From Asparagopsis taxiformis (taxonomy: Eukaryota; Rhodophyta; Florideophyceae; Bonnemaisoniales; Bonnemaisoniaceae), in NCBI GenBank assembly GCA_030407315.1, contig JALQPE010000465.1, positions 1 through 64,000 of the forward strand: DNA of 64,000 nt, given 5' to 3'. Position 1 is the first letter of the stretch. The number at the start of each line of letters is the position of its first letter. Position numbers and translations under genes: made by a program. Shown piece after piece: positions 1-64,000 of the stretch. The notes under the pieces are model-generated. The model was not told the origin of the DNA, made no database searches, and saw only the letters and a list, made by a program, of their open reading frames with translations.

Positions 1-107
1 CTTCGTAGAATTGCAGAAGAGGCAACACGAGCTGCACTACGCTCTGCGTTTACAGGAGTAAAGTTACGGTTTCAACTAACGTAACCATCGTTGAAACAGC
101 CACGGTC

Positions 108-1016
108 TTACCTTCCGCATAATGTCGAATAATGGGGTAGACTTCGCTGAATTTGTTTGTCGTGAACCTTTCTAGCGAAATCGAACAACACGCGATCTTC
201 CTGAAGGTTTGCTGCGTGTTTCGTCGACCCTGTCAGTTTGGCGACAGCGTACAACGTTGTCCATTCTGTCATGTAATTGCGAGCTTTGTCTGGATTGGAC
301 GTGTTCATGATAAAGGAGAAGAGATTAGGAGCTTCGCTTCTGCCTCCTCCTGTAGAAACAGGTCGTTGTCATCCGAATCGGAGTCGTTTGTTGCGGTGAC
401 GTTCTCATGATGGTCGGAAGCAGCGGGATGGCACAGTTTAGGAACTGTCGCAGCAGAAGTGACGGGGTCTCTGCCGGAGGATAGTACAATATCATCGTCG
501 CTAGGAGTAATACAAGCTTTTTGAACTTCTGGAACAATTGTTCCAGAAGTATACTTGAGTATATTGTTCTGCTGCCCACTATTGGCGTACGTCAAAGGGA
601 GGGTGGTATCCACAGAATTGCTCCCAGGTCTGAAGATATCCTGTGAAGACGAAGGAAGGGAGGACTGGATCTGGATCTGGGGTCTGCGAATTGGTAGCTA
701 TGGGAGCATGGGGAGGGTTCGAAGTGCTACCATACTCTGTTGCCGGGCGAGGATGATGGGTTTCTGGTGTATTGCAGTCCATTTCCTGAACGGCAAAAGG
801 ATTTGAGACTGTTCTGGATGTCGAGCGTCTAGTCCGATTGCGGACAGGGGCTACATAGTTGAAACGGAGCCTCGGGCCATTCCTAGACTTTCTCGGTCTA
901 GCCATATCTCGATAACCTGGATTGAGGTAGCACCTAGGTGCAAACAGCTGTTTGGAAGGGAGGGAAACGCTGTACGCCTCTATATTATGAGGATACAAAT
1001 CTCTATAGTCTATCAA
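108..1016 (-). pseudogene. Unrecognised broken coding region
   Basis: Three overlapping open stretches lie on the minus strand (1016-579, 613-305 and 308-108) in different frames, with protein-like composition: a basic patch near the start (MARPRKSRNGPRLR), a Pro/Thr-rich middle and a Ser/Asp-rich acidic end. They could be pieces of one gene joined by frameshifts or short introns. I recognise no domain. The region lies just outside the hairpin-rich repeat block, so it may belong to the same accessory island. The 3' side runs close to the window edge. An untranslated, random origin cannot be excluded. Confidence 0.22.
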
Positions 1017-1210
1017 TCTGTAGAAGAACGAAATTGGAAGGGGAGATCTCAGAGCTGACCGTTACAGTCGTTGCAGAGAACATGTTCTCTATTTCCATGG
1101 AAGCCAGGAAATAGTGCAAAGTACTGATGAGTATACATGAAGACTGAAAACTTAAAAGAATGACATAGCTTTTACCAGAATCGTAATTCATCCAATAGTG
1201 TTTACTTAGC

Positions 1211-1270
1211 AAGAAACACTGTCAAGTAGTGAAGGAGATGCCTCTCCTTCACTACTCGACAGTGTTTCTT
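1211..1270. repeat. Near-perfect 28-bp hairpin
   Basis: Arms 1211-1238 and 1243-1270 are inverted complements with one mismatch and a 4-nt loop (tgcc). The arm begins AAGAAACACTGTC. It is unrelated in sequence to the hairpin family that starts at 1351. It could be two abutting terminal inverted repeats, a small foldback element or a small-RNA precursor. Confidence 0.75.
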
Positions 1271-1350
1271 CCAGCTTCGCAACTGCAGACAGAGCACTCA
1301 GTGCAAACACTATACTCCATGGAGTGGCACGGAGAAGTTCCAGACTAGTC

Positions 1351-1466
1351 TAAAATTTGGTAATTTTTTGGGCTCAAAAATTACTGCAGTAAAACTGATC
1401 TAGCCAAGTGCACTTTGCTAGATCAGTTTTACTGCAGTATTTTGAGCCCAAAAAATTACAAATTTG
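1351..1466. repeat. Palindromic hairpin repeat, copy 1
   Basis: About 116 bp that fold back almost completely. The outer arm is TAAAATTTGGTAATTTTTTG, then GGCTCAAAAATTACTGCAGT and a stem ending CTGATCTAG around a centre AAGTGCACTTTG. Six other copies occur up to 11.8 kb (1753, 2213, 6545, 7083, 11165, 11677). It has the form of a MITE or foldback element with almost no unique centre. The right arm here has lost some bases compared with copies 4 and 6. Confidence 0.8.
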
Positions 1467-1740
1467 TGCCCCACTCGTAGTGACCGTATGGCTCGTACAC
1501 CGCCCTGCTTTGTCTCCCGTCCATATTCCATGAAACACTCACCACCATCGGTCAGCACCACGTGGGCAGCACCTTCTATAGTTCCTTTCAAATACGTTTC
1601 TGGACTGCTGGTGCACAACAGTCTCAATGTACTACGACGAACACCGTCGGAATATTCAGAAACATACATCATTAAAGCATCGAATGCGACGACTAGACGA
1701 AATGTGGAGCAGGAGCGGTGTCCAAATTGGGCAGACGGTC
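1467..1740. repeat. Diverged tandem copy of the 1795-2210 repeat
   Basis: This stretch parallels 1795-2210. Both begin just after a hairpin with GCCCCACTCGTAGTGACCGT, share the block CACGTGGGCAGCACCTTCTA, and end near a shared GGAGCAGGAGCGG motif. The middle is shorter and diverged. It carries no credible gene. Hairpin plus spacer therefore recurs in tandem: copy 1, this block, copy 2, the 1795-2210 block, copy 3. Confidence 0.65.
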
Positions 1741-1752
1741 GCCAGACTAGTC

Positions 1753-1794
1753 TAAATTTGTAATTTTTTTGGGCCCAAAAATTACCAAATTTTA
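1753..1794. repeat. Palindromic hairpin repeat, copy 2 (outer arms only)
   Basis: Only the outer arms of the family remain (TAAATTTGTAATT... and ...ATTACCAAATTTTA), meeting at gggccc. The inner stem with CTGCAG and GATCTAG is absent. The same short form occurs in the inverted partner at 7083-7125, so the deletion predates formation of the inverted repeat pair. Confidence 0.65.
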
Positions 1795-2212
1795 TGCCCC
1801 ACTCGTAGTGACCGTATGGCTCGTACTCCGTCCTACTTTGTACCAGCGACCTTATGCCATGGGACACTCACCACCACGAGTAAGCACCACGTGGGCAGCA
1901 CCTTCTATAGTTCGGTGCAATTATGTTTATCGACTATGGTGCACAACTGTCTGGATGCATCACGATGACTAATGTTCAAGATTGTATGAGGAGAGAAGTA
2001 GACGGACATAGATGCACGTCATGGTAATACCGGTTCGGTTTTGAACAGAGCTGCAATGCGCCGTCAATGTTCGTCAACAACATCCAGCGAAGAAGCGTAG
2101 TTTGGAATGTTTAGAAACATCAGTAAAGCATGGAATGTATGAACTTGACGTAGCCTGGGGCAGGAGCGGTTGTCCAAATCTGGAACAGGTGGGCGCCGGG
2201 TCGTACGTTGTC

Positions 2213-2319
2213 TAAAATTTGGTAATTTTTGCTCAAAAATTGCTGCAGTAAAAATGATCTAGCCAAGTGCACTTGGCTAGACACTGCAGTAATTTTGAGC
2301 CCAAAAAATACCAAATTTC
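2213..2319. repeat. Palindromic hairpin repeat, copy 3
   Basis: Full-type copy with outer TAAAATTTGGTAA arms, CTGCAG stems and a centre CCAAGTGCACTTGG, with small deletions on both arms. It lies on the inner side of the left long inverted repeat, immediately upstream of the ParB-like gene unit. Confidence 0.75.
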
Positions 2320-2329
2320 ACGCCCCTTT

Positions 2330-2844
2330 GTACTCTCTTCACGACTGTTCATTGGGTACTGATTGATTTGAACGCAACCGGTGAGTCTTTTGGCGCGTGG
2401 GCGCGAATTTATTCGCACCCCTTCAGTTAACCTTCCAAACGTTACGTCTACACGATTTCCTGTCACTCTCCTCTGCTACTCATCTACTACTCCTTGTAGT
2501 ACTCCAGCACCTCAAAGGCAATTCAGATCGTGCATCTCCCTGCTTCAGCCCAACTCCCCCTGCTTTCCAAGCTTCGCTCTTCGCATCTCTCTCTGCTTCT
2601 CCCGCTTTGCATCCATCTGTCTCCCCACAGTGACAGTGTCCCATCCCTCTCTCTCTCTTCAATCCTTGCTCTCCCGTGCCTCTCTTTCTCTTCACTCCCT
2701 GCCCTTTTCGTGCCCACTTCACCTCTATACACCGTTCAGAGTTCAAGAGCTTGTTTATCCCACCCACAAACATGTTTCATCGTCAACGCTCTCGTCTCGC
2801 AGCTGCATCTTCCCGCTCCAGCTCGGGAGCTGACAGTCCCCGCG
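2330..2844 (+). promoter_or_regulatory. Leader and promoter region of the ParB/dioxygenase unit
   Basis: About 500 bp with no convincing gene. From 2540 to 2760 the plus strand is strongly pyrimidine-rich (runs of CT and CTCT), the type of leader also seen just before the methyltransferase start (7440-7500) and before 12095. An in-frame open stretch from 2530 is Leu/Ser-rich and looks like translated leader rather than protein. A short alternative frame beginning with ATG at 2771 ends at 2861 and could be a frameshifted true N-terminus. Confidence 0.4.
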
Positions 2845-3225
2845 ATGCCCCGGGCTGGTAGCACGCTTGCGAACTACGAGTTCCGGCAGATGACACTTCC
2901 GATTGCGGACATTCATGTCACGGAAGAAACATCGCGCGAGGTTGATGAGTCGCATGTAGATGTGTTGTTTCAGAAGATGGTTCTTGAAGGCTTTCAGACC
3001 TCTTCCGTGGGCTCCGTGACTGTCGTTGGTCTAGCCCACGAGTCCGACGAAACACGCTTCTACATCGCGGATGGTCTCCATCGTCGTGGCGCTCTTGTCC
3101 GAGCCAAAGCGGAAGGAGTTGAACGTCTGGCTTCTATTGTGGACAGCGTTCCTGTTCAGGAAGCGTTCAGGCCAGATGGACAAGCCATGACGATGGAAGA
3201 CGTGCTCTACCTCAGCAGCGGCTGA
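2845..3225 (+). CDS. ParB-like (ParB/sulfiredoxin fold) domain protein, N-terminal fragment
   Basis: 126 residues from ATG 2845. The order of elements is that of ParB-like domains: a first strand with ADIHV, a helix (VDVLFQKM), then FYIADGLHRRGAL at about residues 72-84, which matches the family signature (hydrophobic-D-G-x-H-R-x-x-A/G). ParB-like domains bind DNA and can hydrolyse NTP or cut DNA, and in phages they often accompany DNA methyltransferases. The frame stops at 3225, but the next frame over carries a natural continuation (QQRLNELVHTVLP), so this is probably the first part of a longer protein cut by a 1-nt frameshift around 3210. An earlier start at 2771 in another frame is possible. 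Confidence 0.6.
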   Translation: MPRAGSTLANYEFRQMTLPIADIHVTEETSREVDESHVDVLFQKMVLEGFQTSSVGSVTVVGLAHESDETRFYIADGLHRRGALVRAKAEGVERLASIVDSVPVQEAFRPDGQAMTMEDVLYLSSG

Positions 3226-4460
3226 ACGAACTGGTGCACACGGTTTTACCGACCACCATCCGCGACCGTATTCATGCTATCATCAGCATATACAACTGCA
3301 ACAACTGCAACTTGAAGTACGCGAAGGAAGGGGAAAGGAAACTCTCCAGTATGACAGCTTCGCAGCTGTGCAACTGGTTCTTCCAGCGTCACTTCAGTGG
3401 CATACTCAGGAAGAGTACGGTGACGTCTATCGTCAATGTGGCTCTGAACATGAGACGTTCACCACGCACGTACGAGGCGTACAAGATGGCCTCTGGTAGG
3501 AAGGAAAATGAGGTTGGAATCAGCCTTCTAGTGCTGAAGGACACCGCGTTCACAAAGGCTGAGGACCGTGCCAGTGAGCTGATGGTTAGGTGCATTCACT
3601 ACCGCTCTGTGAAATTGCTCCAGTCCTTTGGTCGCATCCCAGGTCTCCAGCTCAGGGTGTATCTCAATTACATCAGAGATTTCTACCTGGTAATCCGTGA
3701 AGTCGCACCCAAGGTTGGGATGACTACGGACGAGCTGGCAGACCTGGAGGACCTCGAACCGGATGGAACGGACATGATCCCGACCTGGAAATCCGTGTTC
3801 AAGCGCATGGTTCAATATGAAGAAGAACCTGTGCCGAAACAGGAGAAGAACCACGAGCGTCGCCGAGAAGATTTCCGAACCGTCATCCTGCAACGTTTCA
3901 ACATTGCACCGGATCGTGAGACTCCGCCCCCTCCTCCCGGAGCATCTGGCGATGCAGTGCTTGCCACTGCGGCCAGTCAAGGCGCAAAAGATGTGGGGAA
4001 GGAGAGCGAGAAAGCGGCAGAGAGCGTTCCTGCTCCTGCCCCTGTGGCATCAGCCACTCCTCCGAAGTCACCATCACAGGTGACTCGGCAGGCTCGCTCT
4101 CCGACCCAATTCGGGGAGAATATCATGGAACCTCTCCCCGTTCCCCTTCCCTCACAACCCCTTCCTGAGGACGAAATCAATCCGATGGACAGTTCTCCTC
4201 CTGACTCCCAAGCCAAGCCGGACTCAACAGCCCGGGCCCCTTCCCCCTCCAAACCCAACTCTCCCCCTCCCCTTCCCCTCACAACCCGACTCACCCCCCC
4301 CGCTCCCCCATGGCCGTCTCCCCACCCACGTCTGCTCCTGTTCCCGACTCTGCTATCGCCACGGAACAGCAGAACCCCGAAACCTCGGTTGAAGCTTCTC
4401 AACCGCAGGGGGTGGTGGGGGGACAGTAGTTTCACGCTCTGTGCGCATTCCGCCCGATGA
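3213..4460 (+). pseudogene. Continuation of the ParB-like protein (helical region and Pro-rich linker)
   Basis: Open from before 3213 with no ATG at its head; residues QQRLNELVHTVLP fit on directly after the ParB-like domain. A helical segment of about 200 residues (RKLSSMTASQLCNWFFQRH, then KMASGRKENE and IHYRSVKLLQSFG) could be the helix-turn-helix part that follows many ParB domains; I cannot confirm it. From about 3915 it becomes a Pro/Ser/Ala-rich linker. After the C8 run near 4294 the sensible protein moves to another frame (MAVSPPTSAPVPD from 4312), so the last 50 residues of this frame are probably spurious. Homopolymer indels point to decay or sequence error. Confidence 0.45.
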
Positions 4461-6283
4461 AACTACGCCACGCCCCTTTCCCTGCTCGCTTGGATCACAC
4501 TGTCGCTTCCCCGGCTATGCCGCTGTGCACAAATAGCACAGCGTGCAACATTCAGCCAGTACACAACCTGTGCGACTATCCTCGAGTATATCACCTCATC
4601 CCCATCAAGTACCTCAACAACGGTGAGCGAGACATGGTGTTCGTCTGCTCCCGTGAGTGCTACGATGGCCGTCAACCGGATGACCCCCCTTCTTGGACCC
4701 CTCCTGCAGGGGTCACGTTACAAGAAGCGTGGGAAGGTGATGCGTACAATCCTTTCGAAAAGGACGCGTCCTCTACCGAGTCTGCTGAAGAAAAGGATAA
4801 GCAGACCGGTGAGGCTCCGCGGAGTACGATGGGAGGGAAGGCGCCCATATCCCGGGAACCAGCCAAGAAAACTGCCTCTGGAACACCGCGGCGGGGAGAA
4901 AAGAGGAGGAGAGAGCCGACCACTCCTCCTCCGACTCGGATGACTCGGTCCAAGACCAGAAGTGCCGCTATCGCAGAGCAACTCATCGCTCTCGGTAGCC
5001 CGTCTTCTCCCCCTGTCTCCCTTCCGCTTCCTGCACAGCCACCCTCATCTGGCGAAAAGGAGCGTGAAGGTGAGATAGAAGACGGCGAAACCCCTACAAA
5101 GACGAAGGTGACTTCCAAGGGGTTTCGGGTACACAGGTATGAGGACGAGCAGCCACCGCCACCTTCCTTTCTCACGGAGCAGACCACGCTTGCCCAAGCT
5201 GCTACGTTCGTGCGTTCAATTTCGGGTCTGCTCCATCCTGAACACCGCTCTGGGTTCATCATGACGAGTGGGGAGGTGGAGGAGATCAGGGAGGATATCA
5301 ACTCCGCGGCTGGTGGTACATCCGAGGAGAGGATTGTTTATTGGGAGCGGGCAAGGGCTAGTATTGATTTCGATGGATACATCGTCCTCGAAGACATACT
5401 AGGAGCTTCCGATGTACGGTCTGCAATCCACGAACTGCTCTCTGGGTTTGCCCAAAAGTTCGATGACAATGTGGAAGGGGCGTGGGGCACGATTCTGAAC
5501 TCCGGTTCAGCTGCCCAGGATGCCCGGGGTGGCGCGTCTCGCCAGCGGTACATGACCCCCCGCTCGGCTGTCATTGAAGACCTCGACGGGGAGGAATCCA
5601 TGTCGCTGGCTCATGACAAGGTTTCCGTGGATGTCATCCTCGCAATTATAGCGGAAATGTTGCACTTGGAGGATTCCGTTTCATCTTTGAACGGATTCAA
5701 GAAAGGCTCCAAGCTGCGCTTTGGGAGGACAGGACTTCGGATGCTCCTGACGGGTTCCAACTGTACTCGTCAGATCCCGCATCTCGACTTCACGTACCCA
5801 GGACCGCCACGCGAGGAACCGAACCGCTATTGTGGGACCCCTGCACCAGACCCAGACTATTCTTTCATAGCTACTGGTGCAGTTGGGTCCCCAATTCTGG
5901 TACGACCGCGGAGTCATGCCTTCCTCAACGCCCCTCGTGATGCCTTCCTGGCTATCTGGCCCCATCTCCATCCAAAATTGGTTTGGATTCCACCCTTCTC
6001 TGTTCTCGTGACTCGTGGTGACGTAGAGCACGCTGGTGCGGGATGGCAGGATTACGACTTCGTGAAGGACAAAATTTCTAAGACTGGAGTACAATACGGT
6101 CATCACATTCGAGTCCATAGCATGGCTGTACGTGATTCTTCCGAGCTAGTCAATGATCTCGTCTACGCACCGGTGCAGAGTGACGACCCCAATCGTCTGC
6201 CGAAACCTTACGAGTTCGCACACGACTTTGAGTCGGACGATGAGGTACCGGATAGTAGTGAAGATTACATCACAGTTGAGTAG
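4457..6283 (+). CDS. 2-oxoglutarate/Fe(II) dioxygenase-like protein with N-terminal Cys-rich finger
   Basis: 608 residues from ATG 4457, overlapping the end of the previous frame. Near the start is a Cys/His cluster (CNIQPVHNLC, then VFVCSREC); a frame-shifted stretch at about 4425-4525 supplies more of it (CSLGSHCRFPGYAAVH), so the finger spans a break. Residues 90-230 are charged and low complexity with basic patches (RRGEKRRR). The C-terminal half has the double-stranded beta-helix order: PHLDF with an HxD pair at H442/D444, GAVGSPILVRPRSH, then TRGDVEHAGAGW with distal H525 and IRVH with R552, fitting Fe(II) and 2-oxoglutarate ligands of phytanoyl-type dioxygenases. The substrate is unknown; a modified DNA base or protein is possible given the neighbours. 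It was probably one protein with the ParB-like part upstream. Confidence 0.6.
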   Translation: MKLRHAPFPARLDHTVASPAMPLCTNSTACNIQPVHNLCDYPRVYHLIPIKYLNNGERDMVFVCSRECYDGRQPDDPPSWTPPAGVTLQEAWEGDAYNPFEKDASSTESAEEKDKQTGEAPRSTMGGKAPISREPAKKTASGTPRRGEKRRREPTTPPPTRMTRSKTRSAAIAEQLIALGSPSSPPVSLPLPAQPPSSGEKEREGEIEDGETPTKTKVTSKGFRVHRYEDEQPPPPSFLTEQTTLAQAATFVRSISGLLHPEHRSGFIMTSGEVEEIREDINSAAGGTSEERIVYWERARASIDFDGYIVLEDILGASDVRSAIHELLSGFAQKFDDNVEGAWGTILNSGSAAQDARGGASRQRYMTPRSAVIEDLDGEESMSLAHDKVSVDVILAIIAEMLHLEDSVSSLNGFKKGSKLRFGRTGLRMLLTGSNCTRQIPHLDFTYPGPPREEPNRYCGTPAPDPDYSFIATGAVGSPILVRPRSHAFLNAPRDAFLAIWPHLHPKLVWIPPFSVLVTRGDVEHAGAGWQDYDFVKDKISKTGVQYGHHIRVHSMAVRDSSELVNDLVYAPVQSDDPNRLPKPYEFAHDFESDDEVPDSSEDYITVE

Positions 6284-6544
6284 GTAGGATTTCACCTATA
6301 GGTTGCTCTCAACTAAAGTTTCTATTGTTTTCTTAATGTTCCTCCATTGCTTCACCTGTAGCATAGTATACTATATACTAACAGTATACTCTTCCCCATT
6401 GCTTACTGACAACTTGTGACATTCTGTGATCTACGATATTGTTTTCCTCTCAACCCAGACTAACGAGTGCGTATCCATGAGCTAAGAGCGCTCCCGACCT
6501 CAGCAGTACCTCTACTTTGTCTTTTCCAGCTGCTATTCAGGTCC
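6284..6544. other. 3' flank of the dioxygenase gene
   Basis: 260 bp between the stop codon and hairpin copy 4. It is AT-rich with a small inverted motif around AGTATACTATATACTAACAGTATACT (6364-6389, given as a position with key halves AGTATACT). I see no coding potential; it probably holds the polyadenylation region. Confidence 0.35.
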
Positions 6545-6665
6545 TAAAATTTGGTAATTTTTTGGGCTCAAAAATTACTGCAGCAAAACTGATCTAGCCA
6601 AGTGCACTTTGCTAGATCAGTTTTTACTGCAGTAATTTTTGAGCCCAAAAAATTACCAAATTTTA
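6545..6665. repeat. Palindromic hairpin repeat, copy 4
   Basis: A nearly complete copy with arms TAAAATTTGGTAATTTTTTG...AAATTACCAAATTTTA, CTGCAG in both stems, GATCTAG near the centre and loop CCAAGTGCACTTTG. It marks the inner edge of the right long inverted repeat, just downstream of the dioxygenase gene. Confidence 0.8.
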
Positions 6666-7082
6666 GACCCATCCGGCGCCCACCTGTTCCAGATTTGGAC
6701 AACCGCTCCTGCCCCAGGCTACGTCAAGTTCATACATTCCATGCTTTACTGATGTTTCTAAACATTCCAAATACTACGCTTCTTCGCTGGATGGTCGTTG
6801 ACGAACATTGACGGCGCATTGCAGCTCTGTTCAAAACCGAACCGGTATTACCATGACGTGCATCTATGTCCGTCTACTTCTCTCCTCATACAATCTTGAA
6901 GATTTAGTCATCGTGATGCATCCAGACAGTTGTGCACCAATAGTCGATAAACATAATTGCACCGAACTATAGAAGGTGCTGCCCACGTCGTGCTTACTCG
7001 TGGTGGTGAGTGTCCCATGGCATAAGGTCGCTGGTACAAAGTAGGACGGAGTACGAGCCATACGGTCACTACGAGTGGGGCA

Positions 7083-7125
7083 TAAAATTTGGTAATTTTT
7101 GAGCCCAAAAAATTACCAAATTTTA
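7083..7125. repeat. Palindromic hairpin repeat, copy 5 (outer arms only)
   Basis: Short form without the CTGCAG stem, mirror of copy 2. It lies near the outer end of the right long inverted repeat and is the last repeat before the methyltransferase-SET gene. Confidence 0.65.
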
Positions 7126-7146
7126 GACTAGTCTGGCGACCGTCTG

Positions 7147-7502
7147 TAGCTAATGGGGCTTGAATTTAGGTGCAGTGTCTCTGTATTATTAGTGAAGCTA
7201 GCTCAAGGTTGTGGAGATTTTGTTTAATGCACTGTCATGATACAGAATGCGCCCAAGCTGCATACCCGTTCAAAACATTGCACCCCTTCACCAATCTTCA
7301 ACAACAAAACTCCAAACTCTTTCATCATCCCGCGACCCCTCGTCAGAAATCGGGGCTTCCATAAATTCCAATTTCAAATTTTGCGGGCGCGCGGAAAAAT
7401 CTCCTTGCCGTCCTGTCAGGCACATGTGCCGGATTGCATTGCAATCTTCTCTACCAATCTATCGCATTCTCTCTTCTCCCTCGTTCCCGAGCATCCCCTG
7501 AA
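7147..7502 (+). promoter_or_regulatory. Upstream region of the methyltransferase-SET gene
   Basis: About 355 bp without a credible gene. A TATA-like CCATAAATT lies near 7359, and a pyrimidine-rich leader (CTTCTC, TTCTCTCTTCTCCCTCG) runs to the ATG at 7503. This matches the leader type seen before the ParB unit. Confidence 0.35.
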
Positions 7503-10500
7503 ATGGCGCAGCCACAACCCCGGCACGGGCTTGTCGAAACGTACAGCGAAGATGGGCCGATGCATCCATCTGACAAGTACGGAAACGGAACCATTCTATG
7601 GGTTGATCCCGCTCGCGTTGTTTCAATTCCTGCTATCGCAGGGGCTAGCACCCCAGCCTCCGATGTCACATCCGTAGTGCATCTGGATTTCGAACGTCTC
7701 TATCTGTACGGTAGCATTGCGGACAATGGTGACGTAACCTTGGTGGGAGGCATGGACGTGTGCGAGGAGGTGTGGTCGCGCCCCCGACGGAACACATCGA
7801 GATATTTACTTCGCATGAGCTACGAATCTATTACTACCAAACCACATACGCTTGCCTCTATTCTCTTTCATCTCCTGGAGAGGGAAAGGATTATTCCGTT
7901 CTACGAAAGTGTAGCAATAGTCGCTCACATGCGAGACTGTTGGCATGAAGCTGAGAAGAAAGAGGATCATGTGCCCCTTGCAGAACGTTCGCTCACAGCG
8001 TTTCGAAGGGCTGTGAGCAGTATGTACAAGTTTGACCTGCCAGCGAATGCTTCAATCGTTCTGGATAAATGGTTCTCGTATGCCTACCATCGTCACACCT
8101 TTAACATTGTGCAAGCAGTCCGAAACTTCACCATTTCTGCTGGTGAAGATGGTAGTGTAGATATAGACACACGGGTATGGGATCTATTCCTCACGAGCTG
8201 TGGGTTGCTGGATTTATCCGTATCCTTCTTTATTCCCGTGTTTGTCCATGAGCGTGATGAGCAATCAGCAGAGGATCCACTCAAAAACTCTCAGAGTCCT
8301 GGACCACCACTTCCAGTTCAGAAAGAGTTCTACACCGAGCATAACTTCTCCCAGTCCGCGATTGGTCGAGATGCCTTCTCAAGACAATCACTAGCATGCC
8401 AATTCTTCGTTTCACAGACCCAGGAGCGCGCTTCGCATCAAGATAGCTGGACAACTCCGAGACTTACCACAACTTTCGAGAGGGTTGTATTTCTCATGGC
8501 ATTGATACAAATGGACCGAGACTGGAAGTTGCAGGCAGAATCCCGGCCACGCTCACGTACAAGAACGAGGTCTTCGAATAGACCCACGCCGCTTCTCAAG
8601 AAGGATAGTCCGTGGACTGCCCAGCGTCTTGGATATGGTATTCATGTGATTCTGAAGTCATGGGATGTATTGGCAAAGTCGCTAGGGGCTACCAATACCG
8701 AGGAGCTCTTGCAACCGTACCTTCTGTACGACCAGAGAGTATTCACGTACCACGTCCTGGACTCGGAAAATAGGGGCTTCGCACCGCTTCGAGAGCTGAA
8801 GACTTTGTTGCACGGCAGAGGAGCTGTTCGAAGAGTGCAGCACTCGGCAAGCATCTCGAGTGCGGCTGTCCATCGTACGCTGCTGCAAGATGCTCAGATG
8901 CGCCTCTGCGCAACGTCCTTCTGGGAGCACATAATGACGATCTGTCGGCACAAAGAATTGTTCGACCAAACCGTTTCTTCACCGCGAGCAATACCTTTCC
9001 TACAGGGCTTCCAGGCGTCGACTGGTTCCCCGGATGCTGGGAGGTTTACGACTATTCGGGCTCTGGGTATGGTTGAAAGGCAACTCACGGCATTCAGCCT
9101 CACAGAAGAGCCACAATCAACGCCCGACCCTAATGAGGAGCTGTTCGGAGACACTGAGAGAACAGCTTCTCCAGTACGGGATTCTCCGCCCGGCGGGAAC
9201 GGAACGAGCCCGAATGCTAAACGCAGACGACTAGATGAAAGCCCTTCTGGTGCAGGAAGCTCGAGCAGGAATAGCGGTAACAGCGGTACCGCCGAAGCGG
9301 CCAGAGCTGATATAAAATCCATGCGTGCAGAAGATGAAGTGTTGATTCCTCCAGAAATGGACAACATGAAAGGATCTGTCCTGCATACTTTCAACTGCAG
9401 CTTCAGAGACCTTTTGAAGAACTATGACGCTGTTGACAATCCTCGAAAGCCGCAAATCCGGGAAGGTGCTCAGTTGGTACTCACTGACCCGCCGTACAAT
9501 ACTAGGCGTATGTCTGGCAGAGGAAACTCTGGTTACGATGTCCTCCGTCAGGAAGAAATCGAAGACACGGTAGCTGAAATTTCCAAGGTGACGCGCAAGG
9601 GTGGTCATGTTCTCATATTCACATCTGCTGCTCTGTTCTACAATTGGGTATACGAGCTTCGCAAAGTGAAATACTCTACGGGTAGTCCTATGTTCGCGGT
9701 TGATTCGCAGCCTATCGTCTGTACTCGGAGCCCCACCCATTTTACTTCGCCTCCATATAGGATTACAACCAGTTTGTTAAATATGGTCGAGCTGGTTGTA
9801 CATGCTACGAAGCTGGGTAAGGGTAAAGAAGGCTGGGGGATGGTGAACTACCGAAATGCAGGATACATCCCTTCTAGGTTCAAGGCTTGGACAAATGTCA
9901 TCGACAACATCCCGCGCATCACAGCATCGGAGACAGTGAAATATTTGGACAAGGACAAGAAAAAGGTTACGTTGCGCCCCGAGCAGAAGACCGTAGCTCT
10001 CATGCAAGAGCTCATTGGACGTTTCTCAAACCAGGGAGACTTGGTCGTGGACATGTTTGCTGGCACTTTCTCTACTGCAGTTGCATGCCTTACTATGCAC
10101 CACGGTCAGTACAGGAGGTTTGTGGGGTGTGAGAAGTTCACGGACTGCTTTGAACTATCCCTTCCTAGAGTCAATCTTGCATTTCTGCAGCAGGTCTCCA
10201 TTGGGAACTTTGCTCAACAGTCCACGCCCGCCCTGCAGCAGCTGGCCACTTCTCAACTCGGAACTTCCGATGACGATTCCCACTCGAAGAACCCCTCCAG
10301 TTTACCAAGTTCGACACAACTTCCACCCCACCTCATCAGCTTTCTGACCGCCATTTGGTGCATCCCAGACCAGCACAATGACTTGATAGACCTTCCTATT
10401 CACAAATGGCCACAATCACTGCTGGGCTTGTTGTCCACCATGGATAGTAAAACCCTGCTATCAATTGATGCAATGGCACACAATGTATACGTTGCAACTT

Positions 10501-10976
10501 CAACTATACCTGCAGCTGGTGATGGACTCTTCGCAAGAGTAGATATTGATCCAGGAGATATCGTCGGGTACTATTTTGGGGCAGTGGTTTACAAGGATCT
10601 CTACCAAGCAAAACTGAAGACGTTTGGTACGGGTCCGACTTCGTTCTCGATTGAGCGCTTCCAGAAGTACGCAGTTCAAATCAAGGACCCAAATATCACC
10701 TGCTTGCTTCCGTCTACGTCTGGCCGCCCCATCTTCATTGTTCCATTCGAGTATTGCGCTGCTTCGAAAATCAACGACCCAACGTTCGTGGATCCAGCAG
10801 AGGGAACCGATCGCCCGTCGCGAACTGCTAATGTTAGTTTCTCCTCCCCTGTACAAGAACTCATCAGTGAGAGCTCTGTGTCTAGCTACCAAGTTGTATG
10901 TGTTACTGCTAACGAGGCTATCTCAGCTGGATCCGAGCTGTTTATCGAATACGGTCATGATTACTTCACTGTCTAG
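7503..10976 (+). CDS. DNA methyltransferase (DPPY type, beta-class order) fused to a C-terminal SET domain
   Basis: 1157 residues from ATG 7503 (context CTGAAATGGCG; the frame is open a little further upstream but without ATG). Residues 1-580 are unrecognised and mostly helical. A basic NKRRRLDE-like patch (about 577-583) could be a nuclear signal. The methyltransferase has VLTDPPYNT with D662-PPY665 as catalytic motif IV, then, downstream, DMFAGTFSTA at 850-859 as AdoMet-binding motif I. Motif IV before motif I is the permuted beta-class order of N6-adenine/N4-cytosine enzymes. Residues about 1000-1157 form a SET domain: AGDGLFARVDIDPGDIVGYY, then KINDP, NVSF and a closing GSELFIEYGHDY. SET domains methylate lysines. 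The gene is intact while its upstream neighbour is broken. Both domains probably act in the nucleus on chromatin; targets are unknown. Confidence 0.75.
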   Translation: MAQPQPRHGLVETYSEDGPMHPSDKYGNGTILWVDPARVVSIPAIAGASTPASDVTSVVHLDFERLYLYGSIADNGDVTLVGGMDVCEEVWSRPRRNTSRYLLRMSYESITTKPHTLASILFHLLERERIIPFYESVAIVAHMRDCWHEAEKKEDHVPLAERSLTAFRRAVSSMYKFDLPANASIVLDKWFSYAYHRHTFNIVQAVRNFTISAGEDGSVDIDTRVWDLFLTSCGLLDLSVSFFIPVFVHERDEQSAEDPLKNSQSPGPPLPVQKEFYTEHNFSQSAIGRDAFSRQSLACQFFVSQTQERASHQDSWTTPRLTTTFERVVFLMALIQMDRDWKLQAESRPRSRTRTRSSNRPTPLLKKDSPWTAQRLGYGIHVILKSWDVLAKSLGATNTEELLQPYLLYDQRVFTYHVLDSENRGFAPLRELKTLLHGRGAVRRVQHSASISSAAVHRTLLQDAQMRLCATSFWEHIMTICRHKELFDQTVSSPRAIPFLQGFQASTGSPDAGRFTTIRALGMVERQLTAFSLTEEPQSTPDPNEELFGDTERTASPVRDSPPGGNGTSPNAKRRRLDESPSGAGSSSRNSGNSGTAEAARADIKSMRAEDEVLIPPEMDNMKGSVLHTFNCSFRDLLKNYDAVDNPRKPQIREGAQLVLTDPPYNTRRMSGRGNSGYDVLRQEEIEDTVAEISKVTRKGGHVLIFTSAALFYNWVYELRKVKYSTGSPMFAVDSQPIVCTRSPTHFTSPPYRITTSLLNMVELVVHATKLGKGKEGWGMVNYRNAGYIPSRFKAWTNVIDNIPRITASETVKYLDKDKKKVTLRPEQKTVALMQELIGRFSNQGDLVVDMFAGTFSTAVACLTMHHGQYRRFVGCEKFTDCFELSLPRVNLAFLQQVSIGNFAQQSTPALQQLATSQLGTSDDDSHSKNPSSLPSSTQLPPHLISFLTAIWCIPDQHNDLIDLPIHKWPQSLLGLLSTMDSKTLLSIDAMAHNVYVATSTIPAAGDGLFARVDIDPGDIVGYYFGAVVYKDLYQAKLKTFGTGPTSFSIERFQKYAVQIKDPNITCLLPSTSGRPIFIVPFEYCAASKINDPTFVDPAEGTDRPSRTANVSFSSPVQELISESSVSSYQVVCVTANEAISAGSELFIEYGHDYFTV

Positions 10977-11164
10977 CTGTTACCCTCTCACAGTCAAATT
11001 TCACAAGTAAATCCTCTCCATTAATGTTTTCACTCTGTTTCCCATACCTTCAATTTATTTTTATCGTAATGTACTCTTTCCCCCCAAGCAAGCAATGCGT
11101 AGAAGAATTTCCCGTTTGGTACGTAATGCGTCTGCATAAGGTTGGACAAGGTATATTCTGTGCG

Positions 11165-11286
11165 TAAAATTTGGTAATTTTTTGGGCTCAAAAATTACTG
11201 CAGTAAAAACTGATCTACCCGAGTGCACTTTGCTAGATCAGTTTTTACTGCAGTAATTTTAGAGCCCAAAAAATTACCAAATTTTA
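11165..11286. repeat. Palindromic hairpin repeat, copy 6
   Basis: The best preserved copy; the foldback even includes the flanking GCG/CGC. It lies 190 bp downstream of the methyltransferase-SET stop codon, so that gene, like the dioxygenase unit, sits between two hairpins. Confidence 0.8.
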
Positions 11287-12094
11287 CGCTGCCTTGTATG
11301 TGTTCTGGCATAGCCACGGGCACCACACAACCCTACATGGCATGTCGAAGGCTGAGGTTTGGATACCAGCCGTTCTTAGTTGTTTGCCTTGTTCCACATG
11401 CGGACGGTCTCCGCTTGTTTTTCAGCACAATGACAATGTAGAGAGAAATGCAGGTACCACAACTGTCTTGTACATTGTACATCCATTCTCGCATTTCGTA
11501 CATCATGCATGTACCACACGCAGGAAAAGCTGCTCAATGTACATTCTATGTGGTATGAAGTTTAACGCTTCTATAATTATAGCGTTAACGCTCCTAGCAA
11601 CAAAACAGCCCGGAAGAACAAACTGAGCCGTGGTCATCTACATAGTCAGCTAGTGCTGCTTACATAGTGCTGAGATTAAATTTCGGTAATTTTTCTAGCT
11701 ATGAAATTACTGCAGTAAAAACTGATCTACCTATGTGCACTTGGGTAGATCACTCTTTACTGCAGCAATTTCAGCGCAAAAAAGATTACCAATTTCCTTG
11801 CCCCGAATATACCTTAGCCTACGTTCTGCAAACACATAGAGATGTAACCAAAATAACTTCTCTGGCTGATTGCATTGCTGGCTCCATTGCTTTTGGGTAT
11901 GCCCAGGACCGTTACTGCCCGCAGCTTTTGTAACGGCCGTACCAATGTCCTTATCCGTTACATCTTCCGTCCATGCTCGAGACAAGTTTCCCCCTGGTCT
12001 CTTCTACTTATCCTTCCCTTCTCCTCAGCAACGTTTCCAGTTCTACTCAAGTACTCTATCCTGGGCGTGAACCATTCAACGGTTTCCAGCAAAA
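11287..12094. other. Intergenic region with degenerate hairpin copy 7
   Basis: No credible gene. A degenerate family member lies at about 11677-11796 (TTAAATTTCGGTAATTTTTC..., CTGCAGTAAAAACTGATCTA, with a different loop). A short inverted motif AACGCT...AGCGTT lies near 11562-11585. The last 90 bp are pyrimidine-rich and lead to ATG 12095. Confidence 0.45.
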
Positions 12095-13768
12095 ATGAGA
12101 GATGATTTATCTTTGACTAGGTTTGCAAAGTTCGAAGAACGGTTCGCATCCCTCGAACAGTACATGCGCGATTCCCTTTCGTCTATTCAATTGGAGCTGG
12201 CGTGTATTCGATACATGGCCTCCGCTGCTGCCGGAACAAACACTGTCCCTTCAGTTGTTCTGGATGAGAGATCAAGAAAAGCAGGTCAAATTGCCACGCT
12301 GGTGTCTTCTCTGTTCAACAACAGGCAGGTGACATCTCGATTCGTCGCTTTCAGAACTGTTGCAGAGCTTGTTAAAACCTTTGTTGACGCCAATTTGCTC
12401 AACAATTGTAATTCGAGGTCTGCAACATCACCACAGGTGGATTCCTGCACAACGTTGCTTCTTGCTGCCCTGTCGTTTTCGCAGACTTCAAGTTCAAATT
12501 CTGAGGTAAGGCAATCTAAGAGATCTCTTATCGGAACGGCAGTAGGGAAACGACATGTGTTCTTAAAACGCTCTATTATCGGAACTGCGTTTATTTCAAT
12601 GGCAAATGACAGAATTGTGCGATGGAAGGACTCGACGAGCAGGAATGCTGGGGTCCTCGATCCTGGGGAGGAGGAGGACTTGAACAGCAATACTCTATCT
12701 CGAGACTATGCACTACGCAATGCTACAGTAGTGCCCATCGAAAAGCCGTCTTGGCTGCACATTTCCCAACGAGCTCTTTTCCATGCCATGGATATTTCGA
12801 TGCCCACGGAGGCAGAACGAAACGTGGAACAGTCTACGCATTTGCAGGTTACTCTTTCAAAGCGTCGCCGACTGTCTGGTTCGAAAGAAGCACGCCGTAC
12901 TGGTACATCCTCTTCATCTTCTTCCGCTGTATCCAACCTTTCTCCGTCTGACTTACAGTCTATTCCGATTATTACCTCTGCACTACGGCAGCTTACACAG
13001 TTCTTCAACACTTCCCGGAAACAGATGAAAATGGAATTGGTCAAACAAGCATTCTTCCTCATCCACCGAGATATGAAGGCAACTGTGGATGTTTCTCCTG
13101 CCCATGCTGTTTCCACAACAGAAATGTGTCCACCTGACTCTATTCCGACAACTTCGAGAGCTTACGGAACAGGAGAAGAAGCTCTCGAAGTGTATTCAAA
13201 AAATGATTCCATCTTCTCAAATTTCATTCTGAGCCGTCCTGAGCTTCACATTCAGGTTACTTACATAGTTCAGGTGAGCGGTGATATCGATGGTGAAAAC
13301 ATTGCGAGTACGCGAGTGGAGAAGTTGGCTGTCTGTTCATTCTCCTTTCTTACTCTAGCTATGATATTGTTATGCAGTTTTTGCCAATGTACACAACTGG
13401 AGATGCTCTGTCATGAACCTCATGCTATTCAAGCATGTTATAAGATTGCAATATGCCTCCAAGGTTTATTTAACGAAGCCCTGAAACAACAGCCTACATC
13501 TCATTTTGGGAAGGATGGATTCCCCTTGCGCGTTACATGGGGACATCTTGAGCTCCGGGACTACCTCATGGGAGGTGACTGCCTCACGGGGATCATTAGA
13601 AAGAAGAGAAACCTAACAGCACAAGAATACGAGTCTGTCCGTTTCGTTTCAGGCTTCAGACATACTGAGCGCTCAGAAGATAACCCAGCAAACAGACCAG
13701 TTTCCAATCATGATTGTGTACCTCTCGAGGAGGATGATGAACTTGGTATTTCTTTAATTGGCATGTAG
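12095..13768 (+). CDS. Hypothetical nuclear-type protein of unknown function
   Basis: 557 residues from ATG 12095. The N-terminus is a likely coiled coil (FEERFASLEQYMRDSLSSIQ). A basic cluster LSKRRRLSGSKEARR and a Ser run lie near the middle. The C-terminus has an ordered-looking block (LCHEPHAIQACYKIA, WGHLELRDYL, YESVRFVSGFRHTER) and an acidic tail. A hydrophobic stretch around 13274-13402 starts GTGAGC and can end at ACTGGAG; it is 129 nt long, so it may be a retained-frame intron rather than protein. The gene converges on the next gene with 126 bp between stops. I recognise no family. It may belong to the accessory island or be host sequence. Confidence 0.5.
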   Translation: MRDDLSLTRFAKFEERFASLEQYMRDSLSSIQLELACIRYMASAAAGTNTVPSVVLDERSRKAGQIATLVSSLFNNRQVTSRFVAFRTVAELVKTFVDANLLNNCNSRSATSPQVDSCTTLLLAALSFSQTSSSNSEVRQSKRSLIGTAVGKRHVFLKRSIIGTAFISMANDRIVRWKDSTSRNAGVLDPGEEEDLNSNTLSRDYALRNATVVPIEKPSWLHISQRALFHAMDISMPTEAERNVEQSTHLQVTLSKRRRLSGSKEARRTGTSSSSSSAVSNLSPSDLQSIPIITSALRQLTQFFNTSRKQMKMELVKQAFFLIHRDMKATVDVSPAHAVSTTEMCPPDSIPTTSRAYGTGEEALEVYSKNDSIFSNFILSRPELHIQVTYIVQVSGDIDGENIASTRVEKLAVCSFSFLTLAMILLCSFCQCTQLEMLCHEPHAIQACYKIAICLQGLFNEALKQQPTSHFGKDGFPLRVTWGHLELRDYLMGGDCLTGIIRKKRNLTAQEYESVRFVSGFRHTERSEDNPANRPVSNHDCVPLEEDDELGISLIGM

Positions 13769-13894
13769 AACTGTTCTAGCTGGAACACCGCCGTCTTCAT
13801 GTGACTGTAGTAGTTCCCATTGCTTGCCTCTGCTCCGCAATGTATGCTTCAGAATAATTAAACTAGTTCTTCCATGTTCATCTCACTACCTGTA

Positions 13895-15589
13895 TCATTT
13901 TATGTACTCCTCTGCCCTTTTCTCTGACACACTATACCCCACCACATCATTGACCACATCTTCCGATATTAACTTGCCTATTCTACATGGTTCTTCCACA
14001 CCACGGAATATGACATACGGCATATGCACTCTCAATGTTCCCCACAACATGTCACCAGCCCTTCCTCTTTTCCTTTGCGTCGTAGGTTCCCATTCAATGC
14101 GGAAACATTTCTTTCTTTCGCTTCTCCACCCTTCTAGACTCCCGTCACCATCGAACCCCCCGTGCACGCCACATATCGAGGGACATTCCTGCAGCTCCAT
14201 TCCGTTCACATATTCACCTTGGACTACAGCACTACCGTTGCGAGCCAGACACCATACGTTCGATTTAGATCCGGCAATGCAGAACGAGCTACTGCCAATT
14301 GCAACAGATGTCGACTGTGCTTCCATCGTTTCCGAGCACAATATCGTACCAAACAACCGCAGAGCACATGGCCTCGCTGTTCCGTTCATGTCACCACACT
14401 CTTCATTCTCCTCCCCTTCCGAGTTGCTTATGTTACGCCTATGAACCAGAGACTCAGTTCGCCATCTGTGCCCCAATCCTAGCAGATCCGATAGTGTGGA
14501 AAAACTGGAACACGTAATGTTCACAGCTTCTCCGCCATTTCCAGCCACTGCCGCGTGAAGCCCTGGGTACACTTTGTAATACCCCCCTCGATAGGTTTCT
14601 GCTGTTCCCTTTAGCATTTCCCGGAATAGCTCAGTGCTCAATGAGATTGGAATCTGGACAGGTCCGCTAATAGCCGTTCCACTCGTGCATGCACCGTCAA
14701 TCTCACCATGTGGGTAGCCACCCCCTGGGGTTGACAAAGTGCTTCGATTAACCTGTTCCACAACTTTCTCTACCGCACGCTGCAAGAGCATTAACAAAAT
14801 CTTACCAGCCGATACTGTTGATGCACAATTTAGAACCCTTTCGTTCCAACCAAGCCGAATCTCGCTAGCATTTCCAGAAAGCATTATATTTTCTAGTGTT
14901 CTCAGCCTTGTCTCCATACCACTGTATGTTTTGACGTCAAGTGCTGATTCCACTTTTGGCTTCTTCCTCTGCGGTGATATCGCTTCAGATTCTCCATCTG
15001 ATTGGTCATGACATTCTACTCTCTCCGCTTCGTAATCCACAGCCTCTCCATTGCTCGTTCGCCACGGTGTCGGGGGCTGGCCCCCCGACATCAACTTATT
15101 TCCGAGCAGAAACTTTACGTTTTCGTAGGCGACACAAGGATAATTCATTTCAGGAATAGCATCGTATAACAATCTGCCTTCTGCCACTGCCATTTCATTA
15201 TGACTCGGCTTCACAGCGTTCGAATGCCGCCACGTAGTGACTTCCAAGACTGATATCTCCTTTTCCTCCCTCGTCAACCTCACGATTGCATCATCCACAT
15301 CCTTTCCATTCTGCTCCACCACACCAGGCGTGTACATTCCATCTCCTCTGTCTACGTCGATGCGGTCTCCCACTGACGGCTTACCACTGCAGACAGGATA
15401 CTGCTCAGGAAGTTTCATTTCCACAACCGTAGCCTTCCACCATATTGCGTCATCGCCAACTTGGAACCATACGTCTATTTCCGTTCCGACACATGGGAGT
15501 GCATCTACGGCAGCTGCCCGCTCACGCTCACGACCAGCTTTCGCTTTTTCGCTCTGTCGCCTAATTCGCAATGATTCACGCCTCGTCAT
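13895..15589 (-). CDS. Hypothetical protein with N-terminal Tudor/SH3-like folds
   Basis: 564 residues from ATG 15589. After a basic head (TRRESLRIRRQSEKAKAGR), two short beta-barrel-like stretches follow: GTEIDVWFQVGDDAIWWKA with TVVEM, and VGDRIDVDRGDGMYTPGVV with AIVRL. Their length and aromatic spacing resemble tandem Tudor or Agenet modules, which read methylated proteins. A nuclear-type signal QRKKPKVE lies near residue 210, followed by a short coiled coil (METRLRTLENIML). The rest is unrecognised. If the Tudor reading is right, a methyl-lysine reader lies about 3 kb from a SET-domain writer, but no shared promoter or repeat ties them. Confidence 0.5.
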   Translation of the reverse strand: MTRRESLRIRRQSEKAKAGRERERAAAVDALPCVGTEIDVWFQVGDDAIWWKATVVEMKLPEQYPVCSGKPSVGDRIDVDRGDGMYTPGVVEQNGKDVDDAIVRLTREEKEISVLEVTTWRHSNAVKPSHNEMAVAEGRLLYDAIPEMNYPCVAYENVKFLLGNKLMSGGQPPTPWRTSNGEAVDYEAERVECHDQSDGESEAISPQRKKPKVESALDVKTYSGMETRLRTLENIMLSGNASEIRLGWNERVLNCASTVSAGKILLMLLQRAVEKVVEQVNRSTLSTPGGGYPHGEIDGACTSGTAISGPVQIPISLSTELFREMLKGTAETYRGGYYKVYPGLHAAVAGNGGEAVNITCSSFSTLSDLLGLGHRWRTESLVHRRNISNSEGEENEECGDMNGTARPCALRLFGTILCSETMEAQSTSVAIGSSSFCIAGSKSNVWCLARNGSAVVQGEYVNGMELQECPSICGVHGGFDGDGSLEGWRSERKKCFRIEWEPTTQRKRGRAGDMLWGTLRVHMPYVIFRGVEEPCRIGKLISEDVVNDVVGYSVSEKRAEEYIK

Positions 15590-16589
15590 AGTTCCTCCAC
15601 GAAATAAAGATACTACAACGCACTATCTGCAATTTTGTTTAGGACAAGTCTTCGTCGACTTCTTCACTAGATACTACTTCACCCATGTCTGTAACGTCAA
15701 ATTTTTCATTTTTATCGTATGATACGAAATCACTACCTTGTTCCCTACTGCCGCACAAATCCACTAATACTGCGTTTAAGATACTAGTAACGCTTAAAGC
15801 CAGGGTGGAACTCACTATTCAGGTCAATCTTGTGTATGCGGGAGTGACTTTATTACAAAATTTTGCGACTTCGACAGTAACTATGCCGTAGTATCTGTGC
15901 TAAAAATCAACATAGATGGTGCCATTCTTTACTAAGTAATACTACAGAAACTAAACTCAAGTACAATTATCTACTCTTTCGACCGTACCCTACCTATGGT
16001 AGAACAATGACCATAACGAGATTAGCTAGTTCACGTCATACACTCTGTATCTCGCCTCTTTCATATGATTCTGCATGGAAGTCCAAAACGTGACGTCATC
16101 GAAGCGTATGGCGCGTTGGAACAGTCAGTACCACTCCATCCCTCTACCATCACTACATTGCTACGACTACCACCAGTACCTCAGACCGGCGTGACCATCA
16201 ATGTTCATGGTTCGAGTCCAACATGGTACTGTCATACATATGGTTCCCTCGTTTCGTGATTCCAGCAAGTAAATTCTAAAAATAATGGAATATGCCACCT
16301 CCGGTCACCGTCATGACCAACGCGACGTGTCTTTGTCCTTTCCAATGTTATTTTTCCGTACAGTAGTGGAAAATTCCACCATGTCACGGTGCTTATACCC
16401 ACTCCCACGGCGCAGTTTCATTCCATTACATTCTTTACGGTATTTCCACTACTTATCTATGGCACGGCGCCGGTAATTTCTGCGATTTTTTATGGTTTGC
16501 CATTCCACTAATTTCTAATGGTCCAGACCATAAAATTTACTGGTTTTTCAAAAAATTGCTTATCCTGTGTACGTTCAGCATCCCCTTTT
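15590..16589. other. Intergenic region, nothing recognised
   Basis: 1 kb of AT-rich sequence with only short, shadow-like open frames. It includes the promoter of the minus-strand gene starting at 15589. From about 16590 the retroelement remnant begins; no 5' LTR or upstream pol domain is visible here. Confidence 0.35.
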
Positions 16590-17189
16590 CCATTTCCGAC
16601 ATTCTACATTCCGATTTCTCCGAGTCGTCGAATATTGCTACAAACAAATTCATTGAAGAAATTCAAGAAGCAAATCGCCTTGCTCAAGAATCTATTCGCC
16701 AATCCAACATTACCACATCTGGTCATGTGAACCAAAATCGAGAAGATATTCAATTTGAAGTGGGCCATCTCGTGATGTTCTCAACAAGAAATCTTCCTCT
16801 CCGACGAGGAAGAACCAAAAAAGTTCTCACCGAAATACATCGGTCCCTTTACAATCACCGAGAAGTTAGCATCTGGACGTGCGTATCGTCTAGAGCTTCC
16901 CATTGAATATAAGCATATTCATCCTACTTTCAACATTTCACTTCTGAAGAAATTCCGTGAAGATTATTCCGCACGTGAGGCTTCGGTAGATACACGTTTT
17001 GCAATTTCTCATGAGAAGAAAGCCGCAATAGAGAAGATACTTGCACATCGGATCCGAAACTCCGAAGTACAGTTTTTAGTGAGTTTTCGAGACCCAAGTC
17101 CAATCGAGAACACATGGGTCAACAAACAAGAAGTCGACGATCAGCAGGAAATAATCGAGTATTTCAAGAACCTTTTCGAGGACGGATAA
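16590..17189 (+). pseudogene. Ty3/gypsy integrase C-terminus with chromodomain (chromovirus remnant)
   Basis: The frame EANRLAQESIRQSN ... VGHLVMFSTRNLPL is the typical C-terminal end of gypsy integrase. After the A6 run at 16817-16822 the reading continues in another frame (KFSPKYIGPFTI, then HIHPTFNISLLKKF), so there is a 1-nt frameshift. The protein ends with a chromodomain-like block (EKILAHRIR, EVQFLVSF, ENTWVNKQEV) and stops at 17189. Chromodomains on integrases steer insertion to marked chromatin. Gag, protease, RT, RNase H and the integrase core are missing upstream, so this is a 5'-truncated, dead copy. Confidence 0.8.
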
Positions 17190-17195
17190 GGATCT

Positions 17196-17208
17196 AAAAG
17201 GGGAAGAG
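17196..17208 (+). other. Polypurine tract of the chromovirus
   Basis: AAAAGGGGAAGAG lies 7 bp after the integrase stop and directly before a TGTAACG start. This is the expected place of the plus-strand primer of an LTR element. Confidence 0.65.
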
Positions 17209-17209
17209 T

Positions 17210-17586
17210 TGTAACGTCCATCTGGATGATCCAGTCGGATCAGTTCCATTATGGAATTTACAATACGCTAGGATAGTTTACACTACGCAATTACACACCT
17301 TATTAGAATGACTAAGTTCCATAATAGTTTACATTACACTAGCTATAGTAGTCTTGATCGTAAGGTGCGAATAGAAGCTAAATTTGCACCTTACTCTGCG
17401 AGTCCATGAAATTACTATCGCTAGGCTAGTGTAGTGGTTTTAGTAGTCTACGAGCTAATCTAGAATTCTATAAAGGAGGTACTGGAATGGCTGCTGGAAG
17501 AGTTCGGGCAGATCAACAAACCCAGTAACAACAATTCCTAAGTTGATCCGAAATAAGCGCCGCTTAGTGAACCTCAAAATTTTACA
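17210..17586 (+). repeat. Putative 3' LTR of the chromovirus
   Basis: It begins TGTAACGTCC right after the polypurine tract and may end TTTTACA at about 17586, giving a TGT...ACA element of about 377 bp. A TATA-like CTATAAAGG lies near 17470. No second copy is in the window, so the 3' limit is a guess. Confidence 0.5.
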
Positions 17587-17995
17587 AAAAAAGTAAGTTT
17601 ATCATTTCAACCTATCGGAACCTAACACAAAATGTGCCACAAAAATTTCCATGCAATTTCCATATATTCCCATATGGCAACACCAGAAATCGTCTAGTAT
17701 CATCCGTGTTGCTAATTAATAGTGGGTCAAAACTGAAATTTAAAGAAAAAACAAAGATTCAAGCCTCGCTCGACCTCGTGCTTCCAGGATGCAGTTCATC
17801 ATACGATCGCCCATCGTTTGCAACCCTTTTTCCTGAAAGAGAAGCTTGGGAACTGGCTCAGTTCCACTAAATAAGTTGGCATCCAGTATCCCCTTAGTGA
17901 TCATCAGTGGAGCAAATACTGGTTCATAGTTGATGCGTGCAATTCAAGAAATCTTTATTTTCTACTAATTCTGAAGAGAGCTCATTACTAGCCGT
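17587..17995. other. Intergenic, nothing recognised
   Basis: About 400 bp between the chromovirus LTR and the transposase stop codon. It must contain one end of the pogo-like element, but no inverted repeat matching the far side is obvious by eye. Confidence 0.3.
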
Positions 17996-19666
17996 TCAAT
18001 GTACGTTGGATTTTAGCCGTGCCCGCATCCGACGCAATCCCCTAGTCTCGTTCAGTAACCAGAGACGTGAATGTCTTAGAGCTAGCCACTTCACATGTCT
18101 CTCTTTATCCTCTTCCTCCCTTTCCCTGCACATCCTACGGTAGTTGGCTTGTTCTGATCTCTTCTCACAACGCAACACGACCTCCTTCGCCCGCGCCACT
18201 CGTGCTTCAAATTTTATCGCCCTCTGCCGTTCACGATCTCGAAGTGAATTCATCACATCAATGCCAGTAAGCAAGACACCGCTTGCACTGTTTATTGTGC
18301 CGTTATGAAGTACCTCTCCATCCGATCGGAGTAAATTGCGACTGCTTTTCATCTTCTCAACCAAAGATTTGAATGAAATAAACGCATCTTGTTGATCACG
18401 GTATCCGTCATAGTTAGATATGTCTGAACAGGAAATTACCTCATGAATAACATCTTTCCTTTGCTGACACCACAAACCGACACCACGAAAACCGTTCACT
18501 ATGTTATTGTACGTGACAGATTTCTTGTAAGCCTCATGAACAATCTCACAGAGCGTGTAAACGTCGTTTCTCTGCTCTTTAGAATTAGATAGTGACCTTT
18601 TGTTGAATTCATTCCCGACAAAAGTTTTGAATGGCGAAAAGACGGCATAATCTAGTACTTGCGTACGACTTGTATGGGATGGCAGTCCAACTACCACAAT
18701 TCTATTCTGATGCAATATTTGTAGCGCTTTGTAACATACGTGAGCCCCATAAACGTCCAGTGTCAGCACAATATTGCGGTACCGGCTTCGTAGTGCTTTT
18801 GTTTCGTTAACAAAGTGCATTGCCCATTGGAAAAATATGTTGGAATCCATTCCAGCAGGATCCCGGTAGCACACCGTAGCATTGAGTGGAAGGACGTCTG
18901 CTGGTGTTTGTTTTGTACCGTCTGGCTGGACACGAAACTTTGCCCTCTTTCCTTGCAGAATGACGACTGGGCTCCATGACTTTCCATCTGCAGAAACAAC
19001 CGGCATGATAGTGACATGTTGTGCGTTTGCAGCCCACTGAAGCTCCATTGAATTGCTTCTTGAACCTTTCGTATGTTCAAAAATAGCCTTTGCCCTTCCC
19101 CTTCTCCGATTCTGGGTAATAATCCCACTCTCATCTAGGTTTAATATCTGCTCTGCACTACAAATATGATATTCCTTGTAGATTTGATGCATCCGAGCGA
19201 AATGTTGTGCAATGTTCTGTGTTGACATTGCACGTGCTCTGAGGCACTCTAGATTTGCTCTTCGTTTCAACGTCAAGCATTCATGACGCTTGAGAAAATT
19301 ACGTACAAACACATCACCTGGAACCCCGTTTTTCCAACCAATACGCTCACGCCTTGATGAAGGTAGGTTGCGTACAAATACACCGACCATCTCCTTGAAA
19401 CACTGTCTTGATAATGGAATACTTTTCCTGGAGAACTCCCTCACAGCGCGTGATATCTCCGCCTCCTCATCCTCTCGAAGAATCGGCTTCCGCCCTCGCC
19501 GCTCCCTGTCCAAACAAAGTTATCCCCGCAAATACCTTTGAAGCTGCGAGTTCGACACACCGAATGAAAGAGCTGCTTTTCGAATCGAGTAGTTTTGCTC
19601 GCAGATTGCAAGCGCTGCTGCACGAAATAATGGCGCTTGAGATGCTGCAAATTTTTTTTGAGCCAT
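17996..19666 (-). pseudogene. Pogo/Tigger-like DDE transposase with one in-frame stop
   Basis: The protein starts at ATG 19666 with a psq-type helix-turn-helix (AALAICEQNYSIRKAALSFG, then SNSQLQRYLRG). A TAA at 19520-19522 interrupts the frame after 48 residues. The same frame then continues for about 505 residues: a CENP-B-like second DNA-binding region (RRGRKPILREDEEAEI), then the DDE-family core with NLDESGI (first Asp), LTLDVYGAH (second Asp) and QVLDYAVFSPFK (third Asp, in the place of pogo LDVSVFGPFK). The end is basic and coiled. All catalytic positions appear kept, so only the one stop separates it from an intact gene. I could not find paired terminal repeats or a TA duplication. Confidence 0.82.
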
Positions 19667-20533
19667 TCAGTAACCGTTAATTTATCCGAGGCAACCGAAA
19701 CGAAAGAATGGGATGTTTGGTAAGGACGGGAGGGATATTCCACCTACCCTGCAGTGTTCCATCAAGAATGGGGTGAGTGTATATGAAAGAAGGGCCGTTG
19801 GAACGATTGGCGAGCTCAAAAAACATCTATCTATTACCGTTTCGGCGATATACGGTGATTCTCATGTTTCGCGGGAAAGTTTAGAGCAAAGCGCTCAAAA
19901 TATAATGAAAAAGATGACCCATATTAGGTCGCTGACCCAAATTATCACGCCAGGTGATAGCGGAAGAAATGTTATATTAATTTGCAGACATTCCTACCGT
20001 AACCCTTCCATGCTCTCAGCGAAGTTCTTTCCGCTATGGTAATGAAAGCTACGTAGTCGCTGTAGCGGCACCGGGTTAATGCTGATATTCAGTATCGGTA
20101 AACTTCTCCTGGCAATCGACACAGACTTCAGAGCCAGGGGGATCCTCAAATGGGTGCCCAACAACTTGCCAATTTGTGCTGTTTCATTCCTTTTACCAGC
20201 CATTCCTTTCCACCCGTGTATCTGTGCGCAAAAGCCCGCCACCGCGCCCCTTTCTAACCCAATTTTACTCCCAATTTATCACACCCATATCTCCCCCGCG
20301 CAGCAAGGACTCCATGCGATGGAGGCCGTCCAGCACTGTTTATTCGATGGTACTTGGTCTCCGAACGCGTGCGAGCTATTGCACGACGAAGGGAATACCC
20401 CGTAAAGCTCTCGTATCGAGCCAGCCTAATACTGCGGTTTCACCGTGCTGCTTCGCTGATAGTCGCGTACAGTTGCTACTCTCTCATCAAGCAGGCACCA
20501 GCTGACCACGCCACACCGAAGTTTCCCAGTATC
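19667..20533. other. Intergenic, nothing certain
   Basis: An open stretch at 19713-20042 (109 codons, plus) has weakly protein-like sequence but no recognised domain. The remainder, up to the ATG at 20534, is likely the promoter region of the membrane-protein gene plus one end of the pogo-like element. Confidence 0.3.
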
Positions 20534-21334
20534 ATGCCGATCCTCACTCAAGTCAAGACTTCAAAACGCCTCACTGCCGTCCTTTCGGTGATATTTTTCG
20601 TCGTCTCGCAACTGGTTGAGTCCTCATACGTGGAGGGTCTTCGTCATTCCCCATCGTCAAGGGCCGAGGACTTCTCGGCCATCGGAGACTCGGGCAAAAT
20701 ACCGGACGCTGTGTTAGCCGTCCTTGTCCAACTCATTCTTGGAATTGCATTGGCTACGAGCGCAGTTCCACCCACCGTACTGTCTGTGCAAGACAGGGGA
20801 TCTGAAACTGTTGGTGTTATGGTGGTGCTCATATTAACAGGGGTTTCCGCACAACCATTGCGTGCGCGATTCGGTAGGGGCGACTTGAGTGAGTCGGAGT
20901 ATATCTCTATCGTGCTCACGCCGTTGATCACAAGGCTTGATTTGGGCTTACTTATCTGGGTAAATGTGAATAAAGCCCTCGTTTGGGCGGAGCAGATGCT
21001 GTACGCGACAAAGGAGGAGGTTCACTGTGTCCAGTTGCTGTTCATGGCTAGCCAGATTTGGCATGATGGAGAAAGCACGGTTGCAATCCCAGATTTCGGA
21101 TTTTATGGAGGCGAGGCGTCGGTACTAATGTATCGTCTTGAGAAGGCTTACAATCCAAAAAATGCGGGAGGAAACCCAATGGCGTTGCTGGGTCATTTCA
21201 CTCTGTGGCCAGTATCTTGGATGTTTCACGCCCTTCTTCAGTGTGTCTCATTTGTTGGATATACTTTGTTGTGGATCGTTGCTTTCATTGCCCATCATTC
21301 CTCTCTATTGGCAGAGCGTCGAGGAAGAAACTAG
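20534..21334 (+). CDS. Hypothetical multi-pass membrane protein
   Basis: 266 residues from ATG 20534 (the frame is open further upstream, but that part looks like leader). Hydrophobic segments include LTAVLSVIFFVVSQLV, AVLAVLVQLILGIALATSAV, VGVMVVLILTGVSA and, near the end, a long span around MFHALLQCVSFVGYTLLWIV. Four to six membrane passes are plausible. No family is recognised. Downstream open frames at 21399-21776 and 21855-22247 in other frames look protein-like and could be further exons or frameshifted continuations. Confidence 0.45.
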   Translation: MPILTQVKTSKRLTAVLSVIFFVVSQLVESSYVEGLRHSPSSRAEDFSAIGDSGKIPDAVLAVLVQLILGIALATSAVPPTVLSVQDRGSETVGVMVVLILTGVSAQPLRARFGRGDLSESEYISIVLTPLITRLDLGLLIWVNVNKALVWAEQMLYATKEEVHCVQLLFMASQIWHDGESTVAIPDFGFYGGEASVLMYRLEKAYNPKNAGGNPMALLGHFTLWPVSWMFHALLQCVSFVGYTLLWIVAFIAHHSSLLAERRGRN

Positions 21335-21356
21335 CCCTTCGCGCTGTGTTCCTTGA

Positions 21357-21776
21357 TACTGTTTTCATTCATGGAAGGCACATAGCGCAAAGCTGCTCAT
21401 GAGACCAGAAGTCGCCGCGGTTCTTGATACAAACCAGCATCTCATCAATAATCGTGTTGGGTCTGTTCGTCAAATCTGGGGGTTGGTAGGAACGTTGACG
21501 CTATTGCGGGCAATTCACGTTTCACTCGACTTTTTGATGTTTTCATATCCAATGCGCGCTCCCCTCGTTCTTCAACGCGCGCTTTCGGACCCAATCATTA
21601 GCGATGTCATTGCGCTTTACAATCATGATCCACTTCCATTCTCATATCGACCAGCGAATCCAACAGCAGGAATCGGGAGGAAGGGTCCCGTCATGTATTG
21701 TTTTACAGAGTCGCAGCTTGGCCATCTCATACTTCCTATGCTGATTTGTGCATGCAACGGTTGTCTACTTTTGTAG
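21357..21776 (+). CDS. Possible continuation of the membrane-protein gene
   Basis: The frame is open from 21357; its first ATG is at 21399. It has a hydrophobic, ordered look (VRQIWGLVGTLTLLRAIHVS, LDFLMFSYPMRAPLVLQRAL). It lies 23 bp after the stop of the previous frame, too close for an ordinary intron, so a frameshift or independent small gene are the options. No domain is recognised. Confidence 0.3.
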   Translation, partial: YCFHSWKAHSAKLLMRPEVAAVLDTNQHLINNRVGSVRQIWGLVGTLTLLRAIHVSLDFLMFSYPMRAPLVLQRALSDPIISDVIALYNHDPLPFSYRPANPTAGIGRKGPVMYCFTESQLGHLILPMLICACNGCLLL

Positions 21777-21854
21777 AGGATAACCTGAAGGAATGGAGGA
21801 TGTTGAAAAGCGCGACTCTCCGCCCAGGACCAAACCGGCAGTGCCGCAGATGTA

Positions 21855-22247
21855 GTGAAGAAACAATCAGCAGAGTTCACGGCAGTCCAACAAATAATGC
21901 GTAGATTCCTCGTTCAGTTGGTAATGCTTGGCTGGTGTGACGGACTCGGGGAGTGTTTCCAATCTAACTGCCAGGACATCATTTCTGATCTCACGGAGAA
22001 TTACCTCCGTGGTCATCACCCTGGCATAGAAATGGCTGTACGACTGATGTCCTCCGATCCAGCTCCACAGTGGTATGATGTTTCCGATCGAAATGAAAAC
22101 AGCATGCTTGGTTCTATAGGCCGTAAGCTGCCGGATTGTAGCTGCGTGATATGTGACGAAATGCGATTGCAAAGACGACTGCACTCGTCACGATATCACG
22201 GGACCACCTACGGCGAGAGAAGTGACTGGTCAACTGACCGAAGCTAG
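21855..22247 (+). CDS. Hypothetical protein fragment
   Basis: 130 codons, with RRFLVQLVMLGWCDGLGECF and a Cys pair CSCVICDEM. It lies 78 bp after the previous open frame and could be the last part of the same broken gene. No family is recognised and no splice sites clearly join it. Confidence 0.25.
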   Translation: MKKQSAEFTAVQQIMRRFLVQLVMLGWCDGLGECFQSNCQDIISDLTENYLRGHHPGIEMAVRLMSSDPAPQWYDVSDRNENSMLGSIGRKLPDCSCVICDEMRLQRRLHSSRYHGTTYGERSDWSTDRS

Positions 22248-23237
22248 TTGCAAAATGCGGGAATGACATTGGGGACATCTGGATATCAGCAGTTCGGAAG
22301 TGGATTACATTGCTATTTGCACCCGAGACTGTGCCTGCAACGCCCGGACCTTCTCCGAATGTGTGATTATTTGAATTGTTTCACAAGCTGTGATTTTCGG
22401 ATCAACTGTGCGAACCTAGGTTATGCACCGTTCGTTGACAAGGGCCTTGGCACTGCTACTTACCACTATCAGCGTCGGCGACAACCGGAATCCTGTACAT
22501 TCCGGAATCCAGTGCATCATGTACCTAGGCAGACGAAAATCGGTTAACTGTGCTTCTTTTCGCCATGTGGCGAAATTAGAGCAGTGACCCGCCGGAATCT
22601 ACCTCGAGACTGACAGCCCGCAGAATGTCTAGGGTCCCATGGCGATGCGTATTCAGTATTTCAAGTTGTGGTTGTTGAAAAGGGTAAGTTCTGGAACTAG
22701 TGGAAAGGGAGAACAAAACTTTGGGTTCGTGACCAGCGGGCCCGTACTTTCGCTGAGTGCGCATTGCAAGGGCTATGTAAATAGCATTGGTGCTAGCCCG
22801 CCTTTTCGCAGTTCTTTGAATGTTAGCTGGACCTCAACCGCGAGCAACTCAGCAGATGACTGGTCTTCTCAGAAGACGTGGTCGGACCAACATAGGCTCT
22901 AAATAGATGTAGCAGAATGCCTCATATTGTTCGTGAGGGGAGATAGAGGTGACGTCAAGCCAGTTTCGCCTCAGAACACAAGCCCCAAACTGTTTTCTTG
23001 CGGTGTTGTTTATAGCTTATACTATTGGGTATTGCTCCGTGTTACGGTAACACGGAGCCAATATCAGTCCTGTGACTTTGTTCATTCGATTTTGCGTTAT
23101 CTGGTCATACATGTTATGTATGCATCCTTCTCGAGACCGGCGGCGGCCCTTTCGGAAGATTGCGTCTTGTTTCCTTCCTGACATATTGTTCGTCCTCGAA
23201 TACGCCGTATGATGCTCAAATATCTGCTAATAAAGTC
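22248..23237. other. Intergenic region outside the left palindrome arm
   Basis: About 1 kb without a credible gene. It contains a short, nearly perfect palindrome at 23031-23062 (CTCCGTGTTAC, one base, GTAACACGGAG, with ATTG/CCAAT outside). It ends abruptly where the duplicated RAD54B sequence begins. Confidence 0.4.
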
Positions 23238-25769
23238 GATTACATCTCTGATCGTCTTTTCGTTAAGAAATCAATATCGGCAACTGTTCTATCAAACTCC
23301 AAATCGATCAGTGCTGGGGTATCCAAACGGCGTCAATTCAAACCGCTCCGAGCGAAAAGCGAAACGAAAGCTGCTTCATCCAATTCGCCAGGCCCTCTGC
23401 ATGATCCGAATGCCCCAAATGCATTCATTCTTCTCGAATCAACTGCGCTGCCCGGCATTGATGGAAAGTCTATTCCAGTTGTACTCGACCCCTATCTCGC
23501 GAAGAAAATGCGACCGCATCAACTGGAGGGCGTCAAATTTCTGTTCGGTTGCACCCAACGTCTTGGTGATGGCGCTAGCCCGAGTGTGGGTCAGGGTGCG
23601 ATTCTGGCGGATGAAATGGGACTTGGCAAATCACTGCAATCCATAGCTCTCATGTGGACGTTGTTGAAACAGGGACCCAGCGGAACACCTGTGGTTAAGA
23701 AGGCCATTGTTGTATGTCCTGCCTCTCTTGTTCAGAATTGGGTCAACGAAGTGAAGAAATGGCTGGGCTTTGACCGCTTGCGCCCCATCGCTGTCACCTC
23801 TGGAAATGCATCGTATGAGTCGAAAGAGGGAATAGCTGCATTTATCAACGGCAATGTCAGACGCCTTCTCATCATTTCATACGAAATGTTTCGGAGCTAC
23901 GCAGACCAATTGTACGCATCTGGTACTGGCTTGATTATATGCGATGAAGGCCATAGGCTGAAGTCTTCTCAGGGGAACAAGACTATTGAGGCGTTGAGAA
24001 AGCTGCCGTGTCGGAGGCGAATTATCGTGACTGGAACACCAGTCCAAAACGATCTAGAAGAATTCTTTGCTGTGTGCGACTTTGTCAATCCGGGTTGCCT
24101 CAACTCACTGTCGTCGTTCCGAGCAGTGTTTGCCAATCCCATCATCGCTTCTCGCGACTCGAATGCGAGTGACTCTGTGGCAAAGCTTGGAATGGCGCGG
24201 GCCCGAGAACTCGGCAGGATTACAGCGCAGTTTGTTTTGCGCCGAACGTCTGATATTCTGGAGAAATATCTTCCTCCGAAACAAGAGACGGCGATATTCT
24301 GCAGACTGCAGCCTGAACAGGAGGCGGATTATGCGAAGGAGGCGAGGAGCCGGTATGCAGATCTGTCTGGGATCACCCGATTTGGGGCGGCACTGAGTGC
24401 CATCAATTACCTACGCAAGATTTGCAGCCATCCGGTGCTTGTCAATCAATCGGACGACGAAGTCTACGAGGATGATGGCGTCGATGGGAGCGGGGGTGAG
24501 GAGCGACGAGCTGAGAAAGATGGGATGCGGGAATGGAAGATCTCAGAATCTTCGAAGATGCAAGTTGCGATGAGTATTTGCGAAAAGAGTGTTGAGGTCA
24601 ATGACAAAGTCATTCTGGTGAGTAATTTCACAACAACACTGGACTTGCTACAAGAAGCTTTGTCGCGGAAGAAGATTTCATGGTGTCGACTCGACGGGAA
24701 GACATCGGTTTCCCATCGCGGCGACATTGTTCGCAGATTCAATGACAACTCCCTAGGCGACATATTTCTTCTGAGCGCCAAAGCTGGGGGTGTTGGTCTC
24801 AATCTCATTGGGGCCAATCGCCTAATCCTTTTCGACCCCGACTGGAATCCTGCAACGGATCTTCAAGCGATGGCTAGAGTGTGGCGTGATGGTCAGAAGA
24901 AGTCGGTGTTTGTTTATCGTTTGCTCAGTACGGGGACAATAGAGGAGAAAATTTTTCAACGACAGCTTTTCAAGGGAGAACTGCAAACTGCTGTCGACGG
25001 AGACATTGGGAGTGGAGACGAGTCCAGGTCGACTGGTAAAAAGGCTTTGAAGGAAGGCAATTTTAGTGCTGCCGAACTTCGAGATTTGTTCCAATACGAT
25101 GGCGATCTGATGTACTGCGAAACACTGGATGTGCTGTTCCGTTCCCAGGAAGAGTGTCTGTCTGTGAACGGTTCGGAAGCGCCAAAATCAGCAGCCCTGC
25201 TCGAAGAGTTTGCTAGATATAAAGTGTTGTCTGAGGCGGAGAACGGTTTTGGTACAGTTTTGTGCGGGCACGACGATGTACTCGACAAGGCTCTGAACGC
25301 CGACCTGGAAACTCACGGCCTGGTGTCGTACCTTTACACGAAACAAGCACAGTCCGACGCCAGCGCCATTCAACGAATTGAGGGAGACGGGTTCGGTCGT
25401 TCTTCGGATACAGTGCCCGCACCCACATTGAGACAAAGCAGAAACATAAAGCGAAATCGTAAGCTGCCATCGATGTTTGAGGACGATTCTGAAAGCGGTT
25501 GCACGAGCAGCGACGATGACCCTGAAATTCTAGAACTGGTCAGCACGCGGAGGGAAATTGCAAAGCGAGATGTACCCGCTACTATGGCGCAGGAGACTGG
25601 AGTTGACGATGGGGCGCCGCCTTTGGCAGAACCAAGAAATGAGGTGCTGGGGAAGAGGAAGAATGTATGCAGACCAGGAGACATTGTGCAAAGCAACACG
25701 GTGCGGGCAACGGCCACATCTTGGGACCAAGCGGTGAACGAATTGGAGGATGACGTCTTCTTGAATTGA
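23238..25769 (+). pseudogene. RAD54B: 5'-truncated RAD54B-like gene (left copy)
   Basis: Matches residues 145-987 of the full gene at 56320-59283. The whole SWI2/SNF2 motor is kept (ADEMGLGKS, CDEGH, TGTPVQND, ending near SAKAGGVGLNL and ARVWRDGQ), but the N-terminal 144 residues with the RAD54B-type domain are replaced by unrelated sequence. The frame is open upstream to about 23160 without ATG. The Met that would be residue 198 is Leu here (CTG, 23397), so the first in-frame ATG is at 23508, equal to residue 235, just before the helicase core. A short protein from there would lack partner-binding parts. I treat it as a pseudogene. Confidence 0.85.
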
Positions 25770-26513
25770 CCGATCTCCAGGAAGCTGCGTGCTGTTTGCC
25801 GCTTGGGCTACAAGCCACTGAAACGCTTGATTGGTTCTCCCCTCCCTCTGCTGCCGATACCACTGCCGTGCGCTGGGTTCTCACGCAATAGTGTTATCAT
25901 CTTAGTATGAGATGTACTTTCTGGACTAGGACAGGGCAGGACAGGGCACACGTTGTCGTTTAACCAAGATTTGGTATTGTCAGGCAGCCCAAACTTCGTG
26001 GTCTATGGAGTAGACAACGTGATCAAATGATCAGTTTCCAATCAGATATTCAGAAAATGGCCCGATTCGTATTTCGCATTGAATTCAAGTGCAGCCGTCG
26101 GTTTGTTCGAGGCGCTGCCTTGTACGGGAGATGATCTATGGCGGCAGTCCTCTTTTAGAAACCGGTTTCCAACACCGGTGCCGCTGCAAAACGTCACGCC
26201 ACTCCATTGTATCTCATGCCCATCACAGCTGTGGTGACGAGCCGCGGCAGCAGCCCCAATCCACACTGGATGGACATACGCGCGAAAAGTACAGTTCTAA
26301 AACATCTGCCGGTTGGTCATCGCAGTCTAGGCAAACTTAGTTGGACTCTCAGACTCTGACACCAGCCAGCTATGACCTAGCAGCTCTAGACCAAGCGAGG
26401 CGTATTTATTTCATAGCAGCACTGCTCGCGCTATAGCTAGCTACCCATACAAACTATCAACGTCCAGTCGTTCGCCCGACTGTTGCAACACAACAATAGT
26501 ATGTATGTCTAGT
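25770..26513. other. Intergenic, left arm
   Basis: 744 bp between the convergent ends of RAD54B and the secreted-protein gene. It contains a short tandem GACAGGGC pair near 25930 and an inverted AGCTAGC motif near 26436. No gene is recognised. The mirror copy is 55576-56319. Confidence 0.4.
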
Positions 26514-26978
26514 CTATCCCTCGTATTCAAACCTCACAACGTGTGCTTCAAATGCTGGGCCACACTCGTAGATACTGCTGTACCTGGAACTTGAGAATCT
26601 CTCCACAATCACCTGCCCGTCTTCGTCGCACAGGTACAGCTCCTCGAAATAGTCTCTCAGTTCGTCAAATCCATTTCTCTGATCGCGCCACAATGCAGCG
26701 TGATCCGTGACAGAGTCTCCAAACGCCCTTCCCCTCACTCTCTCCCGTCTGCAGTCTCGAGCAGTTACCCTCAGCGGCTCCTCGCTAGTGAAGAGCCTCG
26801 CCTCAACCCGTTCGGAGAATTCCCGACCCTCGCATATGATGAAGACACCGTATGTTTCGGGGAAGCTGCCGCTTCCACCGATGGAATTCGAAACGTCGTT
26901 ATCATTCTGTGCGTGAACACTGGTATATAGGCACGCCAGCATTAAGAGTGCACAGAGAACAGAAGCGATTCTGGCCAT
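26514..26978 (-). CDS. Small secreted Cys-containing protein (left copy)
   Basis: 154 residues from ATG 26978. The first 23 residues are a clear signal peptide (ARIASVLCALLMLACLYTSV, cleavage after HA). The mature part has four Cys (IICEG, RDCRR, YLCDE, YECGP), consistent with two disulfides, and is acidic and beta-like. The family is unknown. A TATA box (TATAAAG on the minus strand, 27097-27103) lies about 120 bp before the start, with a clean leader in between. It is identical to the right-arm copy. Confidence 0.75.
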   Translation of the reverse strand: MARIASVLCALLMLACLYTSVHAQNDNDVSNSIGGSGSFPETYGVFIICEGREFSERVEARLFTSEEPLRVTARDCRRERVRGRAFGDSVTDHAALWRDQRNGFDELRDYFEELYLCDEDGQVIVERFSSSRYSSIYECGPAFEAHVVRFEYEG

Positions 26979-28562
26979 GATTTCAAAGATTGACTATTGT
27001 TAGCGTCGATTGGTGTTGATGTTGGGGTATTGAGTTGGTTGTTCTGACTGTGGTCGGTAATCACGAATAGACTGCACTTCTCAACTGGGCACGGTACTTT
27101 ATATTGGGATAGAACACAGGGATCGAGCGTGCCCACCCGCACAGCCTTACTGCACTACAATGCAATGTAATGCACTGATCGGTAACAATGAACGGCGCCC
27201 CTCCAAATGCTATCGAATCCTTACCACGATCCACAACATCAACTGTCTGTCCCGCACACACTCTGAAACTAGAGACAATAGATTTACTGTGCAGAGATCT
27301 AAAGATGTTAAAGTAAGGTGCACGTGCATCTCCGTTTGCATTCTCCTTATCATGTTCAATAACAAGGTACAAGAAGAGGCAACAATACCTCAACTCTGTT
27401 TGTGAATAAGATTCATATTCTATCCAAAGCACTTGCACCATGGCATGACATGAATTTGACAGCTGATGCTGGAAGGATATTGCTGGCTACAGATCTCCAG
27501 CAATCGTCCTATCGTATCATTGTGCAATGTCACTTCTGCAGGACACATGTGGCAGATAGCAAGTAACAGAGCAGGTATATGCCAATTCGATCACGATGTG
27601 TTTGTACTAGTGTATTAAAGAGCTAATTGAACTTCAGCAATGATTCAATGAGAGATTGGCAAAGTGGATATACGTGAAGCTTGTCTGGTGAATTATCCTT
27701 CCGTGTTTTACCCTGTATGACAAGACGTGTAGTGGTTTTTCTCACAATGGAACCTCACTGCAAGGAGCTTTCCTCTCAGCACAAGCATCCAATAATACAT
27801 CGGATGTGGAGATTTACGACTGATTCTGCAGGATAGCTAGCTTCTGATTCTGGCTTATTGGATGCTTCCCAAGTCTCCCCTTTCAAAAGTCTCGAATCAT
27901 GCACGCCATCACACCCCATGAATGATTATGGTTGCACATGATTCTTTCTAGCATTGGTATACTGATGGCAGGCAATACAACTGTAGCCATGACTCCGTCC
28001 GGCACTAATATTTGTTAGATTCATTTTTGTGGAGGCTGAACTGATCAGTCTTCATTTATCCGCAGCAGCCAGTAGTTTTGCTCGTGTGCGAATCCCAATG
28101 ACACCAGCTGTTCACAGCACGATTTGTGCTTGCTTCGAAAAGTGTGTTTATCCAATTCGTAACTACTGAACAAACTTCATATTTCAACTACTTGTCCAAG
28201 ACAGCTGTATTCCTAGCTTGGCTGGTTCCCTTTCAGAGCATACCTATCTATGGTTACTGTTGCAGGGCATACAATCCACACATGTACTTTTTGTCCAAGC
28301 AAGGCAGCGATGCAAATATATAAGACGTGTTTCCGCAACAAATCGTACGATTTCGAGTATTCATTCATTCATTCACCAGCACACGTCATATGTCCAGGCC
28401 GAAGATACAACCACTACACACTGTCCATACCAAAAATTCTAAATGTAGACATGTTGAGCACCCGTATACTGCTGTGTCGACAGACCACAGGACCACTCGG
28501 GGTTGTTCAAATGGGCCATAAAAAAGCCGCTCGAATCGGGACCCACACAGGGTCCGGTCCAA
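26979..28562. other. Intergenic region between divergent genes, left arm
   Basis: About 1.6 kb between the divergent starts of the secreted-protein gene and the CCA-enzyme gene. It holds the TATAAAG at 27097-27103 (minus) and a TATATAAG at about 28316-28323 (plus) some 240 bp before ATG 28563. Open frames inside are short and look random. The mirror copy is 53527-55110. Confidence 0.45.
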
Positions 28563-30332
28563 ATGGGGGTACAAAGTTTGTTCTTGAAACGCGTTGGTTT
28601 CGGAATTTTCCACACTACCCATGCTCCCTCGGCGTTTCCCAACCCATCCGCTATTGTGTCTGCTTGGTCAATCGCAAGCAATTTGCGCCACCATTCACTC
28701 ACTGTCTACCGAAGAAGCCATGTTTCGAAATTACAGACGGCTATGCGTTCAGCGAGATCCGTCTTGAGTAGGGTACAGAACCACTCTGCACCGCCACAGA
28801 CGATTGTGAAGCTATCAGAATGGGAGACTAATCTGTTCCGATTTCTGCGAAGAGTGGCTGGAAAAGTCAATCAAACGCCCGCGATACAACTTCGCGTTGC
28901 GGGAGGGTGGGTCCGCGACAAACTGCTGTCAAGGCCTACTGGTGACATCGACATCGCGATCCGTAACACAACCGGCTATCTCTTCGCAAACCTTGTAAGC
29001 GAACACGCGAAGAGGGCAACATGTACCCCAACACTTGACGGAAAGCTGCAGCAAGGTTGCGTGGAATATGTACCCGAGGTGTCTGGTATGGCGACCATAG
29101 AACCGAATCCTGCAATGTCACGGCATCTGCAGACGGCATCAATTCGTATCGATGGAAATGATCTGGACTTTGTGGAGCTGAGAACGGAGACGTATGCGAA
29201 AGGTGTTGATACACGCGTTCCGAAATCTGTGGCGCCTGGGACGCCGTATGAAGATGCGCATCGTCGTGATTTTACAATCAATGCGCTGTTCTACAATTTG
29301 CATACGGGTATTGTTGAAGACTCGACGGGAAAGGGCCTTGGTGATCTGTGGGAAGGTGTGATTCGTACTCCACTTGCACCGGGGACGACCCTTGAAGAAG
29401 ATCCGCTGCGAAGTCTTCGGGCCCTGCGATTTGCCTGTTGTCTGAAATTTCGACTGGACGCTTGTCTGGAAAGTGCGTTGTGCGCAGGTGAAGTGCGCAA
29501 TGGGCTTTGCAGGAAAGTGTCGCGGGAGCGAATTGGGATTGAGATGTTGCAAATCCTGGAGTCGCCAGGTGCTGTGCGAGGGCTGGAGATGTTGGACAAA
29601 TTTCAGCTTGTTCGATCTGTGTTTTCGGAATCATTTCGTGAGGGAGCGAACGGCGCATACGAGGGAGCAGTGGGAGATGTTCGTCAAGCAATTGAAATTG
29701 CGGAGGCAAGTGTCAACGTTTTGTCGGACTCGGAGTTTGAGGGGTTTAGAGAACATGGGCGACTTGTTGTGGTGCTTGCAGCGCTGGGGAGGGATGAATC
29801 GCGTTGCTTTACTATGATTCGAGAAGACTTTCGAAGAGGGAAGCGTTTGGAACAAGAGGTATGTTCTGTCGTTATACTGAGCAACCGTTTGGCTGGTCTC
29901 GTGGAGGCATGGCGAGAAGCAGTTGATTCGGATGGGGGGCAGGAGAAAGAGAAGGAGGCATGGATCGACATGGCAGAGGTAATCAGAGAGGCTGGGGAAG
30001 AATTGTGGGTGTGTGTGATTGTGCTGTGCGCGGTGAGAATGAACGATGGGTACGTTGTGGAGGAGTTGGTGAAGAGTGGAATAAGTGGAAGTATGTGCCG
30101 TGAACGTCCTATCGTGAACGGAGGGCGGCTGCGGAAAGAGCTGGGGATAGAACCGGGACCAATGGTTGGAAAGGCTATCCGAGAACTACTCAGAATACAG
30201 TTGTGGAACTATCGTGTGGAGAGTCGTGATCGTCGTCTGAAACATGAGGGATGCGATGGAGAAACGAGGGCTGAGTTGTACATGGAGATTCTGCGAGAGA
30301 AGCGGTATTTATTTGAGACTAGGCAATTGTAA
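28563..30332 (+). CDS. TRNT1: CCA-adding tRNA nucleotidyltransferase (left copy)
   Basis: 589 residues from ATG 28563 (an internal ATG at 28743 would give 529). The enzyme adds CCA to tRNA 3' ends in nucleus/cytosol and mitochondria. The class II nucleotidyltransferase head is clear: RVAGGWVRDKLL at about 110-122, the metal motif GDIDIA at 127-132, the HRRDFTINALFYNL block at about 222-235, and EEDPLRSLRALRFA. The C-terminal half is helical as in the family. The first 60 residues are basic and Ser-rich, so the two starts could give mitochondrial and cytosolic forms, as known for yeast CCA1; that is inference. It is present twice in this window with identical sequence. Confidence 0.88.
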   Translation: MGVQSLFLKRVGFGIFHTTHAPSAFPNPSAIVSAWSIASNLRHHSLTVYRRSHVSKLQTAMRSARSVLSRVQNHSAPPQTIVKLSEWETNLFRFLRRVAGKVNQTPAIQLRVAGGWVRDKLLSRPTGDIDIAIRNTTGYLFANLVSEHAKRATCTPTLDGKLQQGCVEYVPEVSGMATIEPNPAMSRHLQTASIRIDGNDLDFVELRTETYAKGVDTRVPKSVAPGTPYEDAHRRDFTINALFYNLHTGIVEDSTGKGLGDLWEGVIRTPLAPGTTLEEDPLRSLRALRFACCLKFRLDACLESALCAGEVRNGLCRKVSRERIGIEMLQILESPGAVRGLEMLDKFQLVRSVFSESFREGANGAYEGAVGDVRQAIEIAEASVNVLSDSEFEGFREHGRLVVVLAALGRDESRCFTMIREDFRRGKRLEQEVCSVVILSNRLAGLVEAWREAVDSDGGQEKEKEAWIDMAEVIREAGEELWVCVIVLCAVRMNDGYVVEELVKSGISGSMCRERPIVNGGRLRKELGIEPGPMVGKAIRELLRIQLWNYRVESRDRRLKHEGCDGETRAELYMEILREKRYLFETRQL

Positions 30333-30879
30333 ACATAGACAACTCTTTGTTGAGGACGAGTATACGACGACAACAATAATGTGGTGCTACGCGAACGTGG
30401 CTTGGCACTGAAGTGTCCTCATGTAGCAAATTGGCGGACGCTCGCAGACTATGAGCAACTGTAAATTAGCGTCTACATCACAAGGAATGAAGTAACATGG
30501 CGTTATTCTGGGATTGCTCCATTCCTTGAAGGAGCGAGGTATTACAGTGGGCACAGTGCTCCGTTGTCACGACGTGGGCGTGAAGGTACGGTGCATTCAT
30601 GGAAGCGGGTCGAAAGAAATATAAAATTGATGGAAATGACAAATATCAATTCCACTGACCCAGATATTTCCAGGTTTTTCTGAGCAGTCACCGTGATTCG
30701 CTGTGCAATGGCGGTTGCACTTGCCCCACGTCGCATAAATGGCCGGCCACGACGCATGGTGGACACAAAGTGGAAAGCGACTGTGGCTTAAATTGGCTAA
30801 GTTTTTTGAACGAGAATTGGGACTGGCAATCTTGGGCTGTGCCGCCTCTGATGTTGTCTGCGTCCTATATGGCTAATAG
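30333..30879. other. Intergenic region, left arm
   Basis: About 550 bp downstream of the CCA-enzyme gene. It probably contains the first exon(s) and an intron of the small spliced gene that follows (a candidate start MAVALAPRRINGRPRR lies at about 30709), but the upstream splice donor is uncertain. Confidence 0.3.
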
Positions 30880-31180
30880 GACGGGGGTGATGTTCTTTTT
30901 CGGAAGACCCATCCTCATGGAACTGGCCTCCTCGTGGCAGCAGACGGAGAGTCTTCGGACGAGCTAACAGTTCCAGCCGCAATCGGCTATGTCATTCCTG
31001 GTAAGTAAGCCTTGACTTAGGCTGAGGGAACAGGAGTGGGCGGTAGAGGTCCCGGGAGGTAACTCCAGACTGATGACACTGTGCGCAGCAAGGGTCGACT
31101 ATTATCGTAGAAGGTTTCCCGCAAGGGGGAGTGGAAGCGAGGTAGCGATTGCGAGGCTGCTGTCGGGGTGCCGGCAGTAG
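30880..31180 (+). CDS. Last two exons of a small spliced gene (left copy)
   Basis: An exon 30880-31000 is bordered by GCTAATAG on the left and GTAAGTAAG on the right and encodes DGGDVLFRKTHPHGTGLLVA followed by ADGESSDELTVPAAIGYVIP. An 88-bp intron (31001-31088, ending TGTGCGCAG) joins in phase to a final exon that reads RVDYYRRRFPARGSGSEV and stops at 31180. Only 65 bp separate the stop from the DIRS element, which therefore inserted just downstream. No family is recognised. Confidence 0.4.
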
Positions 31181-31245
31181 TGACGGGCTGACCTATTTAG
31201 GTAGCGCACGGCCCGGGGGCAGCCCCCCCACACCAACGCGCGGAC

Positions 31246-31912
31246 TGTAGGACTTATTTCTCGCTGCGAAGCGATAGAATTCTCCGGAAACGGAGTAGCG
31301 CAAGCGACAACGAGGAAAGCCCCGATCCAGCGAGTACGCTGTAGAAATGATCTCCAATCGGCGGTGATCAGCCGGATTCCGAAAGGAGGAAAATGAGTAA
31401 TACTCGAGGATCGAGTACTGCAACGGCCTTCGACTAAGAAATCGGTAGAGTGGTAGAGCGGGTCTTCCACGAGATTCCTCCGACCAGGAGTATTTCGGTC
31501 TGCCGTCCCCAACCTACTTAAAGGTTAGCTGGGCTCGCGAATCCTCCGAACGGAGTATCTCCTTGTGCGAGTCGGACCGGATGGGGTGCGCGACTGCCAG
31601 CACCGGATCTGGTCTTACTACCTCGCGGTAGGAGTCTCCTGCACAGCCGTGACTCGGCGTCACGGCGCGTCGCGGTGTGTTGTGCGGTTCACGCGCGACG
31701 GAACACGATTGGGAATCGTAGATCTACTCTCGCGAGAGAGGTTGCGCGCTGAAGAGCGGTTGTAAGGCGCTTTCCAGGCGAATAGGATGTAGTCCACAAT
31801 AGTGCTTACTTTATTGCATCCGTTGCGGTGAGTCACCGTACTAAATACGTTAAAGTCGGATCTCGGTTGGCCAGGACCGATGGTCCTGACCAACCAGTGG
31901 GGTGGACCTTGT
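31246..31912 (+). repeat. Left ITR of DIRS, left copy
   Basis: About 667 bp complementary to 37272-38025. It includes GAATTCTCCGGAAACGGAGT, an ACCCGCTCTACCAC-type block in complement and the CCTCGCGGTAGGAGTC hairpin. It lacks the two palindromic insertions present in the right ITR. Confidence 0.75.
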
Positions 31913-32351
31913 GGTCCCTACGAATTCCCCACTACACTGACACTTTTCGTGTACTTCTACTACAGTAAACTAATATTGACACTATAGCTAATAGTGTCCC
32001 TACTAGTGTAGAGTGACGTGTACGCGCACCGGCGTACACGTGTGGAAAGGCTCGCGTCCCTGCTGTAACCCCGCGCTACTACACGTGTCCGTGAATTCGA
32101 GTTAAGATTGGGGCCAACCCTTCGGATCCATCGCTCGCTGCGCCCGTTACCTTTGTTCCCGATCCTTCAGCCACGTCCGTACGCACTCGCGACCGCTCAG
32201 CGATCCTCCCCAGCTCCTTAGCTGTTTTTGATGCAATTAATTTGCATGCTCGCCCCCTGCAGAAGCGCAGTGTCCCACACGGACGATCGAGGCAAGTCTT
32301 TAAACAGCCGAGCGGGGGCCGGATTGAGCATGCCGGTCCCGTGGACAAATT

Positions 32352-33784
32352 ATGCTTCGAAAATATCAAACAATGAAAGCCCTGGTGGAGGCTCGAAAAA
32401 CACTAGATCTTGAGGGAATTTGTGAGGTTCTAGCTTCAGCTCTGTCCGAGAACAAGAATTTCGTGAAGGATGCTTCGGCGTCTGACAGGAAAGCTCTTGC
32501 CAAAACCTTGAGAGTCAGATTAACAAATAAAGAGTTACCCGATGAGTCGGGTTTGAGCCCAGAAGAATTATTCTACAAAATGGCGACCAGCTACCCCAAG
32601 GTGCTACCCCTCAGCGATGGGGGTGAGGTGACGGGTGCAGGTGGTTCGACAGAAGACCCAGTGAGTAGCGATCCAAGGGGAAGTAAGGTGGGTGATTCCG
32701 CCATGAACCCGACAAGTAAGGGAGGAGGTGAGTGTGCCATGATCCCTGAAGAGAGCGAAAGCGGGGAAGGTTCGGATTACGAGTTGGATCCCAAGGAGGG
32801 TGCCGAACCAAAAGAAGCGGGAGAAGCTGTGCCTGTCAGTTGCCAAAAGGATACAGGAGCCGAACTGGACCAAGCTGGGATTTAAGGAAGAGTGCCACGC
32901 ACGGGGACGCCAAAGAAACCAGGGAGGAAAAGGAAAGCTTCGAAGTCTCAGTTACCTGAGGCTTCAAGTATACTGGAGGCGCTAGCCAACATCCAACGGG
33001 GACTTGAGGCAACTCAGGCAGACAATCGGAAACTTGGGGCCCGGTTGGTGAACCTAGGGCAGTCGGGACAGCCGGAATTCATGAACCTGGGAGATCTGAT
33101 CGAACAGAGAACTGGTGGAAGGGTGAAACAGAGGCGAAGGGACAGTGAACCAGTTGCTGAGCCTCCCGTCGCAAGGCGGAGGGTGCAGCAAACCCGAACG
33201 AAAGTGAGTTCGTCTCCGGAGTGTACTAGTGAGGAGGAGGAGTTGAATTCTGGGAGGGTTTTCGGCATCGAGAGCACCCTGCGCCCCACTTCGACGGAGC
33301 GGAGCGTATAGCGCCTGAGATGTTGAGGAAAGGCCTTTCCAATACTAATCGCACGATGAGGGAACACGCCCAGTGGATAGTTGAAAGCTGGCCGAACCGC
33401 GCTCGCGCGCACGACCGGAGTCGTAAGGAGGTGGAGTTCCTCGCGGACTTGATCGACTTGGACATTCGGGAGTTGGGGATTGACTCGGTCTTGCGAAAGA
33501 CTAGCACGGAGCTTGCTCTGCGGCGAATGGAGGCGATTCACATGCGAGAGAACGGCTCGGACCCCGACGTTGCTAATACCCTGGAACGATCTGGGCTGGC
33601 ACTCCTGGACGAGAATCGGCGAGCTGAATTGGTTAGGCGAGCCCGCAATGGTCGAACTGGCCGGCGCGGAGGAGCTGAAGACTCGGAAGATGACCATTCG
33701 CCGGTGCCTCGTCCGGCCCAGAAGTTAAAGCCTCGTAAGACCTTGTCAAAAAGACGGAACAGGGCCGGGCTCGGGGGGCAGTAG
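32352..33784 (+). pseudogene. DIRS gag-like region (left copy)
   Basis: First frame from ATG 32352 to a TAA at 32883-32885. The same frame continues at once with a basic stretch (TPKKPGRKRKASK) to 33311. The natural continuation then shifts frame (DGAERIAPEMLRKGLSN) and runs to 33784 with a helical block and a basic end (PRKTLSKRRNRAG). This is one former gag-type protein of about 470 residues with one stop and one frameshift. It presumably packaged element RNA. No zinc knuckle is seen. Confidence 0.6.
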
Positions 33785-34127
33785 CGGTTTAAGAACGAGA
33801 TGGGTCCTGTAGGCCGATGTGCTGATCGGAGGGACGTACTCCCGGTGGTTCCGAAGCGTTGTAGTGAAGGTAGGGCTCGTTCGCGCAAGCGAAAGCGAGA
33901 AGCTTTGGAAACTGTCTTCCACGGACTTACTCAGGGATGCAATGCGTTGTCGGAAGGAGTCGTCTGTATCGGGTCTGATAGGCCCGTAGCGGGTGGAGCT
34001 GACCCTCCCCCGCCCAACTCTGTTAGTGCTTCGGCGGCACAATACCTACGGGGAGAAGCGCACGCAGCGATTTGCCGGAATTTATTCCGCACGGACGATG
34101 CGGTGTGCAACGATGGTGAGGGGTAAT

Positions 34128-35272
34128 CCAACACGACTGCAGATAAGCGTGTATGGCTGGAGCCGGAACTTCTTTCGTTGCCCTCTGAAGGGGTGGCGGG
34201 GACTAGGGATTTCCTGCCGTATCTTTCCGAGGGTGTCAGAGAGATATATTCGCATTCGGAAGGTGGTCTTTTAAGGGAGGGCGCAAGCCCGATCGTCAAG
34301 CCACATTTGGGTGTGAATAGCAGTCGTTATGGAGACCTGATCCTGAAGCTTGAGAAAGCGCGGTTGGTGGAGCTGCAACGGGTCGAGCCTCGCGTCATCA
34401 ACGGGGTATTTGCAGTTCCAAAGGATGGAGACCGACAGCGGCTGATTATTGATGCCCGGCCCGCGAATGAGGTAATTAGGGATCCTCCCGAAGTACTTCT
34501 ACCAAATCCCGGGCATTTTACAGAGATGTACCTCCCTCCGGGGAGAACTCTGGAAGTGGAAAAATCAGACCTGAACAGTTTCTATCACAGGTTGGCGATC
34601 CCGGTATGGCTGCAGGATTTCTTTGGCCTGCCACCGGTTCTTCGGGGAGGGCGTCGGTGGTGGCCGGTTGTGCGAGTACTACCAATGGGCTGGTCGCACT
34701 CGGTCTATATTGGCCAACAAGTACATGAAGGTGTGGTGCGGAATGCTGGACTCTGTGTGGAGCGATCCGAGCAGCGGGAAAGGATTTTGCTGATCAGTGA
34801 ACTGGAACATGGGCAATACATCAATGATTTCTTCGGTTTTGGGACAAGTCGTGAGAAGGTGAATGAAGCGTTGAATAAAGTCGTGAGAAGTTGTGAACGG
34901 GCAGGTTTACCCGTGAAGGAAAGTAAATGTGAAAATGCAAATGGTCGAGATGTGTGTGTACTAGGCATGGTGATAGGTGCCGACGAGATAATAAGGCCGT
35001 CCTCAGAAAAGCCGAGCAAGTTGATCAGCGAGACCGAGAAGATTATACCATGGCGTGCCTGGCGGGTGAAGCGGATCGAAGAAATATTAGGTGGTTGGGC
35101 ATGGTTTCTGCTTCTGCGGAGACCACTGTTCTCAGTCCTCTCAAAGCTCTACACGATTAATAAAACTGAAGTCATGGTCAGGCCGACTAGACAGATGCGG
35201 GGTGAACTGGCTACCTTGGTCAAATTAGCCCCATTGATCAGAGCTCGATTGGATAGGCCCTTCGCCAAGTAG
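34128..35272 (+). pseudogene. DIRS reverse transcriptase (left copy)
   Basis: RT domain with RLIIDARPAN, KSDLNSFYHRLAI (motif A Asp), VLPMGWSHSVYIGQ (motif B) and, at the catalytic box, GQYINDFFGFG. The family norm there is YxDD, so the first Asp is Asn. The frame ends in TAG at 35270-35272, and the same frame continues directly into the RNase H domain (ATDASLAGAGVVYA). The fused RT-RNase H has therefore been cut by a stop, and the polymerase site is probably dead. Confidence 0.8.
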
Positions 35273-35696
35273 TGCATAGCGACCGACGCTTCTCTGGCAG
35301 GTGCGGGTGTGGTATACGCGGAAACGGACACCGCCGAGAGTCTAGCACTACGAAGGATGGATGAAAGTCAAGTGGGTGAATATGGAGAGAAAAAGGCATG
35401 GCGAACGGCAATCAGTTGTAGGTGGAAGCGAAGGGATCGCATTGAGGTTCTGGAGTGTGAAGCTGTGTTGTTAGCGCTCCGATGGTTCTTGCGGACTGTT
35501 GGAAATCGCGAATAGCGTCTCGTAATTCTGGTTGATAACGGTTATCGGTGCGCTACGTAAGGGACGGTCCTCCTCGGAGCGGTTGAATCGTATAGTGAGG
35601 AAGTGTTCTGAGCATATCCTCGCGGGTGACCTGCACGTCGACTATCGGTACATCAGGAGTTCGTCGAACCCTGCCGATGAGCCCTCGCGCAAGTGA
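35273..35696 (+). pseudogene. DIRS RNase H domain (left copy)
   Basis: Starts in the RT frame with ATDASLAGAG, continues to LECEAVLLALRWF, then stops at 35515. The expected next strand with VILVDN appears in a shifted frame, and GALRKGRSSSERLN ... SSNPADEPSRK in yet another. So there are at least two frameshifts. It contains the 8-nt difference from the right copy (GGTTGAT plus one T present here, absent there). Confidence 0.7.
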
Positions 35697-36700
35697 CAAA
35701 TTCAAATTATTGAACCTGCGGGTTAAGCCTATTACACTGCGGAGTTACGAGAGATATTTGCAGGAATTTATCGAATGGTTGCCGGAAAACAAATTGACTT
35801 TCAAGGACTGGAGCGAACTCGACGAGAGGGTAGTCGAGTTCGCCGTACACACACACGAGAAGGCAGAAGGGGCAAGACGAAAAGTTGTTATTGATGTTAA
35901 ACAGGGACTCGAACACTACTTTCCAGAGGTGCTAGGGAAACTGGTATTGACGAAGAGGTCATTAGAAGGCTGGGGTAAAAGACGGCCTGTGCAACAGAAG
36001 GCCGTATGCCCTAGGATCGTCGCCCTAGGGCTGGGACACAAGCTAATGGAAATGAACCGACCGGAAGAGGGGTTAGCAATTTTGCTCATCTTCGAATGCT
36101 ACCTCCGCGTCGGTGAAGTCGTTAAACTTTTAGTCACTGACATCAGACTAAAACCCCCAGAAGAACGGACTGAGGGCAACCGAGGAGCCCTCATGCTAAA
36201 GGAGACGAAGAGAGGTCGAAACCAATCCGTCCTCATCCGCGACCCTATCATCGCGAGTCTCCTAGACCGACACATCAGGAACTAAAAATCGTCAATCACG
36301 CAAGAAGATTAAACCAAGACACCAACATGCAAGACCAAGAACCACCGAAGAAGAAACCAAGAATACCAGACACAAGACCAGAAAGAGACCAACCGCTCTT
36401 TAACTTCACTCAGGCACAACTCCATAAACAATTTAAAATGCAATTCAAAATTTGGGCGTACAAGAACTGGGCCTCACGCCGCATTCCCTCCGTTACGGGG
36501 CGGCCTCTCAAGATTTTATCGATGGTGTCCTCGACTTGGCGGGCATCAAGTCTAGAGGACGATGGCGAACCGACGACATGCTGCAGTACTACGTGCAGCC
36601 AGGCCTGGTGATGGATCAAGAATCAAAAGTGGCAGAACCACTCAAGTCAAGGCTTAGGCGGCTACAGGATCAACAGGGTCGTTTTTTCAAGATTTCCTAG
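35677..36700 (+). pseudogene. DIRS tyrosine recombinase (left copy)
   Basis: Starts at ATG 35677, overlapping the RNase H end. The N-terminal core-binding part is ITLRSYERYLQEFIEWLP. The catalytic box A is ECYLRVGEVVKLLVTDI. The frame stops at 36285; after frame changes box B reads LTPHSLRYGAAS with His-x-x-Arg, then RGRWRTDDMLQYYV with the final Tyr. The R-H-R-Y set is recognisable but split over at least two frame breaks. Confidence 0.78.
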
Positions 36701-37271
36701 CCAGACTAAATACGCAGTATTATGGAAGGAAATATGGGAGACTTAGAGTTGGATTAAGTTTGCCCTTTTAAAAGGGGGTAATTCCTTACACTAACTCAAG
36801 TTAACGATATGGTAGCTGGTACGTCCAAATTAAAGGATCCATATTTTGTTCTTAACATTTTTTTATTTTTTTCGAATTCTTGCAGTTTTAAAAATTGGTT
36901 TAGGAACGCTCACGGTATGTCAGGGGTGTTGTGGTCGCGAGTTCGACCCTCTGAGTGGGACGGCTAGCCAGCCCAAGTCCTTACAGTATGTATAACACTA
37001 GCGAATACCTACACGTGGCACCGGATATTCGCATGCTATTTTGAATTGCGCGCTGGGAAATTTGCAATTTTCGAAATTCCGAAAATTCGTAAAAATGACA
37101 CCGTTGCCACAGCCGCTAATGGCGCTCGTGCCGGGTAATAACGTGAGCCGACACGTGTCCGCTGCCACGTCATCGCGGTTCCGAATTGCTCATCCCTCTC
37201 GGCCCCAATTTGCTCACTGGCTTTTTGATTAATCGCGAGCTTTTCCGCCCTTAGTTCCTTTGTCCCACACG
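36701..37271. other. DIRS internal non-coding region (left copy)
   Basis: Between the recombinase and the right ITR. It contains an AT-rich tract (36840-36890) and, at about 37020-37240, a block that recurs in diverged form in the spacer at 43815-44070. DIRS elements carry an internal complementary region here; I could not confirm the complementarity by eye. Confidence 0.5.
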
Positions 37272-38025
37272 CAAGGTCCACCCCACTGGTTGGCCGAGAA
37301 CATCGGTCCTAGCCAACTGAGATCCAAATTTAACGTATTTAGTACAGTGACTCACCGCAAACGGGTACAGTAAAGTTAGCACTATTGTGGACTACATTCT
37401 ATTAGCTTGGAAAGCGCCTTACAACCGCGGTTGCGCGCTCTTCAGCGTGCAACCTCTTTCGCGAGAGTGGATCTACGATTCTCAATTGTGTTCCGTCGCG
37501 CGTGAACCGCAAAACACACTGCGACGCGCCGCGACACCGAGTCACAGCTGTGCAGGAGACTCCTACCGCGAGGTAGTAAGACCAGATCCGATACTTGCAG
37601 TCGCGCACTACATCCGGTCCGACTCGCACAAGGAGATACTCCGTTTAGAGGATTCGCGATCCCAGCTAATATTTAAGTAGGTTGGGGACGGCAGACTGAA
37701 ATACTCCTGGTCGGAGGAATCTCGTGGAAGACCCGCTCTACCACTCTACCACTCTACCGACTTCTTACTAAGAAGTCAGCCTTCGGCCTTCGACTAGTAG
37801 TCGAAGGCCGTTGCAGGACTCGATCCTCGAGTATTAATCATTCTCCTTCTTTCGGGGTCTGGCTGATCACCGCCGATTCGAGATCATTCGTACAGTGTAC
37901 TCGCTGGATCGGGGATTTACTCGTTTTTGCTTGCGCTATAGCGCAAGCGATTGAATTCTCCGGAAACGGAGTATACTCCGTTTCCGGAGAATTCAATCGC
38001 TTTGCAGCGAGAAATAAGTCCTACA
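37272..38025 (-). repeat. Right ITR of DIRS, left copy, with palindromic insertions
   Basis: Inverted partner of 31246-31912, about 85 bp longer. Two additions are inverted copies of adjacent sequence: at about 37925-38002 (perfect palindrome around CGGAGTATACTCCG and GCGCTATAGCGC) and at about 37758-37812 (around CGACTAGTAGTCG and CTTACTAAG). The final bases are CCTACA. Confidence 0.75.
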
Positions 38026-38026
38026 A

Positions 38027-41000
38027 GATATCCAGGAGGGGTTATTTATTCACTGGAGGGGGTTTGTGTCCAGACAGGGAGAGGTGCTACAGTTACCATC
38101 ATATTATTTTATCGAAGTATACAGTTGGTCAGACCACTACTCGCCTTCATTAGTAGCGAAGATGACCGGGAAACTTTGGTTGAGGGGGAATTATTCCCTC
38201 TCCACGAAAGTTTTCTATATATTATATGTAGGGATATCCCGTCTTATATCGCAGGAATGTAGGGTAATGCTGAGAAGATGTCGAAAGGCGTATTTGTTCC
38301 TTCGAAAACATGACTTTGGAACAATATATTGCGGGAAAGCCCTGATTACTGTTCTTCACAGCACTTCTTGAGCTTTGTTGAAGCGTTGAATGTGTAGAGC
38401 AGGAAATTACTGCTGGTTATCTGTAGTGAAGCCATGAGGGAGATTTCTAAGAAAAATTGCTTTCTATACGTCTCGAGCTTTTAAAAAAGAGAGACTCTAA
38501 GATGTTTAGTACGGTTTGGGACACCAAAAATAGTTTCCAAATTCACGTCAGATATATTAGTGGGGATGAAAAAACCGATGCTTCACTTTCATTACCTCAT
38601 ACATCCGCAGGGATATCCCTTAATTTCTGGAAAAAACGGGTCATTTTCATATATGAAATATTGATGATTGAATTTTCGAACACTTAAAGCATAGAAGAGC
38701 CCTGTACTGCATCCAAGACCGGTTATATCTTGAAGAAACTCGATTCAGCCTATAGTGAAATGAATAGAGAAGGGATTCACTAGAGCACGGCATGAAGAAA
38801 GTTCTAGATACTCCTGGTCCTGGTAGGTGGTAGAGATTTGAGTTTCCGGTGTTCTCCTAACGAGTTGTAAGGCAGTTCAAATGAATCTTTTAGAATCTGA
38901 GGGCACTTAAAAAGTTCCAGGAGTAACTGGATTACTGTAGAACTCGAGGGAATGAACGGGTGGTAAAAGAGTGCGGTTATCGATACGGTGGTTCACTTAG
39001 CAGGTATGAACCCGGAGGGAAAGAGAAGTAGTTCACTTGAAAATATGTGAACTCAAGGTGTGGTGCAAAGCCAGGTGCACCTGGCTTCGCACCATACAAG
39101 GCGGTCCGCCATGACGGGCCGCCTTGTATGTTGAAACACCAATAATTTGGTGACCTTTTCGGAAACTTCAATTTTCTGACTTCTATGGAATCTTCGACTA
39201 CAGTGAATCACTGGCAACGGCACACTTGGAACTAGTGCTACACTGTACTGTAAACTAACACCAACGCGAAAGATACTTACACTGCGGGACCACACTAGCC
39301 ATGCTAGTCATTTAGGTTTTCTTACAGCGCTACTGTAACAGCATTTAGCATATCCATTGACAGCTATGGAAGGACACTTAGGGTTATCGGCTGTGCTGTA
39401 ACATAATATTTATTCGACGGCCAATCGCGGAGTCCTTCGATTGTAAAATCAAACTTACATTTGGAGAGAGTCAGAAATGTATTTATGGAAAAACGAAACC
39501 AAAGAATGGGCATGCTTGTCACATCCTCTTATGATAGTGAAAGTCGGGTAACAGTGAGAACTATCAGCGGGGTACCACCGCATTCTGTTCTCAGTGATAT
39601 CCGGAGACACCAAAGGTCCTTACTGTGTGAAAACTCTAAATTATAGTTGAAGCAATAAGTTGGTGTAAAGTATACACTGTGCGAAGATTGATACAAGTGT
39701 TTCTGCGGATGCAGTGGCGGGTACGAGAAGTAAGCTGAGCGTCCTGAAGAGCATATGGTCAGCGTTCTTGGGGAAGATAGAGTTGAGTATGGTCTCTTCG
39801 TGGGTTTACAATTCTCACGGCGCATGCTTCTTTGTTTAACCCGTGACCATTTTGGGCGTCTTCTTACACTGAGCAGCACAATTGTCCGCCATTTTTTTAA
39901 TGAAAAAAGTGCGCACTTTAGTATTGCGAAGCGTCATTCCAAGCGTCACTTCCGACAGCCACGGCCACCTTCTGTCTACTTTTAAGCGCCTACCGTCACT
40001 CTTTCGCGCTCTTCCCGTCGCTCTCTCACGTTATCATCTAGTGCTTCCCTCTCTATCACCCTTTGATGATATGTGTGCGATCGTGCGACACGATCTAACC
40101 ATTCTCTGCTCACTCATGTTCATTTACTCCCATCAGCACTGTCCCCTTCTGCTTTCTCAATTCCCTTTTCGTTCTCATGTAAGTCATCTATCTACATTTC
40201 TGCTCTTCCGTTGAGGATGCTACAACTAATAACAAACTTTTCTCTCTGATAATTCAGTTTTTCCTTCTCATTCTTCCCTTTCGCTCCCCCTGCGGTACGT
40301 ATTGTCACCTTCTCTTCAACTGGTATAGCTTCATTTCAATTACTATTTGTTTTACTCTAATTATCATTTTTGTACTTCATTTCGTCTCTACTCTACTCCC
40401 GTAGGAAATTAGCTTTAGTTGTTCATAGTTCGCAGTAGACAGATACCATTTTTGTAGAGTAGAACAGGTAGCACTTCATAGCAATAGTAGTTTCATTCAC
40501 AGCTCATTGAAAATAAATTTTCTGTCTTCTTCCTTACCAGGAAGAAGACACAGTTCTGGTGAACATGACCAATATGTCCTATTTTCAATTCTCACCAATG
40601 CTACACTCCCTACCCTAGAAATACTATGACTAAAATAACAGCGTCTCTCACGTGCTGAAAGCGATGCTGCAGCATTCCAGCGAATTTTCTCTGTCCCGAC
40701 AGCTGAAAAATTTTCCGTCCTTTCCGTCCTCCTACAACCCTCCTTGATGGTACTAAACCAGTCAAATCAGTGCTGAAATCCAACTATACTGCTGATTTTC
40801 AACCATTAAACTGCCAAAAAATCCATACAGTATGATGGAAAAAACCTACATGTACATTCGTAGAATCTATTTCAGACTATAGAATTATTCCAGTCTTTAG
40901 ACTACTTCAAACCAATGTAGGGTCTGGTTGAGAACCAGGGGGTAGGCTGGTTTCAACCAGCCGATGTGCTAGTTTTCAACCAGCACTCACTGTGCCTGCG

Positions 41001-41409
41001 CAGCCTACCTTTTGGTCATATTCCATCATCAACAGTGGTATTGTCTACTTCATTGACTGGTCTAAATCCAGATCACCCCAAAAAATTAACCAGCTCAGTA
41101 TGCTGGATCAAAACCACTGCAGTGGTTCTGATCCAGGATACTGGACTTGTCCGACCCTCCGCCAAGGCATGGTGCAAACAGTACCCCCTGGTCAAACCAT
41201 CCAAACCACCGGTTTTCAACCAGGACACTCATACTGTACGATCACCGGAATTTCGCCGGCAGTTTTACAAAAAAATTAGATGGCACTTATCTAGAGGTTG
41301 GGGATAGGTTTAACTAGCCAAGGGCTGGTTTTTCACTACTGTACGGACTGGTTTGGGGGCTGCAAAAATAGTCATTTTTGCTCATGCTGTGCTGGTCCGC
41401 CAATTGTTC
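38027..41409. other. Palindrome spacer, gene-poor part
   Basis: 3.4 kb with no credible gene. It holds two adjacent hairpins (39061-39094, 39093-39130), a pyrimidine-rich stretch at 39960-40300 with an intron-like GTAAGT...TTCAG pair (about 40182-40257) that could be a relict 5' exon region, and a zone at 40750-41360 with many ACCAG/CTGGT motifs. Confidence 0.4.
39061..39130. repeat. Two adjacent hairpins in the spacer
   Basis: Hairpin one: TGGTGCAAAGCCAGGT against ACCTGGCTTCGCACCA (39061-39094, one mismatch, 2-nt loop). Hairpin two: CATACAAGGCGGTCCG against CGGGCCGCCTTGTATG (39093-39130, one mismatch, 6-nt loop). They share the bases CA at the join. Confidence 0.7.
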
Positions 41410-42593
41410 CTAGCCGGACTCACGAATCAACCTCACGGGAACCTCAACATCGAGTGACATGCCCAGCAAATCTGACCCAACGTGGATATGTGGCCACTCA
41501 GGATACAGTGGTACCCATTTTGTCGTAACACCAAGAATATGATGCAAATATATGTGAAGTTGAGATTCCCAATCCAGGCGATTGTGCTTATCAACTAGAT
41601 ACGCCAACTGCCTGACACTAACCGCTTCACGTTGATACGGAGGAAACCCCGGCACCACATAACCCGATGGGCGTAGGGGGGCTTCGAAGCCCATCGCCTG
41701 TAACCCCTCCAAAACCACAGCCGGCATCTCGTGCATTCGCCTGGAGCGCAACATGACTTCCAGCCAAGCGGTAATATAGCGACACAACCACTCTGTCCGT
41801 GCTACCTTATCCAATACGGTTGCCAGAAGACTTGGTCGCATCATTTGCGAAGTCGCATAACGGTACACGAAAGGCATGGACATGGTGATCTCCGATGGAG
41901 TCATGGTCATCCATGGAGGAATGGGGGCGTAAAACCTGTTGCGGTCCGCATTTGACATTTGATGAAATTCGACATCCTTGAACGTCATAATGAAGTGTCG
42001 GTCGCGTGCTCCGGAGCTAGGCTCGGCGTGGTGCGCGTGTGGGAAGGTACAACGCAGCTCGGTTTGCAACTCAGTAGGTTCACACCCGTCCATCCATAGA
42101 GCGGGGATGAACCCTGCATCCAGCGGTAACAAACTAATATCAACATCATCGTAATCTTCTACCAATATGCTGTTTTTGAATTCCGTAATCCGTCGTGATA
42201 AAACCAGATGTAGGGGATGTCCCCTGGCTGAGTTACGCTATAAGTGCCAACAGAGCATTCAGCTGGCATCATGGCACGGAAAGTTCCATGCTCGGTACGA
42301 CAGAGCACTACCTCGCTGGCCGTCGCCATATCGCGCGCGCGAGCCAAGTTGGCAAAGCGGTCAAGTATCGGCCACGCGGGTGAAAATGTCAGGTACCACT
42401 CATGTGCGCGGAGCGACCTAACACACACCTGCGGTACGTAATGAAAGGCGAGAAGGAGCTGCACGGCCATCCTCACCTAGACGTGATGGCGCGCGGCCTC
42501 ATCCAAGCAGTCCATGCAATTTCGTAACTCCGTCAATACTTCATCTTCAGACTTCGGAGTGGACGCTTTCACCGCCGCATCGTCTGAAGACAT
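41410..42593 (-). pseudogene. Gag-like or hypothetical protein with stop and frameshift (spacer)
   Basis: From ATG 42593 a frame (SSDDAAVKASTPKSEDEV, LRNCMDCLDEAARHHV) meets TAG at 42477-42479, then continues in the same frame (MAVQLLLAFHYVPQVCV) to 42159. A second frame, overlapping by reading TEFKNSILVEDYDDVDIS, carries on for 250 residues to 41410 (FIMTFKDVEFHQM, LEVMLRSRRMHEMP, GVTTKWVPLYPEWPHIHVG). Together they make a protein of about 390 residues. The helical acidic head resembles retroelement gag proteins, but I recognise no family. Confidence 0.45.
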
Positions 42594-43314
42594 TCTGGGC
42601 GGTGGTTCGTCCCTCTCGGTAACCCGAGAAGGGCGTGCTTCTGGGCCCGGCAGCGCATGAATAGGTGTCGCCAGCCGGTCGACAGGACGAACCAGCGGTG
42701 GGTTGCGGTGTCATCAATACGCGAAGCCGTAAGTGTCGGTCTGTCGACCGATCGTACTTACTGGTATGAATTCCAGTCACGCAAAATGATTGAACCTTTT
42801 AATTCCACCTACTTTTAATTGCTTTCTAGATATAATTCCAATGTCTAGTCATCCAATTAGTGCTATGGTAGTCTAATTGTTCGATTGCTAGCTTTATTCG
42901 TATGGTTCTACTCCGAACTAGTTCTAATCCTTCTTATTACTATGCTAGTGATAGACGCTAAGTAGTATAAGAAGAGAGTAAGATCGGGTAACTTTACTGT
43001 TCGGATACAGACAACAACTAGCAAACTACATTAAAGTGTTCGGTCAACTAACGCACCCCGACCCCATTCACCCAGAACTGGTGTGGCCCCGTCGGACCTC
43101 ATTCCTGGACCTGCCGGTCCTAAAAGCATTCGGCCTCAGAAAGGCCAAAACCCAAGTGGAAAATTTGACTTATATTTTTTTGGAATTTGTTTTTTGGAAA
43201 TTTTTCCACAGTACGAGGCGTTTCTCTGCGAGGTTGGCGTGGCGGCATATCTTGGTACGCGTAGCCGATAAGGTGGTGAGTGTGAACGGGAGCAGAGGTA
43301 TCGAATGTGCCAGA
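42594..43314. other. Spacer intergenic, nothing recognised
   Basis: 720 bp, AT-rich in the 42790-43020 part with many CTAG and ACTAG motifs. A short open minus-strand stretch (42780-42547) is probably not a gene. Confidence 0.3.
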
Positions 43315-43659
43315 CTAGGAGTTGTTACGCGTGTCGCCAGCCTGAGAAGCCAAGACCGCTCGGTCAGTGGGCCTATTTATAACCTTAGGGGAAAGCAGCC
43401 TCCCTAATTCTGTACCGCTCCTGGATACAAGTTTACGCAGCATCGGGGATACGGCCGCTTCGTGACGCACGCGAGGGGACGTCACGGACTGAAACGGCGT
43501 CCCGGAATTCGCGCGTGACCCTTCTTGCGTGTGTGGGGTGGAATCACCCTTAGAGGCAATTTGTGGTTGCGACGCCGTGGCATCATTAGCTGGGAACGGA
43601 GAACCGGCTGTGTGTGAGTCGGGAAGCTCGCGTATGGCCGCGGCGCTTGATTCAGACAT
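43315..43659 (-). CDS. Hypothetical Ser/Thr-rich protein (spacer)
   Basis: 114 residues from ATG 43659 (the frame is open to 43848 without ATG). Ser/Thr/Ala-rich and low complexity (SESSAAAIRELPDSHTAG, SPKVINRPTDRAVLAS). It has the look of a retroelement ORF1 N-terminus and lies upstream of the gag-like remnant on the same strand. No domain is recognised. Confidence 0.25.
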   Translation of the reverse strand: MSESSAAAIRELPDSHTAGSPFPANDATASQPQIASKGDSTPHTQEGSRANSGTPFQSVTSPRVRHEAAVSPMLRKLVSRSGTELGRLLSPKVINRPTDRAVLASQAGDTRNNS

Positions 43660-43814
43660 GTCTTCAGTCGTGTCTTCCCAATCTCGCAAAGTCGAAAGGC
43701 GCGATACGTACGCTTGTGATAATGGACGAGAACTATGGGAGGGTGATGTCACCACATGCGCTTGCAGGAGCTGGACGGGAAGGAAGGAAGGGGGAATGTA
43801 GTTCAAATCAGCTT

Positions 43815-44070
43815 GAGGCGGAAATCTTGCGATTGATAAGAACGTCAATGATCAAATTAGGGCTGAGAGGGATAAGCAATTCAGAAACGCGATGACGTGG
43901 CAGTAGTCGCGTGTCTGCTTGCGTTATTAACCGACAGGGGCGCCAATTGCAGTCGCTGCAACGATGTCATTTTACGAATTTTTCGAATTTCTAGAATTGC
44001 AAGTTTCGTAGCGCGTAATTTATTTAATGTAGTATCCAAACATCCGGAGCTATGTATAGGCAGGCGCTAG
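43815..44070. repeat. Diverged DIRS-related non-coding block
   Basis: Aligns by eye with 44845-45100 inside the adjacent DIRS copy in the same orientation, sharing GAGAGGGATAAGCAATTC-type and GCGATGACGTGGCAG motifs, the TTACGAATTTTTCGAATTTC block and TCCGG near the end. Many substitutions show it is an older relative, not part of the recent palindrome. It abuts the end of the right-hand DIRS. Confidence 0.65.
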
Positions 44071-44071
44071 T

Positions 44072-44825
44072 TGTAGGACTTATTTCTCGCTGCAAAGCGA
44101 TTGAATTCTCCGGAAACGGAGTATACTCCGTTTCCGGAGAATTCAATCGCTTGCGCTATAGCGCAAGCAAAAACGAGTAAATCCCCGATCCAGCGAGTAC
44201 ACTGTACGAATGATCTCGAATCGGCGGTGATCAGCCAGACCCCGAAAGAAGGAGAATGATTAATACTCGAGGATCGAGTCCTGCAACGGCCTTCGACTAC
44301 TAGTCGAAGGCCGAAGGCTGACTTCTTAGTAAGAAGTCGGTAGAGTGGTAGAGTGGTAGAGCGGGTCTTCCACGAGATTCCTCCGACCAGGAGTATTTCA
44401 GTCTGCCGTCCCCAACCTACTTAAATATTAGCTGGGATCGCGAATCCTCTAAACGGAGTATCTCCTTGTGCGAGTCGGACCGGATGTAGTGCGCGACTGC
44501 AAGTATCGGATCTGGTCTTACTACCTCGCGGTAGGAGTCTCCTGCACAGCTGTGACTCGGTGTCGCGGCGCGTCGCAGTGTGTTTTGCGGTTCACGCGCG
44601 ACGGAACACAATTGAGAATCGTAGATCCACTCTCGCGAAAGAGGTTGCACGCTGAAGAGCGCGCAACCGCGGTTGTAAGGCGCTTTCCAAGCTAATAGAA
44701 TGTAGTCCACAATAGTGCTAACTTTACTGTACCCGTTTGCGGTGAGTCACTGTACTAAATACGTTAAATTTGGATCTCAGTTGGCTAGGACCGATGTTCT
44801 CGGCCAACCAGTGGGGTGGACCTTG
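44072..44825 (+). repeat. Right-type ITR of DIRS, right copy, with palindromic insertions
   Basis: Mirror of 37272-38025 with the same two templated palindromic insertions (about 44095-44172 and 44285-44339). In this copy it is the terminus that meets the spacer. Confidence 0.75.
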
Positions 44826-45396
44826 CGTGTGGGACAAAGGAACTAAGGGCGGAAAAGCTCGCGATTAATCAAAAAGCCAGTGAGCAAATTGGGGCCGAGA
44901 GGGATGAGCAATTCGGAACCGCGATGACGTGGCAGCGGACACGTGTCGGCTCACGTTATTACCCGGCACGAGCGCCATTAGCGGCTGTGGCAACGGTGTC
45001 ATTTTTACGAATTTTCGGAATTTCGAAAATTGCAAATTTCCCAGCGCGCAATTCAAAATAGCATGCGAATATCCGGTGCCACGTGTAGGTATTCGCTAGT
45101 GTTATACATACTGTAAGGACTTGGGCTGGCTAGCCGTCCCACTCAGAGGGTCGAACTCGCGACCACAACACCCCTGACATACCGTGAGCGTTCCTAAACC
45201 AATTTTTAAAACTGCAAGAATTCGAAAAAAATAAAAAAATGTTAAGAACAAAATATGGATCCTTTAATTTGGACGTACCAGCTACCATATCGTTAACTTG
45301 AGTTAGTGTAAGGAATTACCCCCTTTTAAAAGGGCAAACTTAATCCAACTCTAAGTCTCCCATATTTCCTTCCATAATACTGCGTATTTAGTCTGG
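44826..45396. other. DIRS internal non-coding region (right copy)
   Basis: Mirror of 36701-37271. The 44845-45100 part is the stretch related to the spacer block 43815-44070. Confidence 0.5.
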
Positions 45397-46420
45397 CTAG
45401 GAAATCTTGAAAAAACGACCCTGTTGATCCTGTAGCCGCCTAAGCCTTGACTTGAGTGGTTCTGCCACTTTTGATTCTTGATCCATCACCAGGCCTGGCT
45501 GCACGTAGTACTGCAGCATGTCGTCGGTTCGCCATCGTCCTCTAGACTTGATGCCCGCCAAGTCGAGGACACCATCGATAAAATCTTGAGAGGCCGCCCC
45601 GTAACGGAGGGAATGCGGCGTGAGGCCCAGTTCTTGTACGCCCAAATTTTGAATTGCATTTTAAATTGTTTATGGAGTTGTGCCTGAGTGAAGTTAAAGA
45701 GCGGTTGGTCTCTTTCTGGTCTTGTGTCTGGTATTCTTGGTTTCTTCTTCGGTGGTTCTTGGTCTTGCATGTTGGTGTCTTGGTTTAATCTTCTTGCGTG
45801 ATTGACGATTTTTAGTTCCTGATGTGTCGGTCTAGGAGACTCGCGATGATAGGGTCGCGGATGAGGACGGATTGGTTTCGACCTCTCTTCGTCTCCTTTA
45901 GCATGAGGGCTCCTCGGTTGCCCTCAGTCCGTTCTTCTGGGGGTTTTAGTCTGATGTCAGTGACTAAAAGTTTAACGACTTCACCGACGCGGAGGTAGCA
46001 TTCGAAGATGAGCAAAATTGCTAACCCCTCTTCCGGTCGGTTCATTTCCATTAGCTTGTGTCCCAGCCCTAGGGCGACGATCCTAGGGCATACGGCCTTC
46101 TGTTGCACAGGCCGTCTTTTACCCCAGCCTTCTAATGACCTCTTCGTCAATACCAGTTTCCCTAGCACCTCTGGAAAGTAGTGTTCGAGTCCCTGTTTAA
46201 CATCAATAACAACTTTTCGTCTTGCCCCTTCTGCCTTCTCGTGTGTGTGTACGGCGAACTCGACTACCCTCTCGTCGAGTTCGCTCCAGTCCTTGAAAGT
46301 CAATTTGTTTTCCGGCAACCATTCGATAAATTCCTGCAAATATCTCTCGTAACTCCGCAGTGTAATAGGCTTAACCCGCAGGTTCAATAATTTGAATTTG
46401 TCACTTGCGCGAGGGCTCAT
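45397..46420 (-). pseudogene. DIRS tyrosine recombinase (right copy)
   Basis: Mirror of 35677-36700 with the same frame breaks: box A part 46420-45812 and box B part (PHSLRYG, RGRW, YYV) 45645-45397. Confidence 0.78.
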
Positions 46421-46816
46421 CGGCAGGGTTCGACGAACTCCTGATGTACCGATAGTCGACGTGCAGGTCACCCGCGAGGATATGCTCAGAACACTTCCTC
46501 ACTATACGATTCAACCGCTCCGAGGAGGACCGTCCCTTACGTAGCGCACCGATACCGTTAGAATTACGAGACGCTATTCGCGATTTCCAACAGTCCGCAA
46601 GAACCATCGGAGCGCTAACAACACAGCTTCACACTCCAGAACCTCAATGCGATCCCTTCGCTTCCACCTACAACTGATTGCCGTTCGCCATGCCTTTTTC
46701 TCTCCATATTCACCCACTTGACTTTCATCCATCCTTCGTAGTGCTAGACTCTCGGCGGTGTCCGTTTCCGCGTATACCACACCCGCACCTGCCAGAGAAG
46801 CGTCGGTCGCTATGCA
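46401..46816 (-). pseudogene. DIRS RNase H domain (right copy)
   Basis: Mirror of the left RNase H but 8 nt shorter near 46549-46562. The sequence here reads TTCTAACGGTATCGG where the left copy reads TTCTGGTTGATAACGGTTATCGG in parts (35525-35547). The VDN catalytic strand is thus lost in this copy and kept, out of frame, in the other. Both are non-functional. Confidence 0.7.
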
Positions 46817-47961
46817 CTACTTGGCGAAGGGCCTATCCAATCGAGCTCTGATCAATGGGGCTAATTTGACCAAGGTAGCCAGTTCACCCCGCATCTGTCT
46901 AGTCGGCCTGACCATGACTTCAGTTTTATTAATCGTGTAGAGCTTTGAGAGGACTGAGAACAGTGGTCTCCGCAGAAGCAGAAACCATGCCCAACCACCT
47001 AATATTTCTTCGATCCGCTTCACCCGCCAGGCACGCCATGGTATAATCTTCTCGGTCTCGCTGATCAACTTGCTCGGCTTTTCTGAGGACGGCCTTATTA
47101 TCTCGTCGGCACCTATCACCATGCCTAGTACACACACATCTCGACCATTTGCATTTTCACATTTACTTTCCTTCACGGGTAAACCTGCCCGTTCACAACT
47201 TCTCACGACTTTATTCAACGCTTCATTCACCTTCTCACGACTTGTCCCAAAACCGAAGAAATCATTGATGTATTGCCCATGTTCCAGTTCACTGATCAGC
47301 AAAATCCTTTCCCGCTGCTCGGATCGCTCCACACAGAGTCCAGCATTCCGCACCACACCTTCATGTACTTGTTGGCCAATATAGACCGAGTGCGACCAGC
47401 CCATTGGTAGTACTCGCACAACCGGCCACCACCGACGCCCTCCCCGAAGAACCGGTGGCAGGCCAAAGAAATCCTGCAGCCATACCGGGATCGCCAACCT
47501 GTGATAGAAACTGTTCAGGTCTGATTTTTCCACTTCCAGAGTTCTCCCCGGAGGGAGGTACATCTCTGTAAAATGCCCGGGATTTGGTAGAAGTACTTCG
47601 GGAGGATCCCTAATTACCTCATTCGCGGGCCGGGCATCAATAATCAGCCGCTGTCGGTCTCCATCCTTTGGAACTGCAAATACCCCGTTGATGACGCGAG
47701 GCTCGACCCGTTGCAGCTCCACCAACCGCGCTTTCTCAAGCTTCAGGATCAGGTCTCCATAACGACTGCTATTCACACCCAAATGTGGCTTGACGATCGG
47801 GCTTGCGCCCTCCCTTAAAAGACCACCTTCCGAATGCGAATATATCTCTCTGACACCCTCGGAAAGATACGGCAGGAAATCCCTAGTCCCCGCCACCCCT
47901 TCAGAGGGCAACGAAAGAAGTTCCGGCTCCAGCCATACACGCTTATCTGCAGTCGTGTTGG
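46817..47961 (-). pseudogene. DIRS reverse transcriptase (right copy)
   Basis: Mirror of 34128-35272, with the same YIND in place of YxDD and the same TAG before RNase H. Confidence 0.8.
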
Positions 47962-48304
47962 ATTACCCCTCACCATCGTTGCACACCGCATCGTCCGTGC
48001 GGAATAAATTCCGGCAAATCGCTGCGTGCGCTTCTCCCCGTAGGTATTGTGCCGCCGAAGCACTAACAGAGTTGGGCGGGGGAGGGTCAGCTCCACCCGC
48101 TACGGGCCTATCAGACCCGATACAGACGACTCCTTCCGACAACGCATTGCATCCCTGAGTAAGTCCGTGGAAGACAGTTTCCAAAGCTTCTCGCTTTCGC
48201 TTGCGCGAACGAGCCCTACCTTCACTACAACGCTTCGGAACCACCGGGAGTACGTCCCTCCGATCAGCACATCGGCCTACAGGACCCATCTCGTTCTTAA
48301 ACCG

Positions 48305-49737
48305 CTACTGCCCCCCGAGCCCGGCCCTGTTCCGTCTTTTTGACAAGGTCTTACGAGGCTTTAACTTCTGGGCCGGACGAGGCACCGGCGAATGGTCATC
48401 TTCCGAGTCTTCAGCTCCTCCGCGCCGGCCAGTTCGACCATTGCGGGCTCGCCTAACCAATTCAGCTCGCCGATTCTCGTCCAGGAGTGCCAGCCCAGAT
48501 CGTTCCAGGGTATTAGCAACGTCGGGGTCCGAGCCGTTCTCTCGCATGTGAATCGCCTCCATTCGCCGCAGAGCAAGCTCCGTGCTAGTCTTTCGCAAGA
48601 CCGAGTCAATCCCCAACTCCCGAATGTCCAAGTCGATCAAGTCCGCGAGGAACTCCACCTCCTTACGACTCCGGTCGTGCGCGCGAGCGCGGTTCGGCCA
48701 GCTTTCAACTATCCACTGGGCGTGTTCCCTCATCGTGCGATTAGTATTGGAAAGGCCTTTCCTCAACATCTCAGGCGCTATACGCTCCGCTCCGTCGAAG
48801 TGGGGCGCAGGGTGCTCTCGATGCCGAAAACCCTCCCAGAATTCAACTCCTCCTCCTCACTAGTACACTCCGGAGACGAACTCACTTTCGTTCGGGTTTG
48901 CTGCACCCTCCGCCTTGCGACGGGAGGCTCAGCAACTGGTTCACTGTCCCTTCGCCTCTGTTTCACCCTTCCACCAGTTCTCTGTTCGATCAGATCTCCC
49001 AGGTTCATGAATTCCGGCTGTCCCGACTGCCCTAGGTTCACCAACCGGGCCCCAAGTTTCCGATTGTCTGCCTGAGTTGCCTCAAGTCCCCGTTGGATGT
49101 TGGCTAGCGCCTCCAGTATACTTGAAGCCTCAGGTAACTGAGACTTCGAAGCTTTCCTTTTCCTCCCTGGTTTCTTTGGCGTCCCCGTGCGTGGCACTCT
49201 TCCTTAAATCCCAGCTTGGTCCAGTTCGGCTCCTGTATCCTTTTGGCAACTGACAGGCACAGCTTCTCCCGCTTCTTTTGGTTCGGCACCCTCCTTGGGA
49301 TCCAACTCGTAATCCGAACCTTCCCCGCTTTCGCTCTCTTCAGGGATCATGGCACACTCACCTCCTCCCTTACTTGTCGGGTTCATGGCGGAATCACCCA
49401 CCTTACTTCCCCTTGGATCGCTACTCACTGGGTCTTCTGTCGAACCACCTGCACCCGTCACCTCACCCCCATCGCTGAGGGGTAGCACCTTGGGGTAGCT
49501 GGTCGCCATTTTGTAGAATAATTCTTCTGGGCTCAAACCCGACTCATCGGGTAACTCTTTATTTGTTAATCTGACTCTCAAGGTTTTGGCAAGAGCTTTC
49601 CTGTCAGACGCCGAAGCATCCTTCACGAAATTCTTGTTCTCGGACAGAGCTGAAGCTAGAACCTCACAAATTCCCTCAAGATCTAGTGTTTTTCGAGCCT
49701 CCACCAGGGCTTTCATTGTTTGATATTTTCGAAGCAT
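48305..49737 (-). pseudogene. DIRS gag-like region (right copy)
   Basis: Mirror of 32352-33784 with the same in-frame stop and frameshift. Confidence 0.6.
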
Positions 49738-50176
49738 AATTTGTCCACGGGACCGGCATGCTCAATCCGGCCCCCGCTCGGCTGTTTAAAGACTTGCCTC
49801 GATCGTCCGTGTGGGACACTGCGCTTCTGCAGGGGGCGAGCATGCAAATTAATTGCATCAAAAACAGCTAAGGAGCTGGGGAGGATCGCTGAGCGGTCGC
49901 GAGTGCGTACGGACGTGGCTGAAGGATCGGGAACAAAGGTAACGGGCGCAGCGAGCGATGGATCCGAAGGGTTGGCCCCAATCTTAACTCGAATTCACGG
50001 ACACGTGTAGTAGCGCGGGGTTACAGCAGGGACGCGAGCCTTTCCACACGTGTACGCCGGTGCGCGTACACGTCACTCTACACTAGTAGGGACACTATTA
50101 GCTATAGTGTCAATATTAGTTTACTGTAGTAGAAGTACACGAAAAGTGTCAGTGTAGTGGGGAATTCGTAGGGACC

Positions 50177-50843
50177 ACAAGGTCCACCCCACTGGTTGGT
50201 CAGGACCATCGGTCCTGGCCAACCGAGATCCGACTTTAACGTATTTAGTACGGTGACTCACCGCAACGGATGCAATAAAGTAAGCACTATTGTGGACTAC
50301 ATCCTATTCGCCTGGAAAGCGCCTTACAACCGCTCTTCAGCGCGCAACCTCTCTCGCGAGAGTAGATCTACGATTCCCAATCGTGTTCCGTCGCGCGTGA
50401 ACCGCACAACACACCGCGACGCGCCGTGACGCCGAGTCACGGCTGTGCAGGAGACTCCTACCGCGAGGTAGTAAGACCAGATCCGGTGCTGGCAGTCGCG
50501 CACCCCATCCGGTCCGACTCGCACAAGGAGATACTCCGTTCGGAGGATTCGCGAGCCCAGCTAACCTTTAAGTAGGTTGGGGACGGCAGACCGAAATACT
50601 CCTGGTCGGAGGAATCTCGTGGAAGACCCGCTCTACCACTCTACCGATTTCTTAGTCGAAGGCCGTTGCAGTACTCGATCCTCGAGTATTACTCATTTTC
50701 CTCCTTTCGGAATCCGGCTGATCACCGCCGATTGGAGATCATTTCTACAGCGTACTCGCTGGATCGGGGCTTTCCTCGTTGTCGCTTGCGCTACTCCGTT
50801 TCCGGAGAATTCTATCGCTTCGCAGCGAGAAATAAGTCCTACA
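50177..50843 (-). repeat. Left-type ITR of DIRS, right copy
   Basis: Mirror of 31246-31912, the ITR without palindromic insertions. It borders the small spliced gene. Confidence 0.75.
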
Positions 50844-50908
50844 GTCCGCGCGTTGGTGTGGGGGGGCTGCCCCCGGGCCGTGCGCTACCTAAATAGGTCA
50901 GCCCGTCA

Positions 50909-51209
50909 CTACTGCCGGCACCCCGACAGCAGCCTCGCAATCGCTACCTCGCTTCCACTCCCCCTTGCGGGAAACCTTCTACGATAATAGTCGACCCTTG
51001 CTGCGCACAGTGTCATCAGTCTGGAGTTACCTCCCGGGACCTCTACCGCCCACTCCTGTTCCCTCAGCCTAAGTCAAGGCTTACTTACCAGGAATGACAT
51101 AGCCGATTGCGGCTGGAACTGTTAGCTCGTCCGAAGACTCTCCGTCTGCTGCCACGAGGAGGCCAGTTCCATGAGGATGGGTCTTCCGAAAAAGAACATC
51201 ACCCCCGTC
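50909..51209 (-). CDS. Last two exons of a small spliced gene (right copy)
   Basis: Mirror of 30880-31180: exon 51209-51089, 88-bp intron with GTAAGT...GCAG, final exon ending at 50909. Unrecognised product. Region 51210-51756 upstream is the intergenic mirror of 30333-30879. Confidence 0.4.
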
Positions 51210-51756
51210 CTATTAGCCATATAGGACGCAGACAACATCAGAGGCGGCACAGCCCAAGATTGCCAGTCCCAATTCTCGTTCAAAAAACTTAGCCAATTTA
51301 AGCCACAGTCGCTTTCCACTTTGTGTCCACCATGCGTCGTGGCCGGCCATTTATGCGACGTGGGGCAAGTGCAACCGCCATTGCACAGCGAATCACGGTG
51401 ACTGCTCAGAAAAACCTGGAAATATCTGGGTCAGTGGAATTGATATTTGTCATTTCCATCAATTTTATATTTCTTTCGACCCGCTTCCATGAATGCACCG
51501 TACCTTCACGCCCACGTCGTGACAACGGAGCACTGTGCCCACTGTAATACCTCGCTCCTTCAAGGAATGGAGCAATCCCAGAATAACGCCATGTTACTTC
51601 ATTCCTTGTGATGTAGACGCTAATTTACAGTTGCTCATAGTCTGCGAGCGTCCGCCAATTTGCTACATGAGGACACTTCAGTGCCAAGCCACGTTCGCGT
51701 AGCACCACATTATTGTTGTCGTCGTATACTCGTCCTCAACAAAGAGTTGTCTATGT

Positions 51757-53526
51757 TTACAATTGCCTAGTCTCAAATAAATACCGCTTCTCTCGCAGAA
51801 TCTCCATGTACAACTCAGCCCTCGTTTCTCCATCGCATCCCTCATGTTTCAGACGACGATCACGACTCTCCACACGATAGTTCCACAACTGTATTCTGAG
51901 TAGTTCTCGGATAGCCTTTCCAACCATTGGTCCCGGTTCTATCCCCAGCTCTTTCCGCAGCCGCCCTCCGTTCACGATAGGACGTTCACGGCACATACTT
52001 CCACTTATTCCACTCTTCACCAACTCCTCCACAACGTACCCATCGTTCATTCTCACCGCGCACAGCACAATCACACACACCCACAATTCTTCCCCAGCCT
52101 CTCTGATTACCTCTGCCATGTCGATCCATGCCTCCTTCTCTTTCTCCTGCCCCCCATCCGAATCAACTGCTTCTCGCCATGCCTCCACGAGACCAGCCAA
52201 ACGGTTGCTCAGTATAACGACAGAACATACCTCTTGTTCCAAACGCTTCCCTCTTCGAAAGTCTTCTCGAATCATAGTAAAGCAACGCGATTCATCCCTC
52301 CCCAGCGCTGCAAGCACCACAACAAGTCGCCCATGTTCTCTAAACCCCTCAAACTCCGAGTCCGACAAAACGTTGACACTTGCCTCCGCAATTTCAATTG
52401 CTTGACGAACATCTCCCACTGCTCCCTCGTATGCGCCGTTCGCTCCCTCACGAAATGATTCCGAAAACACAGATCGAACAAGCTGAAATTTGTCCAACAT
52501 CTCCAGCCCTCGCACAGCACCTGGCGACTCCAGGATTTGCAACATCTCAATCCCAATTCGCTCCCGCGACACTTTCCTGCAAAGCCCATTGCGCACTTCA
52601 CCTGCGCACAACGCACTTTCCAGACAAGCGTCCAGTCGAAATTTCAGACAACAGGCAAATCGCAGGGCCCGAAGACTTCGCAGCGGATCTTCTTCAAGGG
52701 TCGTCCCCGGTGCAAGTGGAGTACGAATCACACCTTCCCACAGATCACCAAGGCCCTTTCCCGTCGAGTCTTCAACAATACCCGTATGCAAATTGTAGAA
52801 CAGCGCATTGATTGTAAAATCACGACGATGCGCATCTTCATACGGCGTCCCAGGCGCCACAGATTTCGGAACGCGTGTATCAACACCTTTCGCATACGTC
52901 TCCGTTCTCAGCTCCACAAAGTCCAGATCATTTCCATCGATACGAATTGATGCCGTCTGCAGATGCCGTGACATTGCAGGATTCGGTTCTATGGTCGCCA
53001 TACCAGACACCTCGGGTACATATTCCACGCAACCTTGCTGCAGCTTTCCGTCAAGTGTTGGGGTACATGTTGCCCTCTTCGCGTGTTCGCTTACAAGGTT
53101 TGCGAAGAGATAGCCGGTTGTGTTACGGATCGCGATGTCGATGTCACCAGTAGGCCTTGACAGCAGTTTGTCGCGGACCCACCCTCCCGCAACGCGAAGT
53201 TGTATCGCGGGCGTTTGATTGACTTTTCCAGCCACTCTTCGCAGAAATCGGAACAGATTAGTCTCCCATTCTGATAGCTTCACAATCGTCTGTGGCGGTG
53301 CAGAGTGGTTCTGTACCCTACTCAAGACGGATCTCGCTGAACGCATAGCCGTCTGTAATTTCGAAACATGGCTTCTTCGGTAGACAGTGAGTGAATGGTG
53401 GCGCAAATTGCTTGCGATTGACCAAGCAGACACAATAGCGGATGGGTTGGGAAACGCCGAGGGAGCATGGGTAGTGTGGAAAATTCCGAAACCAACGCGT
53501 TTCAAGAACAAACTTTGTACCCCCAT
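51757..53526 (-). CDS. TRNT1: CCA-adding tRNA nucleotidyltransferase (right copy)
   Basis: Identical 589-residue protein to the left copy, from ATG 53526 (alternative ATG at 53346). The same AGGWVRDK, GDIDIA and RRDFTINALFYNL motifs are present. As the right arm is the ancestral one, this is probably the original locus. Two intact identical copies of an essential single-copy enzyme gene 22 kb apart are unusual. Confidence 0.88.
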   Translation of the reverse strand: MGVQSLFLKRVGFGIFHTTHAPSAFPNPSAIVSAWSIASNLRHHSLTVYRRSHVSKLQTAMRSARSVLSRVQNHSAPPQTIVKLSEWETNLFRFLRRVAGKVNQTPAIQLRVAGGWVRDKLLSRPTGDIDIAIRNTTGYLFANLVSEHAKRATCTPTLDGKLQQGCVEYVPEVSGMATIEPNPAMSRHLQTASIRIDGNDLDFVELRTETYAKGVDTRVPKSVAPGTPYEDAHRRDFTINALFYNLHTGIVEDSTGKGLGDLWEGVIRTPLAPGTTLEEDPLRSLRALRFACCLKFRLDACLESALCAGEVRNGLCRKVSRERIGIEMLQILESPGAVRGLEMLDKFQLVRSVFSESFREGANGAYEGAVGDVRQAIEIAEASVNVLSDSEFEGFREHGRLVVVLAALGRDESRCFTMIREDFRRGKRLEQEVCSVVILSNRLAGLVEAWREAVDSDGGQEKEKEAWIDMAEVIREAGEELWVCVIVLCAVRMNDGYVVEELVKSGISGSMCRERPIVNGGRLRKELGIEPGPMVGKAIRELLRIQLWNYRVESRDRRLKHEGCDGETRAELYMEILREKRYLFETRQL

Positions 53527-55110
53527 TTGGACCGGACCCTGTGTGGGTCCCGATTCGAGCGGCTTTTTTATGGCCCATTTGAACAACCCCGAGTGGTCCT
53601 GTGGTCTGTCGACACAGCAGTATACGGGTGCTCAACATGTCTACATTTAGAATTTTTGGTATGGACAGTGTGTAGTGGTTGTATCTTCGGCCTGGACATA
53701 TGACGTGTGCTGGTGAATGAATGAATGAATACTCGAAATCGTACGATTTGTTGCGGAAACACGTCTTATATATTTGCATCGCTGCCTTGCTTGGACAAAA
53801 AGTACATGTGTGGATTGTATGCCCTGCAACAGTAACCATAGATAGGTATGCTCTGAAAGGGAACCAGCCAAGCTAGGAATACAGCTGTCTTGGACAAGTA
53901 GTTGAAATATGAAGTTTGTTCAGTAGTTACGAATTGGATAAACACACTTTTCGAAGCAAGCACAAATCGTGCTGTGAACAGCTGGTGTCATTGGGATTCG
54001 CACACGAGCAAAACTACTGGCTGCTGCGGATAAATGAAGACTGATCAGTTCAGCCTCCACAAAAATGAATCTAACAAATATTAGTGCCGGACGGAGTCAT
54101 GGCTACAGTTGTATTGCCTGCCATCAGTATACCAATGCTAGAAAGAATCATGTGCAACCATAATCATTCATGGGGTGTGATGGCGTGCATGATTCGAGAC
54201 TTTTGAAAGGGGAGACTTGGGAAGCATCCAATAAGCCAGAATCAGAAGCTAGCTATCCTGCAGAATCAGTCGTAAATCTCCACATCCGATGTATTATTGG
54301 ATGCTTGTGCTGAGAGGAAAGCTCCTTGCAGTGAGGTTCCATTGTGAGAAAAACCACTACACGTCTTGTCATACAGGGTAAAACACGGAAGGATAATTCA
54401 CCAGACAAGCTTCACGTATATCCACTTTGCCAATCTCTCATTGAATCATTGCTGAAGTTCAATTAGCTCTTTAATACACTAGTACAAACACATCGTGATC
54501 GAATTGGCATATACCTGCTCTGTTACTTGCTATCTGCCACATGTGTCCTGCAGAAGTGACATTGCACAATGATACGATAGGACGATTGCTGGAGATCTGT
54601 AGCCAGCAATATCCTTCCAGCATCAGCTGTCAAATTCATGTCATGCCATGGTGCAAGTGCTTTGGATAGAATATGAATCTTATTCACAAACAGAGTTGAG
54701 GTATTGTTGCCTCTTCTTGTACCTTGTTATTGAACATGATAAGGAGAATGCAAACGGAGATGCACGTGCACCTTACTTTAACATCTTTAGATCTCTGCAC
54801 AGTAAATCTATTGTCTCTAGTTTCAGAGTGTGTGCGGGACAGACAGTTGATGTTGTGGATCGTGGTAAGGATTCGATAGCATTTGGAGGGGCGCCGTTCA
54901 TTGTTACCGATCAGTGCATTACATTGCATTGTAGTGCAGTAAGGCTGTGCGGGTGGGCACGCTCGATCCCTGTGTTCTATCCCAATATAAAGTACCGTGC
55001 CCAGTTGAGAAGTGCAGTCTATTCGTGATTACCGACCACAGTCAGAACAACCAACTCAATACCCCAACATCAACACCAATCGACGCTAACAATAGTCAAT
55101 CTTTGAAATC
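53527..55110. other. Intergenic region between divergent genes, right arm
   Basis: Mirror of 26979-28562. Contains TATATAAG (53766-53773, minus) for the CCA-enzyme gene and TATAAAG (54986-54992, plus) for the secreted-protein gene. No gene is recognised. Confidence 0.45.
54986..54992 (+). promoter_or_regulatory. TATA box of the secreted-protein gene (right copy)
   Basis: TATAAAG about 120 bp before ATG 55111, followed by an A/C-rich leader without upstream ATG. The mirror copy is at 27097-27103. Confidence 0.5.
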
Positions 55111-55575
55111 ATGGCCAGAATCGCTTCTGTTCTCTGTGCACTCTTAATGCTGGCGTGCCTATATACCAGTGTTCACGCACAGAATGATAACGACGTTTCG
55201 AATTCCATCGGTGGAAGCGGCAGCTTCCCCGAAACATACGGTGTCTTCATCATATGCGAGGGTCGGGAATTCTCCGAACGGGTTGAGGCGAGGCTCTTCA
55301 CTAGCGAGGAGCCGCTGAGGGTAACTGCTCGAGACTGCAGACGGGAGAGAGTGAGGGGAAGGGCGTTTGGAGACTCTGTCACGGATCACGCTGCATTGTG
55401 GCGCGATCAGAGAAATGGATTTGACGAACTGAGAGACTATTTCGAGGAGCTGTACCTGTGCGACGAAGACGGGCAGGTGATTGTGGAGAGATTCTCAAGT
55501 TCCAGGTACAGCAGTATCTACGAGTGTGGCCCAGCATTTGAAGCACACGTTGTGAGGTTTGAATACGAGGGATAG
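55111..55575 (+). CDS. Small secreted Cys-containing protein (right copy)
   Basis: Same 154-residue protein as at 26514-26978: signal peptide of about 23 residues, then an acidic domain with four Cys. Convergent with RAD54B, 744 bp apart. The function is unknown; the small size, signal peptide and paired Cys suggest a secreted or cell-wall/defence-type protein, which is inference. Confidence 0.75.
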   Translation: MARIASVLCALLMLACLYTSVHAQNDNDVSNSIGGSGSFPETYGVFIICEGREFSERVEARLFTSEEPLRVTARDCRRERVRGRAFGDSVTDHAALWRDQRNGFDELRDYFEELYLCDEDGQVIVERFSSSRYSSIYECGPAFEAHVVRFEYEG

Positions 55576-56319
55576 ACTAGACATACATACTATTGTTGTG
55601 TTGCAACAGTCGGGCGAACGACTGGACGTTGATAGTTTGTATGGGTAGCTAGCTATAGCGCGAGCAGTGCTGCTATGAAATAAATACGCCTCGCTTGGTC
55701 TAGAGCTGCTAGGTCATAGCTGGCTGGTGTCAGAGTCTGAGAGTCCAACTAAGTTTGCCTAGACTGCGATGACCAACCGGCAGATGTTTTAGAACTGTAC
55801 TTTTCGCGCGTATGTCCATCCAGTGTGGATTGGGGCTGCTGCCGCGGCTCGTCACCACAGCTGTGATGGGCATGAGATACAATGGAGTGGCGTGACGTTT
55901 TGCAGCGGCACCGGTGTTGGAAACCGGTTTCTAAAAGAGGACTGCCGCCATAGATCATCTCCCGTACAAGGCAGCGCCTCGAACAAACCGACGGCTGCAC
56001 TTGAATTCAATGCGAAATACGAATCGGGCCATTTTCTGAATATCTGATTGGAAACTGATCATTTGATCACGTTGTCTACTCCATAGACCACGAAGTTTGG
56101 GCTGCCTGACAATACCAAATCTTGGTTAAACGACAACGTGTGCCCTGTCCTGCCCTGTCCTAGTCCAGAAAGTACATCTCATACTAAGATGATAACACTA
56201 TTGCGTGAGAACCCAGCGCACGGCAGTGGTATCGGCAGCAGAGGGAGGGGAGAACCAATCAAGCGTTTCAGTGGCTTGTAGCCCAAGCGGCAAACAGCAC
56301 GCAGCTTCCTGGAGATCGG
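55576..56319. other. Intergenic, right arm
   Basis: Mirror of 25770-26513; no gene recognised. Confidence 0.4.
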
Positions 56320-59283
56320 TCAATTCAAGAAGACGTCATCCTCCAATTCGTTCACCGCTTGGTCCCAAGATGTGGCCGTTGCCCGCACCGTGTTGCTTTG
56401 CACAATGTCTCCTGGTCTGCATACATTCTTCCTCTTCCCCAGCACCTCATTTCTTGGTTCTGCCAAAGGCGGCGCCCCATCGTCAACTCCAGTCTCCTGC
56501 GCCATAGTAGCGGGTACATCTCGCTTTGCAATTTCCCTCCGCGTGCTGACCAGTTCTAGAATTTCAGGGTCATCGTCGCTGCTCGTGCAACCGCTTTCAG
56601 AATCGTCCTCAAACATCGATGGCAGCTTACGATTTCGCTTTATGTTTCTGCTTTGTCTCAATGTGGGTGCGGGCACTGTATCCGAAGAACGACCGAACCC
56701 GTCTCCCTCAATTCGTTGAATGGCGCTGGCGTCGGACTGTGCTTGTTTCGTGTAAAGGTACGACACCAGGCCGTGAGTTTCCAGGTCGGCGTTCAGAGCC
56801 TTGTCGAGTACATCGTCGTGCCCGCACAAAACTGTACCAAAACCGTTCTCCGCCTCAGACAACACTTTATATCTAGCAAACTCTTCGAGCAGGGCTGCTG
56901 ATTTTGGCGCTTCCGAACCGTTCACAGACAGACACTCTTCCTGGGAACGGAACAGCACATCCAGTGTTTCGCAGTACATCAGATCGCCATCGTATTGGAA
57001 CAAATCTCGAAGTTCGGCAGCACTAAAATTGCCTTCCTTCAAAGCCTTTTTACCAGTCGACCTGGACTCGTCTCCACTCCCAATGTCTCCGTCGACAGCA
57101 GTTTGCAGTTCTCCCTTGAAAAGCTGTCGTTGAAAAATTTTCTCCTCTATTGTCCCCGTACTGAGCAAACGATAAACAAACACCGACTTCTTCTGACCAT
57201 CACGCCACACTCTAGCCATCGCTTGAAGATCCGTTGCAGGATTCCAGTCGGGGTCGAAAAGGATTAGGCGATTGGCCCCAATGAGATTGAGACCAACACC
57301 CCCAGCTTTGGCGCTCAGAAGAAATATGTCGCCTAGGGAGTTGTCATTGAATCTGCGAACAATGTCGCCGCGATGGGAAACCGATGTCTTCCCGTCGAGT
57401 CGACACCATGAAATCTTCTTCCGCGACAAAGCTTCTTGTAGCAAGTCCAGTGTTGTTGTGAAATTACTCACCAGAATGACTTTGTCATTGACCTCAACAC
57501 TCTTTTCGCAAATACTCATCGCAACTTGCATCTTCGAAGATTCTGAGATCTTCCATTCCCGCATCCCATCTTTCTCAGCTCGTCGCTCCTCACCCCCGCT
57601 CCCATCGACGCCATCATCCTCGTAGACTTCGTCGTCCGATTGATTGACAAGCACCGGATGGCTGCAAATCTTGCGTAGGTAATTGATGGCACTCAGTGCC
57701 GCCCCAAATCGGGTGATCCCAGACAGATCTGCATACCGGCTCCTCGCCTCCTTCGCATAATCCGCCTCCTGTTCAGGCTGCAGTCTGCAGAATATCGCCG
57801 TCTCTTGTTTCGGAGGAAGATATTTCTCCAGAATATCAGACGTTCGGCGCAAAACAAACTGCGCTGTAATCCTGCCGAGTTCTCGGGCCCGCGCCATTCC
57901 AAGCTTTGCCACAGAGTCACTCGCATTCGAGTCGCGAGAAGCGATGATGGGATTGGCAAACACTGCTCGGAACGACGACAGTGAGTTGAGGCAACCCGGA
58001 TTGACAAAGTCGCACACAGCAAAGAATTCTTCTAGATCGTTTTGGACTGGTGTTCCAGTCACGATAATTCGCCTCCGACACGGCAGCTTTCTCAACGCCT
58101 CAATAGTCTTGTTCCCCTGAGAAGACTTCAGCCTATGGCCTTCATCGCATATAATCAAGCCAGTACCAGATGCGTACAATTGGTCTGCGTAGCTCCGAAA
58201 CATTTCGTATGAAATGATGAGAAGGCGTCTGACATTGCCGTTGATAAATGCAGCTATTCCCTCTTTCGACTCATACGATGCATTTCCAGAGGTGACAGCG
58301 ATGGGGCGCAAGCGGTCAAAGCCCAGCCATTTCTTCACTTCGTTGACCCAATTCTGAACAAGAGAGGCAGGACATACAACAATGGCCTTCTTAACCACAG
58401 GTGTTCCGCTGGGTCCCTGTTTCAACAACGTCCACATGAGAGCTATGGATTGCAGTGATTTGCCAAGTCCCATTTCATCCGCCAGAATCGCACCCTGACC
58501 CACACTCGGGCTAGCGCCATCACCAAGACGTTGGGTGCAACCGAACAGAAATTTGACGCCCTCCAGTTGATGCGGTCGCATTTTCTTCGCGAGATAGGGG
58601 TCGAGTACAACTGGAATAGACTTTCCATCAATGCCGGGCAGCGCAGTTGATTCGAGAAGAATGAATGCATTTGGGGCATTCGGATCATGCATAGGGCCTG
58701 GCGAATTGGATGAAGCAGCTTTCGTTTCGCTTTTCGCTCGGAGCGGTTTGAATTGACGCCGTTTGGATACACCAGCACTGATCGATTTGGAGTTTGATAG
58801 AACAGTTGCCGATATTGATTTCTTAACGAAAAGACGACCAGAGATGTAATCATCTTCTTTAACAGAAGTTTGAACCTCGAGTTGATAAGAAGCCACATCC
58901 AATGTATTTCCTTCCTTCAAACCTCCCAGTGCTTTTGAGTAGCGTTCGAAGCCGACCTTCTTGCCATCTTCGTTTTGCAATTCGACCAGACGGTCTCGCG
59001 TTACCAGAATGTAGCCGTCCAGCCAGGATTTGTGCTTCTTGTTACTTCGCTTCGTGTAGAGGACGGAAAAGTAGAGCGTAACGTCATCTTTGTTTGGCTT
59101 TGCATTTTTGGCAGCAGTGCTTGGAAGCGGTTGTGCGATTCTGGCCAGCGGCGGGCGCGGTTGAGAAGTGTGTGGCTGCGGATTACTGCCGACGCCGTCA
59201 GCTGGTCGAGACGAATGGAGAGGTCTGGGACGGGAAAGACCGGCTCTGAGACGAGGGCGTGAGAGACCGCTACGAGGAAGCAT
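56320..59283 (-). CDS. RAD54B: RAD54B-like SWI2/SNF2 DNA translocase (full length)
   Basis: 987 residues from ATG 59283. It works in homologous recombination with RAD51/DMC1, moving on double-stranded DNA and remodelling joints. Residues about 68-137 (LYFSVLYTKRSNKKHKSW, then DGYILV and YQLEV) form the N-terminal domain typical of RAD54B/Rdh54 rather than RAD54. The motor follows: ADEMGLGKS (Walker A, 268-276), CDEGH (379-383), TGTPVQND, and the second RecA lobe with SAKAGGVGLNL and ARVWRDGQ. An acidic C-terminus ends at NELEDDVFLN. Codons 145 onward lie inside the palindrome arm; the first 144 are single copy. It is head to head with the Treslin-like gene, 389 bp between starts. Confidence 0.92.
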   Translation of the reverse strand: MLPRSGLSRPRLRAGLSRPRPLHSSRPADGVGSNPQPHTSQPRPPLARIAQPLPSTAAKNAKPNKDDVTLYFSVLYTKRSNKKHKSWLDGYILVTRDRLVELQNEDGKKVGFERYSKALGGLKEGNTLDVASYQLEVQTSVKEDDYISGRLFVKKSISATVLSNSKSISAGVSKRRQFKPLRAKSETKAASSNSPGPMHDPNAPNAFILLESTALPGIDGKSIPVVLDPYLAKKMRPHQLEGVKFLFGCTQRLGDGASPSVGQGAILADEMGLGKSLQSIALMWTLLKQGPSGTPVVKKAIVVCPASLVQNWVNEVKKWLGFDRLRPIAVTSGNASYESKEGIAAFINGNVRRLLIISYEMFRSYADQLYASGTGLIICDEGHRLKSSQGNKTIEALRKLPCRRRIIVTGTPVQNDLEEFFAVCDFVNPGCLNSLSSFRAVFANPIIASRDSNASDSVAKLGMARARELGRITAQFVLRRTSDILEKYLPPKQETAIFCRLQPEQEADYAKEARSRYADLSGITRFGAALSAINYLRKICSHPVLVNQSDDEVYEDDGVDGSGGEERRAEKDGMREWKISESSKMQVAMSICEKSVEVNDKVILVSNFTTTLDLLQEALSRKKISWCRLDGKTSVSHRGDIVRRFNDNSLGDIFLLSAKAGGVGLNLIGANRLILFDPDWNPATDLQAMARVWRDGQKKSVFVYRLLSTGTIEEKIFQRQLFKGELQTAVDGDIGSGDESRSTGKKALKEGNFSAAELRDLFQYDGDLMYCETLDVLFRSQEECLSVNGSEAPKSAALLEEFARYKVLSEAENGFGTVLCGHDDVLDKALNADLETHGLVSYLYTKQAQSDASAIQRIEGDGFGRSSDTVPAPTLRQSRNIKRNRKLPSMFEDDSESGCTSSDDDPEILELVSTRREIAKRDVPATMAQETGVDDGAPPLAEPRNEVLGKRKNVCRPGDIVQSNTVRATATSWDQAVNELEDDVFLN

Positions 59284-59672
59284 TGCACATGGGGTCAGAA
59301 TGCATCACGGCATGCATCCAACGGGATATAGATGCAGGTGCAGGGTGAGTGGTCCGTACGTTTCGCGCGAGCACAGAGTTGCGAAATAGTGTGCGAAAAT
59401 TGAAAAGTGGCATATGATTGTCGATCGGGCACGTGCTCATTCACCAGTCACTGTGGCAGCAACCGCTATTCCTTTCAAAATTATTCCAAATTTCAACATA
59501 TTCTTTATGGCGCCAAAACAGTTACAAGGGCAGAAAGACTTGGCGATATGGCCACCATCCGCGCGCCAACTTGGACTCACTATAGGAAGCTGCCACAACT
59601 GCGGTTCGTTTACATTCCGTGCGTTTCGTTCAAGTTAGCCGTCTTCCTGCATCATCCTCATTCTCACGGAAG
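59284..59672. promoter_or_regulatory. Divergent promoter between RAD54B and the Treslin-like gene
   Basis: 389 bp between two opposite start codons. It contains inverted GCATGCA-type repeats near 59310 and a CCAAT-like ATTCCAAATT stretch near 59480. A shared promoter for a recombination gene and a replication-initiation gene would fit joint cell-cycle control; that is inference. Confidence 0.4.
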
Positions 59673-61553
59673 ATGGTGTATAATGCAACGCTTCCAAATC
59701 GCATAGTCGTCCTGCTCATTGACCTCGCCTCCGCTCTGCCGCGAGAAAAGGCCCGAGAAAAAGACGTGCCCTACTTGCAAAATGCTGCCGTCCGTTTCGC
59801 AAACCTTGTCTCCTGCTCCGTCGAAAGATTCCTTGCACAGTTCAATTCCTGCAACGAATGCAATCTCCTCTGGTCGTATCGATTTTTCGACTCCGCTGCG
59901 AAAGTGACGTCCTCCTTTTGCGAGGAACGCTCAATTCTGCAACCAGTTCGACTCGCCAACGTTGAAAAGTTTCGCCGCACAATCGCGAAACGAGTCCGCA
60001 GTCTGGACCCTTGCAACCGGTCCACTACACTGCCATACGGTGCCGCAATTGCAAAGGTCTTGGAGGATGCTTTGTCTGACGTGGATTGGAAACAGTACAA
60101 CGCTGCTTCTTCGATTGACTCCTTTATGGACAATGATGACGGGTCTTCACACGTGCAAAATTTCTCGTGTCGAGGGGGCCATTCCCTAATACCCAGTCTC
60201 TTCTTATTCGGACGTGTCCCGGAGACTGTGGATGCGTTGCACGACTTTGTTGGTCTCTCTTCAAGAAGAGAGGAAGATTTTATGTCGCCCCGCCGTCGAG
60301 CCGCTCGTTCCCTTTTGCAACTGCGCGGTGAAGAATGGGACGACGATGGTTTCAGTCAAATGGAGTGCCAGGATAAAACAGACGATGAGACCGTTGACAA
60401 CTTGAGACAAGCTTTGATGAAAATGGAAAACTTCCAGTCGCAATTGCAACAAATAGTCAAACGTAACATCACATTCGTGTGGGTTAGCAGCCGTCCACAT
60501 CGATATGAACGTCGTCCATCTTCCCAGGGCAAAGTAAGGTCCATTTTCCATGACTGGTTTCTTTCGTATGCAAGGTCCTTTCATATCAAAGACCTCTACT
60601 CTCTACTACTTGACCGTCGCGTTTTACCGGTTCGGAGCCAATCACACGAGCTGGAGAAAACATGGCCGTCATCGAGGAGCAGCATGCACCCGGCTCTCGA
60701 AGAAGAGAATCAGTCGTGCAGACGATGGTCTACAGTTCAAGTGACGTTTCCTCAGCCTAGACAGCAGGAGCGTTCCGGGGGAAAAGATGCTCTCCAGCTT
60801 GCACATTACTTTTTTGCGCAAATGAGTTTCAGTGAAAGCAGTGGATTTTTTGATGCGGATTCAGCTCCACAACAACCGACTCCTCAGCACAGAGTACTCG
60901 CTCTTAGGGGCTTTGTCCCCAACAATTTGCGGGATGATGAGCTTCTCTCATTAGGAAGCTTCCGTGGCGCCGCTGAATTTCTTCGTCCCATAAGATTCAG
61001 CAAGTCTGTTTCGGAAAGCGAATGCGATGCTTCAGCCCGCTACTTTGCAGGATTGCTAGTGGATTTGGCAAGGAGCAGGCAGTGTATGGTTGCAGAGATT
61101 ATGCCGTCGCTCGACTCAGAAAACTCCCGGACTGTGTTGATTTGTGCCCTAACTCCGTCCTGCGCAGTAATCCGTGATTTTTCTGGTTGTGAAGACAAGT
61201 TGGCTTCTATTTCTCTGGATAGTTACAACATTGGCTCAACGCAATCCCCATGCAGCACAAGAGATGGTGCCTTGGAGATGGTTTCGAGCAAGTTTTTCGA
61301 GAACTTTCTTCCAGGTATCTGGCCACCTAGATCAGATCTGGCAGGTTTCGAAAATGATAACGCCCTGACGCGAGCTCTCACCGCATATGCTGGAGTTTGT
61401 GACTCCGGCAAGATATCTGTCGCCTTGGACGGATACACCTCTTTCAGAGATTGCGAAAGGTTTTCATCGACCGCAGATGCGGTTCAGTCTCAGATAACAC
61501 CCAACACAAAAACCGCAACAAAAAACGCTCTGAAAAACTGGACAGAGGGTTGA
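59673..61553 (+). CDS. Treslin/TICRR (Sld3)-like protein, N-terminal frame
   Basis: 626 residues from ATG 59673. The start (NRIVVLLIDLASALP, then LLWSYRFFDSAAK) resembles the vWA-like N-terminus of Treslin/TICRR, with the hydrophobic strand, Asp, and W-x-x-x-FFDS pattern. Treslin helps load CDC45 at origins. The middle region has SFHIKDLYSLLLDRRV and CMVAEIMPSL, plausible for the family but not decisive. The frame ends at 61553, but the next frame, overlapping from 61451, continues smoothly from the A-rich stretch at about 61510-61540 (KKRSEKLDRGLKLLKQLE). So the real protein probably spans both, joined by a frameshift or a sequence error. Confidence 0.5.
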   Translation: MVYNATLPNRIVVLLIDLASALPREKAREKDVPYLQNAAVRFANLVSCSVERFLAQFNSCNECNLLWSYRFFDSAAKVTSSFCEERSILQPVRLANVEKFRRTIAKRVRSLDPCNRSTTLPYGAAIAKVLEDALSDVDWKQYNAASSIDSFMDNDDGSSHVQNFSCRGGHSLIPSLFLFGRVPETVDALHDFVGLSSRREEDFMSPRRRAARSLLQLRGEEWDDDGFSQMECQDKTDDETVDNLRQALMKMENFQSQLQQIVKRNITFVWVSSRPHRYERRPSSQGKVRSIFHDWFLSYARSFHIKDLYSLLLDRRVLPVRSQSHELEKTWPSSRSSMHPALEEENQSCRRWSTVQVTFPQPRQQERSGGKDALQLAHYFFAQMSFSESSGFFDADSAPQQPTPQHRVLALRGFVPNNLRDDELLSLGSFRGAAEFLRPIRFSKSVSESECDASARYFAGLLVDLARSRQCMVAEIMPSLDSENSRTVLICALTPSCAVIRDFSGCEDKLASISLDSYNIGSTQSPCSTRDGALEMVSSKFFENFLPGIWPPRSDLAGFENDNALTRALTAYAGVCDSGKISVALDGYTSFRDCERFSSTADAVQSQITPNTKTATKNALKNWTEG

Positions 61554-63418
61554 AGTTGTTAAAACAGCTTGAGTCCCAAGTCCGGAAGATCCCAAGCCGC
61601 AGGAGCTACGCCGTTGATCCGGAAGATCCCGAATTGTCAACAGTTCGAGAAGTGGAGCATGAATGCAAATTGGGACGCAGAAGCCATGAAGCTTTAGAGC
61701 CTGACGAAAGCATTGTCAATAGTGCCTCTAGGGCGAAGCCGGCTGCAATTGCAATCAAAGATCCTCACGCCCGTGCCGCAGAAGATTTTCATGAAGATGC
61801 CAGTAATGTTCCAGAGTTGAAACCTTCGGATCATTTGCCATCGTTACGCAATGAAACGTTGCCTCCCCTACGAGTGGTAACCGAAGAGCGCCAAGAAGCG
61901 TTTCGAATATCAGATAAATTTCTTTCCAAGGTCAAGTCATTTCACGACAGTTCCCCCTCCGTTCAGCCACACCGTACACACAGAAGACGTGAATCTACAA
62001 GAAAATCCGACCCAGTTGGGTTTGAGTCGGTACATCCATTCCTTGTCGATGATACTTCCCCTGAGAAGATTGTTGAGACTTGTACCACAGCTACAAACGC
62101 GCGATACCCAGGTCCCAAACCATGTGATTCTCCGTCTCGCAGCGTACTTCATGAGAATGCCGCCGCTGACTACAAGCAAATCGTTACAAATGCTTCGGAA
62201 GCGTTCAAACTTGATGCTGACAAACTCGCGAACTCTCAGAATACTAATCTTACATCTGTGGTGCACAAGTGCATGAGTGATTTATCAAATTTGGCACATG
62301 AATTGGCGAAGCTATCGCATCCTTCTGTTCTAACTGCCGTAACGAAGGCATCCATAAGACGCGAGGAAGAAGTCTCTGCAGCGTTTCAGAATGCTCGACG
62401 AAAAGTTCAATCCTCATCAGCAGAGCCACAGGCTATGCAACCAGCACTATGGAAGGCCGCGCTTGATGCTTATGAACAAGTGGTATGGAGAATATCAAAA
62501 GCTGGAAGCGCTGTGCTAGAAATGGTTGACGAAAAGCGGCGTGTCAAATACATCCGTCGTTGCCAGAAACAGTGCAATACTATGCTCTCGTGTGTTCAAG
62601 TAAGTGGGGAAACGACTCCCATCACTATTCAGTCTTTGAATTTGTATCATGAGTCGTTCTCACAATTTTTCTCCGAGGTACTGTCCCATTTCATCCAAGG
62701 AAGCAAGTCGAACGTTTTCAAGGACATACTGGAGAGTATTTTCGAAGGATTCGAACAGAAGTTTGCACCATCAAACCATGGCACTTCAGGGCAAAGGAAT
62801 GTCACTTCGCAATCTGCTGTCAAATGTGATCATGGTACTGGAACATCTACTTCGAATTTAGCACAGCCAGACCCCTATCTGATTCCAGCTGATGACAATG
62901 TGTCGTCACGTTCTCTGAAGAGGCAGTCCAGTCAGTATGGCCCTTCTAAACGGGCATCAGTGTCCAAGCGCCCAAAGTTAGCGCGGAAGGACCCCAAACA
63001 AGTCGTTGCACAAGCCCGACACAAAAATAGACGAGTGGATGCAGCAGGAACACATCGAACTCAATTCTCTCGTCACGTTGGAGATATTTCGAGAGCAAAA
63101 GAGTCTCAGAAACCACTCGCGTTTGCCAAAGAGAGGCACTCACGTAGTGGATATAGCACTGCAAATCGCCAAAAGTCGACACGGAGGATCTCAGATGGTT
63201 CTGACCAAGAGCCACTAGCATTACCGAGTAGAGCGGAGGCAGGTCGCACATTGCGACCACCCGTCAAGAGAGCACTTCTGAGTGAGATCAAGAATTGTGC
63301 CAGGGATACCACCTACGAAGATTTTGACACTGCTATACCCGATGTTTCAAGTTTGGAATGCGGCGAAACGAACGAAATGTTCTCTCTGCCCGGGGCTGAA
63401 AGTTTCACATTGCTATAA
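61451..63418 (+). CDS. Treslin/Sld3-like protein, C-terminal frame
   Basis: Up to 655 codons in the second frame; no clear start of its own (the part before about 61510 is likely out of frame). It has a helical middle (LWKAALDAYEQVVWRISKAG, then RYVKYIRRCQ-like basic helix and ESFSQFFSEVLSHF) and a long basic, Ser-rich tail (SKRASVSKRPKLARKDPKQ). Helices followed by a disordered basic, phosphorylatable tail fit Sld3/Treslin, where CDK sites bind TopBP1/Dpb11; several SP sites are seen. It ends 84 bp before the convergent fructosamine-kinase gene. Confidence 0.45.
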   Translation: MRKVFIDRRCGSVSDNTQHKNRNKKRSEKLDRGLKLLKQLESQVRKIPSRRSYAVDPEDPELSTVREVEHECKLGRRSHEALEPDESIVNSASRAKPAAIAIKDPHARAAEDFHEDASNVPELKPSDHLPSLRNETLPPLRVVTEERQEAFRISDKFLSKVKSFHDSSPSVQPHRTHRRRESTRKSDPVGFESVHPFLVDDTSPEKIVETCTTATNARYPGPKPCDSPSRSVLHENAAADYKQIVTNASEAFKLDADKLANSQNTNLTSVVHKCMSDLSNLAHELAKLSHPSVLTAVTKASIRREEEVSAAFQNARRKVQSSSAEPQAMQPALWKAALDAYEQVVWRISKAGSAVLEMVDEKRRVKYIRRCQKQCNTMLSCVQVSGETTPITIQSLNLYHESFSQFFSEVLSHFIQGSKSNVFKDILESIFEGFEQKFAPSNHGTSGQRNVTSQSAVKCDHGTGTSTSNLAQPDPYLIPADDNVSSRSLKRQSSQYGPSKRASVSKRPKLARKDPKQVVAQARHKNRRVDAAGTHRTQFSRHVGDISRAKESQKPLAFAKERHSRSGYSTANRQKSTRRISDGSDQEPLALPSRAEAGRTLRPPVKRALLSEIKNCARDTTYEDFDTAIPDVSSLECGETNEMFSLPGAESFTLL

Positions 63419-63502
63419 TGATTATTGTGCTATTTATACGGAGCTATTGTAAACTAGACCTTGCTCAATCGCTAATTGGCAGCTGTCGAAACTCGACTGC
63501 CG

Positions 63503-64000
63503 CTACTTCAGACTCTTGATCAAGTCATCGAGCAACATCCTTGACATACCGAAGTATCCACCGCCGAAAAGGTTGTAGTGATTTAAATAGTGGTACAATT
63601 GGTAAAGCTGATGCCTTCTATCAAATCCCTTTGTTTTCGGAATGACAGAATGGTAACCTTCCCAAAACGCAGGCGAGAAACCCGCACACCACGACATCCC
63701 GAATTCAGCCTCACTATGCCCGTAGTAACAGGCAGGATCAAAGATAACCGGCATGCTATCCAGCCCAGCAATATTACCAGACCACAGATCGCCGTGCAAT
63801 ATACTCGGTTTAATAGTTCCTTCGATATCGTCAAAAAGCTCATCGAGCCTCTTCATCAGCACACTCCCCTTCGATATAAGCTCTTCATCACCGGCTAGCA
63901 ACAACTGATGTCTGAGTCGCTTCTCCCGGAAAAACGAAACCCAGTCATCCATCCAGTCATTAGGTTGCGGCGTGGCTCCAATCGTGTTATCCACTGCAAA
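63503..64000 (-). CDS. FN3K: Fructosamine-3-kinase family protein, C-terminal part
   Basis: The frame is open to the window edge, so the N-terminal half is outside. The visible 165 residues carry the family pattern: VDNTIGATPQPN, DWVSFFREKRLRHQL, then the kinase catalytic loop ILHGDLWSGNI and metal-binding VIFDPACYYGH, followed by EAEFGMSW, YQLYHYLNHYNLFGGGY. The enzyme phosphorylates sugar-derived ketoamines on glycated proteins so that they fall off. It is convergent with the Treslin-like gene. Confidence 0.93.
   Translation of the reverse strand, partial: FAVDNTIGATPQPNDWMDDWVSFFREKRLRHQLLLAGDEELISKGSVLMKRLDELFDDIEGTIKPSILHGDLWSGNIAGLDSMPVIFDPACYYGHSEAEFGMSWCAGFSPAFWEGYHSVIPKTKGFDRRHQLYQLYHYLNHYNLFGGGYFGMSRMLLDDLIKSLK

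Follow-up and report, generated by a model that had tools for sequence, protein, structure and literature searches.

A putative CACTA/EnSpm-like DNA transposon of the red alga Asparagopsis taxiformis carrying a predicted DNA amino-methyltransferase–SET fusion gene

DIRS retrotransposons encode a Dam-like adenine methyltransferase together with a reverse transcriptase and a tyrosine recombinase, and the locus described here resembles them in having a bacterial-type amino-methyltransferase gene within a eukaryotic mobile element; classification as a DIRS element was considered and dropped, as no reverse transcriptase or tyrosine recombinase match was present among the element ORFs scanned. N4CMT of bdelloid rotifers is likewise a bacterial-type amino-methyltransferase that works in a eukaryote (PMC8885841); it is not known to be transposon cargo, as the algal gene (gene 2, below) is.

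DNA transposons of the CMCT clade (CACTA/EnSpm, Plavaka, and their kin) have 5'-CA..TG-3' termini, which in EnSpm are CAC..GTG, generate target site duplications (TSDs) of 2–5 bp, and encode a DDE transposase marked by C(2)C and H(3-4)H motifs, as set out in the available part of PMC12730594. According to the same source, fungal DNA transposons (EnSpm, Plavaka, Kyakuja, Zisupton, and others) carry TET/JBP genes (Kojima 2025, PMC12730594), and SET genes found in HarbingerS and MuDR of Phytophthora were discussed there as counters to silencing. The algal element shares with the TET/JBP fungal transposons the carriage of a predicted enzyme for DNA marks, and some of those lineages resemble CACTA elements in their CAC..GTG ends and short TSDs; it differs in that its putative writer is an amino-methyltransferase–SET protein, its dioxygenase-like gene lacks a TET/JBP match, and its host is a red alga. 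With the Phytophthora elements it has in common a histone-methyltransferase gene as DNA-transposon cargo, but HarbingerS and MuDR are other superfamilies, and the available text of PMC12730594 does not state a fusion to a DNA methyltransferase. A DNA transposon whose cargo joins a DNA amino-methyltransferase to SET in one polypeptide was not found in the open-licence papers searched, and within these papers the original prediction that no element with this gene set has been described held.

The window, i.e., the whole stretch of DNA analyzed, comprises the first 64 kb (64,000 nucleotides) of A. taxiformis contig C465, and its start is the contig edge. The original prediction had placed a possible mobile cassette of two gene units at positions 1732..11286. 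Both units exist, but the extent was too small: the gene 1 and gene 2 units are part of a DNA transposon of ~22 kb that starts 5.6–5.7 kb before window base 1 and ends at position 16569, and the window therefore holds its right-hand three quarters (1..16569, no strand assigned), the left 5.6–5.7 kb lying beyond the contig start. In the 141.5-Mb assembly searched (3156 contigs), a query of window positions 11000–24000 yielded 949 first-look candidates, 23 of which were scored; 19 of the 23 end within nine bases of one another, at 16567–16575, and the other four end earlier than 16567. At the left border, L039, L045, and L046 diverge at a common point 5.6–5.7 kb upstream of window base 1. Smaller units consisting of gene 1 alone, or of genes 1 and 2, were rejected because copies extend past those borders; 18 of 30 gene-2 loci, all on the plus strand, still match at the end of the piece compared (~window 12,400), a count in which plus-strand loci were scored and the 12 on the minus strand left out. 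Paired ends define full-length copies of 21,940 bp (C2494:20080-42019) and 22,061 bp (C2263:93690-115750), which have an insertion site in common, whereas the ends are 30–32 kb apart in the C2066 and C644 copies, the excess length being taken as insertions.

The ends of the element, CACAGGATAAGCAA...TTGCTTATCCTGTG, are inverted repeats of 14 bp (the length being read from the ends) and have the terminal form of the CMCT clade; the 3' repeat, placed by end reading and flank comparison, occupies window positions 16556..16569 on the plus strand. The exact 30-base 5' terminus occurs 115 times in the genome, versus zero for a reversed control, well in excess of chance. Twenty-seven sequenced 3' flanks fell into 21 clusters, or 20 if the similar flanks of C2078 and C2079 represent one site; the C543 flank was assigned by eye. 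Five clusters contain multiple copies, in one case two on a single contig (C215a/b), and shared flanks reflect haplotype, assembly, or segmental duplication. Copy number is thus partly redundant, as for C2494/C2263, C215a/b, and others with common flanks. Duplication of a single locus as the source of all copies was rejected because flanks differ among them. Both flanks were read in four copies, two of which occupy one site, and the TSD was 2 bp at all three independent sites (GT in C2494/C2263, CT in C2066, and CT in C644); this lies within the CMCT range of 2–5 bp, although the fungal EnSpm families in the available part of PMC12730594 have 3-bp TSDs.

Window positions 2000–4000, 7700–10900, and 4400–6300 each gave long genome matches at 95–100% identity among the 40 candidates scored (from 522, 246, and 165 first-look candidates, respectively). 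Among the matches listed, 27 of 40 gene-2 places have a gene-1 place 1.3–2.0 kb upstream on the same strand and the remaining 13 have none, although in three of these (C2342, C1615, and C2943) gene-1 DNA was present in a separate search. The best 30 of the 40 scored gene-2 copies were compared: six, including the window copy, are identical over 3474 nt, and the others are at least 99.2% alike. The full gene 2 frame is kept in 19 of the 30, 11 failing a strict full-frame test. Of 143 distinct substitutions among these copies, 97 are non-synonymous, and because this share (68%) is just slightly below the 74% expected without constraint, evidence for selection on single young copies is weak. Judged from the sequences, the element appears to have been recently active.

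The leftmost gene in the window is transposase-like. Its N-terminal part lies at 1..905 on the minus strand, with the ATG at 905 and a frameshift near 580–697; the rest is outside the window and is represented, e.g., by L046:4690-7998, where the ORF is 1102 amino acids and open at the 5' side. No Pfam, NCBIfam, or PDB match was obtained for this ORF, which shares 27.6% identity (E 1e-62) with an ORF of a neighboring element; DYPA...PCHxC and FExxHQ.KRG blocks are common to the two, and inspection by eye did not reveal the H(3-4)H spacing. We take the DYPA...PCHLC and FE..HQQMKR blocks to resemble TNP2 of CACTA elements. The original prediction of a mobile eukaryotic element is strongly supported by the precise borders, terminal inverted repeats, 2-bp TSDs, 20–21 different sites, and this transposase-like gene, and the element is very probably a large cut-and-paste CACTA/EnSpm-like (CMCT) DNA transposon of a red alga. 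At its right-hand side are two convergent ORFs: gene 3 (12095..13768, plus strand, ~557 amino acids), an ORF within the conserved repeat without a Pfam match at E ≤ 0.01 (one at E 0.055 is far below the cut-off), and gene 4 (13895..15589, minus strand, 564 amino acids), without a Pfam or PDB match.

Copies of a hairpin had been noted on either side of the gene units, and five such palindromes (108–134 bp, center GTGCAC, no strand) were indeed found in the window: between the transposase-like gene and gene 1 (1348..1466), upstream of gene 1 (2212..2319), downstream of gene 1 (6541..6669), downstream of gene 2 (11159..11292), and upstream of gene 3 (11674..11798). A sixth lies between the 5' end of the element and the transposase-like gene. 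Gene 1 is also enclosed by a ~600-bp inverted repeat, the left arm of which (1732..2318, plus strand) is 94% identical to the right arm (6547..7146, minus strand). A 21-base hairpin half-arm has 444 exact occurrences in the genome versus ~115 element termini, and up to eight are present in one copy (C134) among the first 100 places listed, suggesting that the hairpins are part of the element; the idea that they are independent MITEs was dropped on the same counts. Five contigs with half-arms among those 100 places (C11, C75, C79, C303, and C512) are not tied to the element.

Gene 2 (7503..10976, plus strand) encodes 1157 amino acids, in which Pfam and alignments distinguish an N-terminus, a predicted beta-class N6/N4 amino-methyltransferase, and a SET domain. 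The methyltransferase part with its DPPY motif (residues 657–878) matches PF01555 at E 9.3e-14, with 52.3 bits against a curated cut-off of 26.7, and the SET domain (residues 1006–1151) matches PF00856 at E 1.6e-5, with 25.7 bits against 22.4; the DPPY methyltransferase–SET fusion that had been proposed is thereby confirmed. In beta-class amino-methyltransferases, motif IV (DPPY) precedes motif I (FAGT). Gene 2 has DPPY at 662–665 ahead of DMFAGT at 850–855, which places its methyltransferase in the beta class; DPPY suggests adenine as the target base, with N4-cytosine possible too. Its neighbors among solved sequences (PDB) include DpnA, MboIIA, and CcrM for the methyltransferase and SETD7 and KMT5A for SET. 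The suggested pairing of a DNA writer with a histone writer therefore stands at the level of predicted domains, in one polypeptide.

Ten protein relatives of gene 2 were returned. P0002 is 100% identical, P0004 74% over 65% of the length, P0003 65% at 99% coverage, and P0005 29% at 97% coverage; seven of the ten are at 28–37% identity, and one is labelled Pyropia vietnamensis. SET (PF00856) was matched by eight of ten family members at E ≤ 0.1. The gene 2 N-terminus aligns to the ParB-like N-termini of P0005 and P0006 (IRDGAHR); the DGAHR signature, present in those two proteins, has eroded in the protein that the window encodes. A link to phage modification modules, which had been drawn from the pairing of ParB-like proteins with methyltransferases, stands for the methyltransferase part. 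Seven loci in viral contigs match gene 2, all within residues 654–892, i.e., the methyltransferase part, and the phage matches to P0005 cover 688–925 only (15 matches listed of 104 records). In each of three phage proteins from IMG/VR (L056, L058, and L059), a single polypeptide has a ParB_N stretch and, after it, a DPPY methyltransferase, ParB_N being above the cut-off in L059 and below it in L056 and L058; these ParB_N plus N6_N4_Mtase proteins are ~450–480 amino acids and have no SET, whereas gene 2 is far longer and has one. The algal N-termini also differ from them in having no ParB_N match by HMM (PF02195 in Pfam; gene 1, gene 2, P0005, and P0006), and hhalign comparisons of the two groups gave 2.0% and 0.5%, which are not significant. 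Between the two algal N-termini, hhalign gave 15.7% (E 0.0017, for that single comparison) and 1.4%. A search of the PDB returned no ParB match of weight for the algal N-termini, the weak rows being taken as chance. In the whole genome, Pfam ParB_N has one match, at another location.

By its motifs, gene 1 (2772..6283, plus strand) has a ParB-like N-terminus, a helical part, a Cys/His-rich stretch, and a 2OG-dioxygenase-like C-terminus. The gene unit itself is real, being one open frame in five of six other copies fetched (1179 amino acids from the ATG in copy L050), but the window copy carries a frameshift. The searches yielded two homologues, P0001 (55% identity, 95% cover) and P0012 (40%, C-terminal part), and all three proteins have DGLHRR, the Cys/His stretch, H1013, RGDxEH ending at H1096, and R1123; D1015 of the HxD motif is in two of the three, P0012 lacking the Asp. 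The ParB-like, Cys-rich, and HxD...H...R motifs noted previously are thus present, but the corresponding folds were not confirmed by Pfam, PDB, or AlphaFold, and for the proposed identities as a ParB protein and an oxidizer of marks nothing emerged beyond these short motifs, one of which is without its Asp in one of three homologues. Searches of NCBIfam, Pfam, and PDB gave nothing of weight for any part; specifically, the dioxygenase part had no Pfam and no meaningful PDB match, and Tet_JBP had none to gene 1 in Pfam at an E limit of 10 (HMMER filters drop most matches above ~0.1). Nitric-oxide-synthase rows in the PDB search (E 0.11 or worse) and a match of the Cys-rich segment to Baculo_ME53 (E 0.008; 15.8 bits, below the cut-off of 25) were both taken as chance. 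AlphaFold was uninformative on the fold, with a mean pLDDT of 32 for the full-length protein (three-sequence alignment) and 33 for the 369-residue C-terminal part. Because no library or structure search recognized its parts convincingly and AlphaFold was uninformative, the ParB and 2OG-dioxygenase labels of gene 1 are leads rather than results.

Amino-methyltransferase and SET genes are not confined to this element. In a genome scan with PF01555, the best 150 of 2605 first-look candidates were scored and all were above the cut-off; they fall into several score groups or families, with frames up to ~1200 amino acids and one of 1410, and none is at the 40 listed gene-2 places, so these genes are separate from gene 2. 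Some could be bacterial contaminants. With PF00856, the best 150 of 1661 candidates were likewise all above the cut-off, 140 at 33–36 bits and ten at ≥50 bits, the latter looking cellular. Among the 33–36-bit matches, six listed have a methyltransferase match 0.4–0.5 kb upstream in the same open frame, and two further listed matches adjoin one with a broken frame (both by eye); in addition, of the methyltransferase families of 1186, 1106, and 943 amino acids, that of 1186 has SET-like sequence in frame downstream (L087). At least two amino-methyltransferase matches besides gene 2 are fused to SET, and from the shared frames and the 1186-residue family the fusion is widespread in the genome. 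Phycobilisome matches in the genome number 13, 11 of them on one plastid-like contig.

The element has precise termini, 2-bp TSDs, and many dispersed near-identical copies, and it carries an amino-methyltransferase–SET gene as cargo. The explanation that we favor, with a probability of about 0.55, is that of a CACTA-like transposon that would mark its chromatin with a DNA and histone methyltransferase encoded in the element itself. The transposase-like gene would move the element, and gene 2 would methylate adenine (or cytosine-N4) in DNA at the element and a histone lysine there as well; each copy would thereby bear its own mark and stay expressed or recognizable despite host silencing. Gene 1 may be a partner that recognizes element DNA, its dioxygenase-like end perhaps removing or modifying marks, and the hairpins are possibly parS-like sites for binding or loading of ParB-like parts, or else transcript ends. 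Escape from silencing by chromatin marking is argued by analogy with TET-bearing fungal transposons and SET-carrying HarbingerS and MuDR (PMC12730594, as far as available), and an anti-silencing or self-marking role is accordingly put forward tentatively, at somewhat below even odds. A broader version seems doubtful to us: red-algal transposons might run a two-layer epigenetic system in which gene 2 writes 6mA/4mC plus a histone mark, a ParB-like second protein edits or erases them, and several families have fused writers, in which case much repeat chromatin could bear parasite-coded marks.

The same enzymes could also serve restraint. Dam methylation restrains or times transposition of bacterial Tn10, and the methyltransferase might similarly be a copy-number brake or timing switch at its own termini or promoters, the SET domain laying down a repressive mark, such that the element silences itself. 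Gene 2 is equally compatible with this, and the hairpins and inverted repeats between the genes are possible fixed target sites, but the recent burst evident in the six identical copies opposes a strong brake, and we consider self-silencing unlikely. If the target of the cargo is instead a rival element or the host, the methyltransferase–SET protein competing with other transposons or defending the alga and being retained for its use in conflicts between elements, the several amino-methyltransferase families of the genome, some SET-fused, would fit; however, gene 2 moves as part of the element, and among the element genes, of which 1, 3, and 4 are largely unrecognized, neither a restriction enzyme nor another immunity partner was recognized. 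Such a role in conflict is judged decidedly improbable.

A decayed passenger, captured once and without present function, would be in keeping with the weak selection among young copies and with the broken gene 1 of the window. Near-full-length homologues of gene 2 (P0003) and gene 1 (P0001), the open frames in most copies of both genes, and the conserved motifs argue against it, leaving little likelihood of mere decay. Least credible of all is an endogenous virus or virus-derived element: viruses, too, have bacterial/phage-type methyltransferases and SET genes, and the solved-sequence matches of gene 2 include a PBCV-1 SET protein (E 0.009), but the 14-bp termini with 2-bp duplications and the transposase-like gene point to a transposon, no capsid or polymerase match was present among the element ORFs scanned, and a two-pattern scan and tblastn found no relatives of gene 1 among viral contigs.

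What is new relative to known transposons with TET/JBP erasers or SET genes, insofar as the available part of PMC12730594 describes them, is the presence of amino-methyltransferase and SET in one polypeptide. Under the favored reading of a self-marking CACTA-like element, gene 2, if active, would physically and directly link DNA methylation with histone methylation, would supply 6mA/4mC in a red alga, and would exemplify an element that writes its own chromatin. A figure legend in PMC12115072, a study with PacBio data for A. taxiformis L6 (PRJNA809757), has two DNA-methyltransferase genes drawn on the A. taxiformis bromoform contig; elements may also be close to the bromoform locus, which is of practical interest.

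A profile search of the whole genome assembly for the N6_N4_Mtase domain gave 2605 first-look candidates, and all 150 that were scored lay above the cut-off. They include several long-ORF families additional to the window's own, at least two of which also carry a SET fusion. The legend to an mbb-locus figure names two DNA-methyltransferase genes, SSDM and ASDM, on the Asparagopsis bromoform contig (PMC12115072); these may belong to elements resembling the 22-kb transposon. The sole Pfam ParB_N match of the assembly lies within a 290 amino acid frame on contig C1526 (7582-7839), which is possibly a bacterial contaminant.

Paired 5' ends of the 22-kb element, arranged head to head with ~540 bp between them, are found on contigs C730 (15623/16194) and C86 (15045/15616), and because this layout is common to both, it suggests that the two are haplotigs. 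At another locus, a copy of the element adjoins a minus-strand, 717 amino acid transposase-like ORF (L039, 1031-3184), which is 27.6% identical to the element's own and is probably a gene of a different element. Within the window, a 507 amino acid DDE_1 transposase ORF (17996-19519, minus strand) lies outside the 22-kb element.

The window also harbors an inverted duplication, either a true palindrome or an assembly artefact, whose 14.8-kb arms (23216-38026 and 44071-58873) are 99.88% identical and contain a reverse-transcriptase element together with two genes, one of SNF2 type and the other for a polyA-polymerase head. At 34127-36285 (inverted copy, 45812-47962), an ORF matching the reverse transcriptase family Pfam PF00078 adjoins an ORF with a below-cut-off match to phage integrase; the pair is perhaps a DIRS-like element.
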